64,000 nt of DNA, taken from contig NZ_AP022589.1 of NCBI RefSeq assembly GCF_010731755.1, positions 1,736,001 to 1,800,000 of the forward strand, read 5' to 3'. Numbering within the stretch: the first letter of the stretch is position 1; every line of letters begins with the position of its first letter. Position numbers and translations under genes: made by a program. This document shows, in pieces, positions 1-64,000 of this stretch. This DNA comes from Mycolicibacter minnesotensis (lineage in GTDB: Bacteria; Actinomycetota; Actinomycetes; Mycobacteriales; Mycobacteriaceae). The notes below the pieces were generated by a model. That model saw nothing but the letters and a program-made list of their open reading frames with translations, was not told the DNA's origin and searched no databases.

Positions 1-13
1 AAGAGACGAAGCT

Positions 14-601
14 GTGGTTATGATGGGAATCATGAATGAGCCCGGCCAGGGACTAACCGGCGCGCAATCTCGCACTCGGACGGCCATTCTGGACGCGACG
101 GCCTCGGTGCTCGCTCGCGATCGCACCGCCACGCTGCCCGAGATCGCCGCAGCAGCCCAAGTGGCTCGATCCACCCTGCATCGCTATTTCGTCGACCGCG
201 AGCGGTTGATCTACGAGACCACCCTGGAATCGATCCGCATCGTCGGCGACATTCTCGCTTCCGCGGGGACAGCGGAGGGGCCTGCCGTCGAGGCGATGCG
301 ACGGGTGATCACCGCACTGGCTCCCGAAGGTGATCGGATCGTGTTCCTGTTCGCCGACCCGGCCGTCCTCCGCGATGTCCCCGCCGAGCACCTACCCGAC
401 TCCGCGCCGATCCTCGAACTCATCGCCCGCGGCCAGCGGGAAGGCACCTTCGATCCTGAGCTGACCCCGGAGTGGATCCGGATCGCGCTGTTCGGACTCA
501 TGGTCAAGGCCTGCAGCGAGGCCGCGCACGGCAACATCCCGCGCCACAGCATCGTGCCTACACTCACCCGGATCTTCGAGCGCGGCGTGACAGCCGGCTG
601 A
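14..601 (+). CDS. TetR/AcrR family transcriptional regulator
   Basis: This is a one-component DNA-binding repressor of the TetR type, about 195 residues, the usual length for the family. The N-terminal third has a typical TetR helix-turn-helix: a helix around TRTAILDATASVLA, then LPEIAAAAQVARSTLHRYFVDRERLI, where the S-T-L-H-R-Y-F stretch is the recognition helix. The C-terminal half is a divergent ligand-binding domain from which I cannot read an inducer. The start is uncertain. GTG at 14, ATG at 20 or 23 and ATG at 32 are all in frame, and the promoter lies outside the window. The next gene starts 125 bp downstream and looks unrelated, so the target is probably to the left of the window or the gene itself. 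Confidence 0.85.
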   Translation: MVMMGIMNEPGQGLTGAQSRTRTAILDATASVLARDRTATLPEIAAAAQVARSTLHRYFVDRERLIYETTLESIRIVGDILASAGTAEGPAVEAMRRVITALAPEGDRIVFLFADPAVLRDVPAEHLPDSAPILELIARGQREGTFDPELTPEWIRIALFGLMVKACSEAAHGNIPRHSIVPTLTRIFERGVTAG

Positions 602-726
602 CCCGCAGTGGCGGCGAAAGCGTTGCCCTCCTGGAGGTCTGTGGATGAACCGCCGACTGTGGATAACCTCAGCTAGCCCGGTCGACGAGCCCGCAATCTG
701 TCGGGGCCACACCATAGATTTCGGGT

Positions 727-2100
727 ATGAGTACGGTCACCGCCGAGGCGCCACCTGAGGTGCTTGGGGCGTTCGCGGCGCTCGACGCAGCGGTGGCCGG
801 CCTAGGCGAACTGAACTTAGCCGAGCTGTCGCCGGCACTGCGGCTACGCGCACTCGATCGTCTCGAGGCCGCCATGCGCGTGCAAAAGGCGCACAGCCAC
901 AGCATCATCGCCGGCCTGGCCGATGCCGATCCGGCACGCATCGGCGGTGCGCTACGCCGGGTACTGGCGGACTCGCTGCGGATCAGCTGCGCCGAAGCGC
1001 GTCGGCGGATCCGCGATGCCGGCCAACTCACCCCCCGGACCACCCTCTCGGGCCAGCCGATGCCACCCGAACTGCCCGCCACCGCGTGCGCCTGGCGCCG
1101 AGGCGCGCTTGATCCCGAGCATCTGCGGGTGATCCAGGAGTTTCTCCGCAGCCTGCCCCAATCCACTCCCGCGCCCACCGTCGCGGAGGCCGAGCAGTTT
1201 CTCGCCGAGCAGGCCACCAGCCTGCGCCCCGACCAGTTGGCGAAGGTGGCCGACCGCTACGCGTTGCTGATCAACCCCGATGGCGCCTTCACCGACGCCG
1301 ACCGTGCCAAGCAGCGCAGCTTCAGTTGGTCGGAACAGCGCCGCGACGGCATGAGCACCGGCCGGTTGACCGCGTCACCCGAACTGCGCGCCAACCTCGA
1401 CGCGTGGATGGCGCGGTTTGCCAGCCCCGGAATGTGCAATGCAAGTGATGAAACCCCTTGTGTCACAGCAGACCCTGCCGACGAAGCGCGCGACGCTGAT
1501 CTGCGCACCCCCGCCCAGCGCCGGCACGACGCACTCAACGCCCTGGTCCGCAGCCAACTCGGCAACCCCCAACTCGGCGTCCATCACGGACTGCCGGTCA
1601 CGGTCATCGTCACGACCACCCTCAAGGAGCTCACCGATGGTGCGGGGCTGGCAATCACCGGTGGCGGGACCTTGCTACCGATGCGCGACGTCATTCGCAT
1701 GGCCAGCCACGCCCACCATTACCTGGCTGTCTTTGATGACCACCAGAGCCGGCCGCTATATCTGGGCCGCACCCGTCGCGTCGCTTCCCCGGACCAGTGG
1801 ATCGTGTTGTACGCGCGAGATCGCGGCTGCACGGCCCCGAATTGCGATGTGCCCGGCTACCACACCGAAGCGCACCACACGCGGGAGTGGCACAGGGGTG
1901 GCCAGACCAATGCGGATGAGCTGACATTGGCCTGCCACGCCGACCACAAACTGGTGGACAAGGGCTGGCGAACCGTCAAGCGCCGCGACGGCAAGGTCGA
2001 GTGGCTCCCGCCGCCGCAGCTGGGTTTGCCTGCCGGCACCAACGACTTCCACCATCCGGAGCGATATCTGCCGAACGGGCCACCGGATCGAGCCGCTTAA
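727..2100 (+). CDS. DUF222 / HNH endonuclease domain protein (13E12 repeat family)
   Basis: This 457-residue protein has the layout of the mycobacterial 13E12 repeat family. An alpha-helical DUF222 region covers about residues 30-330 and a C-terminal HNH nuclease domain about 355-420. The HNH core is readable: CTAPNCDVPGYHTEAHHT with paired Cys and the HH dyad, then EWHRGGQTNADEL and the final H of LACHADHK. Families of this kind are present in many copies in mycobacterial genomes and their biological role is unsettled. The ATG at 727 starts the DUF222 homology at the expected place. The full HNH metal-binding set suggests an intact gene rather than a decayed copy. I see no flanking direct repeats or integrase to suggest that this copy is itself mobile. 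It converges on the TetR gene that ends at 2137. Confidence 0.88.
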   Translation: MSTVTAEAPPEVLGAFAALDAAVAGLGELNLAELSPALRLRALDRLEAAMRVQKAHSHSIIAGLADADPARIGGALRRVLADSLRISCAEARRRIRDAGQLTPRTTLSGQPMPPELPATACAWRRGALDPEHLRVIQEFLRSLPQSTPAPTVAEAEQFLAEQATSLRPDQLAKVADRYALLINPDGAFTDADRAKQRSFSWSEQRRDGMSTGRLTASPELRANLDAWMARFASPGMCNASDETPCVTADPADEARDADLRTPAQRRHDALNALVRSQLGNPQLGVHHGLPVTVIVTTTLKELTDGAGLAITGGGTLLPMRDVIRMASHAHHYLAVFDDHQSRPLYLGRTRRVASPDQWIVLYARDRGCTAPNCDVPGYHTEAHHTREWHRGGQTNADELTLACHADHKLVDKGWRTVKRRDGKVEWLPPPQLGLPAGTNDFHHPERYLPNGPPDRAA

Positions 2101-2136
2101 CTGCGATGTCGAACACGGCAGTGACCCGCCGCCTGC

Positions 2137-2745
2137 TCAGGCCGTGAACGGGCCACGAAGCGCCGGCAACACCAGGGCGTCGATGACATTCCGAACAAAA
2201 GCGGCGTCCAAGTTCTGGCCGCGGACAACCTGCAGCAGTCCCATCGCCAACACCACGTCGGCGACCATCGACCAGTCCCGCTGGGCGTCGATCTCCCCCC
2301 GAGCCGCCGCCTGCGCCAGAATCTTGGCGACCAAACCCTTGCCCTTGACCAACACCAGATCGTCGACGGCGGCGGCAAGGCCGGGCTCATGGGCGGCTTC
2401 CAACGCGACCCGCAACACCAGGTCGTTGGGCACGGGATCCTGGTCGGCACGCCCGATCTGTTCGATCAGGGCGTCCAGATCACCGACCAGACTGCCGGTG
2501 TCCGGCACCTCCCTGGTCAGCAGATCAGGGCGCCAGTAGATGAGCGCGTCGGTGATCAGCGCCGCCTTCGACGACCACCTGCGATAGATGGCCGCCTTCC
2601 CGACGCCGGCGCGCGCCGCGATGTCGTTCATGCTGGCCGCGTCATAGCCGTTCTCCGAGACGACCGCCAGCGCGGCGTCCAGGATCACCGGATCGCGGGA
2701 CCGGTCCAGCCGGCCATCGGTGCGTTGACGCAGTCTGGACTCCAT
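2137..2745 (-). CDS. TetR/AcrR family regulator of the mmpS-mmpL operon
   Basis: This is a TetR repressor of 202 residues. The DNA-binding part is near the N-terminus: DAALAVVSENGYDAASMNDIAARAGVGKAAIYRRW, where VGKAAIYRRW is the recognition helix. The C-terminal domain resembles the TetR_C class common in actinobacterial efflux repressors. The ATG at 2745 lies 4 bp after the mmpL stop on the same strand, so it is the third gene of an mmpS-mmpL-tetR operon. This arrangement suggests autoregulation and control of the transporter. That is an inference; no operator was identified with confidence upstream of mmpS. Confidence 0.87.
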   Translation of the reverse strand: MESRLRQRTDGRLDRSRDPVILDAALAVVSENGYDAASMNDIAARAGVGKAAIYRRWSSKAALITDALIYWRPDLLTREVPDTGSLVGDLDALIEQIGRADQDPVPNDLVLRVALEAAHEPGLAAAVDDLVLVKGKGLVAKILAQAAARGEIDAQRDWSMVADVVLAMGLLQVVRGQNLDAAFVRNVIDALVLPALRGPFTA

Positions 2746-2749
2746 CGCG

Positions 2750-5614
2750 TCACACCGTCGTCGGTTGTGGAATCGGCGTGGTCTCGGCGGCCGGCTCCGG
2801 CGTTGGCCGGTCTTTCATCGCGAAGGTGTTCAACGGCCACCAGAACCACCGGCCCAGCGCCGCCGCGATCGACGGCGTCATGAACGCGCGCACGATGAAC
2901 GTGTCGACCAAGAGGCCCAGCGCGATCGCGGTGCCCAACTGGCCGATCACCCGCAGTTCACTGACCATCATCGAGGCCATGGTCGCCGCGAACACCAGAC
3001 CCGCCGCCGTCACCACCCGCCCCGAGGCACCCATGCCGCGGATGATCCCGGTGTTGAGGCCGGCCCCGATCTCTTCTTTGAGTCGCGACACCAGCAACAG
3101 GTTGTAGTCGGACCCGACGGCCAGCAGGATGATCACCGTCAGCGGCAGCACGATCCACTGCAGGCCCACCCCGAGGATGTCCTGCCACAGCAGCACCGAC
3201 AGCCCGCACGCCGTACCCAGGGACGCCAGCACCGTACCGACGATCACCAGCGACGCCACCAGGCTCCGGGTGATCATCAGCATGATCGAGAAGATCAGGA
3301 TCAGTGTGGAAAGCCCGGCGATCATCAGGTCGATCTTCACGCCGTCCTGCATGTCGCTGTACATCGAGGCGGTGCCGGCCAGTGACACCTTGGACCCTTC
3401 CAGCGGGGTGCCCTTGATCGCGTCCGCGACGGCTTCGTGAATGCCCTGGACGTGCCTGATCCCGTCGACCGATGCCGGGTCGCCCTGGTGGGTGATGATG
3501 AATCGCACGGCGTGGCCGTCGGGCGAGACGAACATCTTCAAACCCCGGATGAAGTCGGGGTTGTCGAAGACCTCCGGCGGCAGGTAGAAGGAGTCGTCGT
3601 TCTTGGCCTCGTCGAAGAACTTGCCCATCAGGGTCGAGCCTTCGGCGTTCTCCTGCAGATGGTGCTGAATTCCCGACATCGAACTGTGGGTGGCGAGCAT
3701 GAAGCCGCGCATCTTCTTCATCGAGTCGATGGTCTTGGGCAGGTCTTCGAGCATCTGCGGCATCAACACATCGAGCCGGTCGACGTCTTTGATGGTGGTG
3801 CCCATGTCATCGGTCATGGCGTCGACGTCGTCGAGCATGTCGAACATCGACCGTGTCGAGGCGCAGATCGGGATGTCGAAACAGTGCGGCTCCCAATAGA
3901 AGTAACTGCGCAGCGGGCGGAAGAAGTCGTCGAAGTCCGACACATGCTGGCGCACGGTCTCGATGTCGACCTGCAAGGTGTGCATGTGGGCGGTCATGTC
4001 ATGGGTGTTGTCGACCACCTGCTGCATGACCCCGTACATGTGTTCCATGGTGGCCACAGTCCGGCCCATCTCGTCGGCCTGCTCAAGCATCGAGGCCATG
4101 GAGTCGTTCATGAATTTCGCCGTCTGTAGCTGGCCGGAAGCCTGCATGGCGATTTGAAACGGGATGGAGCTGTGCTCGATCGGCGCCCCGAGCGGCCGCG
4201 TGATGGTTTGGACCCGCCCGATGCCCCGCTCATGGAAGACGCTCTTGGCGATCCGGTCGATCACCAGCATGTCCGCCGGGTTCCGCACATCATGGCCGGC
4301 ATCGACCATCAGCAGTTCCGGGTTCATGCGCGCCTGCGAGAAATGCCGCTCGGCAGCTGTTTGCGCCACGTTAGCGGCGATGGTCTCCGGGGTGAAATTC
4401 CGGTCGTTGTAGTTGGGCACGTAGGTGGCCAGGGCCAGGAAGCCGATTGCCGCGATAAAGGTCGTCACCACGATGATCGGCTTGGGCCACCGCGTCACCA
4501 GGGTGCCGATTCGGCGCCAACCACGTTCGGAGACTTCGCGTTTGGGATCGAAGATGCCGAACTTGGAGGCGACCACCAGCACCGCCGGGGCCAAGGTGAG
4601 GCCGGCCACCATGGTGGCCACCAGCGCGATGGCGCACGGCACGCCCATGGTCTGGAAGTACGGCAGTTTGGTCGCGGTCAGGCACAGGCAGGCGCCCACG
4701 ATCGTCAGGCCCGAACCCACGATCACGTGCACCACGCCGTTGTAGGCGGTGTGGAAGGCCTCTTCTCTATCCTGGCCACGGGAGCGGGCTTCGTGATAGC
4801 GGCCCAGCAGGAAGATGAAGTAGTCGGTGCCCGCGGCGATGGTCAGCATCGTGACCATGCTGACCGCATACGGGGTCAGGCCGATGATGTCGAGGTTGCC
4901 GGCCGTGGCCACGATGCCTTCGGCGGCGTACAGCTCGAAGCGGACCAGGATCAGTGCGACGATCGCCGATCGCAACGAGCGGTAAATGACCAGCAGCATC
5001 AAGAAGATGACCCCGATGGTGACCGCCGTCATGAGTTCCATGCTGTTGTGGGCAGCGATCAGGGTGTCGGTGTTGAGCACGGTGTTACCGGCGACGTGCG
5101 CCTGAACCCCCGGCGGCGCCGGCACCCCGTTGACGATCTTGCGCACCGCAGCCACCGACGCGTGACTAGGCGTGGTGCCCTGGGCGCCATCGAGGAAGAC
5201 CTGCACATAGGCGGCCTTGCCGTCCGGACTCTGGGAGCCGGCGGCGGTGAGCGGATCGCTCCAGAAGTCCTGCACGTTCTGCACATGCTTGTCGGCCTTA
5301 AGCCTGGTGACGATCTCGTTGTAGTACTCGTGGGCACTGTCGCCGAGCTTGTCGTCGCCTTCGAGCACCACCATCGCCGTGGAGTCGGTGTCGAACTCCT
5401 CGAACTTGTGACCGATGGTCATCATGTCCTTGTAGGCGGGCGCGTCTAGCGGTGCCATCGGCACCGAGTGCTTGCCCGCCACCACGCCGAGTTCCGGGGT
5501 GAACACCGTGGTGCCGATCGCGATGAGCAACCAGAACACGATGATGGGGATCGCCATGACCCAGAGCAGCCGGGCGAAGCGGGACCGGGGCGGATGGGAC
5601 AGCGGGTTGCTCAT
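2750..5614 (-). CDS. mmpL: MmpL family RND lipid/siderophore transporter
   Basis: The product is a 954-residue inner-membrane RND-superfamily transporter of the mycobacterial MmpL type. MmpL proteins export cell-envelope lipids, siderophores or drugs using the proton gradient. The expected layout is present: one N-terminal membrane segment (about residues 12-34), a large periplasmic loop, a first membrane bundle (about 190-400), a second long loop with several amphipathic helical stretches (about 500-690), and a second bundle (about 745-930). The proton-relay Asp-Tyr pairs are visible in GTDYFIFLLGRYHEA (about residue 261) and VGSDYNLLLVSRLKEE (about 835). Its ATG overlaps the mmpS stop by 4 bp (ATGA), so the two are translationally coupled. 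No pks or pap genes adjoin, so a drug or siderophore exporter of the MmpS4/L4 or MmpS5/L5 type is more likely than a dedicated lipid flippase. The substrate cannot be read from sequence. Confidence 0.93.
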   Translation of the reverse strand: MSNPLSHPPRSRFARLLWVMAIPIIVFWLLIAIGTTVFTPELGVVAGKHSVPMAPLDAPAYKDMMTIGHKFEEFDTDSTAMVVLEGDDKLGDSAHEYYNEIVTRLKADKHVQNVQDFWSDPLTAAGSQSPDGKAAYVQVFLDGAQGTTPSHASVAAVRKIVNGVPAPPGVQAHVAGNTVLNTDTLIAAHNSMELMTAVTIGVIFLMLLVIYRSLRSAIVALILVRFELYAAEGIVATAGNLDIIGLTPYAVSMVTMLTIAAGTDYFIFLLGRYHEARSRGQDREEAFHTAYNGVVHVIVGSGLTIVGACLCLTATKLPYFQTMGVPCAIALVATMVAGLTLAPAVLVVASKFGIFDPKREVSERGWRRIGTLVTRWPKPIIVVTTFIAAIGFLALATYVPNYNDRNFTPETIAANVAQTAAERHFSQARMNPELLMVDAGHDVRNPADMLVIDRIAKSVFHERGIGRVQTITRPLGAPIEHSSIPFQIAMQASGQLQTAKFMNDSMASMLEQADEMGRTVATMEHMYGVMQQVVDNTHDMTAHMHTLQVDIETVRQHVSDFDDFFRPLRSYFYWEPHCFDIPICASTRSMFDMLDDVDAMTDDMGTTIKDVDRLDVLMPQMLEDLPKTIDSMKKMRGFMLATHSSMSGIQHHLQENAEGSTLMGKFFDEAKNDDSFYLPPEVFDNPDFIRGLKMFVSPDGHAVRFIITHQGDPASVDGIRHVQGIHEAVADAIKGTPLEGSKVSLAGTASMYSDMQDGVKIDLMIAGLSTLILIFSIMLMITRSLVASLVIVGTVLASLGTACGLSVLLWQDILGVGLQWIVLPLTVIILLAVGSDYNLLLVSRLKEEIGAGLNTGIIRGMGASGRVVTAAGLVFAATMASMMVSELRVIGQLGTAIALGLLVDTFIVRAFMTPSIAAALGRWFWWPLNTFAMKDRPTPEPAAETTPIPQPTTV

Positions 5615-6048
5615 ACGGATTTCACCAAGCAGTAGATGAAGGGCTTGTATTCGTCGATGCTGCGGTCGTCACGAACCTCGTCGTCGACAATGATCCGGCA
5701 ACGCAGGTGCTCTATGGCGGTGTCGCCCTGGGCGACGATGTTGGCCGACATCGACGGCAGTGTGGTGACGATGGTGTGCGACCACGGCAACGGGGCATCT
5801 TCGACGAGGTGCGGCTGCCCGTTCTCGTCGAGGTAGTTGGCGCTGATGGTGCCGCCCGTGGGGCCCGTCAATTCGTAGGTGATGTGTTTGGGGTTGAACG
5901 GTTTGGTGTCGTCGGCGTTGGCATCGGACGTCGCCACTCGGGCACCCGCCCCGAAACTGCTGCGCACCCGCAGAACCACATAGGCGCCGAGCGCGATCAC
6001 CACCACAAGAAGCAGAGGTATCCACAGCCTCTTGATCACAGCGAACAC
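5611..6048 (-). CDS. mmpS: MmpS family membrane accessory protein
   Basis: The 145-residue product has the MmpS form: a short cytoplasmic N-terminus, one membrane anchor (about residues 6-27, LWIPLLLVVVIALGAYVVLR), then a periplasmic beta-sandwich domain. ITYELTGPTGGTISANYLD and PWSHTIVTTLPSMSANIVAQGD are typical family sequence. MmpS proteins work with the MmpL encoded beside them in export. The C-terminus carries two cysteines (RCRIIVDDEV and IYCLVKSV) that could form the periplasmic disulfide seen in the family. The start is a GTG at 6048, preceded by an AGGAGA ribosome-binding sequence. It heads the mmpS-mmpL-tetR operon and is divergent from cydA across 186 bp. Confidence 0.93.
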   Translation of the reverse strand: MFAVIKRLWIPLLLVVVIALGAYVVLRVRSSFGAGARVATSDANADDTKPFNPKHITYELTGPTGGTISANYLDENGQPHLVEDAPLPWSHTIVTTLPSMSANIVAQGDTAIEHLRCRIIVDDEVRDDRSIDEYKPFIYCLVKSV

Positions 6049-6234
6049 GCACCATCTCCTTTTCGCGCCTGCCGCAGACGGAACCCCGGTTCCGTGGCGG
6101 CCGGACAGGACTGTACCGCACGGTGCCGGCGATCAATTCGTGGTCGCAGCAGGTGGGGCAACCCTCTAGTGCCAGGGCGGCAGAACTACTACACTCGGTC
6201 GTAGCATCGGCTCCGCAGCTCCGGGAGATCGCCC

Positions 6235-7704
6235 ATGGATGTCGTCGACGTATCGCGGTGGCAGTTCGGCATCACCACCGTGTATCACTTCATTTTCGTA
6301 CCGCTGACGATCGGATTGGCCCCCTTGGTGGCGGTCATGCAGACCGTGTGGGTGCTCACCGGCAACGTCGCCTGGTACCGGCTGACGAAATTCTTCGGCA
6401 AGCTCTTCTTGATCAACTTCGCGCTCGGGGTCGCCACCGGGATCGTGCAGGAATTCCAGTTCGGTATGAACTGGAGCGAATACTCACGCTTTGTCGGTGA
6501 CGTGTTCGGCGCACCACTGGCAATGGAGGGGCTGGCCGCCTTCTTCTTCGAATCCACGTTCCTGGGCCTGTGGATCTTCGGCTGGAGCCGATTGCCACGG
6601 GTCGTGCACCTGCTGTGTATCTGGATTGTCGCCATCGCCACCAATGTGTCGGCGTTCTTCATCATCGCGGCCAACTCCTTCATGCAGCACCCGGTCGGAG
6701 CGCATTTCAATCCCGAGACCAAACGCGCCGAGCTGGACAGCATCGTGGCGTTGTTCACCAACAACACCGCCCAGGCCGCCCTGTCGCATGCGATCACCGG
6801 AGCGTTCTTGACGTCCGGAACCTTCGTCGCCGCAGTGAGCGCCTGGTGGATGATTCGGTCACGGACGGGCGACACCGCACCGAACGCGACGGGCGATGCG
6901 GCCACCCTGTACCGGCCGGCGGCCATCCTCGGGTGCTGGGTCGCACTGGTCGCCGCGGCCGGACTGTTCTTCACCGGCGACATCCAGGGCAAACTGATGT
7001 TCGTTCAACAGCCGATGAAGATGGCCTCGGCAGAATCGTTGTGCGACACCGCCACCGACCCGAGCTTCTCCATCCTGACCGTGGGACGGCAGAACAATTG
7101 CGACCACCTGACCCGGGTGCTCGAGGTGCCCTATGTGCTGCCGTTCCTGGCCGAGGGCCGATTCACCGGGGTTCGACTCGACGGCGTCCGTGACATCCAG
7201 CAGCACTACGAGGAGAAGTTCGGCCCCGGCGACTACCGGCCGAATCTGTTCGTCACCTACTGGTCGTTTCGGGCCATGATCGGGCTGCTGCTGGTACCGG
7301 TGCTCTTCGCGATGGTCACGTTGTGGCTGACCCGCGGCGGCCGGATTCCCCACCAGCGCTGGCTCTCCTGGTTCGCGCTGCTGACCATCCCCGCGCCGTT
7401 CCTGGCCAACAGCGCCGGGTGGGTGTTCACCGAGATGGGCCGTCAACCCTGGGTCGTGGTCCCCAACCCGACCGGCGACCCGAACGTGCGACTCACCGTC
7501 GCCCAAGGAGTGTCGGGCAACAGCGTCGGAGTCGTCGTCACCTCGCTGGTGATGTTCACCCTGGTCTACGCGGTGCTCGCCGTCATCTGGTTCTGGTTGA
7601 TCCGACGCTACGTGGCCGAAGGGCCACTCCAACACGACGCCGAGCCCGCGCCGCCGTTGCCCGCCGACGACAGCGACGTGGCCCCACTCTCGTTCGCCTA
7701 CTAA
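6235..7704 (+). CDS. cydA: Cytochrome bd ubiquinol/menaquinol oxidase subunit I
   Basis: CydA is the heme-bearing subunit of the cytochrome bd terminal oxidase, which oxidises menaquinol and reduces oxygen in the membrane under low oxygen or when the bcc-aa3 branch is blocked. The 489 residues match the family. The N-terminal signature WQFGITTVYHFIFVPLTIG includes His18, the likely high-spin heme ligand. LAMEGLAAFFFESTFLGLWIFGW follows the conserved Glu/Phe pattern, and TEMGRQPWVV near residue 400 supplies the Met ligand region. The quinol-binding Q-loop (about 240-330) is of the short actinobacterial type. ATG 6235 has a GGGAG Shine-Dalgarno sequence. The gene starts a cydA-cydB-cydD-cydC run. 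I found no clear CRP or other operator in the upstream 186 bp. Confidence 0.97.
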   Translation: MDVVDVSRWQFGITTVYHFIFVPLTIGLAPLVAVMQTVWVLTGNVAWYRLTKFFGKLFLINFALGVATGIVQEFQFGMNWSEYSRFVGDVFGAPLAMEGLAAFFFESTFLGLWIFGWSRLPRVVHLLCIWIVAIATNVSAFFIIAANSFMQHPVGAHFNPETKRAELDSIVALFTNNTAQAALSHAITGAFLTSGTFVAAVSAWWMIRSRTGDTAPNATGDAATLYRPAAILGCWVALVAAAGLFFTGDIQGKLMFVQQPMKMASAESLCDTATDPSFSILTVGRQNNCDHLTRVLEVPYVLPFLAEGRFTGVRLDGVRDIQQHYEEKFGPGDYRPNLFVTYWSFRAMIGLLLVPVLFAMVTLWLTRGGRIPHQRWLSWFALLTIPAPFLANSAGWVFTEMGRQPWVVVPNPTGDPNVRLTVAQGVSGNSVGVVVTSLVMFTLVYAVLAVIWFWLIRRYVAEGPLQHDAEPAPPLPADDSDVAPLSFAY

Positions 7705-7749
7705 TCCGGCGGCCTGGCCGGAAAGAGCCCAAAAAAGGAGGTCGTCGCG

Positions 7750-8790
7750 GTGGACCTACATCAGGTGTGGTTCCTACTGGTCGCGGTGCTGTTCATCGGG
7801 TTCTTCGTGTTGGAGGGCTTCGACTTCGGGGTGGGCATGTTGATGGCGCCGTTCGGCCGGGCGAGCGTGCACGCCCCAGAGGCACACCGACGTGCCGCGC
7901 TGAACACCATCGGGCCGGTCTGGGATGGCAATGAGGTGTGGCTGCTCACCGCGGGCGGGGCCATGTTCGCCGCCTTTCCGGACTGGTACGCCACGGTGTT
8001 CTCCACCCTGTACCTGCCCCTGCTGGCGATCCTGTTCGGCATGATCGTGCGGGCCGTCGCCATTGAGTGGCGCGGCAAGATCAACGATCCGCAATGGCGG
8101 GCTTGGGCCGACCGCGGCATCGCGGCAGGTTCCTGGCTGCCCGCGATTCTGTGGGGCGTGGCGTTCGCGGTCCTGGTCCGCGGCCTGCCGGTAGACGCCG
8201 ACCACCATGTCCGCCTGGCCCTGGGCGACGTGCTCAACGCCTACACGCTGCTCGGTGGGCTGGCTACCGGCGGACTGTTTCTCTTCTACGGTGCGGTCTT
8301 CACCGCACTGAAGACCGCGGGGGAGATCCGCGACGACGCGCACCGCTTCGCCGCGCGGTTGTCACTACCGGCGACCGCGTTGGTCGGCGGTTTCGGGCTG
8401 TGGACCCAGCTCGCCTACGGCACCGGATGGACCTGGCTGGTGCTGGGAACCGCAGTGCTGGCGCAACTGGCCGCGGTGGGGCTCACGTGGCGCCGGGCGT
8501 CCGACGGTTGGGCGTTCGCCTGCACCGCAGTGGTGGTCGCAGCCGTGGTGGTCTTGTTGTTCGGCTGCCTGTATCCCGCCCTGCTGCCCTCCACCCTGGA
8601 TCCGCAGTGGAGTCTGACGATCTACAACGCCTCCTCGACTCCGTACACGCTGAAGATCATGACGTGGGCCGCGGTGATCTTCGCCCCGCTGACCATGCTG
8701 TATCAGGGTTGGACCTATTGGGTATTCCGGCAACGGATTTCGGCGGATCAGATTCCGGCGTCCATCGGGCTGTCCAGGCAGCCGTCCTGA
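7750..8790 (+). CDS. cydB: Cytochrome bd oxidase subunit II
   Basis: CydB is the partner subunit of the cytochrome bd oxidase. It is a polytopic membrane protein of 346 residues with the family signature at the N-terminus: VWFLLVAVLFIGFFVLEGFDFGVGML, then LNTIGPVWDGNEVWLLTAGGAMFAAFPDWYA. It starts with GTG at 7750 behind a strong AAGGAGG sequence (about 7735-7741), 45 bp after the cydA stop, so it is in the same transcript. The C-terminal helix set ends in TMLYQGWTYWVFR, as in other CydB proteins. Nothing unusual was seen. Confidence 0.97.
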   Translation: MDLHQVWFLLVAVLFIGFFVLEGFDFGVGMLMAPFGRASVHAPEAHRRAALNTIGPVWDGNEVWLLTAGGAMFAAFPDWYATVFSTLYLPLLAILFGMIVRAVAIEWRGKINDPQWRAWADRGIAAGSWLPAILWGVAFAVLVRGLPVDADHHVRLALGDVLNAYTLLGGLATGGLFLFYGAVFTALKTAGEIRDDAHRFAARLSLPATALVGGFGLWTQLAYGTGWTWLVLGTAVLAQLAAVGLTWRRASDGWAFACTAVVVAAVVVLLFGCLYPALLPSTLDPQWSLTIYNASSTPYTLKIMTWAAVIFAPLTMLYQGWTYWVFRQRISADQIPASIGLSRQPS

Positions 8791-8846
8791 GTCCCCGAAG
8801 CTCCCGCGCTCCACTGGACCCGCGCCTGTGGCGGCAATCTGGCGCC

Positions 8847-10457
8847 ATGCGCCGATTCCTGCTGGCCATGGTGGGTTGCGGAGTCGTGATCTCGGGGTGC
8901 GCGATCGGATCCGCGATCGTCTTGGCCCACATCGTGTCTCAGGTGATCACCGAACCGTCGACACGTTCGGTCGGCCATTGGTCACCGCTGCTGGCCACCC
9001 TCGCGCTGTTGTGGGCGGTCCGCACGCTGGCGCACTGGCTGCAGGCCCGCCTGGGGCAGCGCGGCGCCACCACCGTGATCGCCGAGTTGAGCGGCCGGGT
9101 ACTGGGCGCGGTCACCGCACGCTCCCCCGGCCAGCTGGCCACCGAACGGGACGCCGCGGCAACCGTCGTCACCCGGGGACTGGACGGCCTGCGCCCCTAC
9201 TTCACCGCCTATCTGCCCGCACTGGTGCTCGCTGTCGTTCTGACCCCGGTCACGGTGCTGGTCATCGCCGGATACGACCGGCAAGCGGCGGTACTGGTCG
9301 TGATCACCCTGCCGCTCATCCCGGTCTTCATGGTCTTGATCGGCCTGGCTACCGCGGATCGCTCCACCGCGGCCTTGTCCGCCATGACGACGTTGCAGGC
9401 GCGGCTGCTGGACTTGATCGCCGGCATCCCCACCCTGCGCGCGCTCGGCCGGGCCGACGGGCCGCAGCAGCGCATCGCCGAGCTGTCCGACGCGCAGCGC
9501 CGCTCCACGATGGCCACGCTGCGGATCGCGTTCCTGTCGTCACTGGTGCTGGAACTGCTCGCCACCCTGAGCGTGGCAGTGGTGGCCGTCAGCATCGGCC
9601 TACGGCTGGTCTTCGGCGAGATGAGCCTGACCGCGGGACTGACCGTGCTTCTGCTGTTGCCCGACGTGTATTGGCCGCTGCGCCGAATCGGGGTGGAGTT
9701 TCATGCCGCCGAGGAAGGTCGCGCCGCCGCAGAGCAGGCCTTCGCCTTGATCGGCGAGCCGGCTGCGCCGACCGGGGACCGCACCGTGACGGCGCGCGGC
9801 GCGGCCATCCACCTCGATCAGCTACGCGTGGCCGGCCGTGACGGCGATGCACCGGCCGGCCTGACCGCGAGGATCGAACCCGGGCAGGTCACGGTGCTGA
9901 CCGGAGTGAACGGTGCGGGAAAGAGCACCACGCTGGCAGCCCTCGCAGGTCTGGCCGCGCCGACCTCGGGACAGGTCACGGTGGCCGGCGTCAGCGTCAC
10001 CGCCCTCGACCTGCCGGCATGGTGGGCCCAACTGAGCTGGTTGCCGCAGCGTCCGGCGCTGGTACCGGGCACGGTCGCCGACAACCTGGCGCTGTTCGGT
10101 GAACTCACCGATTTCGGGGCGGCCAGCGCCGCGGCAGGGTTCGAGGAGGTGCTCGCGGAGCTGCCCGACGGCCTGCAGACCCAGTTGGGCCGCGGCGGTG
10201 TGGGGCTGTCGTTGGGGCAGCGACAGCGACTGGGGCTGGCGCGGACGCTGGGGTCGGCGGCACCGGTGCTGTTGCTCGATGAGCCCACTGCGCACCTGGA
10301 CGCCGCCACCGAACAACGGGTTCTGCGCGCGCTGGTCACCCGCGCGCGATCCGGCGCGACGATCGTGGTGGTGGGCCACCGGCCCGCGGTGCTCGCCATC
10401 GGTGACCAGGTGATCACCGTGCGCAGTGAGAGGCCCGCCCCCTGTGCACACTGCTGA
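8847..10457 (+). CDS. cydD: ABC transporter CydD (thiol reductant exporter subunit)
   Basis: CydD forms, with CydC, the heterodimeric ABC transporter needed to assemble cytochrome bd. It is thought to move glutathione/cysteine-type thiols or heme to the periplasmic side. Residues about 1-320 are a six-helix transmembrane domain. The nucleotide-binding domain follows with Walker A GVNGAGKST (about residue 353), signature LSLGQRQR and Walker B VLLLDEPTAHLD, so ATPase function looks intact. The open frame extends far upstream through cydB in another frame. ATG 8847 gives the expected N-terminus (MRRFLLAMVGCG), 56 bp after cydB, and a 536-residue protein of normal length. Its 3' end overlaps the start of cydC. 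Confidence 0.95.
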   Translation: MRRFLLAMVGCGVVISGCAIGSAIVLAHIVSQVITEPSTRSVGHWSPLLATLALLWAVRTLAHWLQARLGQRGATTVIAELSGRVLGAVTARSPGQLATERDAAATVVTRGLDGLRPYFTAYLPALVLAVVLTPVTVLVIAGYDRQAAVLVVITLPLIPVFMVLIGLATADRSTAALSAMTTLQARLLDLIAGIPTLRALGRADGPQQRIAELSDAQRRSTMATLRIAFLSSLVLELLATLSVAVVAVSIGLRLVFGEMSLTAGLTVLLLLPDVYWPLRRIGVEFHAAEEGRAAAEQAFALIGEPAAPTGDRTVTARGAAIHLDQLRVAGRDGDAPAGLTARIEPGQVTVLTGVNGAGKSTTLAALAGLAAPTSGQVTVAGVSVTALDLPAWWAQLSWLPQRPALVPGTVADNLALFGELTDFGAASAAAGFEEVLAELPDGLQTQLGRGGVGLSLGQRQRLGLARTLGSAAPVLLLDEPTAHLDAATEQRVLRALVTRARSGATIVVVGHRPAVLAIGDQVITVRSERPAPCAHC

Positions 10458-12123
10458 TCCCCTGTTGTCGGCCATCGGCCTGCTGCGACCACGCCTACCC
10501 CGGTTGCTGGTGGCGTGGCTGCTCGGAACGTTGTCCCTGTGCAGCGCACTCGCCTTGGCGGCGGTCTCGGCATGGCTGATCACCCGTGCCTGGCAGATGC
10601 CGCCGGTGCTGGACCTGTCGATCGCGGTGGTGGCGGTCCGGGCCTTGGCGATCTCCCGCGGCGTACTGCACTACTGCGAGCGGCTGGTGAGCCACGACGC
10701 CGCACTGGCCGCCGCAGGAACCGCCCGCGGGCAGCTCTACCGGCGCCTGGCAACCGGACCGGCCGAAGCCGCGGCGCGATTGCCCAGTGGCGAGTTGGTG
10801 GCGCGGATGGGAGCGGACGTTGACGAGCTGGCAGGCATTCTGGTCCGCGCCCTGCTCCCCATCGGGGTCGCGGCGGTCCTGGCCGTGGCCGCCACCGCGG
10901 TGATCGCGGCGATCTCCCCGGCCGCCGCCACGGTGCTCGCGGCCTGTCTGCTGGTGGCCGGGGTCGTCGCCCCGTGGCTTTCCGCGCGGGCGGCCACCGC
11001 ACAGGAGCACACCGCCCGGGGCCACCTCGCCGAGCGCGACGTCGCGGCGATGTCGGCGCTCGAGTACGCGTCCGAGCTGCGGATCGCCGGCCTGCTCCCC
11101 GCCGTCATTGCGGAGTCGCAACGCCGACAGCGGGCGTGGGGGGCGGCCCTGGACGAAGCAGCCAAACCGGCCGCGATCGCCGCCGCCCTGCCCACCGCCG
11201 CCATCGCGGTCAGCGTGCTGGGCGCGGCGGTGGCCGGGATCGGGCTGGCCGACGCCGTCGCACCCACCACCGTGGCGATCCTGATGCTGTTGCCCCTGTC
11301 GGCCTTCGAGGCGACCACCGCGTTGCCGGGCGCCGCCGTCCAGCTGACCAGATCGCGGATCGCCGCGCGGCGGCTCGCCTCCGTGGCACCAGCACTCTCC
11401 GACTCAACGGACCAGTCGGCCACTGGCCGGCAGGACTGCACCCTGACGCCGGCGCTGCATGCCGACCTGCAGGCCGGACATCGTGGCGAGCAGTCCGTCC
11501 GGGTGCGCCTGGATCTGTCACCCGGGGATCGGGTCGCGGTTACCGGACCTAGCGGGTCCGGCAAGACCACCCTGCTGATGACCCTGGCCGGTCTGCTGCC
11601 ACCGCTGAGTGGGCGTATCTCCGTAGCCGGCCACACACTGGCGGCGCTTCCCGAGGCCGACCAGCGGCGCACGGTCAGTTTCTTCGCCGAGGACGCGCAC
11701 ATCTTTGCGACCACCGTCCGCGACAACCTGCTGGTGGCGCGCGGCGACTGCCACGATGACGAGCTGGCCGCCGTGTTGGGTCGGGTGGGGCTCGGGCCGT
11801 GGTTGACCGGACTGCCCGACGGGCTGGCCACCGTGCTGTCCGGCGGCGCACAGGGACTGTCGGCGGGTCAGCGACGGCGGTTGCTGCTGGCCCGAGCGCT
11901 GCTCTCGCCGGCCCGGATCCTGCTGCTCGACGAGCCCACCGAGCACCTGGACAGCACCGATTCCGAAGGCCTCCTGCGAGCTGTGTTGGCGGTGCCGGGA
12001 CTGTTCGGCTCCGACCGGACGGTGGTGGTGGCCACTCACCACCTGCCCGAGGGTGGCAGCTTTCGGCAGGTCCGCCTGCCTCACGAGGGCAGCGCCGGGC
12101 CGGCATCCGCGGCGCCCGGTTAG
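10444..12123 (+). CDS. cydC: ABC transporter CydC (thiol reductant exporter subunit)
   Basis: CydC is the second half of the CydDC exporter. A transmembrane region spans about residues 1-330. The ATPase domain has Walker A GPSGSGKTT, signature LSAGQRRR and Walker B ILLLDEPTEHLD. I chose GTG 10444 (VHTADPLLSAIGLLRP) because GAGAGG lies about 10 bp upstream. GTG 10426 is the other in-frame start and would add six residues. Either start overlaps the cydD stop, so the two subunits are translationally coupled. In M. tuberculosis CydC and CydD are also encoded beside cydAB. The protein is about 560 residues, as expected. Confidence 0.94.
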   Translation: MHTADPLLSAIGLLRPRLPRLLVAWLLGTLSLCSALALAAVSAWLITRAWQMPPVLDLSIAVVAVRALAISRGVLHYCERLVSHDAALAAAGTARGQLYRRLATGPAEAAARLPSGELVARMGADVDELAGILVRALLPIGVAAVLAVAATAVIAAISPAAATVLAACLLVAGVVAPWLSARAATAQEHTARGHLAERDVAAMSALEYASELRIAGLLPAVIAESQRRQRAWGAALDEAAKPAAIAAALPTAAIAVSVLGAAVAGIGLADAVAPTTVAILMLLPLSAFEATTALPGAAVQLTRSRIAARRLASVAPALSDSTDQSATGRQDCTLTPALHADLQAGHRGEQSVRVRLDLSPGDRVAVTGPSGSGKTTLLMTLAGLLPPLSGRISVAGHTLAALPEADQRRTVSFFAEDAHIFATTVRDNLLVARGDCHDDELAAVLGRVGLGPWLTGLPDGLATVLSGGAQGLSAGQRRRLLLARALLSPARILLLDEPTEHLDSTDSEGLLRAVLAVPGLFGSDRTVVVATHHLPEGGSFRQVRLPHEGSAGPASAAPG

Positions 12124-12174
12124 GGTGCTTGAGTCGGCTTCCGCAACCAGTCGATAGAACGGTTGACTCAACTC

Positions 12175-13203
12175 ATGACCGCAGCAGAGACGTCGGCGCT
12201 GGAATCCCGGGTCGGCCACTACTACCAGATGGACGGCACCTACCTGGTGGGCCGGGAGAAGGTGCGTGAGTACGCGCGCGCCGTGCAGGACTACCACCCC
12301 GCACACTGGGACGTGGCCGCCGCCGCGGAAATGGGTTATTCGGGACTGGTGGCACCGCTGACGTTCACCTCGGTCCCGGGCATGAACTGCAACCGTCGGA
12401 TGTTCGAGTCGGTGGTCGTCGGCTACGACACCTACATGCAGACCGAAGAGGTGTTCGAGCAACACCGCCCCATCGTCGACGGCGATGAGCTGCATATCGA
12501 CGTGGAACTGACCTCGGTGCGCCGGATCGCCGGCCGTGACCTGATCACCGTGACCAACACCTTCACCGACACCGCCGGTGAGCGGGTGCACACGCTGCAC
12601 ACCACCGTCGTCGGGGTGACGGCCGAAGACATCGACCCGACCGTCAAGACGGCCGTGCACAACGCGATGATGCACGACGTCAACATTCTGGACGTCGGTG
12701 AATCCGACGCCGCCTACCAGAAGACGGTGCGCCCGGAGGGTGCGGTGCGTATCTCCGAGGGCGGCCTGACCCGGACGCCGGCGACTCCCTCCTTCGACGA
12801 GGTCAAGGTCGGCGACGCGCTGCCGGTGCGCCACACCCGCCTGGCCCGCGGCGACCTGGTCAACTACGCCGGGGTGGCCGGCGACGCCAACCCCATCCAT
12901 TGGGACGAAGACATCGCCAAGCTGGCCGGGCTCCCCGACGTGATCGCCCACGGCATGCTGACCATGGGCCTGGGTGCAGGGTTCGCCTCCGCCTGGACCG
13001 GCGACCCGGGCGCCGTGACCCGCTACGCGGTGCGGCTGTCCGCCCCGGCGATCGTTTCGGCCAAAGAAGGCGCTGATATCGAGTTCAGCGGCAAGATCAA
13101 GTCGCTGGACCCGGCGACCCGCACGGGTATCATCCTGGTCGCCGCAAAGTCCGAGAACCGGAAGATTTTCGGCCTCGCCACCTTGCACGTCCGATTCCGC
13201 TGA
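12175..13203 (+). CDS. Fused (3R)-hydroxyacyl-ACP dehydratase, HadA/HadB type
   Basis: The 342-residue protein is a double hotdog. The N-terminal half (about 1-160) resembles the substrate-binding HadA subunit of the mycolic-acid FAS-II dehydratase: VGREKVREYARAVQDYHPAHWD, then GYSGLVAPLTFTSVPG. The C-terminal half (about 200-340) resembles HadB and carries the hydratase-2 motif GDANPIHWDEDIAKLAGLPDVIAHGM (read in two parts), with the catalytic Asp and His. It should dehydrate 3-hydroxyacyl-ACP or -CoA to the trans-2-enoyl form. Stand-alone fused HadA/HadB proteins occur in many mycobacteria alongside the separate hadABC operon. ATG 12175 is preferred over the TTG at 12163. The gene is 51 bp after cydC, possibly by read-through, but functionally unrelated. 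It does not sit with other FAS-II genes. Confidence 0.87.
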   Translation: MTAAETSALESRVGHYYQMDGTYLVGREKVREYARAVQDYHPAHWDVAAAAEMGYSGLVAPLTFTSVPGMNCNRRMFESVVVGYDTYMQTEEVFEQHRPIVDGDELHIDVELTSVRRIAGRDLITVTNTFTDTAGERVHTLHTTVVGVTAEDIDPTVKTAVHNAMMHDVNILDVGESDAAYQKTVRPEGAVRISEGGLTRTPATPSFDEVKVGDALPVRHTRLARGDLVNYAGVAGDANPIHWDEDIAKLAGLPDVIAHGMLTMGLGAGFASAWTGDPGAVTRYAVRLSAPAIVSAKEGADIEFSGKIKSLDPATRTGIILVAAKSENRKIFGLATLHVRFR

Positions 13204-13674
13204 CCTGGCGCCCCTTCGGGCTTCCGCGGGCCTGACAGGCCCCCCGCAGCACAGCGACAGCGAAGATCCAGTTCGCTGACAGGTAGTTTCCAGCAAAGCG
13301 TCGCTAGTATCAGTCCACTGAGACGACGTTTGCGAAGGTGATTCCGCTCGACGGTAAGGGGCGTTGACCGGTACCGATATGCCGGCCGATGTCGCAACCG
13401 GAAAACCAGAACCGGTTGCGAATTCTCCTCTTTGAGAATCAGCGAGCAAACGACCCGTCAAAAAGCCCATGTGAGCGGGCCACCGCCACGGCTAGCTTGA
13501 TGACAGCTGTCTCACAACAGTTTTCAAAGGTTGACTGGTACGAATATCAACTGAAAAAGTCGCACGCTTTTTACATCGCAGGAACTCTTAATAGACAACG
13601 GCCGTCTAGAGTTTCGGTTTCGACGGCGATTGAGCGTCGGCAGTCAGAACGCGTGACGTAAGGAGTCACTCGAA
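13204..13674 (+). promoter_or_regulatory. Gene-free leader upstream of the PPE-PPE-sbtA operon
   Basis: These 471 bp separate the HadAB-type gene from the first PPE gene and are visibly richer in A and T than the genes around them. I see no convincing coding region. A 90-codon frame at 13389-13661 has no family features or ribosome-binding site. The 3' end holds the PPE Shine-Dalgarno AAGGAG, which lies between GTGAC (13653-13657) and GTCAC (13665-13669), a 5-bp inverted repeat that could form a small hairpin with the ribosome-binding site in its loop. An 8-bp palindrome ACGGCCGT lies near 13600. The region is probably a long promoter/5' leader. Confidence 0.45.
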
Positions 13675-14946
13675 ATGGATTTTGCTGCACTGCCGCCGGA
13701 GGTCAACTCCGGCCGGATGTATGCGGGTGCGGGCTCCGGGCCCCTGCTCGCGGCCGCCTCCGCCTGGGATGCCCTCGCCGCCGAACTGGGTTCCACGGCA
13801 TCGTCCTACGAATCCGTGGTCTCGAGCCTCGCCGGAGAGTGGTCGGGCCCCTCGTCCACCTCGATGGCCGCCGCGGCCGAGCCCTACGTGACCTGGATGA
13901 GCACCACAGCCGCACAGGCCGAGTTCTCCGCCAATCAGGCCCGCTCCGCTGCCGCTGCCTACGAGGCGGCGTTCGCCGCCACCGTGCCACCGCCGGTGGT
14001 CGCCGCGAACCGGACCCAGCTGGCCACCCTGGTCGCGACCAACTTCCTGGGTCAGAACACGCCGGCGATCGCGGCCACCGAGATTCACTACGCCGAGATG
14101 TGGGCCCAGGACGCCGGTGCCATGTACGGCTACGCCGGCTCAGCGGCGGCCGCCACCCAGCTCGCCCCGTTCAGTCAGCCCCCGGAGACCACCAACCCCA
14201 CCGGTGCGACCAACCAGGCGGCGGCGTCGGCGGAGGCCACCGGAAACTCGGCGGCGTCGAACATCACGCAGCAGCTCTCCCAGCTGGTCAATGCGATGCC
14301 CCAGGCCCTGCAGTCGCTGGTGTCCAACCCTTCCGCAGCCACGGTCCCGCCGTGGTTCTCCACCAACCTGACCAACTGGAACACGGTCTGGAGCACGCTG
14401 ACCGGCCCGTATAGCCCGCTGCTGGGCTGGACCTCCCTGATCGGTGGGCCCTTCCTGTCCGCCGGCCAGATCTACTCCTGGCCGATCAATGCCATGGCCG
14501 TGTCGTCCTACTTGGCCGGCCCCAAGGCCATCACCGGGGCACTTGTGCCGCTGGCCCCCCTGGCGAATACGGCCCTGCCGGCATCAGCCATCAGCAGTGC
14601 CACGGGTGCGCTGGGCAACGCGGCGACCGTCGGCAAGTTGTCGGTACCGGCCTCCTGGACAGTCGCCGCGCCTGCCACCAAGCTCGTCAGCATGGCATCG
14701 TCCCTGCCGGCGACGCTGGAAGCCGCTCCGATGGCCGCGGTCGCCGGCCAGGACGCCATGTTCGGCGAGATGGCCCTGTCCAGCCTGCTGGGACGAGGCA
14801 TGGGAGCCACCGCCACCAACAGTGTCGGCGCGGCCACCCGGTCACTGCGCAACGGCGGCGGGGCCGATGCCTTCGGTCCGATCCCGCCCGGTGAGGCCGA
14901 CCCCGCGGCCGCCACCATCATCGTGATCCCGGCGCTGGATGAATGA
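13675..14946 (+). CDS. PPE family protein (PPE-SVP type)
   Basis: The 423-residue protein starts with the PPE domain, about residues 1-175: [11 protein letters not shown] with the Pro-Pro-Glu at 7-9, W56 in the WxG turn (GEWSGPS), and [35 protein letters not shown] proteins are usually secreted by ESX type VII systems, mostly ESX-5, with a PE partner and an EspG chaperone. The SVP signature GKLSVPASW is near residue 322. The C-terminal tail, rich in Ala, Gly and acidic residues, ends in [11 protein letters not shown]. No PE gene adjoins; the neighbour 68 bp downstream is a second PPE gene, then sbtA. The PE partner must be encoded elsewhere if one is needed. Confidence 0.93.
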
Positions 14947-15014
14947 GACGGCGATGACCAGACGTGCTCCCTGCCCGCTGACCCAGTCGCACTCGACTAG
15001 ATAAGGGTGTCGAA

Positions 15015-16340
15015 ATGTACTTCTCCTTACTTCCGCCAGAGATCAACTCCGGCAACATGTATGCCGGTGCCGGCTCTGCTTCACTGACCGCGGCCGCCAC
15101 GGCGTGGGGACGTCTTGCCAGTGAATTAGGCGCTGCCGCATCCGAATACGATGCCGTACTGGCCTCGCTCGCGAGCGAATCATGGACCGGTCCTTCGGCA
15201 GCGGCGATGACCTCCGCCGCCGCGCCGTATACCGCCTGGATGTCGTCCACCGCGGCCACCGCGGCTCAGGCTGCCGCCCAGGCGCAGGCCGCCGCCACCG
15301 CCTACGAGGCCGCCCACGCGGCCACCGTTCCGCCGGAGGTCGTCACCGCCAACCGCACGCAGAACCAGATGCTCTACGCCACGAACTACCTGGGACAGAA
15401 TCTCGCTGCCATCGCCGCCAATGAAGCGCAGTACATGGAGATGTGGGCCCAAGACGCCGCGGCCATGGAGACCTACGCCGCGTCGGCCACCGCTGCCACC
15501 AAGGTCACCGCCTTCACCGAACCACCGCAGACCACCACCGGGTCCGCCGCGGCGACATCGGCGAGCAGCGTCGGTTCGGCGGCGACCACGGCGGGAAGCA
15601 GCCAGATCCTGCAGTTCTTCGCCGACATCGCGACCCAGTACAACACCTTCATCAACAGCGCGCTGGCCTCCCTGACGGGCAATCCGACCGCCGGCGCGAC
15701 CTTCTCCGCGATGTTCGCCGCACTCAAGGCGCCGATCGGTCTGACCACCCAGTTCAACGACACCTCGCTGCTGGTCAACTGGCCGATCGGGGCCTTCACC
15801 AAGTTTGCGACACCGCTGGGCCGGGCTTTCGAAGGCCTACCGGTCACCGGTCTGGGCGCCGGGTTGCACGCCGGAGCCGCCTCAGCCGGTCTCACCTCCT
15901 CGGTGTCTGCCGGCATGGCGGAGGCGAACCTGGTGGGCAACCTGTCCGTCCCACCGAGCTGGGCCTCGGCAAGTCCCGCGATCCGGCTGGCGGCCACCGG
16001 CGTTCCCGCCGCGGGCCTGGCCGCCGCCCCCGCCGCGGGAATGGCCGGTGGGCTGCTCAACCAGGCGGCGCTGGGCAGCATGGCCGGCGGCGCCCTGGGC
16101 AACGCCACGCCCCGGACCGCTGGAAGCGGACGCATCCGAATCCAGGGCGGCAAGGCCAAGACGCCGGTGAAGCTCGACGCGGTGATCGCCAAGCTGCAGA
16201 GTCAGCCCGAGGCGGTCCAGCACTGGAACGTCGACCAGGCCGGACTCGACGAGCTACTCGAAGAACTCTCGAGAAAGCCCGGCGTGCACGCCGTACACCT
16301 CAAGGGCGCCAAGAAGGCAGCAGCAGCACCGCTGAGCTGA
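15015..16340 (+). CDS. PPE family protein (PPE-SVP type) with Lys-rich C-terminus
   Basis: This is a second PPE protein, 441 residues, close to its upstream neighbour in the N-terminal domain: LPPEINSGNMYAGAGS, W57 in the WxG turn, NYLGQNLAAIAANEAQYMEMW. The SVP signature GNLSVPPSW is near residue 308. The last 70 residues depart from ordinary PPE tails. From about 370 on there is a basic, non-repetitive segment (SGRIRIQGGKAKTPVKLDAV and onward) with predicted helices and a lysine-rich end. It may form a small folded domain with a separate job. The gene is 68 bp after the first PPE and 53 bp before sbtA on the same strand, so all are probably one transcript. Confidence 0.92.
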   Translation: MYFSLLPPEINSGNMYAGAGSASLTAAATAWGRLASELGAAASEYDAVLASLASESWTGPSAAAMTSAAAPYTAWMSSTAATAAQAAAQAQAAATAYEAAHAATVPPEVVTANRTQNQMLYATNYLGQNLAAIAANEAQYMEMWAQDAAAMETYAASATAATKVTAFTEPPQTTTGSAAATSASSVGSAATTAGSSQILQFFADIATQYNTFINSALASLTGNPTAGATFSAMFAALKAPIGLTTQFNDTSLLVNWPIGAFTKFATPLGRAFEGLPVTGLGAGLHAGAASAGLTSSVSAGMAEANLVGNLSVPPSWASASPAIRLAATGVPAAGLAAAPAAGMAGGLLNQAALGSMAGGALGNATPRTAGSGRIRIQGGKAKTPVKLDAVIAKLQSQPEAVQHWNVDQAGLDELLEELSRKPGVHAVHLKGAKKAAAAPLS

Positions 16341-16393
16341 CGCCACCGGGCCACGCCCCAACCCGCCCCCACCTTCCCCCGAAAGAGAGAGTC

Positions 16394-17566
16394 ATGCTTC
16401 TCGAGTTCTGGCACAACTTCACGCACAACCTGTTCAAGCCATTGCTGTTGTTCTTCTACTTCGGCTTCCTGATCGCCATGGCGAAGGTGCCCTTCGAATT
16501 CCCGAACGCGCTGTATCAGGGGCTCACGATGTACCTGCTGCTGGCCATCGGCTGGCACGGTGGCGAGGAACTCGCCGAGATCGACGTGTCGCAGATCGGC
16601 GGAATCCTTGGATTCATGGTCGTCGGATTCGCGTTGAACTTCCTGATCGGAACGATCGCCTACCTGCTCCTCAAGTACATGACGCGCATGCGGGAGGTCG
16701 ACCGAGCAACCGTGGCCGGGTATTACGGCTCCGACTCTGCCGGCACCTTCGCCACCTGTATGGGCGTGCTCGCCACCGTCGGGATGGCCTTCGACGCCTA
16801 CATGCCGGTGATGCTGGCCATCATGGAGATCCCCGGCTGCCTGGTGGCGCTGTTCCTGGTCGCGCGGTTGCGACACAAGGGCATGGACGCCACCGGGAAC
16901 ATGCCCCACGAGCCGGGCTACACCGTGCCGGCGGGCGCCCGCCCCGCGGTGGTGGCGGCCCATGGCGCCGATCCGACGGGTGGGCTGTCACTGGAGATGA
17001 CGCCGGAGCGTCGCGAGGAGGCGGAGGGAGCCCCCAACGGCCGCCTGATCAACAAGGAGCTGGTGCGCGAGGTCTTCCTCAACCCCGGCATCTGCCTGCT
17101 GCTCGGTGGCATCATCATCGGCTTCGTCAGTGGCCTGCAGGGCTCCAAGGTCACCGGCGTCGACGACCCGGTCTTCGTCACCGCATTCCAAGGGGTGCTG
17201 TGCCTGTTCCTGCTGGAGATGGGGCTGACTGCCGCACGCAAGCTGAAGGACCTGCGGGCCGCCGGCCGTGGCTTCATCTTCTTCGGCCTGCTGGCTCCCA
17301 ACCTGTTCGCCACGCTGGGTCTGTTTGTGGCGCACACCTACTCGCAAGTGACCGGCATCCACTTCCAGCTGGGCACCTACATCCTGTTCGCTGTGCTGTG
17401 CGGTGCGGCGTCCTACATCGCCGTACCGGCGATCCAACGCATCGCGATTCCGGAGGCCAGCCCCAGCCTTCCGCTGGCCGCATCACTGGGCCTGACGTTC
17501 TCCTACAACGTGACGATCGGCATCCCGCTCTACATCGAGCTCGCCCACGTCATCACGGGTCAGTAA
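16394..17566 (+). CDS. sbtA: SbtA-type sodium-dependent bicarbonate permease
   Basis: The protein has 390 residues and belongs to the SbtA family, known in cyanobacteria as a high-affinity Na+/HCO3- symporter. Two halves of hydrophobic helices (about 12-175 and 240-388) flank a hydrophilic loop (about 175-235). Conserved-looking stretches include FGFLIAMAKVPFEFP, YYGSDSAGTFATCMGVL in the first half and AASYIAVPAIQRIAIPEA with LGLTFSYNVTIGIPLY in the second. These are typical of the family. The start is ATG 16394 behind GAAAGAGAGAG; the longer open frame upstream lies inside the PPE gene in another frame. No SbtB (PII-like) regulator gene adjoins, unlike many cyanobacterial loci. The position in line with two PPE genes suggests that one or both help the ion cross the outer membrane, which is inference. 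Confidence 0.88.
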   Translation: MLLEFWHNFTHNLFKPLLLFFYFGFLIAMAKVPFEFPNALYQGLTMYLLLAIGWHGGEELAEIDVSQIGGILGFMVVGFALNFLIGTIAYLLLKYMTRMREVDRATVAGYYGSDSAGTFATCMGVLATVGMAFDAYMPVMLAIMEIPGCLVALFLVARLRHKGMDATGNMPHEPGYTVPAGARPAVVAAHGADPTGGLSLEMTPERREEAEGAPNGRLINKELVREVFLNPGICLLLGGIIIGFVSGLQGSKVTGVDDPVFVTAFQGVLCLFLLEMGLTAARKLKDLRAAGRGFIFFGLLAPNLFATLGLFVAHTYSQVTGIHFQLGTYILFAVLCGAASYIAVPAIQRIAIPEASPSLPLAASLGLTFSYNVTIGIPLYIELAHVITGQ

Positions 17567-17580
17567 GGGGGATTGCGCAC

Positions 17581-17949
17581 ATGACGGCATCGAGCAGGCG
17601 CGTCGGTTGGAGCAAGAACATCATGCGCGGCGTGTTTTTGGCATTGGGTGTTGCCGTCACCATCGTTGGGGCCGCGCCGGCGGGCGCGGACCCCGACGGC
17701 GGCGGCGACGGCGGCGCTGGAGACGCCGCCTTCTTGGCGGCGTTGCGCGCCGCGGGGCTCACCTTCTCCAGCGACCAGCAGGCAATTGTGGCCGGCCATG
17801 CGGTATGCAGCATGGCCAACAACGGCGAGCCTGGGTTGTCGGTCGTCAAGCAACTCACGACCGACAACCCCGGACTGAGCATGGACGCCGCCTCGCAGTT
17901 CGCGGCGGCCGCCGCGAAGGCGTACTGCCCGCAGCACCTGCGGAAGTAG
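17581..17949 (+). CDS. Secreted DUF732 domain protein
   Basis: This small protein of 122 residues has an N-terminal signal peptide: a basic start, a hydrophobic core GVFLALGVAVTIVGAAP and a likely cleavage after AGA-D. The mature part is a DUF732 domain (FLAALRAAGLTFSSDQQAIVAGHAVC) with two cysteines, C-S-M and Y-C-P, that probably form a disulfide. DUF732 proteins are common exported mycobacterial proteins of unknown function. ATG 17581 lies 14 bp after the sbtA stop, so it is the last gene of the PPE-PPE-sbtA set. A role in the envelope next to the transporter is plausible but not shown. Confidence 0.88.
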   Translation: MTASSRRVGWSKNIMRGVFLALGVAVTIVGAAPAGADPDGGGDGGAGDAAFLAALRAAGLTFSSDQQAIVAGHAVCSMANNGEPGLSVVKQLTTDNPGLSMDAASQFAAAAAKAYCPQHLRK

Positions 17950-17961
17950 CCGGACCGGCTA
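17947..17961. repeat. Perfect inverted repeat spanning both stop codons of convergent genes
   Basis: The sequence TAGCCGGACCGGCTA is a 7-bp inverted repeat around one central base. Its left arm holds the TAG stop of the DUF732 gene. Its right arm, read on the other strand, holds the TAG stop of the acyl-CoA dehydrogenase gene. It could act as a short bidirectional RNA hairpin at the end of both transcripts. There is no U-tract, so calling it a terminator would be a guess. Confidence 0.35.
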
Positions 17962-19083
17962 GGCCTTCGTCAGCCCGGCGTACCGGGCGATGTGGGAGTC
18001 GGTGGTGCCGAATTCGTACTGGATCGCGGTGAGCCGCTTGAAGTAGTGGCCGATCGCCAACTCTTCGGTCATGCCCATGCCACCGTGCAGCTGGACCGCT
18101 TCCTGACCCACGAAGCGGGCCGCTCGGCCGATGGTGGCCTTGCCCGCCGACACCGCGCGCGCACGGGTCTGCTCGTCGGCGTCGAGGTTGAGGATCGCCA
18201 AGTAAACCGCGGCGGCAGACTGCTCGACCTCCATGAGCATGTCCACCATGCGATGCTGCAGAACTTGGAAGCTACCGATCGGCTGGCCGAACTGCTGACG
18301 CTGCTTGCAGTATTCGACGGTGTCGGCCAACACCTTGCGCATGCATCCGACGGCTTCGGCGCAGATCGCGGCGGCACCCTCGTCACGGGCCTGCGCCAAC
18401 GACGATCCTGCCGCGCCCCGCTCACCCAGCAACGCCCCGGCGGGCAGCCGCAGATCGGTGAACACGATGTCGGCCGCGCTGCGGTCATCGATGGTGCGGT
18501 AGGGGTGCAGCTCGATACCCGCGGCATCGGCCTCGGCGAGGAACAACGAGATTCCGTCGTCGCCGTCGATCCGCGCGGTGACCAGCAAGTGGGTGGCCAG
18601 GGGCGCCGCCACCACCATGATCTTCGCGCCGTTGAGCACCCACCCGTCACCGTCGGGGCGCGCGAGCGTGGCCACGTCCTGCCAACGGTCGGCCGAATCC
18701 GGTTCGGCGGCAGCCAACGCCGTCACGGCGGTTCCGGCCACCAGGTCCCTGAGCACGTCGGCGGCCACCGGGCTGCCCGAGCGCTGCAACAGTCCACCGG
18801 CGACGACGACAGCGTCGACGTAGGGCTCGATCACCAGCGCGTGGCCGAGCGCCTCGGCGATGACCATGAGTTCTACTGCGCCGCCGTCGATTCCGTCGAA
18901 CTCCTCGGGAAACGTCGCGCCCAGAATGCCCAATTCACCGGCGAAGGCACGCCAGATGTCGGGCTGCCAGCCGGCGCCGGTCTTGGCGGCGGCACGGCTG
19001 GTCTCCAGGTCGTAGCGCGCGGCGAGGAATTTGGTGATTCCGTCACGCAGCATCTGCTGCTCGTTGTTCAGGTTGAAGTCCAT
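17959..19083 (-). CDS. Acyl-CoA dehydrogenase, small-subunit FadE type
   Basis: This is a FAD-dependent acyl-CoA dehydrogenase of 374 residues, catalysing the first oxidation step of beta-oxidation on an unknown CoA ester. Features in order: an N-terminal helical domain (MDFNLNNEQQMLRDGITKFL), a GILGATFPEEFDG segment typical of FadE, a central beta domain, and the C-terminal bundle with QLHGGMGMTEELAIGHYFKRL. ATG 19083 overlaps the stop of the upstream fadE by one base (TAATG), so the two are coupled. Adjacent large/small FadE pairs in mycobacteria often form alpha2-beta2 heterotetramers, as known for steroid side-chain enzymes (ChsE types). That model is likely here, but the substrate is unknown. 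Confidence 0.9.
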   Translation of the reverse strand: MDFNLNNEQQMLRDGITKFLAARYDLETSRAAAKTGAGWQPDIWRAFAGELGILGATFPEEFDGIDGGAVELMVIAEALGHALVIEPYVDAVVVAGGLLQRSGSPVAADVLRDLVAGTAVTALAAAEPDSADRWQDVATLARPDGDGWVLNGAKIMVVAAPLATHLLVTARIDGDDGISLFLAEADAAGIELHPYRTIDDRSAADIVFTDLRLPAGALLGERGAAGSSLAQARDEGAAAICAEAVGCMRKVLADTVEYCKQRQQFGQPIGSFQVLQHRMVDMLMEVEQSAAAVYLAILNLDADEQTRARAVSAGKATIGRAARFVGQEAVQLHGGMGMTEELAIGHYFKRLTAIQYEFGTTDSHIARYAGLTKA

Positions 19084-20315
19084 TAGAGTCCCAATGCCGC
19101 CTTGGCCAGAATGTTGCGCTGAATTTCGTTGCTGCCGGCGTAGATCGAACCGGCCCGGTCGTTGAAGTAACGCAGCGGTGCCACTGCCTGCCACGGTTCG
19201 CCGGACGAGTAACCGTCGGCGGGGGGCTGGTAGTCGGCGATCGGCCCGCCGGGCGCGGTGACGTGCGGCTGGTAGATGCGCCCGCGCGGTCCAGCCGCCT
19301 CCAACGCCAGCGCGGTAAGTTCCTGGCTGAGTTCGGTGCCCAAGATCTTGAGCATCGACGAGGACGCCCCGGGATTGCGGCCCTCGGCCACCGCGGTGAG
19401 CACCTGGTATTCCAGGATCTCCAACACTTCGGCGCGGATCCGCGCGTCGGCCAGCTTGCGGACGAAGGCGTCGTCGTCGGCCAGGCTGCCACCGCTCGGC
19501 CCAGGCTGACCCTTGGCCACGGTGGCGACGTCTTCGGCCATCACCTGCAGACCGGGCGCCACCGCGCCACCGCCGCGTTCGAACTCCAGCAGGTATTTCG
19601 CCACCGTCCACCCGGAGTCGATCTCCCCGATGACATTGGCTTTGGGAACCCGAACCTCGTCGAAGAACACCTGGTTCTGGATCTCTTCACCCGAGGTCAT
19701 CACCAGGGGACGGATCTCGATGCCAGGCGAGTTCATGTCGATCAGGACGAAGGTGATGCCCTGTTGCTTCTTGCCGCCGCGCGAGGTGCGGACCAGCGCG
19801 AACATCCAGTTCGCCTCGCCGGCGTGAGTGGTCCAGATCTTGCTGCCGGTGCAGACCAAGTCGTCGCCGTCGTCTTTGGCCGCCATCGTCAGGGCCGCCA
19901 GATCTGAGCCGGCCTCCGGCTCGGAGTAGCCCTGGCAGAAGAACACCTCCCCGGTGAGGATCCGGGGCAGGAAGTACTCCTTCTGTGCATCCGTTCCGTA
20001 CCGGACGATCGCGTGCGCGACCATCCTGATACCCATCGGCGACAGCGCCGGGGCACCGGCAAGAGTCGATTCGCGGCTGAAGATGTAGTGCTGGGTCAGG
20101 CTCCAGTCGCAACCGCCGTGCTCCACCGGCCAGGCCGGCGCCGCCCAGCCCCGCTCATGCAGAATCGCCTGCCACGCCATGCTGGCCTCATGATCGGCGT
20201 AGACGCTGGTCATGAGCCGGCCCGCGCGGCGCAGTTCCGGGGTCAGTTTCTGATCGAGGAACTCCCGTACCTCAGCTTGAAATGCCCGGTCTTCCTCCGA
20301 CCACCGCAGATCCAT
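19083..20315 (-). CDS. Acyl-CoA dehydrogenase, large-subunit FadE type
   Basis: The 410-residue acyl-CoA dehydrogenase starts MDLRWSEEDRAFQAEVREFL. It carries the FAD/substrate signature FCQGYSEPEAGSDLAAL (about residues 133-149), then SKIWTTHAGEANWMFALVRT, and ends with RAGSIYAGSNEIQRNILAK, the usual FadE C-terminal FAD-contact motif. It is the first gene of a two-gene operon with the smaller FadE, which overlaps it by one base. The spacing, pairing and size difference match mycobacterial heterotetrameric dehydrogenases. An 81-bp gap separates it from the SnoaL/LLM pair upstream on the same strand, so all four genes could be one transcript. Confidence 0.91.
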   Translation of the reverse strand: MDLRWSEEDRAFQAEVREFLDQKLTPELRRAGRLMTSVYADHEASMAWQAILHERGWAAPAWPVEHGGCDWSLTQHYIFSRESTLAGAPALSPMGIRMVAHAIVRYGTDAQKEYFLPRILTGEVFFCQGYSEPEAGSDLAALTMAAKDDGDDLVCTGSKIWTTHAGEANWMFALVRTSRGGKKQQGITFVLIDMNSPGIEIRPLVMTSGEEIQNQVFFDEVRVPKANVIGEIDSGWTVAKYLLEFERGGGAVAPGLQVMAEDVATVAKGQPGPSGGSLADDDAFVRKLADARIRAEVLEILEYQVLTAVAEGRNPGASSSMLKILGTELSQELTALALEAAGPRGRIYQPHVTAPGGPIADYQPPADGYSSGEPWQAVAPLRYFNDRAGSIYAGSNEIQRNILAKAALGL

Positions 20316-20396
20316 TAATCTCCCCTGCCGTGCCGGCGTTAGGCGTTTTCCGCGGGAGTCTAGCCGCCGTCTCGGGCCGGACCGATTCCGGCCGCC

Positions 20397-20912
20397 TCAG
20401 CCCCTGAGTGGGCGGTCCGGACGGATGCGTCCCGCGATGCCGTCGGACAACAACGCGCGGCTCTCGGCGGTGCCATCGAGCAACCGGGTGATTCGACGGC
20501 GGATCTGCCACCCGCCGGGCGCGCCGGCCACTCGCGAAAGGTGAAAATAGTTCGCGCCGCCGCGCGCGACGCGAAACCCGCTGCCCTGTTTGACCAGCAG
20601 CGTCGACTCACAGACCGCGATTGCCTCGTCGCCGGTGACAGTGACCACCGCCGGGCCCAGGAAGTGGGTGCACCCGTGCGTGATCAGGCCCTGGTGACCC
20701 GGCGAGCGGACCATGGCCGCTATCTCCTCGCGCCCGTTCATCAGCCAGTCTTCTACGTCGTACACACCGTCCTCGCACCACAGCGCCGCAGTGGATTCGG
20801 CATCACCGGCATCGACCAGCGGACCGTAGGAGGCGATCAGCCGCTCGATGGCACGCTCATCCTCGATCCGCTGCAGGCGCCGCTGCAGATCGGCCAGCTG
20901 TGGCTCGGTCAC
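20397..20912 (-). CDS. SnoaL-like / NTF2-like domain protein
   Basis: The 171-residue product has the cone-shaped SnoaL/NTF2 fold pattern: an N-terminal helix pair LQRIEDERAIERLIASYGPLVDAGD, then LWCEDGVYDV and strands ending in WQIRRRITRLLDGT. Proteins of this family act as small cyclases, dehydratases, isomerases or non-catalytic binding proteins in steroid and polyketide metabolism, so a precise reaction cannot be assigned. The start is GTG at 20912, which overlaps the stop of the LLM oxidoreductase (20909) by 4 bases, so it is coupled to that gene. The longer open frame upstream has no support. Confidence 0.82.
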   Translation of the reverse strand: MTEPQLADLQRRLQRIEDERAIERLIASYGPLVDAGDAESTAALWCEDGVYDVEDWLMNGREEIAAMVRSPGHQGLITHGCTHFLGPAVVTVTGDEAIAVCESTLLVKQGSGFRVARGGANYFHLSRVAGAPGGWQIRRRITRLLDGTAESRALLSDGIAGRIRPDRPLRG

Positions 20913-21775
20913 CGGCCCTCCCGATACGACGGGTCCGCCAGCTCGGCCAGCGCGCGTAGCTGGTCCTGATAGTGGGCCGCGGAATGTGCCGCGATGGAGG
21001 CGTTGACCTCGGTGGCACCGAGATCCACCAGCCGGCCGAGTCGGTCCAGGGTCTGCTGGGGGGAGCCGATCGGATCCAGGGGCGGCGTCGACAAGGCCAC
21101 GGCGAAGCCCTCCGGGAGATCCACCGCGCCAAGATATTCCGTCAGCGTGGCGACGCTGAGGCCAAACGGTGTCCACCCGTCGCCGAGCTGCATCGCGCGC
21201 CGAAGTGAGCGACGGGTGTGCCCACCCACCCAGATCGGCACCCGCGATTGGACCGCGCAGGGCTCCACGACCATGTCGGCGAACTGGTAGTGGCTGCCGT
21301 GATAGACGGGCCGGGTCTGCGACAGCGCCGCCCGCAGTGCCGTGAGAGAGTCGTCGGCACGCGCGCCACGGTCGTCCCAGGCGCTGCCGAGCAGGTCGAA
21401 CTCCTCGCGCAGCGATCCGACTCCGACACCCAGGATCAGCCGGCCGCCACTGAGTCGGTCGAGGGTCCCATAGCGCTTGGCGATTTCCAGTGGGTGGTGG
21501 TAGCCCAGCACCACCACAGAGGTGACCAATCGGATCTGGCTGGTGCGGCCCGCCAGAAACGCCAACGTGGCCAACGGATCCCAGTATGTGGTGCCGCGGC
21601 CGGGGGCGGCATGGGCGGGGACCGCGACATGCTCAGAACAGGTGAGGTGGGTGAATCCCAAACGGTCCGCGAGGGCGGCGATCTGGGCAAGGTCGTCGAC
21701 TCCGGCAGCGGCCTCCCAGCTGGATGCCACCCCGGGAATCTGGATCACCACCGGCGTGGCCAGGCCGAGTCGCAT
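20909..21775 (-). CDS. LLM-class (F420- or FMN-dependent) oxidoreductase
   Basis: This luciferase-like TIM-barrel oxidoreductase has 288 residues. In mycobacteria such proteins usually use coenzyme F420. Recognisable parts are MRLGLATPVV at the start, LGFTHLTCSEHVAVP, the strand-loop TSVVVLGYHHPLEIAKRYGT, the GRLILGVGVGSLREEFDLLG motif typical of the family, and IWVGGHTRRSLRRAMQLGDGW near residue 180. I chose ATG 21775 because the conserved first strand begins there; the longer frame upstream is noncoding. It forms a pair with the overlapping SnoaL-like gene and is divergent from an SDR-TetR pair, with a palindrome between them (21865-21884). The substrate is unknown. Confidence 0.88.
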   Translation of the reverse strand: MRLGLATPVVIQIPGVASSWEAAAGVDDLAQIAALADRLGFTHLTCSEHVAVPAHAAPGRGTTYWDPLATLAFLAGRTSQIRLVTSVVVLGYHHPLEIAKRYGTLDRLSGGRLILGVGVGSLREEFDLLGSAWDDRGARADDSLTALRAALSQTRPVYHGSHYQFADMVVEPCAVQSRVPIWVGGHTRRSLRRAMQLGDGWTPFGLSVATLTEYLGAVDLPEGFAVALSTPPLDPIGSPQQTLDRLGRLVDLGATEVNASIAAHSAAHYQDQLRALAELADPSYREGR

Positions 21776-21864
21776 CAGCGGGCCCGTGCCCGGCGGCCGC
21801 TGTAGCGCAATGGTTCTGAGCCTTCCGTTGGGTCGCGAGGGTGAGGTAGCCTCGGCCGAAAAGA

Positions 21865-21884
21865 AACTAGAATTCATTTTAGTT
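21865..21884. promoter_or_regulatory. Imperfect palindromic operator between LLM and SDR genes
   Basis: AACTAGAATTCATTTTAGTT is an imperfect 20-bp palindrome; the half-sites match at 8 of 10 positions. It sits in the 123-bp divergent spacer, 14 bp upstream of the SDR start and next to its AGGGAGGG ribosome-binding sequence. An A/T-rich island with AACTA...TAGTT ends is typical of a TetR site. The TetR gene at 22719, in the SDR operon, is the natural candidate to bind it. No binding data are available. Confidence 0.5.
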
Positions 21885-21898
21885 ATAGGGAGGGTCAG

Positions 21899-22738
21899 TT
21901 GTCTAGCGGTGATCAGTCCGGGTGGGCGCTGCAGTACGGTCCGTGGGCCGTGGTGGCAGGCGGCTCCGAAGGGGTCGGCGCCGAGTTCGCGCATGTGTTG
22001 GCCACCGCCGGCATCAACCTGGTCCTGATCGCACGTAAACCGGCGCCGCTGCGCCACACCGCCGATCGATGCCGCGCACTGGGCGTGCAGGTCCGGGAAC
22101 TCACCGTGGACCTGGCCCGTCCGGATGCCGTGGTCCAAGTCGCCGAGGCGACGTCGGAACTTCAGGTCGGCCTGCTGATCTACAACGCCGGCGCCAACAC
22201 CCACAGTGCAGAGTTCCTCGACGGGGATCTGGCGGCGTTCGAGCGCGTCCTGGACCTGAACGTGCGGACTCCGCTAGGGCTGGTCCATCACTTCGGCACC
22301 GCGATGCGCCTACGGCAGCGCGGCGGGCTGCTGCTGGTCGGGTCGCTGGCCGGATACCTCGGGTCGGCACGTCAGAGCGTCTACGGCGGCGCGAAGGCGT
22401 TCTCCCGGATCTACGCCGAAGGACTGTGGCTCGAACTGCGCGACGCCAACGTGCACGTTCTGGAGTTAGTTCTCGGGGTGACCAGGACTCCGGCCATGCA
22501 GCGGGCCGGCCTCAACTTCGACATTCCCGGGATGCGGGTCTCCGATCCCGCAGATGTCGCCCGCGAGGGTCTCGAGGCACTGCCCCACGGCCCCGTGTAC
22601 GTGATCGCGGCGCACGCCGACAGCCCCGCCCTGCGTGCCACCTCGGATCGGTCTGCGGCGGTGCTCGCCTCGCATCGAATGATGCGGCGGTTGCTCCCAT
22701 CGGCCCCCCACGAGTCCGATGCCCCGCCCGCCGATTGA
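21899..22738 (+). CDS. Short-chain dehydrogenase/reductase (SDR)
   Basis: The 279-residue protein has the SDR Rossmann layout. VVAGGSEGVGAEFA (about 19-32) is the dinucleotide-binding glycine motif (GGSEGVG), LIYNAGANT is the NAG motif, and YGGAKAF contains the catalytic Tyr-x-x-x-Lys with Ser from LLLVGSLAGYLG. It should oxidise or reduce an unknown alcohol/ketone with NAD(P). The start is TTG at 21899 with a strong AGGGAGGG sequence just upstream. It shares a transcript with a TetR gene that overlaps its 3' end by 20 bp, which suggests that the TetR protein controls this SDR. Confidence 0.87.
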   Translation: MSSGDQSGWALQYGPWAVVAGGSEGVGAEFAHVLATAGINLVLIARKPAPLRHTADRCRALGVQVRELTVDLARPDAVVQVAEATSELQVGLLIYNAGANTHSAEFLDGDLAAFERVLDLNVRTPLGLVHHFGTAMRLRQRGGLLLVGSLAGYLGSARQSVYGGAKAFSRIYAEGLWLELRDANVHVLELVLGVTRTPAMQRAGLNFDIPGMRVSDPADVAREGLEALPHGPVYVIAAHADSPALRATSDRSAAVLASHRMMRRLLPSAPHESDAPPAD

Positions 22739-23333
22739 GCGTCAGGCCGCGATTCCCAGCACTGCCGCTCAGCGGCAACGCTGCGACCGCATCCTTGCCA
22801 CCGCAGCCCGGCTGGGTGCACGCGACGGCCTGGCGGCGGTCCGGATGCAGGACGTGGCCGATCAGTCCGCGGTGTCGATCGCGACCGTCTATCGGTACTA
22901 CCCCACCAAGCATCACCTGTTCAGCGCACTGTTGTTGCACTACACCGGCAACGCCGGGCCCACACACCGGCCGACCGGATCTCCGGCAGAAGACGTCACC
23001 GATCTGATGGTGGGCATCTGCCGATCGATGCTCGCCCGCCCACGGCTGGCCCACGCCATGATCACCTCGGTCAATGCCCGCAGGTCCGAGTCCAGCGCGG
23101 CCGGTGACTTCGGCCTGCGCGACGGCATCCTGTCTGTTGCCGGGATCTCGCAACCGGCGCCGCAAGACAGCCAGCTGGCACTGCTGGTGGAACAGTGCGC
23201 CTACGGGATCCTGTCCTGGGCGGTAATGGGTGCGACGACTCCGGAGCAGGCTGAACGCGACATGCGGCGGGCCTGCCAGCTCCTGCTAGCTCCCTGGCGA
23301 GTCGACCCGCACACCACCGCGGCGCGGGCCTGA
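22719..23333 (+). CDS. TetR family regulator linked to the SDR gene
   Basis: This is a 204-residue TetR repressor. The DNA-binding domain is clear: RILATAARLGARDGLAAVRMQDVADQSAVSIATVYRYYPTKHHLF (split here by description), with VSIATVYRYYPTK as recognition helix. The C-terminal domain (about 75-195) resembles the KstR2-like/TetR_C_33 class with AYGILSWAVMG, typical of regulators of lipid or steroid catabolism. It overlaps the SDR gene by 20 bp and, at its own 3' end, overlaps the convergent membrane-protein gene by 48 bp (23286-23333). The palindrome at 21865-21884 is a candidate site. Confidence 0.87.
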   Translation: MPRPPIERQAAIPSTAAQRQRCDRILATAARLGARDGLAAVRMQDVADQSAVSIATVYRYYPTKHHLFSALLLHYTGNAGPTHRPTGSPAEDVTDLMVGICRSMLARPRLAHAMITSVNARRSESSAAGDFGLRDGILSVAGISQPAPQDSQLALLVEQCAYGILSWAVMGATTPEQAERDMRRACQLLLAPWRVDPHTTAARA

Positions 23334-24014
23334 CAGCGGGCCCGTGGTCGAGGCATGACCCGGGTGGGGCATGGCCAGCGCGGTCCCCAGAATCCAGGCG
23401 AACAGCACCGCCGGCATCGCGGTGATCGTCGGGCCCTCCAGCGACAGCGCGCCGGTCCGGAAGACGAAGCTCAGGATCAGCACCGGGTGGGCCACCGCGG
23501 CCACGACCGCGAGGTGCCCGGTGTAGGCCGGAAGCACTCCCCGCACGTAGACCGCGATGGCAAACGCGACCAGCGCGACCACGATGGGCATGCCCGACAT
23601 GGCCAATAGGCCGAATGTCAGGTCGTAGAGCAAGGAGGCTGTGTCGGCGCTGCGCCGCCGGTACAACAACAGGTCAAAGGCGGTGAACCCGCTGAGCAGC
23701 AAGGTCACGCTCACGATGTACCCACCGGCGAAACAGGTCGGCAGGATCGACTTCACCGGAACCCGGTCGCGCAGGTAGGCCCAGACCGCGGCGCCGAAAA
23801 CCAGCCACAACGTGACGCCGATGGTATTGAGCGTCATGGTCAGCACCAGTCGGTCGTGGTGCGCCGATGCCCACCGCGCCACATCCACGGATTGCGTCCG
23901 GGTAGCCGGGAAGGTCCAGATCGGATACACCAGGAGGGTGAGTGCGGGCAGAACCACACCCAGAACTCCGGACCACCGCGCCACCCGTGCTGCGTCCCAG
24001 GATCTGTCGATCAT
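23286..24014 (-). CDS. Polytopic membrane protein of unknown function
   Basis: I do not recognise a named family with certainty. The 242-residue protein has about six hydrophobic helices: VLGVVLPALTLLVYPIW, a helix with LTMTLNTIGVTLWLVFGAAVWAYL, one around GYIVSVTLLLSGFTAFDLLL, one around FGLLAMSGMPIVVALVAFAIAVYV, one around HLAVVAAVAHPVLILSFVF, and ITAMPAVLFAWILGTALAM. It starts with ATG 24014, whose codon overlaps the stop of the Tat-exported DUF1906 gene (ATGA at 24011-24014), so the two genes are coupled. Its 3' end overlaps the convergent TetR gene. The coupling suggests a shared role at the cell envelope. Confidence 0.75.
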   Translation of the reverse strand: MIDRSWDAARVARWSGVLGVVLPALTLLVYPIWTFPATRTQSVDVARWASAHHDRLVLTMTLNTIGVTLWLVFGAAVWAYLRDRVPVKSILPTCFAGGYIVSVTLLLSGFTAFDLLLYRRRSADTASLLYDLTFGLLAMSGMPIVVALVAFAIAVYVRGVLPAYTGHLAVVAAVAHPVLILSFVFRTGALSLEGPTITAMPAVLFAWILGTALAMPHPGHASTTGPLSGPRRGGVRVDSPGS

Positions 24015-24808
24015 GACTGTCCCCCCTGTTGTCGGGCTAGGTCCCATTGACCGAAGTCGGCGGCCAAGACGTCGTCGACGTCCACATGCACACCACCGAT
24101 GACAAATCCCGGCTCGGTCGCGGTGACGATTTCGCGCTGGAAGAGCACGGCCGCGGGTACACGTTCCCCGTGCGACCACGCTCGGGTCTGCCATGCCCAC
24201 CGGTACCCCGCGCTGGTCGATTCTCCGATCACCTCGTCGGCGATGGCCCAGCTGCACTGACGGGCACCGCCGTAGATTCCGGTGCGGTCGGCACCCAGCA
24301 CCGAGTTGATGCCGCGAAACCATTGGACCGCAACGTTTTTCCACGTCGTGGCGTCGATGTCCTCGTCGACACTGAAGAAGATCGGCGCGGTCGGTGGGCC
24401 CCCCGCGGCGGCGTGCAGCCGTAACGCCGTGCGGGCATCCGCCACGCCGCCGTCATAGCCCCGGGTGAAGTCCGACGGCGAGTGCGCCCATCCCGGCTTG
24501 CCGTACTGATAACAGCTGGCCACCTGCAAGCCCGCCGCCCGCAGCGAGTCGGCATAGTCACGGGTGACGGGCTTGAAATCAAAGGTGGCACCCGGCCGCA
24601 GTTCGGAGACGTAGACCAGCGCCCCATCGAATCCAGCGGCCTTGATCTGCTCCGGCTGTACGAGGCGGTCGGCAAAGTCGATGACCTGCAATCCGGTGGC
24701 TCCGGCCCGCGCTACGCCGCCCGTCGCCCCGAGGGCGCCGGGAAGGGCCAGTGCTGGTCCGAGTAACGCGGCATACCTGAGCACGTCGCGCCGCGAAGCG
24801 GTACGCAT
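24011..24808 (-). CDS. Tat-exported DUF1906 glycoside-hydrolase-like protein (Rv2525c type)
   Basis: The 265-residue precursor starts with a twin-arginine signal peptide: SRRDVLRYAALLGPALALPG, with cleavage probably near ARAGA. The mature part is a DUF1906 domain, a TIM-barrel glycoside-hydrolase-like fold. Strand motifs are LQVIDFADR, GALVYVS, VASCYQYGKPGW, DFTRGYDGGVADARTA, IFFSVDEDID (acidic active-site candidate) and TGIYGGARQCSWA. It resembles M. tuberculosis Rv2525c, a known Tat substrate linked to cell-wall homeostasis. ATG 24808 was used; GTG 24811 would add one residue. It is coupled to the membrane-protein gene downstream. A close paralogue lies at 29272-30066. Confidence 0.87.
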   Translation of the reverse strand: MRTASRRDVLRYAALLGPALALPGALGATGGVARAGATGLQVIDFADRLVQPEQIKAAGFDGALVYVSELRPGATFDFKPVTRDYADSLRAAGLQVASCYQYGKPGWAHSPSDFTRGYDGGVADARTALRLHAAAGGPPTAPIFFSVDEDIDATTWKNVAVQWFRGINSVLGADRTGIYGGARQCSWAIADEVIGESTSAGYRWAWQTRAWSHGERVPAAVLFQREIVTATEPGFVIGGVHVDVDDVLAADFGQWDLARQQGGQS

Positions 24809-24853
24809 CACAACCGAGAAGGGTACCGGCCGCAGGTCTCCAGAACGTGGCGA

Positions 24854-25897
24854 TCAGGTGCGTTCGGTTCGAGCCGGCGCAGCGCCCGCCCGCACCAGGA
24901 CTTCCTGCGCGGTGCTGGCCACGTGCCGACCGCTGGCATCGACCAGGGTGCCGCGCACCAGGGCACGGTGTCCTGCGGTAGCGACGGTCTGCTGGGTGTA
25001 GAGGTGCCAACGGTCGAAGTGCACCGGGCGGTGCACCCATAGCGTGTGATCCAGCGTGAGCCCGGTGTGGGTGGCATGGTCGACGCGCTGCGGATAGCTG
25101 CGAAACGCGGTGTCTACCAGGAGGTAATCACTGGCGTAGGCGAGCAGGAACGCGTTGAGCTGCGAGTCACCGGCGGCAGCACGCGGCAGGCGCATCCAGT
25201 GGTTACGCGGGCCTGGCGCCTGGCGACCGCCGAGGAAGACCGGCGCTTCGGCGGTGCGCATCTCCAGCGGCGGGGGTTGCTCGATCCAGGCGGTTCCCCG
25301 GTCGGCTAGGTGTGGCGGGGCGTTGAGCACCCAGTGCTGCAGCAACGGAAGGTCCTCGGGTGCGAGGCCGGGCAGCGGCTGGGGTGCGCTCTCGTCGGTG
25401 TCGGCGCTGGTGTCGAACGACACCGTGGCGATCATCCGGGTCCGGCCGTCCTGCTGCACGGTGACCTGCCGCGCCGACATGGACCGACCGTCACGGGTGC
25501 GCTCGACGGTGATCTCCACCGGCAATCCGGGATCGCCGGGTCGCAGAAACGAGGCGTGGATGGAGTGGGCGGTGAGCTCGGGGACCGTGGCGGCGGCCGC
25601 GGCCATCGCCTGAGCGAAGAGCTGGCCCCCGAATACGCGGCCGAACCGGGCGGCTTCGTTGCCCGCCCGAAAGCGGTCTGAGCCCAGCGGCTGCAGGCTC
25701 AACACCTGCTCCAGCCGGTCGAGCGCGTCCAGCGTGGCGCGTTCGAGCTGACTTCCCGACCCCAGCAGCGGGCCGCGGTAGTCGGGGCGCGCGGAGACCT
25801 CGGACGCCGATGTCTGCACGATTTCCTCCTCACCCGCTGTGGCCCGTTCGCGGCGGACTGCCGACACGGGTAGCCGGTGATGTGACTGCTGGTCCAT
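24854..25897 (-). CDS. tesB: Acyl-CoA thioesterase II (TesB family)
   Basis: This double-hotdog thioesterase hydrolyses acyl-CoA to free fatty acid and CoA. The 347 residues include an N-terminal extension of about 45 residues not usual in TesB (most are 280-300 long). The core starts around LDALDRLEQVLSLQPLGSDRF. Typical features follow: FGGQLFAQAMAAAA, HSIHASFLRPGD, and in the second half ASDYLLVDTAF (catalytic Asp region), LDHTLWVHRPVHFDRWHLY and the terminal STAQEVLVR with the conserved Gln. The extension may mean that the true start is internal, for example near residue 27 or 35. It stands alone; the 840 bp upstream contain no gene. Confidence 0.88.
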   Translation of the reverse strand: MDQQSHHRLPVSAVRRERATAGEEEIVQTSASEVSARPDYRGPLLGSGSQLERATLDALDRLEQVLSLQPLGSDRFRAGNEAARFGRVFGGQLFAQAMAAAAATVPELTAHSIHASFLRPGDPGLPVEITVERTRDGRSMSARQVTVQQDGRTRMIATVSFDTSADTDESAPQPLPGLAPEDLPLLQHWVLNAPPHLADRGTAWIEQPPPLEMRTAEAPVFLGGRQAPGPRNHWMRLPRAAAGDSQLNAFLLAYASDYLLVDTAFRSYPQRVDHATHTGLTLDHTLWVHRPVHFDRWHLYTQQTVATAGHRALVRGTLVDASGRHVASTAQEVLVRAGAAPARTERT

Positions 25898-26736
25898 TCA
25901 AGTTAATCCGAGCGACATAGGTCAAGGGCGTGGGGCTGACCGCGCACAGGCAACCACGTGATCTCAGAGCCGCCGGGGACGCTGCCGAAGGTCGCCGTGT
26001 GATTCACCGAATCGTCTTTCTAAGAAGCCGACTTGCTGTCGGTTGAGCAGGGCTACCTCGGAATCTGTTGGTATTTTTCGCAGTTCACCGCAACGGTCGC
26101 ATCGACGCTCTTACCAACACCACATAGATCGCGATTGGCAAACTTTGAGGCACAACGAAAGCGGCCTGGATACAGGGCAATTCGACATCCACGTCCGCTT
26201 TTTGGCAACACATCTCGTCGTTCGGCACCGCCCATTCGAGTTGACTCGCCCCAACGTTGATGCCACCATGGCCGCGACGCACCTCGCTAGGTGAGGCGTC
26301 TGTACGGATACAGGCCACTGACCCCAAACGTCGAGAGACGCCCCGGGTCAGGACAGCTCTTCCCGAATTAAGGGTTGGGCCCAAGTGGCTTTCGGCTTAG
26401 TGCCGGATACGGCGTGCAGTGCCAAAACTCTGTCGAGAGGGTGCCGTCCGGCCGACGCTGCGCTGGTTCGGTTTGTCCCGCTGTGTAAGTCACAACGGCA
26501 TCCCCGTGTGCCCTGGCCGTGAGGAGGTGGGAGCGACATTGAGTCCGAGCGATAGTCCTTATCCGAGACCGATGACCATTTCATTCGAATCCTGCCCCGG
26601 CACTGCTGTCACCTACTGAGTCGGTTCACGCCCTACCGCGTCAACGCTGTCTACATCGAGAGATAACGCTGCTTTTGCGTGCGTTTGTCTTTGTAGCGCA
26701 GCGCGATTCGTCATGCAATCCTGAAAGAGAGTCCCC
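25898..26736 (+). other. 839-bp gene-free, lower-GC stretch upstream of PE/PPE
   Basis: No convincing gene was found on either strand. The open frames here (75-99 codons) have no family motifs, ribosome-binding sites or the strong GC3 bias of the neighbours. Base composition is clearly more A/T-rich, with runs such as GTATTTTTCGCAG. The last 40 bp before 26737 include GAAAGAGAGT, the PE ribosome-binding site. It could hold a long PE/PPE promoter and leader, an unrecognised small RNA, or remnants of a decayed gene. A TTCGAATCC string at 26584 resembles a tRNA T-loop, but no tRNA can be folded around it. Confidence 0.4.
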
Positions 26737-27036
26737 ATGTCTTTTGTATCCGCACTGCCCGAAGAGCTGATGGCTACCGCGGTCGACCTGCGCGGTGTCG
26801 GCGATACCGTGTCCGCGCAGAGCGCTGCTGCCGCAGCCTCGACTACCGGGGTGCTACCCGCGGCCGCCGATGAAGTCTCGGCACTGACCGCAGCTCAGTT
26901 CGCACGGCACGCCCAGATGTACCAAGCGATCAGCAGGCGAGCTGCGGTTGTTCATGAGTTGTTCGTCGACACTCTGCAACGCAACGCACGAGCTTACGCA
27001 GCCACGGACGCCGCGAACGTTATCTTGTTCTCCTGA
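26737..27036 (+). CDS. PE family protein
   Basis: The 99-residue protein is a PE domain with little else: MSFVSALPEELMATAVDLRG begins the two-helix hairpin, with the P-E at residues 8-9 and the second helix from AADEVSALTAAQFARHAQMYQ. Near the C-terminus, RAYAATDAAN holds the Y-x-x-x-D motif that acts as the type VII (ESX) secretion signal. The PPE partner starts 14 bp downstream, so they should form a PE-PPE heterodimer, folded with an EspG chaperone and exported, most likely by ESX-5. ATG 26737 follows GAAAGAGAGT. Confidence 0.94.
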   Translation: MSFVSALPEELMATAVDLRGVGDTVSAQSAAAAASTTGVLPAAADEVSALTAAQFARHAQMYQAISRRAAVVHELFVDTLQRNARAYAATDAANVILFS

Positions 27037-27050
27037 AAGGGTTTTAACCA

Positions 27051-28259
27051 ATGGACTACGGATCAATTCCGCCAGAGATCAATTCGGCGCGCATGTACGC
27101 CGGTCCGGGATCGGGCCCGATGCTGGCCGCCGCGGCCTCCTGGAATCTACTTTCCGCGGAACTGCGTTCGGCTGCAACATCTTTCGAGTGGCTGGTAGCC
27201 GGCCTGGCCAGTCAAGGATGGTGGGGGCCATCCGCATCGGCGATGACTGCGGCAGCCGAGCCCTACTTTGTGTGGTTGAGCGTAACCGCCGAGCAAGCCG
27301 AGCAGACCGCGGCGCAGGCGTACGCCGCGGCCGAGGCGTACGCTGCTGCCCACGCCATGACGGTGCCGCCCGCTGCAATCGAGACCAACCGCGTCTTGTT
27401 GGCGTCGTTGGTCAAGACCAATGCCCTAGGACAGAACACCCCGGCTATCGCAGCGACCGAAGCTCGCTACGGCCAGATGTGGGCGCAAGACGCGGTGGCG
27501 ATGTACAGCTACGCCGCTGCGTCAGCCACCGCTACACAATTGATCCCCTTCGCTGATGCTCCCGAAACCACTCATCAAGACGAAGGCGCGCCGAATGCCG
27601 GCGGCGTAGGCCCCACAAATGCCCACGCCCAGCTGCCCGATGCGTTGCGGAACATGGCCTCACCGGCAGTGGGAACGCGTCCCACGGATCCGGACTGGCA
27701 CTGGACGAAGTTCTTCGACGGCCTCTTCGACGGAACGTGGGGCCACGATGACGGGTCGGGCCTGAACATCAATGCCCAGTTGTGGAACACCATCGCCGCG
27801 ACCGGCATTTTCGACCCCGGCGGCAACATCGAAGGCTTTACCGGGCTGGCCACGCTCGGGTTTCTCGCACGCGGCATCGACGGTGGCACGGCCGCACTGA
27901 CCCACGGCGGGATCGGCCCCACCACCGGCATGACACTGGCGTCGACGGCCGCCGCCGGACTGGAGACCGCCGCCCGCCCCCTAGGCGGCGCCGGCTCCCC
28001 GGTGGCTGCTGGCATGGGCCGGGCCACCCTGGTCGGTTCGTTGTCCGCGCCGGCCAGCTGGGGAGCGGCGAGCCCGAGCGGTGCTCCCCTGGCTGCGACG
28101 GGTAGTGGCTGGTCCGTGGCCCCGGAGAGCAGGTCGATGACAGCCCTGCCGCCACCGATTCCTCCCGGTGGTGCCGGCCGCAACGGCGGTCACGGTCTGG
28201 GCACGCCGCGTTATGGCGTCAAGCTCACCGTGATGCCGCGGCCCGTTGGGGTCGGCTAG
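27051..28259 (+). CDS. PPE family protein, partner of the upstream PE
   Basis: This 402-residue PPE protein has the usual N-terminal domain: IPPEINSARMYAGPGSGPM, W57-W58 in the WxG turn (QGWWGPS), and [28 protein letters not shown] (described in parts). The SVP signature is altered to GSLSAPASW. The tail ends GTPRYGVKLTVMPRPVGVG, a common PPE C-terminus. The middle contains an atypical aromatic/acidic stretch (DPDWHWTKFFDGLFDGTWGHDDGS). It is co-transcribed with the PE gene 14 bp upstream. Its TAG stop shares CTAG with the stop of the convergent carotenoid gene. Confidence 0.94.
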   Translation: MDYGSIPPEINSARMYAGPGSGPMLAAAASWNLLSAELRSAATSFEWLVAGLASQGWWGPSASAMTAAAEPYFVWLSVTAEQAEQTAAQAYAAAEAYAAAHAMTVPPAAIETNRVLLASLVKTNALGQNTPAIAATEARYGQMWAQDAVAMYSYAAASATATQLIPFADAPETTHQDEGAPNAGGVGPTNAHAQLPDALRNMASPAVGTRPTDPDWHWTKFFDGLFDGTWGHDDGSGLNINAQLWNTIAATGIFDPGGNIEGFTGLATLGFLARGIDGGTAALTHGGIGPTTGMTLASTAAAGLETAARPLGGAGSPVAAGMGRATLVGSLSAPASWGAASPSGAPLAATGSGWSVAPESRSMTALPPPIPPGGAGRNGGHGLGTPRYGVKLTVMPRPVGVG

Positions 28260-29173
28260 CCGGCGTGGGTACTCGAGTCATCGATGGCTGGAGATGCTGC
28301 CGGGGTGTCCTGATAGAGCCGTATCACGCTGACGACCACGACCAGGCCCATCATGAACCACGTCATCTCAGAGCACGTCTCGTAGATGTCGGACAGGGCA
28401 ACGGGCGCGCCCTGGATAGTCGTGGTGGCATCGCCGGCACGCAGCAGCCCGAGGTTGACTTGCAGGCCCATGCCGAACCAGATGACCGCCGGCATCAACA
28501 ACGCCGACCGGGTCGAGGACGTGGGTTCCCGTCGCCACCGTCGTTCGATCAGCGCAAAAGTCTGAAACAGCACCCACCCGGTGATCAGCCATCCGGCGTA
28601 GTTGCTCAACGGGACGCCCAGAACGCCACTCGGTTCCCGGTAGGCGAACATGTGGCGTACGTAGGCGCCGATCGGATCGATCACCAGGTCATAACCGCCG
28701 ACGACGAGGGTAGCGACGACCGGTGTCAGCACCACCGACAGCCATCGACTCTGGAATTCACCCACGATCACCCTGGCGAGAATCCACGCCAACCAGGCCA
28801 GAATCACCCAGGCCGCCACAACCACGAACGGCACGCCGAACGCACGGGGCCCGTCCGCGTAATGAACGAAGTAGCCGAACGGGAAGCCGGTCGCGATACT
28901 GCATGCCTCGAAGCCCAGACCCACGGTCACGGCGACAGCAAAGTAGGCGATGGCCCCGGCGGGCCGGTAGAGCGTCAACGCATGGAGCAACACGAACGTC
29001 GCCAAGGTGGCACCCGAGATAGCTTCGGCGACAGCGGATATCGATCCGGCACTCAGAGCCGTCGTTACCGTCGCAGCGAGGCAGATCGCGACAACGCACC
29101 ACCCTGCGAGCACCAGCGGGCTCTTGGGCACGCGCGGAGCCGTCGGCGAGGCATGGCTGACGGGCGTCGACAC
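28256..29173 (-). CDS. CruF/DUF422-type carotenoid biosynthesis membrane protein
   Basis: The 305-residue integral membrane protein matches the carotenoid biosynthesis (DUF422, CruF-like) family, whose characterised members hydrate carotenoid end groups. About seven hydrophobic helices are visible. Signatures are GFEACSIATGFPFGYFVHY, a Y-D-L-V-I-D-P element (VGGYDLVIDPIGAYVRH), and LSNYAGWLITGW. GTG 29173 (VSTPVSHASPT) is chosen as start because the upstream 52 codons look noncoding. No other crt genes are nearby, so the substrate and even a carotenoid role are inferred from the family only. It is divergent from the second DUF1906 gene across 98 bp, which contain TGTTAACA at 29257-29264. Confidence 0.8.
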   Translation of the reverse strand: MSTPVSHASPTAPRVPKSPLVLAGWCVVAICLAATVTTALSAGSISAVAEAISGATLATFVLLHALTLYRPAGAIAYFAVAVTVGLGFEACSIATGFPFGYFVHYADGPRAFGVPFVVVAAWVILAWLAWILARVIVGEFQSRWLSVVLTPVVATLVVGGYDLVIDPIGAYVRHMFAYREPSGVLGVPLSNYAGWLITGWVLFQTFALIERRWRREPTSSTRSALLMPAVIWFGMGLQVNLGLLRAGDATTTIQGAPVALSDIYETCSEMTWFMMGLVVVVSVIRLYQDTPAASPAIDDSSTHAG

Positions 29174-29271
29174 GCACGAATCGTATCCGTCCACGACTCG
29201 TTGCAAGGGCGCACGGATGCTCTCGGCGCGGGCAGCACCGTTTACAGCAGTCACATTGTTAACATCGGCGC

Positions 29272-30066
29272 GTGTCTGACTCTCCACGGACTGCACTTCC
29301 TCGCAACCACGTTTCCCGACGTGACGCACTGCGGTACGCGTCCGCCGCGGCTCTCACCGGGCTGGGCGCAGCGTCCGTCGGCGCACCGCTGGCTTCGGCC
29401 GCGGCTCCCACGCTCATCGACTACGCCATGCGCCAGATTCCCGCAGCGGACATCCGCGCCGCCGGCCACGCCGGAGTCATCAACTACGTGTCGACGTCGC
29501 GGCCGGGCTCGAATTTCGGCGCCAAACCGATCACCCGGCCCTACGCCGAGTCACTCACCGCGGCGGGGCTGGTGATCGTCAGCAACTTTCAGTACGGCAA
29601 ACCCGGCGGCACCGCGCCGTCGGACTTCACCCGGGGGTATCCCGGCGGCGTCGCCGACGCCCGCACCGCCTGGCAACTGCACAGCGCGGCCGGCGGCGGT
29701 CAGACTGCACCGGTGTTCTTCAGCGTCGACGACGACATCGATCGCAATACCTGGAATAGCGTTGCCCTGCCATGGTTTCAGGGCATCAACTCGCTGCTGG
29801 GAGTGCAGCGCACCGGGGTCTACGGGGGCGTGAACGTCTGCCAGTGGGCGGCCGCCGACGGTGTCATCGGGGTCTCTCGGACTCCCGGCAAGCGGTGGGC
29901 ATGGCAGACACGGTCCTGGTCGCGTGGACAAGTCGACCCCGCGGCGGTGCTCTACCAGCGGATCGTGAGTACCGCGTCGACTCCGGGGCCGATCGTCGGC
30001 GGGATCGAAGTGGACGTCAACGACGTCTTGGCCCAGGACTGCGGCCAGTGGAACCTACATCCGTGA
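29272..30066 (+). CDS. Tat-exported DUF1906 glycoside-hydrolase-like protein, second copy
   Basis: The 264-residue precursor has a Tat signal, VSRRDALRYASAAALTGLG, and a DUF1906 domain close to the one encoded at 24011-24808. Shared segments are QYGKPGGTAPSDFTRGYPGG, GVADARTAWQLHSAAGGG, FFSVDDDIDRNTWNSVALPW and GVYGGVNVCQWA. The acidic FFSVDDDI element may hold catalytic or metal-binding residues. Its M. tuberculosis relative is Rv2525c. GTG 29272 is the start. Two copies about 4.5 kb apart, separated by a TesB gene and a PE/PPE pair, suggest an old local duplication. A cell-wall glycan substrate is likely but unproven. Confidence 0.87.
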   Translation: MSDSPRTALPRNHVSRRDALRYASAAALTGLGAASVGAPLASAAAPTLIDYAMRQIPAADIRAAGHAGVINYVSTSRPGSNFGAKPITRPYAESLTAAGLVIVSNFQYGKPGGTAPSDFTRGYPGGVADARTAWQLHSAAGGGQTAPVFFSVDDDIDRNTWNSVALPWFQGINSLLGVQRTGVYGGVNVCQWAAADGVIGVSRTPGKRWAWQTRSWSRGQVDPAAVLYQRIVSTASTPGPIVGGIEVDVNDVLAQDCGQWNLHP

Positions 30067-30076
30067 GGCTGGCAGC

Positions 30077-30163
30077 TCAGGATTTGCTGGACACGAACAG
30101 TGCCAGGGTGATCGCCACAACACATGCGAGGGACGTGTAGACACCCAGGGACGCTGAGGCCAT
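30077..30163 (-). CDS. Possible 28-residue single-span membrane peptide
   Basis: A short reading frame from ATG 30163 to TGA 30077 encodes 28 residues, starting MASASLGVYTSLACVVAITL and ending in a short LFVSSKS tail. About 20 central residues would form one membrane helix with a Lys near the C-terminal end. CAGGAG precedes the ATG at a usable distance, and codon third positions are mostly G/C as in real genes here. It lies 150 bp downstream of pfaC on the same strand and 10 bp from the convergent DUF1906 stop. I know no named family. It could be a small membrane protein or a chance frame. Confidence 0.4.
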   Translation of the reverse strand: MASASLGVYTSLACVVAITLALFVSSKS

Positions 30164-30315
30164 GAGGAGGCTCCTGTCTGCGAAGACGTGGTCGGAATAC
30201 ATTGACGGCCGATCTACGTCCAGCTGCGCAGCTAGACGGCCGTGCCGCGATCGCCAACTAAGCTAGCCGCCTGCCTCAGCCGTCGTCAAACACGACGCCG
30301 AGGCCGGGCGCCCGT

Positions 30316-33300
30316 TCAGGACGGGCTGGCCTCGCCCGCCCGCACCATCTCCCATTCCCCGTCGGAGACCAGATTCCGCCAGTCGACAGGCAGGGCATCC
30401 AACGCGTCCTCGATGCAGAACCAGACCGATTCCAGCGGCGACGCTCCCGGAGCCGCGGCGGTGATCCGACTCTCCACGTCGTAGTTCGGCGCATGCGGTG
30501 CGTCGCTGAACGGTGCGAGCCCGTTGATCGCGTCCATGACGTAACGCCGCAACTCGGCGTAGGGCATTCCGCGCAGCTCCTCGGGCAGGATCGGGCGGCC
30601 GAAGATGTAGTCCTGGGCGGTATGGCCGTAGGGCACCTCGAGCTTGTGCGGCAATGGCTCCTCGGGCAGTCCTCCCGCGAAGTACAACGGCACGATCGGC
30701 ATCGACATCTCCAGCGCCATGTCCAGGAGCGTGGACGTCAGTCGCTCAACCCGCTGACCCGAGCTGACGCTGCGTGTGCCGTCGGCATGGACCATCACCG
30801 ATACGCCGAGGGAGGCCGCCTCCCGCTTGAGTTCGTCCACCAGAGCGAAAAACTCCTGCGGCTGCTGCTGGTCGAAATAGCGGAGGTGCCCCAGTTCCTT
30901 GCCCGCGGCGGCGTCGATCATGCGCAGCAGGTTTCCCACCCAGCCGGTCTCGTGCTTGGCGTGTCCGATGGTGACCACCTTGGTTCCGGTCAGCCAGGAT
31001 CCGATCGTGGTGCCGAGCAACGATTCGACCTGCACCTGGTGATTGGCCAACACCAACACCGGACGGCCGTAGACGGCCGCCATCGCGGCAGGGTCGGTCA
31101 CCACGACGTGCCGCACGTAGCGGGCCAGTACCGCGCCGAGGGCAAGCTCGCCAAACCATCCGTCGGGCATGCCCGCGCTCTGTGTCCACCACGCTCGGAT
31201 CGGCTCCCAGTCGGTCACCGAAGTCGCACGCGCACGGCACGCACCCGGACCCAGGGTCTCGACCTCGACGGTGATCCGCTCCAGCGGCAGCGCCGGACAG
31301 CTCACCTGACCATCGACGACCTGAACCTGGCAGGGGTGGATGGCGTTGTGGACGGCGTCGGCCACCGCCTCCTTGGTCGCGATCTCGACCATCAGCGCAT
31401 CGCCCTGAGCGTCAGATCCGTAGACCGCCTGCAAGGTGCCTTTGAACCAGTCCAGAGTTGCCATCCGGGCGGCGTCGAGTGCCAGCACACCGCGGCCCAG
31501 TCGCTCGCTCAACGATAGCCCGGGGACCGCCCGCCGTTCTCCCATGAACGCGCGCCGCTCCGGCCCGCCGACCTCCGCCAATGGCCCCTTGCTCAGCAGA
31601 AACTCGGCCATCCGGATTCGCGCCCACGGCCGTCCTCCGGCACTGAGCCACAGGTCGAACGTCGGCATGCGGCCTTCGTCGTCATCGAAGCCGACGAATC
31701 GGGCTTGCACGTCAACGGTTCCCGCCACGGGGGTCTCGGCGTAGAACCGAGCCGACAGAATGCGGCGCGGAAACCCCACATCGGGGTCGAGCGCATGAGC
31801 GTAGGAGGCCGGGTCGGCGGTGCCACTGGTCCACACGCTCATGGCCGTGTGCGGTACGACATGCAAGGCACCGTCGAGCAGTCCCGGCTGCAACTCACCG
31901 ATCGGAACGGCGCAGCGATCGATGGCGAGGGTTCCACTGGAACCGTTGCGGCCGATCCGGGCGCCGTCGATCAGGGTCGCGAACGCCGGACCGTGAAAGA
32001 CGGTTCCGTCATAGGGATCGGCGTAAGGCACCGCACCGTCCAGCGGCGCCGGCAGCTCCGGCTCGCCGGTGTAGGAAGCGGCGGTGACGACGTGGGCGTG
32101 CGCGTGAATCTCCCAGCGGGACAACTCCGCTCGTGGTGCGTCCCGCCACACCTCCAGGCGGCCGCGGAAACGGCCACACTCGGGCAGCTGCTCGAGCACC
32201 ACCCGCAGCTGCTTCGGGGCGTCGACGACGACCCACCGCACCATCTGGACGTCGGTGACCTCGACCACCTTGGCGCCACCGGTGGCCCGGACCGCGGCCT
32301 GCGCGAACAGGTCCATCACCGACATCATCGGCAGCGAGGGAATGACGTAGGTGGGACAGTGGTCGACGACCCACGCGTCGGTGGCCGGGTCCAGCGTCAC
32401 GTCCATCGTGGTTGTCGTGGCCACCGCTGCGGGCGCAGGCGCCACCGCGGTCGTGGGTATCGCCGCGGCCTGCGCCGGCGACCTCTGCTCACCGGTACCG
32501 ACGACGATCCGCATGCCCAGGTTGCTGGCGGTGTAGATCCGTTTGTCGTCCACCCACAGCGACGCCTCGGCCACCGCGAGGATGCCGGCGTCCTCTCGAA
32601 CGATCCTGGTGATCTCCACCTGCGCCGTGATCTGCTTGTTGGTGGGAATGATCTGACCGCGATAACGCCATGTCATGGCGTCATGAAGGGCGGCCGGCTC
32701 GAACCGCGCCGACGGTCCCGCCTCCTTGCCCAGGCCGAGGTCCAACATCCCGAACTGCAGGAGCTGCAACAGCATTTCGATACCCAGCGATCCGGGTTGG
32801 ACCGGGTCCTGGAAGAAGTGCGCCTTGAAATACCACTCGCCGGGGTTGACGTCTTTGACCCCGCGCCATTGGCCCAGCCCGGCGGCGCCGCCGGAAGGCC
32901 AGCGCCCGGTCACCCGGTCGACCATCAACAACATGGGCTCGGCCAGCCGCGCTCCGGCACCGAAGAACTCAGCGGGCTGCGTGGTCAGGTCGACCGCAGG
33001 CGCCACGCTGGCCTGAGCCAGTGCGGCACGTTGTGCATCACTGACCGGCAGGCCCACCTGGTTCTGCAGCGCTTCGCGTTTGAAGTAACCGAACACGGTG
33101 TCGAAGGTGTAGACGGGTCCGTCGTCGTCGAGGACCTCACCGTCGAAAGCGACGATGATGGTTCCGGCGGCCTTGGCGAGGCTCTTCAGCTTCACCTTGA
33201 TACGCAGCGTTCCGGTAGCCGGAGTGACTTCACGGTGCTGGGTTCCGGTGCCGTCGAGGTTGCGGAAGAACAGGTCCGCCTCGCCGTCCAACGGACAGCC

Positions 33301-36300
33301 CACATAGCTGGCCAGCCAGCCGCATGGCTGCAGCGCGACCTCCATGAGCACCGCGTTGGGCATCGTCTCATGCCCGTTGGCCGCACCGTTCTGGACGAAG
33401 TACCAGGCGTCGGCGGGGACGTCGTACTCCACGACGACTTCGGCACCGGCCTTCATCACGCCGGTCTCGCCCACCAGTTCGGTGACCCGGGACATGAAGT
33501 GATACGGCGGGCCGGGCAGCCGGGCCGCCTTGCGCGGAGAGTCGAACTTCTCGAACAGCGGCCCGAACGCCATGGACGGCTTGGCGATCGCGCTGGCCAG
33601 CATCGCCTGGTAGTCGTAGCGGAACCCGTTGACTTCGGCGACCGGTTTGGGTTCGACGTAGCCTTCGAGCTCTGCGGCGCCGGTGTCCATCGGCCATCCC
33701 GGTGACAGCTTCAGGCCCATCCGCTCGCAATGGAAGGCGGGAAGTCCGTCGACGGTGCAGAGCAGGTCGGCGAACAGGGTCGGCTCGGGACCGGCGATCA
33801 CCTCCCGGACGAACACCTCGTAGACGACTTCCCGCGACTGCGGGGTGACCTGGCCCCGGCAACGCAGCTTGTACGTCTCGAAGGGAACGGGTTCGAAGCG
33901 CCAGCCGTCGCAGTCCAGGGTCATGCCCAGTGCGGTCATGTAGATCGCCATGGTCTGCATGGTCGCCTCGTACATGAGCGTGCCAGGCATGCAGGGATCG
34001 TTTTTGAAATGGCCGGCGAAGAAGCAGTTTTCGGGAGTTACCGGCGCAACCGCGCGCAGATATCCACGGCCCCACGGGCCGCCGGTGAGGTCGAGGTCGG
34101 TCACCTCGTCGACGAACAGCATGTCGCCGCCGTGGATGCGGGGTGGGCGGGTGTGGCTGCCGGCCTTCTCGAAGCCCGGGCCGAACGTCCGCCAGATCTC
34201 GCCGCCCGCCATGGCCTCCAGGTCGGCGCGCTGCAGTGAGGTGCGCGCCGTCTGGGCGGGAGTCACCTCCATGGGCCCGCTGACCGTCTGGTCTTCGGGA
34301 CGCCACAGCACTCCGCCGGAGGCGGCCAGCTCTTCGTCGGTGAAGAATCCGGCCTGGCCATTGCGCATCGACATGCGCTCGACACCGTCGATGGTGCAGT
34401 CGTAGTGGAAGAAGAACAGGCGCACATCGCCTTGCCGGGCGTGTCCGTCCACGTGAATGTCAAAGCGCAGGGTGTCGCCGATCTCGGGAAGGCCCCCCAG
34501 GTAGGTCACCTCGCAGCCGAGCAGTCGGTACACCCGCTCGCTCTTGTTGAGCAGATCCGCGCCCATCCAGGAGATGAGCATGAGGTCGGCCTGACCGCTT
34601 TCGATCATGATTCCGGCGGGCATCCGGGCCTGCTGCAGCCACCATGAATCGGCGGTGACATCGGTTTCGGTCCACAGTGTTCCGGTGCCGTGTTTGGCCG
34701 GTTCGGCGTCGATGCCCAGTAAGCGATCCGCCAACAGCAGGGGCGGCTCGGGCATCCGGACCTGCCGTGCGTACTGGTCCTGCTCGGCGAACGCCGGCCC
34801 GAAGATCTCGGAGATGTTGCCCGAGGAGTGCACCCGCAGGCCGTCTTTGTCGAGGGTGAGCCCGACCGGCTCGCGTTTGACCGTCGGCGCCGGGACCACC
34901 TTGTCTGCGGGCCTGACAGGCTGGTTCGACCGGCTGGCACCTGCCGACGGGTTGACGGGGCCGACCGGTGTGGGAGCCTCGTTCACCGCTGCGGGCGGCG
35001 GCGTCTCAACCCGGAGCGACGTGGTTGCGGACACCTCCAGCGGCAGCCGTGCGAGCGACTCCGCGACGGTGGCCAGCGCCGGGGGAATCGGGAGTTGTGT
35101 CGGCATGAATCGCTCCAGTTGATGAGGGGGGTTCGGGCCCGGGACCGCCACCCGCGGCGGCAGTACGACCGGTGGCAGGTGCGCCGGGAAGTTGAGCCGG
35201 ATCGGTTTCTTGCCGGTGTCGGCCGGCGCCGGCGCGATCAAGGTCGCGGACTGCTCCTTGGTCGCCGACGACGTGAGCGTGACCTGTTGCCGCTGGTCGG
35301 CCATACCGGTGAGTTCGACAGCGACGCAACGCTGCTCAGAAGTCCAGGGCTCACCGTCCGGCCATACGCCCAGTGCGCCGTAGAGCACTCCGGCGGCCAC
35401 GTGCAGCAGTCCCGATGCGGCGTGCGCGTGGCCCAACAGCGCCGACAGATTCACCGCACCGGGGGCGGTGCCCAGGTGCAGTCGTTCGGCGTCGGGCTCT
35501 TCCTCGACGAGCAGGGTGGCGTAGACGGTGTCGCCGTCACGGCGGGCGTCGGCGGCGCGCTTGAGCACGAGGATGACGGCGGCGTCGCCGGGAATCTGCT
35601 CGTCGGCGTGCAGCAGGGCACGCGCAGCTGCCTCGTGCACGGGCTCACAGCTCAGGTCCACAGCACCCACCACGGCGGCGTCGATCTCGCCGCGGCGCAG
35701 CGCGCGCGCCGCCATCTCCAGCGCGGTGGTGCCCGAGAGTTGTTCTCGTGACACCGTGAAACTCGGACCACGCAGGTCGAATTGGCTGTTGAGCCGATTC
35801 GCCACAATGTTGGGCATGGCACCCACAACACCGGCGGCCGTCCAGCCCTGCACGACACCGTCCCGCGCCACGGCAAGCTGATCGGCGTCCTCGACGTCGT
35901 CCGCCAACCGCCAGCGCAGCCCGAACCGGGCGACTTCGGCGTCGCAGCCCATCCCGACGACCACGCTGGTGGTGTCCGGCGGCAAGCCCTTGATGATCTC
36001 GCCGATGTTCAGGGCCGCACCCAGCAGCGCCAGCTGTTGGGGCTGTGTCTGTTTCAGGTCCGCGGGCGGGAAACGGGTCTGTGTCAGATCCAGGCAGATC
36101 TCCGTCATCCGGGCCCCGCGGAGCGTCGCGCCCGAGGCGGCGGGTATCGGCTGACAGGTCGCGACGTGCTCTGCCACCGAGGCCGTGTCATGGCCGTCGC
36201 CGAGCAGCAGGCTCAGGCCGATGATCGCGATCTCGGGGTCAGGCGCAGCCGTCGGGAGGACCGGCGGCGCCGGCGAGACCGCACGTCCTTCGACCCATTC

Positions 36301-37596
36301 TTCGAGGAGCAGGTGAGCGTTGTTGCCACCGAACCCGAAGTTGTTGACCGCGGCACGGCGCGGACCGTCGCAGTCCCAGGGCTCGGCATCGGTGAGCAGC
36401 CGGAAAGGCGAGTCGGCGAGGAAGGGCAGCGGATCATCGGCGTGCAGAGTCGGGGGCCGCACACCGGCACGCATCGCCGCCAGTACCTTGATTGCGCCCG
36501 CTGCCCCGGACGCCGTGATCGAATGGCCGAGATTGGATTTCAGTGATCCGATGGGCACGCCGGACATTCCGGTGAAGATGCGCGCCATGCTCATCAGTTC
36601 GGTCAGGTCGCCGCGCGAGGTTCCGGTGGCATGGCATTCGATCAGGGAGATGTCCTGGGGCTCCAGTCCGGCCATCTCATAGGCCAGCCGCATCGCGCGT
36701 TCCTGCCCGTCCTGGGAGGGCACCAGAAAGCCATGGCCGCGGCCGTCGTTGCTCAGTCCGACGCCGCGGATCAGGCCCAGGATCGGGTCGCCGTCGGCGA
36801 TCGCATCATCGAGACGCCGCAACACCAGGATCGCTGCGCCTTCGGCGGGCACCAGGCCGTCGGCACCGGTGTTGAACGGGCGTGAGCGGCCCGTGCGGCT
36901 CAGGGCCTGCAAGGCGGTGAAGCCCACGTGCAGCAGCAGATCACTCGCCCCGTTGATGCCGCCGGCGAACATCACGTCCGCGGTGCGGTCGTGCAACCGG
37001 TCGCAAGCCAGCTTGATGGCGTACAGCGATGACGCGCAGGCGGCGTCGAGGGCGGTGGCCCCTCCGGTCAGGCCCAGGGCCTGAGCGATCAGGTGCGCGG
37101 GCAAGCCAGACATGAAGCGATTGCGCCAGTCCACCCCGGACTGGGAGCCGGCTAGTCCTGCCCGCCATACGTTTTCGGCGAGGTCGGTCATCTTCTTGGT
37201 GGGATAGCTCAGGTTGCCCAGCGCGATACCGGCCGCGCCCGGCACTTCACCCGCCCGCCATCCGGCGCTGTCGAGCGCCTGCCGGGCGGCTTCAACGCCC
37301 CACCGGTAGAGCGGGTCCAGGCCGACGAGGTCGTCGGCGTCCAAGAACAGCCCGCCTGGGTTGAACACGTCGTCGAATCCGCGGACGTAGCCGCCGCGAT
37401 CCGACCAGGTGTGGTCGAGTTCGGGCACCTCGGTCGGGGCACACAGGACGCGTGCCGCCGATACGCCCCAGTGGTCGGGGCCGGGCGAGCCCAGCACATC
37501 CCGGCCGGCGCGCACCGTGTTCCAGAGTTGACTCGCGTTCAGTCCCCCGGGCAGGACACAGCCCTGCCCGACGATCGCGATGGGATCAAACTTCAC
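30316..37596 (-). CDS. pfaC: PUFA/secondary-lipid synthase PfaC-like subunit (KS-CLF-DH-DH-DH-AGPAT)
   Basis: This 2426-residue megasynthase subunit belongs to the iterative PUFA (secondary lipid) synthase family. Domains in order: ketosynthase (1-430; Cys187 in DAACASSL, ECHATGTSRGD, KSNLGHS); chain-length-factor KS lacking the Cys (about 455-770; SREQLSG at the active-site position); a Pro/Ala linker; four FabA-type hotdogs (about 930-1700), of which the second has GHFKNDPCMPG and the fourth AHFFQDPVQPG, with the catalytic His, while the first and third look degenerate; a PKS-type dehydratase (about 1740-1990; DHCPTYVIPSLP, DGALHVVP); and a C-terminal acyltransferase of AGPAT type (about 2140-2380; NHQVQVES, HX4E in place of HX4D). 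This resembles myxobacterial Pfa3, where the AGPAT passes the chain to lysophosphatidate. ATG 37596 is 21 bp after pfaA. Confidence 0.9.
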   Translation of the reverse strand: MKFDPIAIVGQGCVLPGGLNASQLWNTVRAGRDVLGSPGPDHWGVSAARVLCAPTEVPELDHTWSDRGGYVRGFDDVFNPGGLFLDADDLVGLDPLYRWGVEAARQALDSAGWRAGEVPGAAGIALGNLSYPTKKMTDLAENVWRAGLAGSQSGVDWRNRFMSGLPAHLIAQALGLTGGATALDAACASSLYAIKLACDRLHDRTADVMFAGGINGASDLLLHVGFTALQALSRTGRSRPFNTGADGLVPAEGAAILVLRRLDDAIADGDPILGLIRGVGLSNDGRGHGFLVPSQDGQERAMRLAYEMAGLEPQDISLIECHATGTSRGDLTELMSMARIFTGMSGVPIGSLKSNLGHSITASGAAGAIKVLAAMRAGVRPPTLHADDPLPFLADSPFRLLTDAEPWDCDGPRRAAVNNFGFGGNNAHLLLEEWVEGRAVSPAPPVLPTAAPDPEIAIIGLSLLLGDGHDTASVAEHVATCQPIPAASGATLRGARMTEICLDLTQTRFPPADLKQTQPQQLALLGAALNIGEIIKGLPPDTTSVVVGMGCDAEVARFGLRWRLADDVEDADQLAVARDGVVQGWTAAGVVGAMPNIVANRLNSQFDLRGPSFTVSREQLSGTTALEMAARALRRGEIDAAVVGAVDLSCEPVHEAAARALLHADEQIPGDAAVILVLKRAADARRDGDTVYATLLVEEEPDAERLHLGTAPGAVNLSALLGHAHAASGLLHVAAGVLYGALGVWPDGEPWTSEQRCVAVELTGMADQRQQVTLTSSATKEQSATLIAPAPADTGKKPIRLNFPAHLPPVVLPPRVAVPGPNPPHQLERFMPTQLPIPPALATVAESLARLPLEVSATTSLRVETPPPAAVNEAPTPVGPVNPSAGASRSNQPVRPADKVVPAPTVKREPVGLTLDKDGLRVHSSGNISEIFGPAFAEQDQYARQVRMPEPPLLLADRLLGIDAEPAKHGTGTLWTETDVTADSWWLQQARMPAGIMIESGQADLMLISWMGADLLNKSERVYRLLGCEVTYLGGLPEIGDTLRFDIHVDGHARQGDVRLFFFHYDCTIDGVERMSMRNGQAGFFTDEELAASGGVLWRPEDQTVSGPMEVTPAQTARTSLQRADLEAMAGGEIWRTFGPGFEKAGSHTRPPRIHGGDMLFVDEVTDLDLTGGPWGRGYLRAVAPVTPENCFFAGHFKNDPCMPGTLMYEATMQTMAIYMTALGMTLDCDGWRFEPVPFETYKLRCRGQVTPQSREVVYEVFVREVIAGPEPTLFADLLCTVDGLPAFHCERMGLKLSPGWPMDTGAAELEGYVEPKPVAEVNGFRYDYQAMLASAIAKPSMAFGPLFEKFDSPRKAARLPGPPYHFMSRVTELVGETGVMKAGAEVVVEYDVPADAWYFVQNGAANGHETMPNAVLMEVALQPCGWLASYVGCPLDGEADLFFRNLDGTGTQHREVTPATGTLRIKVKLKSLAKAAGTIIVAFDGEVLDDDGPVYTFDTVFGYFKREALQNQVGLPVSDAQRAALAQASVAPAVDLTTQPAEFFGAGARLAEPMLLMVDRVTGRWPSGGAAGLGQWRGVKDVNPGEWYFKAHFFQDPVQPGSLGIEMLLQLLQFGMLDLGLGKEAGPSARFEPAALHDAMTWRYRGQIIPTNKQITAQVEITRIVREDAGILAVAEASLWVDDKRIYTASNLGMRIVVGTGEQRSPAQAAAIPTTAVAPAPAAVATTTTMDVTLDPATDAWVVDHCPTYVIPSLPMMSVMDLFAQAAVRATGGAKVVEVTDVQMVRWVVVDAPKQLRVVLEQLPECGRFRGRLEVWRDAPRAELSRWEIHAHAHVVTAASYTGEPELPAPLDGAVPYADPYDGTVFHGPAFATLIDGARIGRNGSSGTLAIDRCAVPIGELQPGLLDGALHVVPHTAMSVWTSGTADPASYAHALDPDVGFPRRILSARFYAETPVAGTVDVQARFVGFDDDEGRMPTFDLWLSAGGRPWARIRMAEFLLSKGPLAEVGGPERRAFMGERRAVPGLSLSERLGRGVLALDAARMATLDWFKGTLQAVYGSDAQGDALMVEIATKEAVADAVHNAIHPCQVQVVDGQVSCPALPLERITVEVETLGPGACRARATSVTDWEPIRAWWTQSAGMPDGWFGELALGAVLARYVRHVVVTDPAAMAAVYGRPVLVLANHQVQVESLLGTTIGSWLTGTKVVTIGHAKHETGWVGNLLRMIDAAAGKELGHLRYFDQQQPQEFFALVDELKREAASLGVSVMVHADGTRSVSSGQRVERLTSTLLDMALEMSMPIVPLYFAGGLPEEPLPHKLEVPYGHTAQDYIFGRPILPEELRGMPYAELRRYVMDAINGLAPFSDAPHAPNYDVESRITAAAPGASPLESVWFCIEDALDALPVDWRNLVSDGEWEMVRAGEASPS

Positions 37597-37617
37597 TTCG
37601 TATCAGCCGCCGTCGAA

Positions 37618-40600
37618 TCAGCCGCCGTACGGATACAACTCGAGTCGTTTGAGACTGACCACCAGCTGGTCGTCCGCGTCGATCAGGTCGAGGTCGCACA
37701 CGGCGCGGCTGGTCTTGGCTTCCCCTCCACTGAGCACGCATCGTAATCCAGCGCCCAGAGGACCGGAACCGTAGCGCACGATCTCGCCGATACGCAGCGG
37801 AAGGACGTTGCGGCCCAGCAGCTCGTAGCTCCAGACCAGTGCTGCCTGAAGGCAGCCGTCGAGGGCGGCCGGGTCGGTGGCCCAGCCCTCCCCCACCCAG
37901 CCCACCGACGTCAGCCCGTGCAGGTCGGCGACCGCGGTCGTCTCAGCGCAGTCCATTCCGTCGAGCACCTGGAATGCCGGCCCGTGGAACAGGGCTCCAC
38001 CGGTGTAGCAGGCCGAGCGGTCCAACCCACGGATTCCCGGCGCTGTCACCTGCACGCTGGGCACCGCGGCTGCGCTGGAACGCATTTCGATGGTGGCCGA
38101 GTAGTAAGCGGTCGAACCTTCGATGTCGGAAAGCGTCATGGTCAGCAGTTCGGGCCGCTCCTCGGTGGGAACGCAACGCACAAGCAGGGGGTTGCCGTGC
38201 TTCTCGAATTCGTAGAGCGTCACGCCGCGCAGCACCTTGAGGTCTAGCACCCGGTCCACGTGGTGGCCGGGCCGCAACGCCTCGGCCATCCGGATGAACC
38301 ATTCGAGCGCCTGGACCACGGGCAGCACTACATTGCCCTGGACTCGGTGATCGAGCAGGTAGGGCTGCCGAGCAACGTGTGCGAGCACTCGCGCGACTCG
38401 GCCCTCGGGCGGAATCGGATGCGTGGGCAGGCCCGCCAGCACGCCGTCGCCCAGCGTCACCTCCGGGCTCGCGGTATCACCGTCGAGAACTTCGGCGACA
38501 AATGCGCGGGCACCGTCGGCGAGCGGAATCAACGAGATGCCGCGCGACTCGAACATTGCCTTGAGCCCCGGGGTCACCATGCCGGAATCCCAAGGACCCC
38601 AGCCCAAGGCGCGGACCAGGCAGGCGGGGCCGCGGCGCGCCTGTTCGGCCAGGGCCACCTTGTTGAGGATTTCATTGGCCATGGCGTAGTCGCTTTGGCC
38701 GACGTTTCCGCTGCGCGCGGCTACCGACGAGAACAGACAGATGACTTTGAGCGCGTCGCCCGCCGTCGCATCCAGCAGAGCGCAGGCTCCACCGACCTTG
38801 GTCTCGAAGACCCGGTCGAAACCGTCGAGGGTCTTCTTGTGCAACGGCGCATCGGCCAGCACGCCCGCCCCATGCACCAGGCCGGTAATGGGACCGAATT
38901 CGTTGCGCACGGTGTCCAGCAAAGCGCCCAGCTGCGTGGCATCACGGACATCGGCTGCGGCGTAGCGGACGCGGGAGCCGGCCGCGGTCAGCGCGGCCAG
39001 GGTCGCCCGGACCTCGCGGTCGGCCAGGATGCGTTGCGCCTGCTGCTCCAGCTGCTTGGGCGTGACCTTGAGGCCTTGCGCGGCAGCTGCGGCCAGCAGT
39101 GCCCGCTTGAGTTCTGCATCGGTGGCAAGCCCCGCAACCTCCGGCGGTTCGTCGCTGAGTTCGGTGCGCCCGATCAACACGAATGCCGCCTGGGTCTGCT
39201 GCGCCAGGGCGATCACCGAACCGGCGGTCACACCGCGGGCGCCGCCAGAGACCACGATCACGTCGGCCGAGCCGATCCGGTGGGTGCGGCTGGTGACCTG
39301 CTGCTCGCCCGCGACCACCGTGATTCGGCCGTGTGAGCTGCCGAGGCCCACTTCGAGTTCCGCACCGCCGGAGAGGAGTTCGTCGGCGATCCGCTCGGCG
39401 ACGCCCACCGGCGACTGTGTCCCAACGGCGATGTCGATCGCCTTGACCTGCGCGCTGGTCCATTCCTGGGCGGCGGTCTTGGCCAGGGCGCCGATACCGC
39501 CCGACCACGCCCGCAGCCCGGGGTCGGTCAGGAAGCCGAAGGTACCGCCGGTGTCTTGAACGGTGACGAAGACCCCACCGCGCTCGGCGAATGACGCTGC
39601 GACGCGCTGCGCGTCGGCGAACAGCACCCGGTTGACGGCCAGCGCCTCTTCGCGGCTGGCGACCGGCCGCAGTCCACCGAGATGGACGACCGCCTCGGTG
39701 TCGGCGCCGGGCTCGGCGACGAGAGTGGCGCCGATGCCGTGGGTGCGCAGAATCGCGGCCAGGGCCTCGGCCGTCTCAGTCAATGCGGCCTGGGCCGCCG
39801 GTGCCGTCACGATCTCGACGGTCCTGGCGGTGTACAGACCGGGCATGCCCATCCCGCTCACCGGAGCGGCGGTGGCGCCTACCGCGTAGCGCGCCACCTC
39901 CGCTCCGGTCAACTCAAAAGGGGCGCGATCACCTGCCGCCAATCCGTTGGGCACCACCAGATCCGGTGGCGAGGAACCCATCAGGGACTGCAGGTAATCC
40001 ACGATCTCCTGCAACGTCACCAACGCCGCCATCGTCGCCGTCTCCACCTCAGGCAACGACGGAACACGATCCTGCACCGCCGACAAGATCTCCACCCGCT
40101 TGATCGAGTCGATCCCCAGATCGGCTTCCAGAGCCATCGACAGATCCAGCATCTCCACCGGATAACCCGTCTTGTCAGCAACCACCGCCAACATGTCCCC
40201 CACCAGATCCACACCCGCAACGGGCGCCGAAGCAGCAGGAGCAAGGGCAGGCACCACCGGCGCAGCCACCGCGACAGGAGCAGGCACCGGAGCGGCCGGA
40301 GCAGCCACCGGACCCATCAGGGACTGCAGGTAATCCACGATCTCCTGCAACGTCACCAACGCCGCCATCGTCGCCGTCTCCACCTCAGGCAACGACGGAA
40401 CACGATCCTGCACCGCCGACAAGATCTCCACCCGCTTGATCGAGTCGATCCCCAGATCGGCTTCCAGAGCCATCGACAGATCCAGCATCTCCACCGGATA
40501 ACCCGTCTTGTCAGCAACCACCGCCAACATGTCCCCCACCAGATCCACACCCGCAACGGGCGCCGGAGCAGCAGGAGCAAGGGCAGGCGCCACCGGCGCA

Positions 40601-40623
40601 GCCACCGCGACAGGAGCAGGCAC
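37618..40623 (-). CDS. pfaA: PfaA C-terminal part: ACP-ACP-KR-DH (split by frameshift)
   Basis: This 1001-residue frame carries the second half of PfaA. After an Ala/Pro linker come two identical ACPs (phosphopantetheine Ser in LGIDSIKRVEIL, about residues 58 and 170), a ketoreductase (VIVVSGGARGVTAGS about 455; LVHGAGVLAD; SDYAMANEILNK with the Tyr/Asn pair, about 550-690) and a product-template/PKS-type dehydratase hotdog (about 745-990; LLDHRVQGNVVLP, DGCLQAAL). The first codon, GTG 40623, lies in the linker after ACP1 and has no ribosome-binding site, so this is very likely not a gene of its own but the continuation of the KS-MAT-ACP1 frame, separated from it by a 4-bp deletion at about 40638. 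It ends 22 bp before pfaC. Confidence 0.82.
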   Translation of the reverse strand: MPAPVAVAAPVAPALAPAAPAPVAGVDLVGDMLAVVADKTGYPVEMLDLSMALEADLGIDSIKRVEILSAVQDRVPSLPEVETATMAALVTLQEIVDYLQSLMGPVAAPAAPVPAPVAVAAPVVPALAPAASAPVAGVDLVGDMLAVVADKTGYPVEMLDLSMALEADLGIDSIKRVEILSAVQDRVPSLPEVETATMAALVTLQEIVDYLQSLMGSSPPDLVVPNGLAAGDRAPFELTGAEVARYAVGATAAPVSGMGMPGLYTARTVEIVTAPAAQAALTETAEALAAILRTHGIGATLVAEPGADTEAVVHLGGLRPVASREEALAVNRVLFADAQRVAASFAERGGVFVTVQDTGGTFGFLTDPGLRAWSGGIGALAKTAAQEWTSAQVKAIDIAVGTQSPVGVAERIADELLSGGAELEVGLGSSHGRITVVAGEQQVTSRTHRIGSADVIVVSGGARGVTAGSVIALAQQTQAAFVLIGRTELSDEPPEVAGLATDAELKRALLAAAAAQGLKVTPKQLEQQAQRILADREVRATLAALTAAGSRVRYAAADVRDATQLGALLDTVRNEFGPITGLVHGAGVLADAPLHKKTLDGFDRVFETKVGGACALLDATAGDALKVICLFSSVAARSGNVGQSDYAMANEILNKVALAEQARRGPACLVRALGWGPWDSGMVTPGLKAMFESRGISLIPLADGARAFVAEVLDGDTASPEVTLGDGVLAGLPTHPIPPEGRVARVLAHVARQPYLLDHRVQGNVVLPVVQALEWFIRMAEALRPGHHVDRVLDLKVLRGVTLYEFEKHGNPLLVRCVPTEERPELLTMTLSDIEGSTAYYSATIEMRSSAAAVPSVQVTAPGIRGLDRSACYTGGALFHGPAFQVLDGMDCAETTAVADLHGLTSVGWVGEGWATDPAALDGCLQAALVWSYELLGRNVLPLRIGEIVRYGSGPLGAGLRCVLSGGEAKTSRAVCDLDLIDADDQLVVSLKRLELYPYGG

Positions 40624-40938
40624 CGGAGCGGCCGGAGCACCGGACCCATCAGGGACTGCAGGTAATCCACGATCTCCTGCAACGTCACCAACGCCGCCAT
40701 CGTCGCCGTCTCCACCTCAGGCAACGACGGAACACGATCCTGCACCGCCGACAAGATCTCCACCCGCTTGATCGAGTCGATCCCCAGATCGGCTTCCAGA
40801 GCCATCGACAGATCCAGCATCTCCACCGGATAACCCGTCTTGTCAGCAACCACCGCCAACATGTCCCCCACCAGATCCACACCCGCAACGGGCGCCGGAG
40901 CAGCAGGAGCAAGGGCAGGCGCCACCGGCGCAGCCACC
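39977..40938. repeat. Tandem ACP-coding repeats (3 copies, 336/332/partial bp)
   Basis: Three copies of an ACP-plus-linker unit lie head to tail, starting at 39977, 40313 and 40645. Reading by eye, the ACP core (about 240 bp) is identical in all three, silent sites included. The linkers of the first two differ only by two substitutions and a 4-bp gap: unit 39977-40312 is 336 bp (112 codons) but unit 40313-40644 is 332 bp. The third copy departs from the others after about 40938. Such identity points to recent duplication or gene conversion. It also makes the region prone to assembly error. Confidence 0.92.
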
Positions 40939-43900
40939 GGAGCCGGAGCCGGCGGGGCCGGCATGGTGGCGACCGGAGTGGGAGCCGCCGCGGGCGCAGG
41001 CGCCGGAGCAGGCGGTGCACTGTAGGACGCAACCGGTGCCGACGGGGGCGCCGGCATTACCTGCGTGCCGTTGGTCACCGGCGCGGCGGGCGGCGCGGCA
41101 GGTGCGGCCGGAGGTGCAGGCGGCGCGGCAGGTGGCGCAGGCGGCGCCACGGTGCCCGCACCGTTGTGCACCGGGGCGGCCACCGGGTGAGCCGGGGCAG
41201 CCGCTACGCCGTAGGTGGCCACCGGCTGCGGCGGCACCACCGCGGTCGCGGTGGGGAACGCCAGCTGGGCTACCGGCATCGGCGTCATTCCCGCGCTCGA
41301 GACGAGGGTCTGCAGCAAGCCCTGCAAGTGGGCGATGGTCTGCTGCATGCTGCCGAGGGCACCGACCATGTGCGTGACCATCTCGGCACCTGGACCGGAC
41401 ACCAGGGGCGAGGTGACCATGGGGACCTGCGCAGCCTGAACCGGGACCGGGACGTGCGTCGGGACATGTGCCGGCAGACCGTTCGCTACAGGAACGATTG
41501 GGTCAACTGCTGTCATCGTGGGCTCCGATACGGTCGGGTGTCCGTTGTGGTCACTGCGGGGGTTGGGCTTCTCAAATTTTTCGGACTTCTGAGCGGGCCG
41601 GGACACCGGCTCGTCGTTGATTTCGGGTCGGCCGAAGTTGGTGCCGCTGAGCTTGATCGTCAGCTTCGGTGCCGGGCGGGTCCGGGGATCGTCTCCGTGG
41701 CGGTAGTCGGCCCACAGTGCCTGGAAGTTCATCGGGACGCCGGCAGCCACGAGCTGGGCCAGGCCCATCCACAGCGATCGGATCCCATTGCGCCCCTTGG
41801 CGTCGAGGGCGACAGCGACGTGGTCCTGACCGGCCAGGCACTTGCCGACGAGGTTGGTGAGCACACTGCCCGGTCCCACCTCGACGAAGGTGCGGGCGCC
41901 CGCGGACCACATGGCCTGAACCTGCTCGACGAACCGGACCGGCTGAGCGATCTGGTTGGCCAGCGTGGCCTGCATCTGCTCGGCGCTGCCGCCGTAGGGT
42001 GCCGCGGTCGCATTGGCGTAGACGGGCACCTGCGGCACCCCGAACGGGATCCCCGCCAGGTATGCGCCGAACGGCGCCGCCGCCGAACTGACGATCTCGG
42101 AGTGGAAGGCGGTGGCGACATCGAGGAGCCGCGCATTCATGCCGGCCGCACCGAAACGCTGTGCGGCGTCGGCGATCGCCGCACTGTCACCGGAGAGCAC
42201 CACCTGGTTGGGGGCGTTGTGGTTGGCGATGACGACCGACAGTCCCCACTCGCCCAGCAGGCGGCTGACCTGCTCGGCGGGCGCGGTCACCGCACACATC
42301 GCGCCGTCGCTGCTGGCGGCCGCCTGGGCCATCAGCGCGCCGCGCGCACGTGCGATCAGCAGTGCGACGTCGTCACTGATCACTCCCGCCGCGCACAGGG
42401 CGCTGACCTCACCGAAGCTGTGGCCCCCGACGGAGACCGGCGCGATGCCCAGCGAACGGACCACCGACATCAGGCTCAGGCTGTGTGCGCCGATACCGGG
42501 CTGCGCCCACTCGGTCTTGGTCAGCTCGGCAGCCTGCGCCGCCCGGTCCTCGTCGGTGAACGCGGTCTTGGGCCAGACCACCTGGTGCAGGTCGCGGTCT
42601 GCGTTGAGCATGCCGGCTCGGGCGAGCTCCCACGGGGCCAGGGCGGGTTCGTAGAGCTGCGGAATGTCGGCGCCCATGCCGATGTATTGGCTGCCCTGGC
42701 CGGGAAACAGCAGCGCTACGGGTCCGGCCTGGCGGCTGGAGTAGTAGTAGCCCTTGGGCGAGCTGAAGGACGCGTCCGCACCCGGTGTCTGGAGTTTGGC
42801 GGCGGCTTCGTCGAGCATCGTGCCCAGGGTCTCGACGCTGTTGGCCACGACGGCGAGCCGGTGTGGCTGGGCTGCGTCGTAGGCCGCCTGCGTGCTGTAG
42901 GCGAGGTAGCTCAGCATGTCGGGCGAGTCGACCAGCGACGTGGCCAGCTCCGTCGCCGCAGCCGCCAACGCCGGCGCGGAGTCCGCGCCGAGGATGATCA
43001 GCTCAGATTCCCAGGACCGGTAGCGCGGCGCGTGCTTTCCCGCCCCGGCGTACTCCTCGAGCGTGATGTGGAAGTTCGTGCCACCGAAGCCGAAGGCACT
43101 CACCGAGGCGCGCCGCGGGACGTCCTTGTCGGCGATCCAGGGCTTGGACTGCGTGGACAGGTAGAACGGCGTGGATTCGATCTCCAGGCCCGGGTTGGGC
43201 CGGTCGACCTTGATGGTCGGCGGCAGGACCTTGTGATGCAGTGCCATCACGGTCTTGAACAGGCCGCAGGCCCCGGCTGCACCCTTGGTGTGACCGACCT
43301 GGGACTTGACCGATCCGACGGCGCACCATTGGCGGTCTTGGCGGCCCGACTCGTCGAACACTCGCCGTAGGGAGGTGAACTCGGCGACGTCGCCGGCCTT
43401 GGTGCCGGTGCCGTGCGCCTCGACCAGCCCGACGGTCTCCGGGCCGTAGCCGGCGGCCTCATAAGCCCGGCGCAGGGCCTTGGCCTGGCCGTCGGGGCTT
43501 GGGGCATAAATGCTTTTGGCCCGCCCGTCCGAGGACGTGCCGATGCCTTGGATCACCGCGTAGATACGGTCTCCGTCTCGTTCGGCGTCGTCGAGCCGCT
43601 TGAGAGCCAGCATCGACAGGCCCTCACCGAGCATGGTGCCGTCGGACTGGTCGGAGAACGGGCGGCAGTCGCCGGTGCGCGACAGCGCGGTGACCTTGGC
43701 GAAGCACATGAACATGAAGATGTCGTTGAAGGCGTCGACGCCCCCGGCGATAACCATGTCGGCCTCGCGCAGGTACAGCTCGTGCAGCGCGATCTCGATC
43801 GCGGCCAGCGAACTCGCACAAGCGGCGTCCACCACACAGTTGGTTCCGCCGAGGTCGAATCGGTTGGCGATCCGGCCGGCGATGACGTTGCCGAGCAGGC

Positions 43901-44438
43901 CCGGGAAGGTGTTCTCCTGCCAGGGCGTGTACCCGGCGGCGACGCTGTCGCTGAACGCCGTCACCTCGTCGTCGGAGAGGCCGGCTGCGCGCAGCCCCCG
44001 TTCCCAGATCGGCCGGTGCAGGCGACCACTCATGTAGCCCGACATCTCGGTGCCGCCGGAGGATCCCAGGACCACGCTGACGCGTTCGCGATCAATACCG
44101 GAGATGTCGCCGCCGGCGTAGTCTTCCAGCACCTGCTGGGCGACCCTCAACGCTAGGAGCTGGGCCGTGTCGGTCGCGGGGAGCACGTTCGGCGGGATAC
44201 CGAAGTCCATCGGCGAGAAATCGACGGATGGCAGGAATCCGCCGCGTCGGGCATATACCTTGTCAGGCGTGCGCGGATCAGCATCGAAGTAGTCGTCGAT
44301 CCGCCAGTGCGACTCGGGTACGTCGGAGAACAGGTCGGCACCCTCGACGATGTTGCGCCAGAACCGCTCGGCTTCAGGCGACCCGGGGAACAGTGCGCTG
44401 ACGCCGACTACTGCGACAGGTGGATGTTTGGCTGCCAC
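40353..44438 (-). CDS. pfaA: PfaA N-terminal part: KS-MAT-ACP (reads out of frame after about 40640)
   Basis: This is the first part of the central PUFA-synthase subunit. A ketosynthase (1-455) has Cys207 in DAACASSL, EAHGTGTKAGD and VGHTKGAAG. A malonyl-CoA:ACP acyltransferase (about 570-880) has LFPGQGSQYIGMG and the nucleophile in GHSFGE (about residue 674). A long Pro/Ala-rich linker leads to ACP1 (LGIDSIKRVEIL, Ser about 1221). After the conserved end of ACP1 (YLQSLMGP) the frame reads an Arg/Trp/Leu-rich nonsense sequence to a stop at 40353: the reading of ACP2 in the wrong frame. GTG 44438 is preceded by AAGGAGA. The gene starts 260 bp after pfaD. If the frameshift is real, the synthase is broken. 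If it is a sequence error, the whole protein would have about 2270 residues. Confidence 0.86.
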   Translation of the reverse strand: MAAKHPPVAVVGVSALFPGSPEAERFWRNIVEGADLFSDVPESHWRIDDYFDADPRTPDKVYARRGGFLPSVDFSPMDFGIPPNVLPATDTAQLLALRVAQQVLEDYAGGDISGIDRERVSVVLGSSGGTEMSGYMSGRLHRPIWERGLRAAGLSDDEVTAFSDSVAAGYTPWQENTFPGLLGNVIAGRIANRFDLGGTNCVVDAACASSLAAIEIALHELYLREADMVIAGGVDAFNDIFMFMCFAKVTALSRTGDCRPFSDQSDGTMLGEGLSMLALKRLDDAERDGDRIYAVIQGIGTSSDGRAKSIYAPSPDGQAKALRRAYEAAGYGPETVGLVEAHGTGTKAGDVAEFTSLRRVFDESGRQDRQWCAVGSVKSQVGHTKGAAGACGLFKTVMALHHKVLPPTIKVDRPNPGLEIESTPFYLSTQSKPWIADKDVPRRASVSAFGFGGTNFHITLEEYAGAGKHAPRYRSWESELIILGADSAPALAAAATELATSLVDSPDMLSYLAYSTQAAYDAAQPHRLAVVANSVETLGTMLDEAAAKLQTPGADASFSSPKGYYYSSRQAGPVALLFPGQGSQYIGMGADIPQLYEPALAPWELARAGMLNADRDLHQVVWPKTAFTDEDRAAQAAELTKTEWAQPGIGAHSLSLMSVVRSLGIAPVSVGGHSFGEVSALCAAGVISDDVALLIARARGALMAQAAASSDGAMCAVTAPAEQVSRLLGEWGLSVVIANHNAPNQVVLSGDSAAIADAAQRFGAAGMNARLLDVATAFHSEIVSSAAAPFGAYLAGIPFGVPQVPVYANATAAPYGGSAEQMQATLANQIAQPVRFVEQVQAMWSAGARTFVEVGPGSVLTNLVGKCLAGQDHVAVALDAKGRNGIRSLWMGLAQLVAAGVPMNFQALWADYRHGDDPRTRPAPKLTIKLSGTNFGRPEINDEPVSRPAQKSEKFEKPNPRSDHNGHPTVSEPTMTAVDPIVPVANGLPAHVPTHVPVPVQAAQVPMVTSPLVSGPGAEMVTHMVGALGSMQQTIAHLQGLLQTLVSSAGMTPMPVAQLAFPTATAVVPPQPVATYGVAAAPAHPVAAPVHNGAGTVAPPAPPAAPPAPPAAPAAPPAAPVTNGTQVMPAPPSAPVASYSAPPAPAPAPAAAPTPVATMPAPPAPAPVAAPVAPALAPAAPAPVAGVDLVGDMLAVVADKTGYPVEMLDLSMALEADLGIDSIKRVEILSAVQDRVPSLPEVETATMAALVTLQEIVDYLQSLMGPVLRPLRCLLLSRWLRRWRLPLLLLLRRPLRVWIWWGTCWRWLLTRRVIRWRCWICRWLWKPIWGSTRSSGWRSCRRCRIVFRRCLRWRRRRWRRW

Positions 44439-44698
44439 GGGTCTCCTTAAGCACGGCCTTGACGGAATACATCGAAAGCCTAAGTTTCGCTATCGGTGAC
44501 AGTGGGTCGAAGCTGGGGTTTCGCTGTTCATCCCGATGGCCAGACGTTGCCGGGACACTATCAGAATGTTGTAGCCATCACACATCGAAGAGGGCCGCCC
44601 GGGGCCCCCGCGTGCATTACAGTCGACCGTCCAAATGTCACGTATTTGATCACGCCAGCAGCGGGAATGCGCCGGCAGACCGCATCGTGACGGTCGCC

Positions 44699-46351
44699 CT
44701 AAACCGCCAGCGGGCGCGGGCTGTAGGCGAACGCCTTGGCCGGTACCGGCACCCCTGCGGAGCGGGCGGCACCGGCACGACTGATGTGCGCCGCGCCTTC
44801 GAGCAAGTTAAGCGCCACCTGGACGGCTTGCCGGTTTTCGCATGGCTCCAGATAGCTGTCGGCCACCCAGCTGTTGAACGCGCCCATGGCGGGGCCGCAC
44901 CAGACCTGATAGTCCAGGACTCGCTCGGGTACGCCGGTGATGGCCCACCGGCTCGACTGCCCGAGGTACCAGCGGAACACCAACGCCATCTGGTACTTCG
45001 GGTCCCGGGAGGCCAGTTCGAGCACCCCGGGGTCACGCTGTTGCCAGTACCGCTGGGTGTCCGCCCACACCTCGGCCACGGTGGTGCCCAGAATCTTCTC
45101 CAGCTCGGGGCCATGCTTGGCCACCACGGTGGCCAGATCGGGATTGCCCGCGTACCACTCGTAGAGCTTCTTGCCGCGCGGGGCGAACATCGTCCCCCGC
45201 TTGAGCACCTGCAGGTTGACGCCCATCTCGAACATGTCCGACGCCGGGGCCATCATCACGTCCGCGATCCCGGCCTTGGCCAGCATGGCGCGTCCGGGCT
45301 CCGAGAGGCCCGACTCCACGCAGGCCTGGTTGACGGTCCCGGTCAGCACATAGGCCGCGCCCATCGCGAAGGCGCCGGCGACCGCCTGCGGTGCGCCCAG
45401 GCCACCCGCCGCACCCACCCGCACCCGGCAGGTCAAGGGATGCTGTTGGGCCAGGGTGTCGCGCAGCATGACGATTTCGGAGAACAGCGCAGGCAGCGGG
45501 CGGTTGTCGGTGTGCCCTCCGCTGTCGGACTCCACCGTGATGTCCTCGGCTACCGGCACATACCGGGACAGCTCGGCTTCGCGCTCGGTCAGTTTTCCGG
45601 CCGCCACCAGCCCCGCGACCAGGGCCGCCGGCGCCGGTTCCATGAACATGCGCGCCACCTCCGGCCGCGACACCTTGGCCATCACGTGGTTGCGGCGCAC
45701 GATATTGCCGGCCGCGTCAGTGTCCAAGCCGGCCAGCGCGTAGTGCACCACCGCGGGCGTGAGCTTCATGAATGCCGAGGCCTCGACCACGGGGACTTTC
45801 CGCGCAATGAACAATTCGGCGACGCGCGTCTCGAGGGAGACCTCGTTGGGCGAGTGGATCAGGTTGGCGCCCCAGGCCAGGCCCGGCCGTCCCGCCAATG
45901 CGGTCTGGATCTCATCCAGACCGCGTTCGACGGCCTCGTAGGACAGTCCACCCGCGCCGAAGAAGCCCATCATTCCGGCCTCGGCCATGGCGATCACCAA
46001 AGCCGGCGTCGCAATGCCATTCGCCATCGCGCCGGTGACGTAGGGGAAGCGCACGCCGTGCGCCTCGCAGAACTCGCGGTCGCCCAGCCATTCGGGGTAG
46101 ATCGGCGGCAGTGTGCCCACCAGGGCCACGTCCGACTCGCCTGCGCCGACCACCTCACCGCCCAGGGCCAGACCCAGCATGCCGGTGACCGTCTCGCGCA
46201 CCACGTGCAGCGGGTGGCGGACGTAGCCGATGAGGTCTGCGATGTCGTTGGGAGCGAACGCGGCCGGCGCGCTCGTGGGGCGCCACCCCAGCGACGGGCC
46301 CGCGCCCGCCCCGGTCTGCTGCTCCAATACGGCTCCAGGTCGCTCGTTCAC
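44699..46351 (-). CDS. pfaD: PfaD-type enoyl reductase of PUFA synthase
   Basis: PfaD (Pfa1) is the trans-acting FMN-dependent enoyl reductase that works with the PUFA synthase, and related proteins serve trans-AT polyketide synthases. The 550-residue TIM-barrel belongs to the nitronate-monooxygenase-like fold. It has YVTGAMANGIATPALVIAMA, FFGAGGLSYEAVERGLDEI, WGANLIHSPNEVSLE and the FMN phosphate loop VGAAGGLGAPQA followed by GAAYVLTGTVNQAC. The C-terminal helical cap (about 400-540), with YQVWCGPAMGAFNSW, is the PfaD signature. I chose GTG 46351, preceded by GAGAGG; GTG 46372 would add seven residues. It is the first gene of the pfaD-pfaA-pfaC run and is divergent from an LPLAT gene across 256 bp. 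Confidence 0.92.
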   Translation of the reverse strand: MNERPGAVLEQQTGAGAGPSLGWRPTSAPAAFAPNDIADLIGYVRHPLHVVRETVTGMLGLALGGEVVGAGESDVALVGTLPPIYPEWLGDREFCEAHGVRFPYVTGAMANGIATPALVIAMAEAGMMGFFGAGGLSYEAVERGLDEIQTALAGRPGLAWGANLIHSPNEVSLETRVAELFIARKVPVVEASAFMKLTPAVVHYALAGLDTDAAGNIVRRNHVMAKVSRPEVARMFMEPAPAALVAGLVAAGKLTEREAELSRYVPVAEDITVESDSGGHTDNRPLPALFSEIVMLRDTLAQQHPLTCRVRVGAAGGLGAPQAVAGAFAMGAAYVLTGTVNQACVESGLSEPGRAMLAKAGIADVMMAPASDMFEMGVNLQVLKRGTMFAPRGKKLYEWYAGNPDLATVVAKHGPELEKILGTTVAEVWADTQRYWQQRDPGVLELASRDPKYQMALVFRWYLGQSSRWAITGVPERVLDYQVWCGPAMGAFNSWVADSYLEPCENRQAVQVALNLLEGAAHISRAGAARSAGVPVPAKAFAYSPRPLAV

Positions 46352-46531
46352 TCTTGGGTTCCTCTCGATCACCGGTGCCGAGTGCGCCTGGCGCAGAGCT
46401 GGCCAAACACGTAGCCCGGGGAAAACCAGGAGAGTTTCTCACGGACCGGCCGCGCTCACTAGGCGGGCGTTGACGAGCGGTGCCACGCTGGCCGTTTTCT
46501 TGGTCATTTGCGAGCCCGCCCTCATGACCCA

Positions 46532-46547
46532 AACAAACTAGTTCGTT
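46532..46547. promoter_or_regulatory. TetR-type palindrome between pfaD and the acyltransferase gene
   Basis: AACAAACTAGTTCGTT is a 16-bp inverted repeat with one mismatched pair and a perfect 8-bp core (AACTAGTT). It lies in the divergent spacer, 60 bp upstream of the acyltransferase start and 180 bp upstream of pfaD. It has the form of a TetR operator. The TetR gene at 47512 would be the nearest candidate regulator of both directions. This is a sequence-only prediction. Confidence 0.5.
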
Positions 46548-46607
46548 CTTTTCTTGCTAACCTGGGCTGTATCGGCCCAGGGCTGGGCTGTGAAAGGACG
46601 GCACACC

Positions 46608-47501
46608 ATGACCACCACCGCGGCGATCACTGCGCCCGCGTCGCTCGGCGACGGAACCCGGTCGGCCGGAGAGCGGATTCTGCGCAGCGCACTGGCCACG
46701 GCGGCCGACAACCTGGAACCGCTGATGAACATCTACCAGCCCTATGTCGAGGGGCTGGCGAACCTGCCGGCCGATGGCCGCTTTCTTCTCGTCGGCAACC
46801 ACACCCAGCTCGCCGCCGCGGAAGTGATCCTGATCCCCTACTTCGTGCGTCAGGCCCTGGGAAGACAGGTCCGCACCCTCGCTGATCGCCAATTCGGGAA
46901 GGGCGGGGGACTGCAGGCCAGCCTGGTGGCGGCGTACGGAGCCATCATCGGATCTCCGGAGGCTGCCGCAACGCTGATGCGGGCCGACGAGCCGATCCTG
47001 GTGTTCCCCGGCGGAGGCCGGGAGATCTCCAAGTTCAAAGGGGAGCAATACCAGCTGCGCTGGGACAATCGTTTTGGCTTCGCCCGCGTCGCCATCGAGC
47101 ATCAGTACCCGATCGTGACCGCGGCCCTCGTCGGCGGAGACGACGTCTACACCAGCCTGACCACCCGCACGGGACTCTACGGCCGGGCCAGCGAATGGCT
47201 CGGCCGGCGGCTGAACGGCCGCGCCGACATGGCCATGCCGCTCCTGCGCGGCGTCGGCCCCACCCTGGTGCCACGACCCCAACGGATGTACCTCCGTTTC
47301 GGATCGCCGATCACCACGGTCAGGCCGCCGGACCTCTCCCCGGAAGACTGGACTCATCGGGTCAAAGACGACACCCAGGCTCAACTCGAGGCTGACCTCA
47401 AGGATCTGCAGCAGATCCGCTGCACCGACCCCTACCGTGCGCTCAATCCCCTGTCGTGGCGATCGGCAGCGACCCCGACCTCGGCCGACACCGATCGCTA
47501 G
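46608..47501 (+). CDS. Lysophospholipid acyltransferase (LPLAT)-like protein
   Basis: The 297-residue product resembles the PlsC/LPLAT superfamily, in particular the DAGAT/MGAT-like subgroup. LLVGNHTQLAAAEV aligns with the HX4D block, but the Asp is replaced (His-Thr-Gln-Leu-Ala-Ala), so either catalysis is unusual or a nearby Glu substitutes. The second block is LVFPGGGREISKFKGEQYQLRW (read FPGGGRE), typical of enzymes that esterify glycerolipids or phytol. ATG 46608 follows GAAAGGA. It is divergent from pfaD and may move the product of the PUFA synthase to a lipid. A TetR gene follows 10 bp downstream. Confidence 0.82.
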   Translation: MTTTAAITAPASLGDGTRSAGERILRSALATAADNLEPLMNIYQPYVEGLANLPADGRFLLVGNHTQLAAAEVILIPYFVRQALGRQVRTLADRQFGKGGGLQASLVAAYGAIIGSPEAAATLMRADEPILVFPGGGREISKFKGEQYQLRWDNRFGFARVAIEHQYPIVTAALVGGDDVYTSLTTRTGLYGRASEWLGRRLNGRADMAMPLLRGVGPTLVPRPQRMYLRFGSPITTVRPPDLSPEDWTHRVKDDTQAQLEADLKDLQQIRCTDPYRALNPLSWRSAATPTSADTDR

Positions 47502-47511
47502 GGTTTCAGCG

Positions 47512-48072
47512 ATGCGAAAACAGGCCGAGCTACGCGACGAGATCCTGTCCGCGGCTCGCGCGGAGTTCGCCCGATACGGCCTCGCCGGTGCCCGCATCGA
47601 CCGGGTCGCCAAGCACGCTCGGGCGAGCAAGGAACGGCTCTACGCCCACTTCGGCGACAAAGAAAGCCTCTTTCGTGAAGTGGTCGCCGCCGACACCGCG
47701 CACTTTCTCGGCGCCATCGTCCCGCGTCCCGACGCACTGCCCGAATTCGTCGGCGACATCTACGACCTGGCCCGTGCACACCCCGAACACATCCGAATGA
47801 TCACCTGGGCTCGCCTGGAAGAACTCGACCTCATCCCGCCCGACGCCGAGATGATGCCGGCGCTCGGGCCCGACGTCGTGGCTGCGGCCCAAGCCGGCGG
47901 CCACGTCGATCCCCACTGGGATCCCGAAGAATTGCTGGTCATGCTGTTCGGCATCGGGATGGCCTGGGCCACCTGGCCGGACCCCGCCGCCGGCACCGAG
48001 GACGCCGCCACGATCGCACACCGCCGTGCGGCCGCGGTCGAAGCCGCTGCCCGTTTGATCACGCCGCGATGA
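47512..48072 (+). CDS. TetR family regulator next to the acyltransferase
   Basis: This 186-residue TetR repressor has the DNA-binding region RDEILSAARAEFARYGLAG, then RIDRVAKHARASKERLYAHFGDKESLF with recognition helix ASKERLYAHFG. The C-terminal part matches the TetR_C_35-like class with HPEHIRMITWARLEE. ATG 47512 lies 10 bp after the acyltransferase stop, so the two are co-transcribed. The palindrome at 46532-46547 upstream of the acyltransferase is a likely autoregulatory site and also faces pfaD, so this protein is the best candidate regulator of the whole lipid locus. Confidence 0.86.
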   Translation: MRKQAELRDEILSAARAEFARYGLAGARIDRVAKHARASKERLYAHFGDKESLFREVVAADTAHFLGAIVPRPDALPEFVGDIYDLARAHPEHIRMITWARLEELDLIPPDAEMMPALGPDVVAAAQAGGHVDPHWDPEELLVMLFGIGMAWATWPDPAAGTEDAATIAHRRAAAVEAAARLITPR

Positions 48073-48149
48073 ATTTCTCCGCCGACTGCGGGGTATAGGG
48101 CTGCGGTACGGTGCCGATGGCGGTACCGGTGGACGGAGGGATCGCGACT

Positions 48150-49652
48150 GTGGACCAGCTACCGAGGGCGCCCATCCCGCGCCGACGTTCCGGGCTTCGT
48201 CGGATCACCCAGGGACTGGGTGAGCTCGACGCCGAACTCTTTGAGGCCGTCGCCCACTCCCCCAGCCGGCTCCTCGACACCACGATGCCGGTGCTGACCC
48301 GCGCCGCCGACTACTCCAGGCTGTGGCTTGCTCTCGCTGCCGTCTTCGCCCTGACCGGCCGTCCTGCCACCCAGCGGGCCGCCGCGCGCGGAGTGGCCAG
48401 TCTGGGCCTCACCAGCCTGCTCACCAACCTGGTGATCAAACGGATCCGCCCCCGGGCGCGGCCCAATGTCTCATTGGTTCCCCTGCTGCGCCGCGCGCAC
48501 CGGCTACCGCTGTCGAACTCGCTGCCCTCCGGGCATTCGGCCAGTGCGGCGGCGTTCGCCACCGGCGTCGGATTGGAAAGCCCGCTCCTGGGACTGCCGG
48601 TCGCCGGCCTGGCCGGCCTGGTCGGCCTGTCTCGGGTCGCCACCGGCGCGCACTACCCCGGTGATGTACTGGCCGGGCTGGGCATCGGCACGTCGATCGC
48701 GGTGCTGGGGGCCAAACTGGTGCCGCCGATCGCCGCCCCGCCGCCCCAGCGCGCCGAGATGCTGCGCGTCGCCACCCCGGCACGACCCGACGGCGCCGGC
48801 GTGACCCTGGTTGTCAACCCCGCATCGGGCAACGGCCGGGCCGGCGACGTCGCTGCGCAGGTGCGCACGGCGCTGCCGGCCATCACCGTCGTCGAACTCG
48901 GTCCCGACGACGATCTGGCGGAGTCGCTACGCAACGCCGCGGATTCCGCCGAGGTGCTGGCGATCTCCGGCGGAGACGGATCGGTGGCGACGGCGGCGCA
49001 CGTGGCAGTGGAACGCGATCTGCCGCTGGCGGTGTTCCCCGGCGGCACGTTGAACCACTTCGCCAAGGACATCGGCTGCGAGACCACCGCCAAAACCATC
49101 CGCGCCCTGTCCGAGGGCACCCTGTCGCGGGTGGACGTGGTGCGGTTCAACGACGAGACCACGGTGATCAATACGGCAAGCATCGGCGCCTACCCGACCT
49201 TTGTTCGCCGCCGGGAGCGGTTGCAGGGCAAGCTCGGCAAGCCGGTGGCCAGTGCCTACGCCATGGTGATGACGCTGCGCCGGGAGCAGCCGGTGCGCAT
49301 CGTCTACGACAACAAGACGCTGCAGACGTCGCTGTTCTTTCTGGGCAACTCGGCCTACCAGCCCGACGGCTTCGCGCCGGCCGTGCGGCACCGGATGGAC
49401 GACGGGCTGTTGGACGTCCGGATCCTGGAGACCGGCCGGCCGTGGTCCACGCTGCGGATCGTGGCGGCCCTGCTGACGGGCCGGCTGCAGCGCAGCCGGC
49501 TCTACCACGAGCTACGTGTCCCCCAGTTCCGGTTCTCCGCCGTCGACGGACCGATACCCATCGCCCACGATGGTGAAGTCGACTCACCTTGCGCGGAAGC
49601 AGAATTCACTGCGTGCTACCGCGCATTGCAGGTGTTTCGGCCGCTGCGCTAG
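48150..49652 (+). CDS. PAP2 phosphatase / diacylglycerol kinase fusion
   Basis: The 500-residue protein joins two lipid-phosphate enzymes. The N-terminal PAP2 domain (about 50-210) has the three acid-phosphatase motifs: KRIRPRARP, PSGHSASA and SRVATGAHYPGD. The C-terminal domain (about 225-495) is a DAGK/YegS-type lipid kinase: VTLVVNPASGNGRA, ISGGDGSVATAA (nucleotide-binding GGDG) and FPGGTLNHFAKDIG. Its chemistry would dephosphorylate phosphatidate-like lipids and phosphorylate diacylglycerol or a related lipid. GTG 48150 is preferred because GGAGGG lies 10 bp upstream; the longer frame from 48111 has no such site. It is 77 bp after the TetR gene on the same strand. Confidence 0.9.
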   Translation: MDQLPRAPIPRRRSGLRRITQGLGELDAELFEAVAHSPSRLLDTTMPVLTRAADYSRLWLALAAVFALTGRPATQRAAARGVASLGLTSLLTNLVIKRIRPRARPNVSLVPLLRRAHRLPLSNSLPSGHSASAAAFATGVGLESPLLGLPVAGLAGLVGLSRVATGAHYPGDVLAGLGIGTSIAVLGAKLVPPIAAPPPQRAEMLRVATPARPDGAGVTLVVNPASGNGRAGDVAAQVRTALPAITVVELGPDDDLAESLRNAADSAEVLAISGGDGSVATAAHVAVERDLPLAVFPGGTLNHFAKDIGCETTAKTIRALSEGTLSRVDVVRFNDETTVINTASIGAYPTFVRRRERLQGKLGKPVASAYAMVMTLRREQPVRIVYDNKTLQTSLFFLGNSAYQPDGFAPAVRHRMDDGLLDVRILETGRPWSTLRIVAALLTGRLQRSRLYHELRVPQFRFSAVDGPIPIAHDGEVDSPCAEAEFTACYRALQVFRPLR

Positions 49653-49671
49653 GCGTTCGGGACGAGGCGAC

Positions 49672-50157
49672 TCAGTGGGCAACCAGGCTGTCGATCTGGT
49701 TCAGCGCCGAGGTCGAACCCTCGATGACGCCCATGTCCAACACCTTCTGGAGATCTTCGGCGGAAGCAAAGGTGCTCGCGTACGTCGCGCGGGTTCCACC
49801 GTCGCGCTCGGTGAAGGTGTAGACGTTCCTCGACGTCGGCATTCCGGTATCCGGGTTGAAGTCCAGGTCGGCGAAGCCGTCGTCGAAGGTGAAGCTCCAC
49901 GGCTCGTCGACGGAGATGATCTGCCAGTATCCGGCGTACTTCTCACCGTCAGGGCCGGTCATGAAGTAGTTCGTGCGGCCGCCGGGCACCAAGTCGTGGT
50001 CAACCATGGTCGCGGGGAATTCCGGTGGTCCCCAGACCTTTTCCAGCTGACGCGGGTCGGCATAGATCTGCCAGATTCGCTGCACCGGCGCGGCGAAGTC
50101 GGCGGTGATGGTCAAGGTCAGGGCGACAAGGTCGTGTTGTACGTCGATCACAGGCAT
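49672..50157 (-). CDS. SRPBCC (AHSA1/START-like) domain protein
   Basis: This 161-residue protein has the START-like SRPBCC helix-grip fold: FAAPVQRIWQIYADPRQLEKVWGPPEFPAT, then GGRTNYFMTGPDGEKYAGYWQI and SFTFDDGFAD, ending in a long C-terminal helix DLQKVLDMGVIEGSTSALNQ (segments described separately). Such proteins bind hydrophobic ligands. It lies 11 bp after an ArsR regulator on the same strand, the common ArsR-SRPBCC pair of actinobacteria. The function is unknown. ATG 50157 is the natural start. Confidence 0.87.
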   Translation of the reverse strand: MPVIDVQHDLVALTLTITADFAAPVQRIWQIYADPRQLEKVWGPPEFPATMVDHDLVPGGRTNYFMTGPDGEKYAGYWQIISVDEPWSFTFDDGFADLDFNPDTGMPTSRNVYTFTERDGGTRATYASTFASAEDLQKVLDMGVIEGSTSALNQIDSLVAH

Positions 50158-50168
50158 GGTGCGAGCTC

Positions 50169-50501
50169 CTAACTCTCTTGCGATGAGATGAGTTCATCGA
50201 TACGTGCGATGCGACCACGCCACACCTGTTCCAACTCGGTGAGCATGGACGCCACCGATCGCACCGCGGCGACGTCGCCGCTGGCCAACTGCTCACGGCC
50301 GCTGCGGCGCTTGGTGAGCAGGCCGGACTTCTCCAACACGGCGACGTGTTTCTGCACCGCGGCGAAGCTCATCTCGTACTTCACCGCGAGCTCCGAAACC
50401 GAGTGCTCACCAGCCAGAACCCGGCGCATGATGTCCCGCCGGGTGCGGTCGGCAAGGGCGTGGAACAGGGCGTCCACCGTGTCGTCGTCGAGCGTGATCA
50501 C
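50169..50501 (-). CDS. ArsR/SmtB family regulator of the SRPBCC pair
   Basis: The 110-residue winged-helix repressor has FHALADRTRRDIMRRVLAGEHSVSELAVKY, recognition helix MSFAAVQKHVAVLEKSGLL and wing TKRRSGREQ. No cysteine metal site of the ArsR/CadC type is seen, so it probably responds to another signal or acts as an autorepressor with its SRPBCC partner. I chose GTG 50501 because the TTG at 50516 lies within the palindrome 50512-50529, which should be the operator. It is followed 11 bp later by the SRPBCC gene. Confidence 0.86.
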   Translation of the reverse strand: MITLDDDTVDALFHALADRTRRDIMRRVLAGEHSVSELAVKYEMSFAAVQKHVAVLEKSGLLTKRRSGREQLASGDVAAVRSVASMLTELEQVWRGRIARIDELISSQES

Positions 50502-50511
50502 CCCACGATCG

Positions 50512-50529
50512 TACAACCGATTAGTTGTA
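50512..50529. promoter_or_regulatory. Perfect 6-6-6 palindrome, likely ArsR operator
   Basis: TACAACCGATTAGTTGTA has perfect 6-bp arms (TACAAC/GTTGTA) and a 6-bp spacer. It ends 10 bp upstream of the GTG 50501 start of the arsR-type gene. Its position over the presumed promoter and its symmetry fit an autorepression site of the ArsR-SRPBCC operon. Confidence 0.6.
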
Positions 50530-50560
50530 TGTTGTCAAGGCTGGTCGGCCCCGCCGGGTA

Positions 50561-51538
50561 TCAGACCAGCGGGAACCAGTAGTCGAGGGTGGTCTCGACA
50601 CCGCCCCAGTCGATGCCCATCCAGTCGGTGAAGAAGTCCTCGATCTTCCCGAAACCGGCGTAGACCATCTCCGCCACGGAATTGAACAGCGAGACCCACC
50701 AGCCGCTGTCGATCAACCCGCTACCCAAGGCGGTGATCCAGGCACTGAACTGGTCGATGTCCGTGGAGATGTCGATGTTGGTGATCATGCCGTCGGTGGT
50801 GGCGACATGGTCGGCGACCTGCGCGGGGGTGAGCCCCAGATACATCATGTGTTCCCAGAACAGCCCCAGCATGGACGGCGCCGTGTGGTCGGCCACCGGG
50901 TCGCCGGGGAACGTGTAGATGGTGGTGGTGAAGGCGTCGTTGGGGGTCTGATTGCCGAACAGCAGTGAGGAGTCGTTGTCCAGCGACACCTCGCCCGCGG
51001 TGTTGGGCCACACGCCGTTGGCGCCGGACGGGTCGCCGATGAAGACGAAATGCAGCGCCTCGGGGTCCACGCCGTCGTGGGCAAGCTGCGCCATCGCGAT
51101 CGAACTGGCCGTGGCGCCCTGCGAGTAGCCGAACACCCACAGCGGATTGTCGGCGTCGTAGGCGCCGGGGTTGGCGGCCAGCTCGGCATGCACCGCGCGC
51201 ACGATCTCCGACGCTCCGGCGAAACTGCTATAGCCCTGCAGGAACAGTTGCGGGGTGGTCAGCACCCGCAGGGCGTCATCGCACACGCCCGCGCCGATCA
51301 GGCACACCGCCGGGTCGTCGCCGGGGTCGAAGCCCAGTGGCTGCAGGAACAGATCGGCTGCGTTCTGAGCGAAGGCCGTCGACGGCGTGGGCATCATGGT
51401 GCCGCCGATGAAGATCGCGGTGTCAGCCAGCAAGGCCACGTCGGGGGCGTACGACGCGCCGACGACCGGGGTCGTGACCACGCCGGCGGCGAGGACGCTT
51501 GCGGCGGCGACGGGCGCCAGCGTCTTCCATGGGTTCAT
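50561..51538 (-). CDS. Secreted PE-PPE domain alpha/beta-hydrolase
   Basis: The 325-residue protein has an N-terminal signal peptide (LAPVAAASVLAAGVVTTPVVGA) and no PE or PPE domain. It is the PE-PPE (serine hydrolase-like, PF08237 type) domain found at the C-termini of some PE/PPE proteins. Key parts are AIFIGGTMMPTP, FLQPLGFDPGDD, NPLWVFGYSQGATASSIAMA (nucleophile elbow GYSQG), FVFIGDPSGANG, and a C-terminal segment ending WMGIDWGGVETTLDYWFP. Cys pairs in CLIGAGVC may form a disulfide. It should be an exported esterase/cutinase-like enzyme. ATG 51538 follows GGGAG. A paralogue is at 62786-63757. Confidence 0.9.
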   Translation of the reverse strand: MNPWKTLAPVAAASVLAAGVVTTPVVGASYAPDVALLADTAIFIGGTMMPTPSTAFAQNAADLFLQPLGFDPGDDPAVCLIGAGVCDDALRVLTTPQLFLQGYSSFAGASEIVRAVHAELAANPGAYDADNPLWVFGYSQGATASSIAMAQLAHDGVDPEALHFVFIGDPSGANGVWPNTAGEVSLDNDSSLLFGNQTPNDAFTTTIYTFPGDPVADHTAPSMLGLFWEHMMYLGLTPAQVADHVATTDGMITNIDISTDIDQFSAWITALGSGLIDSGWWVSLFNSVAEMVYAGFGKIEDFFTDWMGIDWGGVETTLDYWFPLV

Positions 51539-51655
51539 CAGCACTCCCTGAGGCACATAGATAAATACTCAAGAAACCATGAAAAATGGCCGTGGCGATC
51601 ATGGCAGCACGGTGGCCGGGCGTCAACGTGCGGTGCGCGGACCCGCGTGGGCTGC

Positions 51656-52864
51656 TCAGGCCGGAATGAGCCGCACCGGCAGCTGCTGGTGGCGGCGAAT
51701 GATGTTGTTGACCGCCCAGATCGGCTCGCCGGTCAGCTCGATGCGCTCGACCTGGTCGATCAGGGCCTTGAGCAGGGCCGCGGTCTCCAGCCGGGCCAGG
51801 CCTTGGCCGGCGCACGCGTGCGCGCCGTTGCCGAATCCGACGTGCCGTCCCGCGTCGTTGCGAATGTCGAAGACGTCGGGGGCGCTCCATTCGAGTTCAT
51901 CACGGTTGGCCGAGGCGTAGAGCACCAAGACGCGAGCGCCCGCGGGCAGGGTCGCGCCGGAGAGCTCGTGGCTTTCGGCCACCCTCCGGGTGAAGGCGCG
52001 CAGCGGCGATTCGAAGCGCACGATCTCGTTGACCGCGTTGGGGATCAATGACGGGTCGGCCTTGATCAGCTCCCACTGGCCGGGATGCGTGGCAAAGAGG
52101 TGGACGGCGCTGGAGATGGCGCTGATCGTGGTGTCCAGCGATGGTGCGATGTAGTCGACCAGCAGGGGCGGCACCTCGGCGAACCGCAAGGTGCCGTCAT
52201 CCACCGCGCTGAGCAGGTCGTGGGCCATGCTGCCGGGCAGCACATCGCGCCGGCGAGCGATGCGCCGCGAGAAGCGCAGCATCTGCAGGCTGCGCGGAAT
52301 CGCCGTGAGACCCTGCCGGTTGAGCGGGCCGAGCACATCGAAGGTCGCCGCGGCCCAGTCGAGCAGGTGATCGCGTTGGTCGGCGGGCCATCCCACCAGA
52401 TCCGGAACGAAGGCCAGGGGCAGCGCGGTCGCCAGGTCAGCCACCGCCTCGATGCGTCCGCGTCGCACGGCGTCCTCGACGATGCTCTGCGCCCGCTGAT
52501 CGACGTTGTCGCTGAGCGCTCGCAGCGCCCGAGGCATCATCCGGTGTGCGACGAGTTTGCGGCGCCGGTCATGTTCGGCGCCGTCACTGTTGAGGGTGGT
52601 GCCTCTGGAGAGGCGGTTGGTGGGCGCATTGGCCGCGACGCCGTGGCCCGACAGGTAGCGGGCATCGTTGCGCAGCACGGCCTTGCATTCGGCGTAGCGG
52701 GGCAGGGCATAGAGCCGGTGTCGTGCCAACCAGACCACCGGTCCGAGATCGCGCAGTGCCCGGTAGTGCGGGTACGGCTCCAGGATCGCCGACCGGCGGT
52801 AGATGCTGCGCTTATAGACCGGCACATCGGAGGGTCGAGCCAACACGGTCGGGCTCCTAGTCAT
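51656..52864 (-). CDS. Cytochrome P450
   Basis: This is a soluble class I P450 of 402 residues, the length usual for actinobacteria. The heme-binding loop is FGNGAHACAGQGLARLE with the Cys thiolate. The EXXR pair is in NEIVRFESP. The I-helix oxygen-binding element reads YIAPSLDTTISAI, with Asp-Thr-Thr in place of the more common acid-Thr. It overlaps the FAD hydroxylase gene by 8 bp (52857-52864) and so belongs to the aromatic-catabolism operon. No ferredoxin gene adjoins; redox partners must come from elsewhere. The likely role is hydroxylation of an aromatic or lipid-like substrate of this operon. Confidence 0.93.
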   Translation of the reverse strand: MTRSPTVLARPSDVPVYKRSIYRRSAILEPYPHYRALRDLGPVVWLARHRLYALPRYAECKAVLRNDARYLSGHGVAANAPTNRLSRGTTLNSDGAEHDRRRKLVAHRMMPRALRALSDNVDQRAQSIVEDAVRRGRIEAVADLATALPLAFVPDLVGWPADQRDHLLDWAAATFDVLGPLNRQGLTAIPRSLQMLRFSRRIARRRDVLPGSMAHDLLSAVDDGTLRFAEVPPLLVDYIAPSLDTTISAISSAVHLFATHPGQWELIKADPSLIPNAVNEIVRFESPLRAFTRRVAESHELSGATLPAGARVLVLYASANRDELEWSAPDVFDIRNDAGRHVGFGNGAHACAGQGLARLETAALLKALIDQVERIELTGEPIWAVNNIIRRHQQLPVRLIPA

Positions 52865-54431
52865 GGCATGCCGTAGCGGCCGGCGTCTGGGCCGGCGAAT
52901 CGAACACGAACCTCGGCAGCGCCCGGCACAGCGCGGTTAGGTCGCGGCCGGCCACCATGACGGTTCCGTCGGGCCGCACCACCGCGGCGGTCACGCGATG
53001 ATGGCCCAACCAGGAGGCCAGCTCCGTGCCGGGTGCGGCGAACACCGTCTGCGCACCCCGGCCGTCGACCGTGCGCTGCTGATCCGGCGTCAGCGGCTGT
53101 GCGGTCACCACACCAAACCCATGCCCCAGCTCCGCATCGAGGCGGCGCCCGCCGGCAAGCAGCGGGTTGGGGCACAGTCGCCCGGCCAGGCGACGGGTGC
53201 GCGCGGTGCGTCGCACCATGGCCGAGGCTCGCAGTGGCGGCGTCTGGGAATCGGTGATCTTGTCACGCAGACCGGGCAGCAGGTGCACCCTCGGTACCAC
53301 CAGCCGCCGCACCAGCGCGCCGAGCTCGCCGCCGGCGGTCATGGCGCGGCCGATGTTGAGCGCCAGCGAGATCAGCTGCCGCGTGTGCCGGGAGCGTTCG
53401 ATTTCGTAGCTGTCCAACACGCTCGCCGGCAACCCTGCGCGCAGGTGTCCGGCGATCTTCCAGGCCAGGTTCATGGCGTCGCGCAGTCCGGCACCCATCC
53501 CCTGCCCGATGAACGGAGGAGTCAGGTGTGCGGCGTCGCCGAGCAGAAACACCCTCCCGGATCTCCACCGGTCGGCGATCTGGGCACGGAAGGTGTATTC
53601 GGCGACCCGCAGCAGCTGCAGGTCGCCGTCGGCGATGTTGTGCGTCCACGGCGCGATCAACGGTCGCAGCGCCGTGAGCGTGCTGTAGTCGTCTGCCGAC
53701 TCCCGTTCTGACAGCGCGAATTCCCAGCGGTATCTGCTCGGGCCGATCCGCATAAAGGTGCCGGCGCGGTGGCTGTCGCAGACCTGGTGCACCCCTTCCC
53801 ACTGCCGCAGGTCCTGCGTGCAGCCGATATCGATCACCAGCCAGCGTTGATCGAATCGCAAGCTGCGCATGGCCGACCCGATCGCCGAGCGCACGGTGCT
53901 GTTGGCGCCGTCGCAGCCCAGCACAAAGTCGGCGGTGATCCGCGACTCGCCGCCTGTCACCCGGTCGCGGGCGCCCAGTTCGACGCCGTCGGCGCAGGGC
54001 GCGACGCCGAGTACCTCGGTGTCGCCGCGCAACCCGACATTCGACAGGCGAGTCAGGTTGTCCCGCAGCAGCTGTTCCAGCTCGGGCTGGTCGAACATGT
54101 TGGCGGCGGGAAAACCGTTGCGGGTCAGCGCGGTATCGCGGCTGAACTCGGCCAGCACCGACTGGTCGCGATCGACGAGCCGCAGCCCTTTGGCCGGGCG
54201 GGATATCGCGGCGAAGGCATCGGCGACACCGAGCCGCGCCAGGATGCGGTAGACCTCGTCGTCGAGGTGCACGGCGCGGGGTTGGGGGTAGACCTGCGGC
54301 CAGCGGTCGAGCACCAGGGTGTCTATGCCGTACTGCGCCAGCAGGGTGGCAGCGGTGATTCCGGTGGGTCCGCCGCCGACGATCGCCACCGATACATGCT
54401 CTGCGCCGCCGGGCGTTGCTGGACTCGTCAT
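52857..54431 (-). CDS. FAD-dependent aromatic hydroxylase (MhpA-like)
   Basis: The 524-residue flavoprotein is a class A FAD monooxygenase, like MhpA (3-(3-hydroxyphenyl)propionate hydroxylase). FAD motifs are VAIVGGGPTGITAATLLAQYG (GXGXXG, about 15-35), the DG motif FVLGCDGANSTVR (about 167) and the ribityl motif GDAAHLTPPFIGQGMGAGLRD (about 295; read as GDAAH...GMGAG). It would hydroxylate a phenolic ring with NAD(P)H before ring cleavage. A C-terminal thioredoxin-like region is present (about 400-520). The extradiol dioxygenase and the FAH hydrolase lie directly upstream on the same strand, which supports the catabolic role. ATG 54431 is 13 bp downstream of the FAH-hydrolase stop. Confidence 0.9.
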   Translation of the reverse strand: MTSPATPGGAEHVSVAIVGGGPTGITAATLLAQYGIDTLVLDRWPQVYPQPRAVHLDDEVYRILARLGVADAFAAISRPAKGLRLVDRDQSVLAEFSRDTALTRNGFPAANMFDQPELEQLLRDNLTRLSNVGLRGDTEVLGVAPCADGVELGARDRVTGGESRITADFVLGCDGANSTVRSAIGSAMRSLRFDQRWLVIDIGCTQDLRQWEGVHQVCDSHRAGTFMRIGPSRYRWEFALSERESADDYSTLTALRPLIAPWTHNIADGDLQLLRVAEYTFRAQIADRWRSGRVFLLGDAAHLTPPFIGQGMGAGLRDAMNLAWKIAGHLRAGLPASVLDSYEIERSRHTRQLISLALNIGRAMTAGGELGALVRRLVVPRVHLLPGLRDKITDSQTPPLRASAMVRRTARTRRLAGRLCPNPLLAGGRRLDAELGHGFGVVTAQPLTPDQQRTVDGRGAQTVFAAPGTELASWLGHHRVTAAVVRPDGTVMVAGRDLTALCRALPRFVFDSPAQTPAATACHD

Positions 54432-54444
54432 GGCGCGCCGCGGG

Positions 54445-55383
54445 TCACGTGTACCGCACCGTCAGGCGCTGCGCGCCCAGGTCGATGGCCCCGTCATCGG
54501 TGGCGATGGTGGCTTGCACGACGTCGCCGTGCTGCAAGTACTTCGGGTTCTTGGCCTGCCGGGCGAAGAAGGCCTTCCATTTGACGGCCGGGGGCAGCAG
54601 GTTGCCGATGATCTCGATCGGCTTGGGGGGCGCGCTGAGTGCGGTGCCCACCGGGGTTCCGGTCAGGATCAGGTCGCCGGCGGCCAGGTCCTGGAATCGG
54701 GTCAGCGACTGCAGGGCCTGCAGGGGGCGGTACAGCATGTCGCCCTCCACCAGTCCGTTCTGACGCTCGTCACCGTTGACGCTCAACCGCAGCCGCAAGT
54801 CACCGAAGCGCGCCAGCTCTGCGGCATCGACCAGCACCAGCGCCGGCCCCACGGGCGTGAAGGTCGGATAGGACTTGGCTTCGTAGAACTGGGTCTGCGG
54901 CAACTGGATGTCGCGGGCGGAGACGTCGTTGGTGATGACCAGCCCGACCACGTAGTCGGCCAGGTTGGCTTCGGTGACCTGCGTACCGACCGGGACGTCG
55001 CGGCCGATGACCAGACCGATCTCGACCTCGTAGTCCAGCAGGGTCACATGCGAGGGACGGATGATCTGGCCGTAGGGACCAGTCAGTGAGGCAGAGGATT
55101 TGCGGAAGAACGTCAGCGGCACGGTCTTGGGGTCCAGGCCGGCGTCGGTGACGTGCGATTCGAAGTTGGTCATCTGGGCCACCACACGGCACGGCGCGGT
55201 GACCGGCGCCAGTAGCTGCAGATCCTCGACGGCGACGGTGCCGTCCGTGGCGGCGGCGGCGTCGATAGCGGACCGGTCGGCGAGCAGCTCGGCGGTGGTG
55301 GTGGCCGTGGTGGCGATCTTGGCAGCGCCCGTGGGGGTCTGGACCCACCAGGCGTCGGCGGTACGCAGGACGGAAATGGTCAT
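54445..55383 (-). CDS. Fumarylacetoacetate hydrolase (FAH) family protein
   Basis: This 312-residue enzyme of the FAH superfamily would hydrolyse or decarboxylate the ring-cleavage product. The metal-binding core is DYEVEIGLVIGRDVPVG (two Glu) and VITNDVSARDIQ (Asp), followed by SYPTFTPVGPALV and the C-terminal GDLILTGTPVGTA. The ATG at 55383 overlaps the stop of the dioxygenase (55380) by 4 bp, so the two are coupled. The open frame upstream of 55383 is not supported. Family members act as 2-keto-4-pentenoate hydratases, isomerases or acylpyruvases; the exact reaction cannot be read. Confidence 0.9.
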   Translation of the reverse strand: MTISVLRTADAWWVQTPTGAAKIATTATTTAELLADRSAIDAAAATDGTVAVEDLQLLAPVTAPCRVVAQMTNFESHVTDAGLDPKTVPLTFFRKSSASLTGPYGQIIRPSHVTLLDYEVEIGLVIGRDVPVGTQVTEANLADYVVGLVITNDVSARDIQLPQTQFYEAKSYPTFTPVGPALVLVDAAELARFGDLRLRLSVNGDERQNGLVEGDMLYRPLQALQSLTRFQDLAAGDLILTGTPVGTALSAPPKPIEIIGNLLPPAVKWKAFFARQAKNPKYLQHGDVVQATIATDDGAIDLGAQRLTVRYT

Positions 55384-56522
55384 GACACAGCTACTTTCAG
55401 CAGTCCGATAAGGCGGTTGAGGTCGAACTCGTTGTCGTGCCGTAATGCGGTGAGCATGGCGGCGGCCTGGCGGCCTGCCGCGCGGGGGCTCGCGTCGAGA
55501 AAGTCTTTGGTGGCCGGTGGCCCCCATTGGGCTAGTCCGGACGCCGTGAACGGCGCCCAGCCCGGTTCCACGGTGTTGTCGAAGACGTCGCCGTCGGCGT
55601 AGTGCTCGACCAAGAACCCGTCGGGGTCGCGCCAGTAGTCGAAGATCTGGCTGCCCTGGATGTGGCGACCGATTCCCCAGGACCGGAAATAGCCGCGCTC
55701 GCGCAGGTATTCGCCGCCGGCGGCCAACGCGTCCAGGTCGGCGACTTCATAGGCCGAGTGCACGTAGCGGTTCACCGGGCCCAGCGCCAGGGCCAGCGTG
55801 TGGTGGTCGGTGGGGACGGTGCCGCGGTCGCAGCGAATGAAGCTCATGACCGGCCCCCGTTCGCGCTGCCCGGGGAAGAACTGGAAGTCGCTGACGATCA
55901 TGCCCAGCGTCTCCAGGTACCAGTTCAGCGTCCGCAGATAGGTGGTGGACTGCAGGACAACGTGGCCCAGGCGCTGCACCCGAGCCGGCACGCGCAGCGG
56001 CCGCACTCCGGCATTGACCCGGGTCTGGGTGTTCCCGATGTTGGCGAGCTGCGGCTCCTGGGTGGGCTGGGCCGGGAGGACGTGCATGCCGGCCACCACC
56101 TTGACTGGGGTGCCGCTGGGGTCCGTCAGCTGCACGGCCACGCCACCGATCGACTCCGGCTGCCGCCGCAGCGGGGCACCGGTCTTGTCGGCCAGGCGCG
56201 CGACGTCAGCTTCGTCGGCGGCGCACAATGCATACCCCGCGAAACGGGTGTTCCGACCGCGCCGCAGGAATACGCAGGGCGCACCAGGGCTGGTGCCGCG
56301 CAGCTGCACCTGCGCCGGGTCGCTGTAGGCGATACCGAATCCGAAGGACCGGGCAAAGGCCTCGGCACGGACCAGGTCGGGCTTGTCGAATTCCAGCCAG
56401 GCGATGTCGGCCACGCGGATCAGGGGGTCGCGGGCCCGGCCGGGGTGCTCGCCACCAATCGCCCCCTGTTCGCTGTGCAGATCTTTGTGGCCGTCGGCCA
56501 ACGGCTCGCCCGTCTTCGGCAC
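55380..56522 (-). CDS. Extradiol (VOC) ring-cleavage dioxygenase
   Basis: The 380-residue protein is a two-domain vicinal-oxygen-chelate dioxygenase of the catechol 2,3-dioxygenase type. The N-terminal domain (about 35-150) is the non-catalytic half. The catalytic half (about 180-330) has QRLGHVVLQST (first His), PTDHHTLALALG (second His) and DGFLVEHYADGD (Glu), the Fe(II) facial triad. It would cleave a catechol or dihydroxy-aromatic ring meta to the hydroxyls. It heads the operon dioxygenase-FAH-hydroxylase-P450 and is divergent from a TetR gene. GTG 56522 is used; the first 30 residues are poorly conserved, so an internal start is possible. Confidence 0.88.
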   Translation of the reverse strand: MPKTGEPLADGHKDLHSEQGAIGGEHPGRARDPLIRVADIAWLEFDKPDLVRAEAFARSFGFGIAYSDPAQVQLRGTSPGAPCVFLRRGRNTRFAGYALCAADEADVARLADKTGAPLRRQPESIGGVAVQLTDPSGTPVKVVAGMHVLPAQPTQEPQLANIGNTQTRVNAGVRPLRVPARVQRLGHVVLQSTTYLRTLNWYLETLGMIVSDFQFFPGQRERGPVMSFIRCDRGTVPTDHHTLALALGPVNRYVHSAYEVADLDALAAGGEYLRERGYFRSWGIGRHIQGSQIFDYWRDPDGFLVEHYADGDVFDNTVEPGWAPFTASGLAQWGPPATKDFLDASPRAAGRQAAAMLTALRHDNEFDLNRLIGLLKVAVS

Positions 56523-56548
56523 GTCGCGCCACCACCTTCCGGATCAAC

Positions 56549-56605
56549 TGACGAAATCGTCACATACGACCAAAGCTTCAGTCAAATGTTTTGACGAAAT
56601 CATCA
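56549..56605. promoter_or_regulatory. Two TetR-type operators between dioxygenase and TetR genes
   Basis: Two near-identical 14-bp elements lie 43 bp apart in the 111-bp divergent spacer: TGACGAAATCGTCA (56549-56562, perfect 6-bp arms) and TGACGAAATCATCA (56592-56605, one mismatch). The second overlaps a further inverted repeat, TCAAATGTTTTGA (56582-56594). One site is close to the dioxygenase start and the other close to the tetR start, as expected if the TetR protein represses both. Confidence 0.65.
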
Positions 56606-56633
56606 GAACTGAGTTGGCTGATAATCTGCACGC

Positions 56634-57314
56634 ATGGATGTGGCCGAGCGCGACGGTGAGCAGCCCGCGGCCGGTCCGGTCAACCGGCTCGAACGGCGCA
56701 AACTCCGTACCCGGAGCGCGTTGATCCGCGCCGCTCAGGGCTTTATCGCCGACGGCAGGCTCGCCGTACCCGTCCTGGAGATCACCCAGGCCGCCGACGT
56801 AGGCATGGGCTCCTTCTACAACCATTTCGAAAGCAAAGAGGAGCTGTTCGCCGCCGCGGTGACCGACGCGCTGGACAGCATCGGCGCGCTGCTCGACACC
56901 TTCACCGCAGATATCCCCGACCCGGCCGAGGCCTTCGCCGCCAACTACCGCCTCAGCGGCCGGTTATTTCGCCTGCGCCCCCAGGAGGCCGCACTGCTCC
57001 TGGCCAACAGCTCCACCATGATCCTGTCCGACCGCGGCCTGTCCCCCCGGGCGTTGCGCGATATCACCGCGGCGATCGAGCAGGGCCGTTTCACGCTGTC
57101 GGATCCCGAGCTGGGACTGGCACTGGCCGGGGGGGTGTTCGTCGGACTGGGGACGCTGCTGAGCCAGCGGCCCGATCGCGACGCCGAAGTCACCGTCGAT
57201 GAGGCCACCGAACACCTGCTGACCACCTTCGGAATGAGTCCGGAAGAGGCTCGCGAACTGTGCCGCAAGCCCTTACCCGATATCGCGATGCTGCAGGACG
57301 CTTCGGTCGGCTGA
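56634..57314 (+). CDS. TetR family regulator of the ring-cleavage operon
   Basis: This 226-residue TetR repressor has the DNA-binding segment RTRSALIRAAQGFIADGRL, then VLEITQAADVGMGSFYNHFESKEELF, with recognition helix VGMGSFYNHFESK. The C-terminal domain (about 90-220) resembles regulators that sense aromatic or CoA compounds. It is divergent from the dioxygenase operon; two repeated operators lie between them. It is probably the local repressor of the pathway, released by a substrate or intermediate. Confidence 0.88.
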   Translation: MDVAERDGEQPAAGPVNRLERRKLRTRSALIRAAQGFIADGRLAVPVLEITQAADVGMGSFYNHFESKEELFAAAVTDALDSIGALLDTFTADIPDPAEAFAANYRLSGRLFRLRPQEAALLLANSSTMILSDRGLSPRALRDITAAIEQGRFTLSDPELGLALAGGVFVGLGTLLSQRPDRDAEVTVDEATEHLLTTFGMSPEEARELCRKPLPDIAMLQDASVG

Positions 57315-57317
57315 CGG

Positions 57318-58166
57318 CTAGGGCGATTGTTCTTCGGTCGGGCCCATAATGCTCTCGAAGTAGCGCGTGACGGCGTGGACCGACTGCTCCGTCAGGGCCG
57401 CGGCCAGTGCCTTGTTGACCGCCAGCGCGCCCAGTTCGCGCACGTCGGCGATGGATGCCGCGACTTCGGGGTGCTGTTCGGCCGGGGCGATGTAGCCCTC
57501 TCCGTAGTGGTCGATCAGTTGGCCGCTGAGCTCATCGACAATCTGCTTCGCCAGCTGTTCGACCGTCTCCGCGGTGGCTTTGCGTACCGAGACAAGCACG
57601 CGGAGATAGAAATTCGGGTCTTTGGCAGCGTCGACAATCGCGGCGATATCCGGCTCCGCAATGATGATCTCGCCGTCGGCCTCGCGGGCGATTCCGTAGG
57701 CGCACAGGTCCCGCGCCAGCTGACTCGCGGGGTCCAGCAGCAGTCGCGACGGCGTTTCCGGCGCCACCCTGGTCGATGCCTGGCCGGAGTACCACGGCGC
57801 CACAATCGCACGCTGCATCCCGGAACTGGCGGCCAACTCCTGCAGCCCCAAGATGTCGACCAGGTCGTGTTGATTCGCCAGGCCTTCCAAGAAGGTCTGA
57901 ATATGGGTGAGGGCGTAGCCCTTGTCCAGCAGGTCGGAGATCATCTGGAGTTGGAAGAGATGGTTCTCGTCGTAAACAGCGACGCGCCCCTCGCGCTGAG
58001 GTGCAGGCAACAGTCCACGCCCCTGATACGCGCGGATATTGCGCGGAGACACGCCGGTCAGCTGCGCCAGCTCGTCGAGGCGATACTCAGCCAACTCTGC
58101 ATCCTCTGTCGCGTCGATCTCCTGGAGCGAGGCAGCCACATTTCGGCCCGGCACCGTCGATGCCAC
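57318..58166 (-). CDS. MerR family transcriptional regulator
   Basis: This is a 282-residue regulator with an N-terminal MerR winged helix: YRLDELAQLTGVSPRNIRAYQGRGLLP, the wing around APQREGRVAVYDENHL, then a dimerisation helix MISDLLDKGYALTHIQTFLEG. The C-terminal 170 residues form an unassigned effector domain with a helical look. The N-terminal 30 residues (ATEDAELAE) are acidic and may not all be translated; GTG 58166 is taken as start. It lies 71 bp after the SDR gene of the mymA-like operon and may be its last gene, so it is a candidate regulator. Its 3' end almost touches the convergent TetR gene. Confidence 0.87.
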   Translation of the reverse strand: MASTVPGRNVAASLQEIDATEDAELAEYRLDELAQLTGVSPRNIRAYQGRGLLPAPQREGRVAVYDENHLFQLQMISDLLDKGYALTHIQTFLEGLANQHDLVDILGLQELAASSGMQRAIVAPWYSGQASTRVAPETPSRLLLDPASQLARDLCAYGIAREADGEIIIAEPDIAAIVDAAKDPNFYLRVLVSVRKATAETVEQLAKQIVDELSGQLIDHYGEGYIAPAEQHPEVAASIADVRELGALAVNKALAAALTEQSVHAVTRYFESIMGPTEEQSP

Positions 58167-58237
58167 ATTTTACCGGCGCTCCCGCGGGCACCGACCTGCG
58201 CACATACCCCGACATGGCCCCGCCTTACCTCAAGGCC

Positions 58238-59071
58238 TCACTGCGGGTCCATCACGTTTCGGGCCTTGGCCATGGCGCGCGTGGTCAGCGCCGGCGCCAA
58301 ACGCTTCAGCCGCCAGCCCAGCCAAGCGTCGAGCTGCGGCATGACATACAACCTGCCTGCGTCGTTGGCATCGAGGGACTTGCGGGCGATGACCTCCGGC
58401 GCCGTCCCTCGTCGCTCCATCATGGTGGTCGCATACGTCGCGGCATTGCCGGCGATGCGGCCGTCACGGGCAACGTTGGTCTTGACGAAGGTGGGGCACA
58501 CCACGGTGACGTGGACACCGGTGCCGACCATCTCCGAACGAAGCGTCTCCGACAGCGAGAGCACCGCTGCCTTGCTGGCACTGTAGGCCGCCATCAGTGG
58601 CGCCGCCGAATAGGCCGCCGCGGAAGCGATGTTGATGATGCCTGCCTGCTTCTGCGCCCTGAGCTGCGGGGCGAAGACCTCACAGCCGTGGACCACGCCC
58701 AGCAGATTGATGCCCAACACCCAGTACCACTCGTCGAAGCCGATCTCACCGATCAGGTGGCCGCCGGCTCCCACTCCGGCGTTGTTGACCACCAAGGTGG
58801 GTGGAGCGCCGAACATCTCGTCCGCGGCCGCCGCGAGCTTTTCCACGTCCGGGCGCGCCGCCACGTCGCACACCGTCGCGAAGGCGGTGCCGCCGGCGGC
58901 CCGGACAAGCTCCGCGGTTTCCTCGGCGCGATCCGCAAACTTGTCGCTGCAGACCACCGCTGCGTTGCGACGCGCCAGCTCCAAGGCGAACGACCGCCCG
59001 ATGCCGCTGCCCGCGCCGGTGATCACCGCACGAGCGCCATGGGAGATCTTGTTCGAGCGCCGACTGGTCAT
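58238..59071 (-). CDS. Short-chain dehydrogenase/reductase (Rv3085-like)
   Basis: The 277-residue classical SDR has GAGSGIGRSFALELARR (TGxxxGxG, about 18), NNAGVGAGGH, and the catalytic S-x-x-Y-x-x-x-K set in IINIASAAAYSAAPLMAAYSASKAA (Ser, Tyr and Lys visible in YSASK). It should interconvert an alcohol and a carbonyl with NAD(P). Its place after a BVMO and a LipR-type esterase repeats the order mymA-lipR-Rv3085 of M. tuberculosis. ATG 59071 overlaps the esterase stop (59068) by 4 bp. Confidence 0.88.
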   Translation of the reverse strand: MTSRRSNKISHGARAVITGAGSGIGRSFALELARRNAAVVCSDKFADRAEETAELVRAAGGTAFATVCDVAARPDVEKLAAAADEMFGAPPTLVVNNAGVGAGGHLIGEIGFDEWYWVLGINLLGVVHGCEVFAPQLRAQKQAGIINIASAAAYSAAPLMAAYSASKAAVLSLSETLRSEMVGTGVHVTVVCPTFVKTNVARDGRIAGNAATYATTMMERRGTAPEVIARKSLDANDAGRLYVMPQLDAWLGWRLKRLAPALTTRAMAKARNVMDPQ

Positions 59072-60078
59072 CCGATGCACTTCCTCTCTGAAGTAGTCGA
59101 ACCCCGCATCGCCCAGTCGATGAAGAGCGCTGCTTGACGTAGGGCGGTCGCCGACTCCGTCAGCGCGCTCATGTTCTGGAAGACATGCATCTGCCCGGGC
59201 CAGACCTGTAGGTAGCTCGTATTGCCCGATGCCTGGATGCATCGGTGCAGGTGCTGAGCATCTGCTTGCAGCATCTCGTTGCCCCCGGCCTGGACCAGCG
59301 TGGGCGGGAAGCGCTGCACCGACGCGAAGTCCATGGTGATCCGCGGGTCGGATCTGTCGCCGCTACCCACATAGAGGTCCACCAGGCGGCGACAGTCCGC
59401 GGCAGTGACCAGGCAGTCCGGCGTGCGCCGCTCTTGATCGGCGGCCAGCTGCAGCGACAGATCGACCAGCGGGGAGAACAGCGCCAGAGCGGCCGGAAGT
59501 GGCTCATCGGTGCGAGCCAGTTGCAGAGCCAGATCCACCGCGAGAAATCCGCCGGCCGAGTCGCCGGCGACGACGATGTCGGCGGCCCGGTAGCCCTGCG
59601 CGAGGAGGTGGCGGTAGGCGGCCATCACGTCGTCGGAGGCGGCGGGAAAGGGGTGCTCGGGCGCCAGCCGGTAGTCGACGCTGAAGCAGGGCAGCGCGGT
59701 TCGCTGCGAGAGCCGCGAGACCAGGGGCCGGTGCGTACGCGCCGACATCAGGGTGAAGGCGCTGCCGTGGAGGTAGAGGATCACCCGGCCGCTGTCGCGT
59801 ACCGCGGGCGCCACCACCCACTCGCCCCGCAGCCCCGGTTGCTGCACCGCATCGATGAGGGTCCCCGGCACGGGCCGGGCCAACCGTGCGGGGGCGTCGG
59901 TCATCATCCGCAGCAGCCGCAGGCCGGCGGCATTGAACGGCAGCCTTCCCACCAGCGGCCGCAGTACCCGGCGCGGCACTATCTGGCTGAGCCGTGCCGC
60001 GGCCGAAGCCCGCGGCAACTGGTCGTCAGCGAGGAGTGTCGGCGCGCACGACGAATCGCCGGTATCCCTAATCGTCAT
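59068..60078 (-). CDS. Alpha/beta-hydrolase esterase (LipR-like, HSL family)
   Basis: This 336-residue esterase of the hormone-sensitive-lipase family has the oxyanion motif YLHGSAF (HG at about 107) and the nucleophile elbow VVAGDSAGGFLAVD (Ser about 175). The C-terminal part has the expected GQMHVFQ with the catalytic His. It fits the acetyl-hydrolase/esterase LipR of the mymA operon and could hydrolyse the ester made by the BVMO. I chose ATG 60078. TTG 60087 is a possible earlier start. It is 10 bp downstream of the BVMO stop and overlaps the SDR by 4 bp. Confidence 0.87.
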   Translation of the reverse strand: MTIRDTGDSSCAPTLLADDQLPRASAAARLSQIVPRRVLRPLVGRLPFNAAGLRLLRMMTDAPARLARPVPGTLIDAVQQPGLRGEWVVAPAVRDSGRVILYLHGSAFTLMSARTHRPLVSRLSQRTALPCFSVDYRLAPEHPFPAASDDVMAAYRHLLAQGYRAADIVVAGDSAGGFLAVDLALQLARTDEPLPAALALFSPLVDLSLQLAADQERRTPDCLVTAADCRRLVDLYVGSGDRSDPRITMDFASVQRFPPTLVQAGGNEMLQADAQHLHRCIQASGNTSYLQVWPGQMHVFQNMSALTESATALRQAALFIDWAMRGSTTSERKCIG

Positions 60079-60088
60079 GTCCGGCAAA

Positions 60089-61624
60089 TCATTCCGGATC
60101 GGCCATCTGGCTCCCGGGACCGGCTGCCGCGCCCACCAGCGCGGTGGGGTCTCCCGTGGCCACGTAGTCCTGCAGTTGGACGTCGTTCAGAACGCGCCGA
60201 AAGGTGCTGGCGAATCCGGGGAACATGGTGGAGTTGAAGCCATCCTCGGTCAGATACCAACTGCTGCAACCGCCGGAGTTCCACGTCGTCTTGTCCAACC
60301 GACCCTGAATCCAGCGGTTGTAGGTCTGCTGGGCATCGGCACGGACTTCGATCGAGGTAAGTCCTCGCCTCGCCAGCAGCTCGATCATCCGCACCGCGTA
60401 CTCGATCTGAGCTTCCACGTAGACCAGCGCCGAGATGTGGCCCGGCCCGGAGTTCGGCCCGAAGGTGAAGAACAAGTTCGGGTATCCGGCGACATTGACG
60501 CTCTTGTAGGCGAACGAACCCCGCGCCCACTCCTCGTTGAGCGACCGTCCGTCCCGGCCGACGATCTGGATCGGTGGAGCGGTCTTGGTCGCTTCGTAGC
60601 CGGTCGCACACACGATGACGTCGGCTGAGTGTTCGACACCCTCGCAGGTCATCACACCGGTAGCGCTGATCCGGGCGATCGGCCAGGTGATGAGTTCGCA
60701 GTGGGGAGCTTGCAGGGCCCGGTAGTACTCGTCGGACACCAGCATGCGTTTGCAGCCGGGACGGAAGTTCGGAGTAAGACTGCGACGCAGCCACCGATCG
60801 TTGACTTCTTTTGCCAGGTAACGCTTTCCGGCAAGGGCAACCGCAGAGGTCAAGACCGTGTTCCATACAACTGCCAGCGCCCCGGCCTCCGATACACCAA
60901 GCATGGTCGAACGGGCCACTCGCTGCGCCGAGGGGACCTGCGTATAGAGCCGCCTGAGCCACGAAGGGGTTGCTTTGTTGACACGCGGCAACACCCAGCC
61001 GGGCGTGCGCTGGAATACCCTGACCTTCTTGGACCGGCCCACCAGCTGGGGAATCACCTGTACCGCGGTCGATCCGGTTCCGATCACGGCGACTGTCTTG
61101 TCGCTGAAGTCGAAGTCGTGGTCCCACTGGGCGGTGTGCATGATTGTGCCGCCGAAATCTTCGATGCCGTCGATCTTCGGCCATGTCCAGCGGGCCAGCG
61201 GCCCGTAGGAAGCGATGACGGTACGGGCCCGGTATTGGGTGGTCGTGGTCGTGATCACCCACTCGCTTCGGCTGTCGTCCCACGCCATGCCGGAGACGTC
61301 TTGGCCGAATTCGATGTACTTACGCAGGCCGCGCCGGTCGACCATGTCGACGATGTACTGCTGGATCTCCGCGCCGCTGGCGTAGGTCTGGCTCCAGCGG
61401 GGGTTCGGCTCGAACGAGTAGGAGTACATCAGCGACGGGACATCGCACGCCACGCCCGGGTAAGTGTTGTCGCGCCAGGTGCCGCCCACTTCGGAGGCGC
61501 GCTCCAGCACGACGATGTCCTCGATACCCGCGTCGAGGAGCCGGATGGCCGCGCCCAGTCCGGCCAGGCCGGCTCCGATGATGACTGTGGTGACGGTGCG
61601 GTCCTGCCCAACAGCCGTGGTCAT
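60089..61624 (-). CDS. Baeyer-Villiger type FAD monooxygenase (MymA-like)
   Basis: The 511-residue flavoprotein has the N-terminal FAD motif VIIGAGLAGLGAAIRLL, the Baeyer-Villiger fingerprint FGGTIMHTAQWD (FxGxxxHxxxW, about 155-166), a second Rossmann motif VAVIGTGSTAVQVIPQL for NADPH, and FVYAATGY-like VIVCATGYEATK near the C-terminal third. It should insert oxygen next to a ketone or oxidise a related group. M. tuberculosis MymA (Rv3083) is the nearest model by gene order. ATG 61624 overlaps the diiron-protein stop (61621), so the two are coupled. Confidence 0.9.
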   Translation of the reverse strand: MTTAVGQDRTVTTVIIGAGLAGLGAAIRLLDAGIEDIVVLERASEVGGTWRDNTYPGVACDVPSLMYSYSFEPNPRWSQTYASGAEIQQYIVDMVDRRGLRKYIEFGQDVSGMAWDDSRSEWVITTTTTQYRARTVIASYGPLARWTWPKIDGIEDFGGTIMHTAQWDHDFDFSDKTVAVIGTGSTAVQVIPQLVGRSKKVRVFQRTPGWVLPRVNKATPSWLRRLYTQVPSAQRVARSTMLGVSEAGALAVVWNTVLTSAVALAGKRYLAKEVNDRWLRRSLTPNFRPGCKRMLVSDEYYRALQAPHCELITWPIARISATGVMTCEGVEHSADVIVCATGYEATKTAPPIQIVGRDGRSLNEEWARGSFAYKSVNVAGYPNLFFTFGPNSGPGHISALVYVEAQIEYAVRMIELLARRGLTSIEVRADAQQTYNRWIQGRLDKTTWNSGGCSSWYLTEDGFNSTMFPGFASTFRRVLNDVQLQDYVATGDPTALVGAAAGPGSQMADPE

Positions 61625-62550
61625 ACCGTGGCCCGCCAGGTCAGTTCTTCGGACCACACCGGGGGCTTCGGTCGCCGCTCCGGCGGGATCCGATCGCCCA
61701 TCCGGATCATGGTGCGCTCAATGCGGTAGAGAACCGGGTTGCGCTCCATGGTGAGAAACGACATGGAGCGGACCATCTTGTACATCGGGTTGTTGTTCAG
61801 CCGCGGGTCGCGGACGCTCGCCTTGCGAAAGCGTTCCAGGGACACCGACAACCGCGACCCGTCCATACCCAGATCGAAGAGTTCCTCGCGCATCGAGGCC
61901 AGCAGCGGCAAGACGCCCAGCAAATGCTGCAAGCGGACCACGCCGGCCATGCTCAACGCTTTGAAAGCCACGTAGATCATCCGGCGGAAGGGTGCCCCCG
62001 ACAGCATCCCCATCACGTGGAAGCCCACCGCCAGATGCCGCGACTCGTCGGCGTTGACCTTGTTGAGCACGACGTTCAGCAGCGGGTCTTTGATCTCGTC
62101 GGTGAGAAACTTCAGCAGCGCCCCGTCGAGAGCCACCTCCAACATCGGGATCGACGTCGCGTGGTACTCGAAGGGAATCCGGTCGGACACCTTGTCCACC
62201 ATGTCCAGCGTGTAGGCGATCTGGGCTTTCGGCAGCGGGACCTCATCCCCGTCCAACAGTCCCCACCGCCTCATCAGAGCCAGTTCGGCGTTGGCGTGCT
62301 TCTGTTCTTCGGCGTGGAAGTACCTGTAGATCTCCCGCAACGTGTCGTTGGGCGCCTTCTGGGCCATGCTCGCGAAGGCGCGCGCGCCGAGGTGCTCGAT
62401 CCACATCAGGTCTGCCATGAAGACCTTCAGTTTCGGCTTCTGTTCCTCGGTGACCAGCTCGGCGCCGGGGGCGTCCCAGTCGATGTCGGCTAGCACCCAT
62501 TGCCGGCTCTTGATCTTGGCCAGCGTCTGTTCCAAATCCAGCGTCGTCAT
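61621..62550 (-). CDS. Ferritin-like diiron oxygenase-type protein
   Basis: This 309-residue helical protein carries repeated carboxylate/His iron-binding motifs of the diiron superfamily: WIEHLGARAF, the pair YFHAEEQKHANAEL (E-x-x-H), MLEVALDGALLKF and NADESRHLAVGFH (D-E-x-x-H). The spacing resembles AurF-like N-oxygenases and related mycobacterial ferritin-like reductases, but I cannot say which reaction it performs. It is the first gene of the operon diiron protein-BVMO-esterase-SDR; its ATG is at 62550 and the stop overlaps the BVMO start. In M. tuberculosis the mymA operon has no such gene at this position. Confidence 0.82.
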   Translation of the reverse strand: MTTLDLEQTLAKIKSRQWVLADIDWDAPGAELVTEEQKPKLKVFMADLMWIEHLGARAFASMAQKAPNDTLREIYRYFHAEEQKHANAELALMRRWGLLDGDEVPLPKAQIAYTLDMVDKVSDRIPFEYHATSIPMLEVALDGALLKFLTDEIKDPLLNVVLNKVNADESRHLAVGFHVMGMLSGAPFRRMIYVAFKALSMAGVVRLQHLLGVLPLLASMREELFDLGMDGSRLSVSLERFRKASVRDPRLNNNPMYKMVRSMSFLTMERNPVLYRIERTMIRMGDRIPPERRPKPPVWSEELTWRATV

Positions 62551-62785
62551 CGCCCTCGTCCTGTCTCCTCGGCGCGCATCGCGTCAGCGTCGCATCACAC
62601 GATGCCATCCGTCAATAGGATATTGCCAGTTACGCCTGTCATTAAGACGGCGCAGGGCGCTCGTGTCGCCAGCCGGGAGCATTGACTTCGCCTGGGAGCC
62701 CCTGCGATGATCGCCCTCAGGTTCGGCTTTGGATTTACTCGTGTGATTTTTAGCTGCGGGGTGGCCCGTTGCGGAAGGACGCCCC

Positions 62786-63757
62786 GTGATGCTGACCAAG
62801 GTCTTCGCCCCGATCGCGATCGCCGGAACCGTGGCAGGAGGGGTGCTGGCCGCCCCGGTGACCCACGCCGCGCACATCGACGTCAGCCTGCTGTCGGGCA
62901 CCGCGTTCTTCGTCGGCCCGACGACGCTCTCGACGCCGTCACCGAGCTTCGCTCAAACCGCCGCCGACCTGTTCCTGCAGCCCCTGGGCTTCGACGGCGG
63001 CGACGACTTGGACTCCTGCGTGGTCGGTGTCGGCGTGTGCGACGCGCCGCTGCGCGTGCTGTCCACCCCGGCGCTGATCCAGCAGGGCCACAGCAGTTTC
63101 GTCGGTGCCGCCGAGATCGTCCGGGCGGTACAAGCCGAACTCCAGGCCAATCCCGACGCCTATAACGCCGAGAACCCGCTCTGGATCTTCGGCTACTCGC
63201 AGGGCGCCACAGCAGGTTCCATCGCGATGGCCCAGTTGGCCCACGACGGCGTCGATCCCGAGGCCCTGCACTTTGTCTTCATCGGCAACCCGGCCGGCGA
63301 GGGCGGCGCGTGGTCGGAGCGCGAAGCGGATCCGCTGACGGTCGACGGACTGCTCAACGGCTTCCTGACCCCCAACAACGCGTTCACCACCACCGTCTAC
63401 TCGGTGCCAAATGACCCCGTGGCCGACGCCTCGTCACCTTCCGCGCTCGGGCTGTTGTGGGAGCACATGATGTACCTCGGACTGACCCCCGGTCAGGTCG
63501 CCGACCAGAGCATCACCACCGACGGGTTGATCACCAACGTCGGCATCTCCGGTGACTTCGACCCGTTCACCACCTGGCTCAACGCCTTCGGCAACGGACT
63601 GGCCGACAGCAGCTGGTGGGAGGGCATCTTCTATTCGCTGGTGGCGTCCATCTACGGGGCCTTCGGCAACATCGAGGGCTTCTTCGGCGACTGGCTCGGC
63701 ATTGACTGGGGCGGCGTCGAGGACACCCTCGACTTCTGGTTCCCGGCGGACGCCTAA
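62786..63757 (+). CDS. Secreted PE-PPE domain alpha/beta-hydrolase, second copy
   Basis: The 323-residue protein is a paralogue of that at 50561-51538, with a signal peptide (FAPIAIAGTVAGGVLAAP) and a PE-PPE hydrolase domain: FLQPLGFDGGDD, IFGYSQGATAGSIAMAQLAH (GYSQG), WEHMMYLGLTPGQVAD and a closing DWLGIDWGGVEDTLDFWFP. It has no PE/PPE N-terminus and is probably exported by Sec. GGAAGGA precedes GTG 62786 by about 8 bp; ATG 62789 is the next codon and could be the start. It is divergent from the diiron operon across 235 bp. Confidence 0.9.
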   Translation: MMLTKVFAPIAIAGTVAGGVLAAPVTHAAHIDVSLLSGTAFFVGPTTLSTPSPSFAQTAADLFLQPLGFDGGDDLDSCVVGVGVCDAPLRVLSTPALIQQGHSSFVGAAEIVRAVQAELQANPDAYNAENPLWIFGYSQGATAGSIAMAQLAHDGVDPEALHFVFIGNPAGEGGAWSEREADPLTVDGLLNGFLTPNNAFTTTVYSVPNDPVADASSPSALGLLWEHMMYLGLTPGQVADQSITTDGLITNVGISGDFDPFTTWLNAFGNGLADSSWWEGIFYSLVASIYGAFGNIEGFFGDWLGIDWGGVEDTLDFWFPADA

Positions 63758-63779
63758 CGCCTCTGGCGATAATGGCCGG

Positions 63780-64000
63780 ATGGCCGACCGCAACGCGCCC
63801 GCTATTCCCGTCATCGCGCTCACCGGCTACCTCGGTGCGGGCAAGACCACCCTGCTCAACCATGTGCTGCGGGCACCGGGGGCGCGAATCGGGGTGATTA
63901 TCAACGACTTCGGCGAGCTCAACGTCGACGCCGGCCTGGTCACCGGCCAGGTCGATGAACCGGTGTCGATCGCCGGGGGGTGCATCTGCCACCTGCCCGA
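63780..64000 (+). CDS. CobW/COG0523-type G3E GTPase (partial, cut by the window end)
   Basis: The first 73 residues are visible. They have the P-loop GYLGAGKTTLLNHVL (Walker A), IGVIINDFGELNVDAGLV and GGCICHLPD. COG0523 proteins are metal-chaperone GTPases; the usual metal motif is C-x-C-C, but here the third position is His (C-I-C-H), seen only up to the window edge. ATG 63780 starts 22 bp after the hydrolase stop. The rest of the gene lies beyond 64000. Confidence 0.85.
   Translation, partial: MADRNAPAIPVIALTGYLGAGKTTLLNHVLRAPGARIGVIINDFGELNVDAGLVTGQVDEPVSIAGGCICHLP

What the first reader, a model, noticed from the sequence alone, without database searches (positions are those of the whole stretch)
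30316..46351. A PUFA/secondary-lipid synthase (pfaD-pfaA-pfaC) in a mycobacterium
Three minus-strand genes encode an iterative PUFA-synthase set: PfaD enoyl reductase, PfaA KS-MAT-ACPx3-KR-DH, and PfaC KS-CLF-DH-DH-DH-AGPAT. Mycobacteria make their familiar long polyunsaturated phleic acids with an ordinary type I PKS, so this would be a separate route to unusual lipids. No PPTase gene is nearby; the host PptT would have to activate the ACPs. The product is unknown. The family identity is from sequence; the lipid product is inference.
Basis: partly seen in the sequence, partly recalled or inferred. Interest (0 to 1): 0.85.

Follow-up and report, generated by a model that had tools for sequence, protein, structure and literature searches.

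The report
PUFA synthase genes in mycobacteria
This mycobacterium carries a gene set laid out like the one with which soil myxobacteria make polyunsaturated fatty acids; about one in ten mycobacterial species sampled has it, but in this sequence one of its three genes is interrupted and no product has been shown.

The parts
44699..46372 (-). pfaD: enoyl reductase (ER), 557 aa
   Evidence: TIGR02814 590 bits over cut-off 449; best solved relatives are PUFA-synthase PfaD 6lkc and 4yx6, 480 and 475 bits, ahead of DfnA and MlnA (PKS enoyl reductases, recalled), 353 and 312 bits
40353..44438 (-). pfaA, first ORF (1361 aa): KS, MAT, ACP1; its last ~100 residues are out of frame with the rest of the gene
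   Evidence: TIGR02813 1040 bits over cut-off 1010
42897..44420 (-). PfaA ketosynthase with C-terminal extension (DAACASS, EAHGTGT, KSQVGHT)
   Evidence: Pfam, motifs
41826..42710 (-). PfaA malonyl-CoA acyltransferase (GHSFGE)
   Evidence: Pfam, motif
40659..40859 (-). ACP1 (GIDSIKRVEIL)
   Evidence: Pfam, motif
39976..40943 (-). ACP array: three 300-nt copies, 98-99% identical to the reference copy, spacing 332 and 336 nt; the frame changes between copies 1 and 2 in reading order
   Evidence: frames
37618..40623 (-). pfaA, second ORF (1001 aa): ACP2, ACP3, KR, PKS-type DH
40327..40527 (-). ACP2
   Evidence: Pfam, motif
39976..40206 (-). ACP3
   Evidence: second PP-binding stretch in this ORF; AcpM model 140-216, below its cut-off; motif
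38587..39258 (-). PfaA ketoreductase (GGARGVT; SVAARSGNVGQSDYAMAN)
   Evidence: Pfam, motifs
37627..38379 (-). PfaA PKS-type dehydratase DH1
   Evidence: Pfam PS-DH over cut-off, PKS_DH_N just under it; LLDHRVQGNVVLP read in the translation
30316..37596 (-). pfaC, 2426 aa: KS-CLF-DH2-DH3-DH4-AGPAT, one open frame
36274..37587 (-). PfaC ketosynthase, catalytic Cys and both His present
35497..36249 (-). chain-length factor (KS-like, no active-site Cys)
   Evidence: 6riw, deposited as ORF10, matches residues 5-650
34840..35496 (-). linker of 219 aa where Minicystis, Azospirillum and the second mycobacterial type have an AT; none found here
32503..34839 (-). two FabA-like dehydratase/isomerase domains DH2 and DH3, each with a degenerate and a His-bearing half
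31447..32451 (-). PKS-like dehydratase DH4 (DHCPT motif)
   Evidence: Pfam 2e-4, below cut-off; homology 30-43% to the DH4 of 49 loci outside the T1 mycobacteria; motif
30397..31383 (-). AGPAT (PlsC-like acyltransferase), NHQVQVES and DGTR motifs
46554..47501 (+). divergent neighbour, acyltransferase of the PlsC/DAGAT kind; probably not part of the system
   Evidence: Pfam PF01553; beside the cluster only in L034 and L037 among the loci searched

Best explanation
It is a PUFA synthase operon of the type L layout. Three proteins build an acyl chain from malonyl units iteratively on the tandem ACPs of PfaA: MAT loads malonyl, the two KS (one with the CLF) condense, KR reduces, the DHs dehydrate, the FabA-like DHs also shift the double bond, and PfaD reduces where a saturated step is needed, leaving methylene-interrupted cis double bonds. 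The AGPAT at the end of PfaC then transfers the finished chain from the ACP to a lysophosphatidic acid (or a similar lysolipid), so the product enters phospholipid. Because the second AT is absent (as in Sorangium) and DH4 is present (as in the arachidonate maker Minicystis), a C18 n-6 product such as linoleic acid is the best single guess. Shown here: gene set, domain order, motifs, acyltransferase fold (predicted), low dN/dS, kinship, distribution. Inferred from the family: the reactions and their order, the acceptor, the chain length, and any activity at all in this strain, where pfaA is interrupted.
For: Family models. PfaD is closest to solved PUFA PfaD. Every PfaC domain is homologous to PfaC of the Minicystis and two Sorangium loci: KS-CLF 51-55%, DH2-DH3 55-57%, DH4 37-41%, AGPAT 38-39%. 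Motifs kept. AGPAT fold. AT absent from the linker, as in both Sorangium loci examined, present in Minicystis, Azospirillum and the one mycobacterial type 2 linker tested. dN/dS 0.05-0.11 between window and M. arupensis. Papers, passages seen: PMC4882568 (AGPAT as a type L feature; Sorangium makes only linoleic acid and lacks the AT), PMC6731297 (mechanism; presumed loading on the 2-position; DH4 and DH1 shape the product), PMC8436480.
Against: pfaA is interrupted in this sequence. The mycobacterial AGPAT departs from the EGTR motif (DGTR here; AGTR, PGTR or SGTR in M. simulans, M. simiae and M. angelicum) and scores under the Pfam cut-off. AT absence, judged by linker length, is scattered: 19 of 45 non-T1 rows lack it, the state changes at least 8 times on the tree, and a clade of T1 with Sorangium is rejected (p 0.0006), so the Sorangium analogy for chain length is weak. 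No lipid data; no expression data.
Confidence: 0.68

Rival explanations
1. Same machinery, different product: a PUFA-synthase-like secondary-lipid synthase making a long polyene, olefin precursor or a special acyl chain for an envelope glycolipid, with the AGPAT acting on another acceptor.
For: PUFA-synthase relatives also make special lipids (PMC13291983, passages and part of section 7; PMC3098273, passages: type L might feed olefin synthesis). The mycobacterial AGPAT has drifted at motif III. PatA, a mycobacterial membrane acyltransferase, is among the matches of the AGPAT model, though at lower Z (about 9-10) than PlsC (13.7).
Against: No neighbour gene is shared between the window's close relatives and the other T1 loci examined, within the flanks fetched; the best structural match is PlsC itself; no other listed ORF in the window exceeds 954 aa.
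Confidence: 0.2
2. In this strain the operon is dead: the frame change in pfaA is real and stops synthesis of a whole PfaA.
For: Two frames in the sequence. Degenerate AGPATs with stops exist in G031 and G064, so loss does happen in the genus. The share of nonsynonymous codon changes in both pfaA pieces is a little higher on the window's branch than on the M. arupensis branch (25 of 151 against 19 of 156), though not significantly (Fisher p 0.33).
Against: No significant relaxation in either piece (p 0.32 and 0.52) and no stop codon in either; if real, the lesion is recent. Both pieces hold ACPs, and a naturally split pfaA is recorded for type H (PMC3098273, passages), so two polypeptides might still work.
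Confidence: 0.35
3. The interruption is a sequencing or assembly artefact in a GC-rich array of near-identical repeats.
For: It falls in the repeat array; other loci also break there (M. simiae L067 and M. triplex L068; by ACP motifs in more than one frame or none in frame also M. nonchromogenicus L074, type 2 locus L064, and outside mycobacteria L103 and L144); no significant relaxation.
Against: The genome is one contig, and six other single-contig genomes (G016, G022, G069, G073, G110, G143) read through the array as one ORF, so the array can be assembled.
Confidence: 0.5

Closest known systems
Sorangium cellulosum pfa1-pfa2-pfa3 (no second AT; reported to make only linoleic acid, PMC4882568)
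   Same: KS-CLF, DH2-DH3, DH4 and AGPAT in the same order, no AT found between CLF and DH2 in two loci
   Different: 37-56% identity by domain; T1 mycobacteria form their own deep clade, a joint clade with Sorangium is rejected; AGPAT motif III DGTR instead of EGTR
Minicystis rosea and Aetherobacter PUFA synthases (type L with AT; AA/DTA and DHA; PMC6731297, PMC8436480)
   Same: gene order ER, PfaA, PfaC and domains as published; PfaC domains incl. DH4 shared with Minicystis by sequence
   Different: they have a second AT in PfaC (seen here for Minicystis); the window does not. Aetherobacter sequences were not compared here
Actinobacterial type L clusters of Streptomyces coelicolor and Nakamurella (PMC3098273)
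   Same: pfaD at the 5' end and a fused PfaC; product unknown there too
   Different: not compared by sequence here; no mycobacterium is named as a carrier in the passages of that survey that I saw
   Same: pfa genes in the same genus
   Different: T2 PfaC has a longer CLF-DH2 linker (AT found in the one tested) and no DH4 or AGPAT hit; separate origin from T1 (p 4.6e-8 against one clade). Whether T2 equals the published hybrids was not tested
Marine EPA/DHA synthase pfaABCD (types A and B)
   Same: PfaA and PfaD family models
   Different: no separate pfaB; AGPAT fused to PfaC. No named marine gammaproteobacterial sequence was compared; the Persicobacter cluster, 33% identical, served only as outgroup

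Membership tests
Type L (AGPAT) PUFA synthase | pfaD first, then PfaA, then fused PfaC, one direction | tested here: met
Type L (AGPAT) PUFA synthase | PfaA of KS-MAT-tandem ACPs-KR-DH in one polypeptide | tested here: not met
   All domains present but in two frames. One ORF in 12 of the 15 T1 loci holding the whole gene, window included. I take this as a lesion or artefact of this sequence, so the claim is that the operon is of this family, not that this copy is whole
Type L (AGPAT) PUFA synthase | PfaC of KS-CLF-FabA-like DH-DH with C-terminal AGPAT | tested here: met
Type L (AGPAT) PUFA synthase | catalytic residues intact | tested here: met
   for KS, MAT, ACP, KR, DH1-DH4 and AGPAT motif I; AGPAT motif III has Asp for Glu
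Type L (AGPAT) PUFA synthase | sequence kinship with myxobacterial AGPAT-ending PfaC | tested here: met
Type L (AGPAT) PUFA synthase | AT in the fused PfaC (part of the original description, PMC3098273; absent in Sorangium by PMC4882568) | tested here: not met
   not treated as defining because Sorangium, filed as type L, lacks it too
Type L (AGPAT) PUFA synthase | PPTase available | tested here: met
   two PF01648 genes over cut-off elsewhere in the genome; that one of them acts on these ACPs is inference
Type L (AGPAT) PUFA synthase | makes PUFA | not testable with these tools
   no lipid data
Marine type A/B pfaABCD | separate pfaB acyltransferase gene | tested here: not met
   no further gene in the operon; the only pfaB-model hit is the MAT of pfaA, far below cut-off
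Ordinary mycobacterial type I PKS (Pks2, Pks13) | reaches the curated PKS models | tested here: not met
   NF041183, NF040607 and NF045894 far below their cut-offs
PKS-NRPS-PUFA hybrid | PKS and NRPS genes beside pfa | tested here: not met
   no other listed ORF over 954 aa in the window

The most novel reading that the evidence does not exclude
Close to a tenth of mycobacterial species, including members of the M. terrae and M. simiae groups, make their own n-6 polyunsaturated fatty acids with a myxobacterial-type synthase and load them directly onto phospholipids (or onto mannoside lipids), a lipid class that I did not find described for mycobacteria in the library searched.
Probability: 0.45. 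Interest if true: 0.75.

Novelty: new member of a known kind. Interest (0 to 1): 0.6.

Why it matters
[quoted passage not shown] This extends it to a set of mycobacterial species, some of clinical interest (recalled), gives named strains (M. arupensis, M. virginiensis, M. paraense, M. simulans) in which a direct lipid test is easy, and adds an AT-less, DH4-bearing clade with low dN/dS for working out what sets PUFA chain length. If the product is a C18 or C20 n-6 acid, some mycobacteria carry precursors of host lipid mediators in their membranes; that last step is speculation.

Tried and rejected
Ordinary PKS: rejected, PKS models far below cut-off. Marine type: rejected by architecture; no named marine gammaproteobacterial PfaA was at hand, and an attempt to draw one through a Methylococcales locus failed. 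NRPS hybrid: rejected for this window. A conserved partner gene: not found. Window neighbours (PlsC-like, TetR, DAGK, GH, CruF, PPE, thioesterase and others) gave good matches only in 13 loci, all of the window's close relatives and at least two pairs of them one assembly twice; the other T1 loci examined have different neighbours. The fetched flanks are short (about 2.6 kb upstream of pfaD in most unnamed loci, up to 10 kb downstream of pfaC in the scan loci), so a distant partner is not excluded. Plasmid-borne T1 in mycobacteria: no mycobacterial record among 7 plasmid records with a match (records very near the window's genome may be left out there). Kinship of T1 with Sorangium or with T2 as one clade: rejected. 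Alignment A2 held one out-of-frame row and was replaced by A3 and A4. My motif pattern for the DH1 histidine was mis-specified and found nothing in any row, and my pattern for the AT serine found nothing even in linkers where Pfam finds an AT, so neither pattern is used as evidence. Invariance of the NHQV..ES motif in A3/A4 is partly by construction, since most of those loci were found with that motif; the independent check is 121 of 121 proteins of the protein search (window's own counted).
Full report
What is there. The window lies in a 4.22-Mb single-contig genome, whose relatives in the tool are of its own genus; named hits place that genus as Mycobacterium in the wide sense. The nearest relatives with a species name are Mycolicibacter (M. 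arupensis, AGPAT 97% identical; M. virginiensis, 89% over the C-terminal query), so the host is probably of the M. terrae group (group membership recalled); the species was not determined. On the minus strand lie pfaD (46372-44699), two pfaA ORFs (44438-40353 and 40623-37618) and pfaC (37596-30316). Family scans give ER for PfaD; KS, MAT and one ACP for the first pfaA ORF; two ACPs, KR and PKS-type DH for the second; and KS plus three FabA-like stretches for PfaC. Names given below to unnamed G genomes rest on equal contig lengths and 22/40.

The interruption. The three ACP copies are 300 nt long and 98-99% identical to the reference copy; their spacings are 332 and 336 nt, and only the second is a multiple of three. 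The first ORF therefore leaves the frame after ACP1, and the second ORF takes up ACP2 onward. Of the 15 loci of this type that hold the whole pfaA, window included, 12 have it as one ORF; the window, M. simiae (L067) and M. triplex (L068, where no ACP motif was found in any frame) do not; a sixteenth locus, L050, is cut by its contig end. Other loci with ACP motifs out of frame are M. nonchromogenicus L074, the type 2 locus L064 and, outside mycobacteria, L103 and L144. ACP number is 2 or 3 in the 12 complete ORFs and up to 4 in a partial locus. On the branch to the window 12 of 88 changed codons in the KS-to-ACP1 piece and 13 of 63 in the KR-DH piece are nonsynonymous, against 6 of 76 and 13 of 80 on the M. 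arupensis branch: slightly more in both pieces, not significantly (p 0.32 and 0.52). A recent lesion and a sequence artefact both fit; I did not decide between them and put nothing back.

What kind of synthase. PfaD is closer to solved PUFA-synthase PfaD (6lkc, 4yx6; 480 and 475 bits) than to DfnA and MlnA (353 and 312 bits). The PfaC KS-CLF matches 6riw (deposited as ORF10) over residues 5-650. Mycobacterial PKS models (Pks2, Pks13) score far below their cut-offs. Each PfaC domain aligns with PfaC of Minicystis rosea and of two Sorangium cellulosum strains, KS-CLF at 51-55%, DH2-DH3 at 55-57%, DH4 at 37-41% and AGPAT at 38-39% identity. That layout is type L, for which the AGPAT is called characteristic (PMC4882568, passages). 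The original description of type L gives an AT in the fused PfaC and does not mention the AGPAT in the passages I saw (PMC3098273).

The missing AT. Between CLF and DH2 the window has 219 residues; the mycobacterial T1 rows have 201-300 (except L071, whose aligned pieces nearly abut), Minicystis 752, Azospirillum lipoferum 643, mycobacterial type 2 rows 644-735, the two Sorangium loci 359 and 491. Pfam finds an AT in the Minicystis, Azospirillum and type 2 (L029) linkers tested, though for L029 just under the cut-off, and none in the linkers of the window, M. simulans and both Sorangium loci. Sorangium is reported to make only linoleic acid, and its lack of the AT has been offered as the reason (PMC4882568, passages; PMC8436480, passages, also lists it among producers of a mixed set of PUFAs). 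DH4, which in Yarrowia experiments shifts the product and loses that effect when its active-site His is changed (PMC6731297, passages), is found in 39 of 40 T1 mycobacterial locus rows, the exception being the second M. intermedium copy L095; several of these rows are the same genome twice. Its His is kept in all T1 rows shown. From this I guess a short n-6 product. The guess is weak: AT absence by linker length is scattered over the tree, with at least 8 changes and 19 of 45 non-T1 rows lacking it, and a clade of T1 plus Sorangium is rejected.

Distribution and history. PfaD over the cut-off: 41 of 198 genomes of the genus, 43 hits. I fetched 40 of those 43 places (not fetched: the window itself, G174 and one of two in G113). 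Fifteen are of the window's type (T1), 24 of a second type (T2, one of them in G023, which also has T1) and one other (G031), judged by identity to the window's proteins; T2 loci cut by contig or fetch ends were called by PfaD with or without PfaA. The window's AGPAT is found in 19 of 198 genomes of the genus; in G031 and G064 it contains stops. In a sample of the family it is found in 4 of 201 genomes, all of the same genus (1 of 31 genera). A scan of one genome per species with a single short peptide pattern gave 129 confirmed places, of which the best 80 were kept: 26 mycobacterial (L070-L095) and 54 others, among them Sorangium, Minicystis, Azospirillum, many myxobacterial and other proteobacterial MAGs, some acidobacterial ones and a few Acidimicrobiales. 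In a tree of 66 rows T1 (21 rows) is one clade and T2 (7 rows) another (SH-aLRT 100 each), T2 lying with Azospirillum, Rhodospirillaceae and a Methylococcales MAG, and T1 on its own deep branch; its order relative to the T2 and myxobacterial groups is unresolved. One clade of T1 and T2 is rejected (p 4.6e-8). The genus thus probably acquired PUFA-type synthases at least twice. Transfer into mycobacteria is the simplest reading, but direction and donor are not shown.

Selection and neighbours. dN/dS between the window and M. arupensis is 0.05 (pfaD), 0.06 and 0.09 (the two pfaA pieces) and 0.11 (pfaC). Flanking genes are shared only among close relatives of the window (13 loci), and other T1 loci examined have other neighbours, so the functional unit is most likely the three genes. 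Two PPTase genes lie elsewhere in the genome.

Literature. I searched the held library for mycobacteria together with secondary lipid/pfaA, polyunsaturated fatty acid synthase, pfaD, antiSMASH/PUFA, PUFA synthase, and Mycolicibacter or M. terrae with polyunsaturated (listings, most papers not opened). The only report of mycobacterial pfa genes that I saw is PMC13291983 (passages and part of section 7): PKS-NRPS-PUFA hybrids in M. fortunisiensis and Mycolicibacterium sp. CBMA 234. In Nocardia a KS/AT/ACP/ACP/KR protein was noted as pfaA-like without a product (PMC4035055, passages). PMC12895367 (passages) mentions mycobacteria only through Pks13. Phleic acids, C36-C40 polyunsaturated chains of mycobacteria, belong to trehalose polyphleates (PMC11633156, passages); that a type I PKS makes them is recalled. 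Most subscription papers are not in this library, the primary paper on the myxobacterial synthases among those not read.

Verdict. It is a new member of a known kind in an unexpected genus, with a directly testable lipid prediction.

Noticed in passing
window 39976-40943: The three ACP copies are 98-99% identical at the DNA level, while the PfaA pieces differ by dS about 0.3 from the sister species: the array is being homogenised or was recently duplicated. ACP number varies among relatives.
   Followed up: partly
24 loci among L029-L066 (e.g. L029, L051, L056): A second pfaD-pfaA-pfaC type (T2; longer CLF-DH2 linker, no DH4 or AGPAT hit) is at least as common in the genus sample as the window's type; in the T2 loci whose ORFs I listed the ORFs beside pfaC are at most 957 aa.
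   Followed up: partly
L040, L044, L078, L080, L089: T1 clusters outside the window's relatives sit near core-type genes: a coaD-like transferase and a pyruvate carboxylase piece (L040), a formyltransferase and an ArsP-type permease (L044), the permease (L080), an SMC protein (L078), an AMP-binding enzyme followed by an unannotated 2186-aa ORF (L089). From recall, in M. tuberculosis this neighbourhood holds the PDIM/PGL lipid locus.
   Followed up: partly
L085, L095; L080, L081: M. intermedium has two T1 copies, one in each T1 subclade; the M. numidiamassiliense assembly shows two copies with identical scores near one contig end.
   Followed up: no
G031 C1:1877461-1878366; G064 C1:3423175-3423855; G076 C3:382459-383779: Degenerate remnants: AGPAT with stops (G031, G064) and a PfaD match in pieces (G076), signs of repeated loss.
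   Followed up: no
G000 C1:3492629-3496382: KS pieces with internal stops and an AT piece close by in the window's own genome: probably a decaying PKS elsewhere.
   Followed up: no
window 51656-54431: A cytochrome P450 and a 3-(3-hydroxyphenyl)propionate-hydroxylase-like FAD enzyme lie side by side beyond the cluster.
   Followed up: no
L058 15225-18479: In M. simulans a fused MFS transporter / cyclic-nucleotide-binding / patatin protein is encoded directly upstream of pfaD, overlapping it by a few bases.
   Followed up: no
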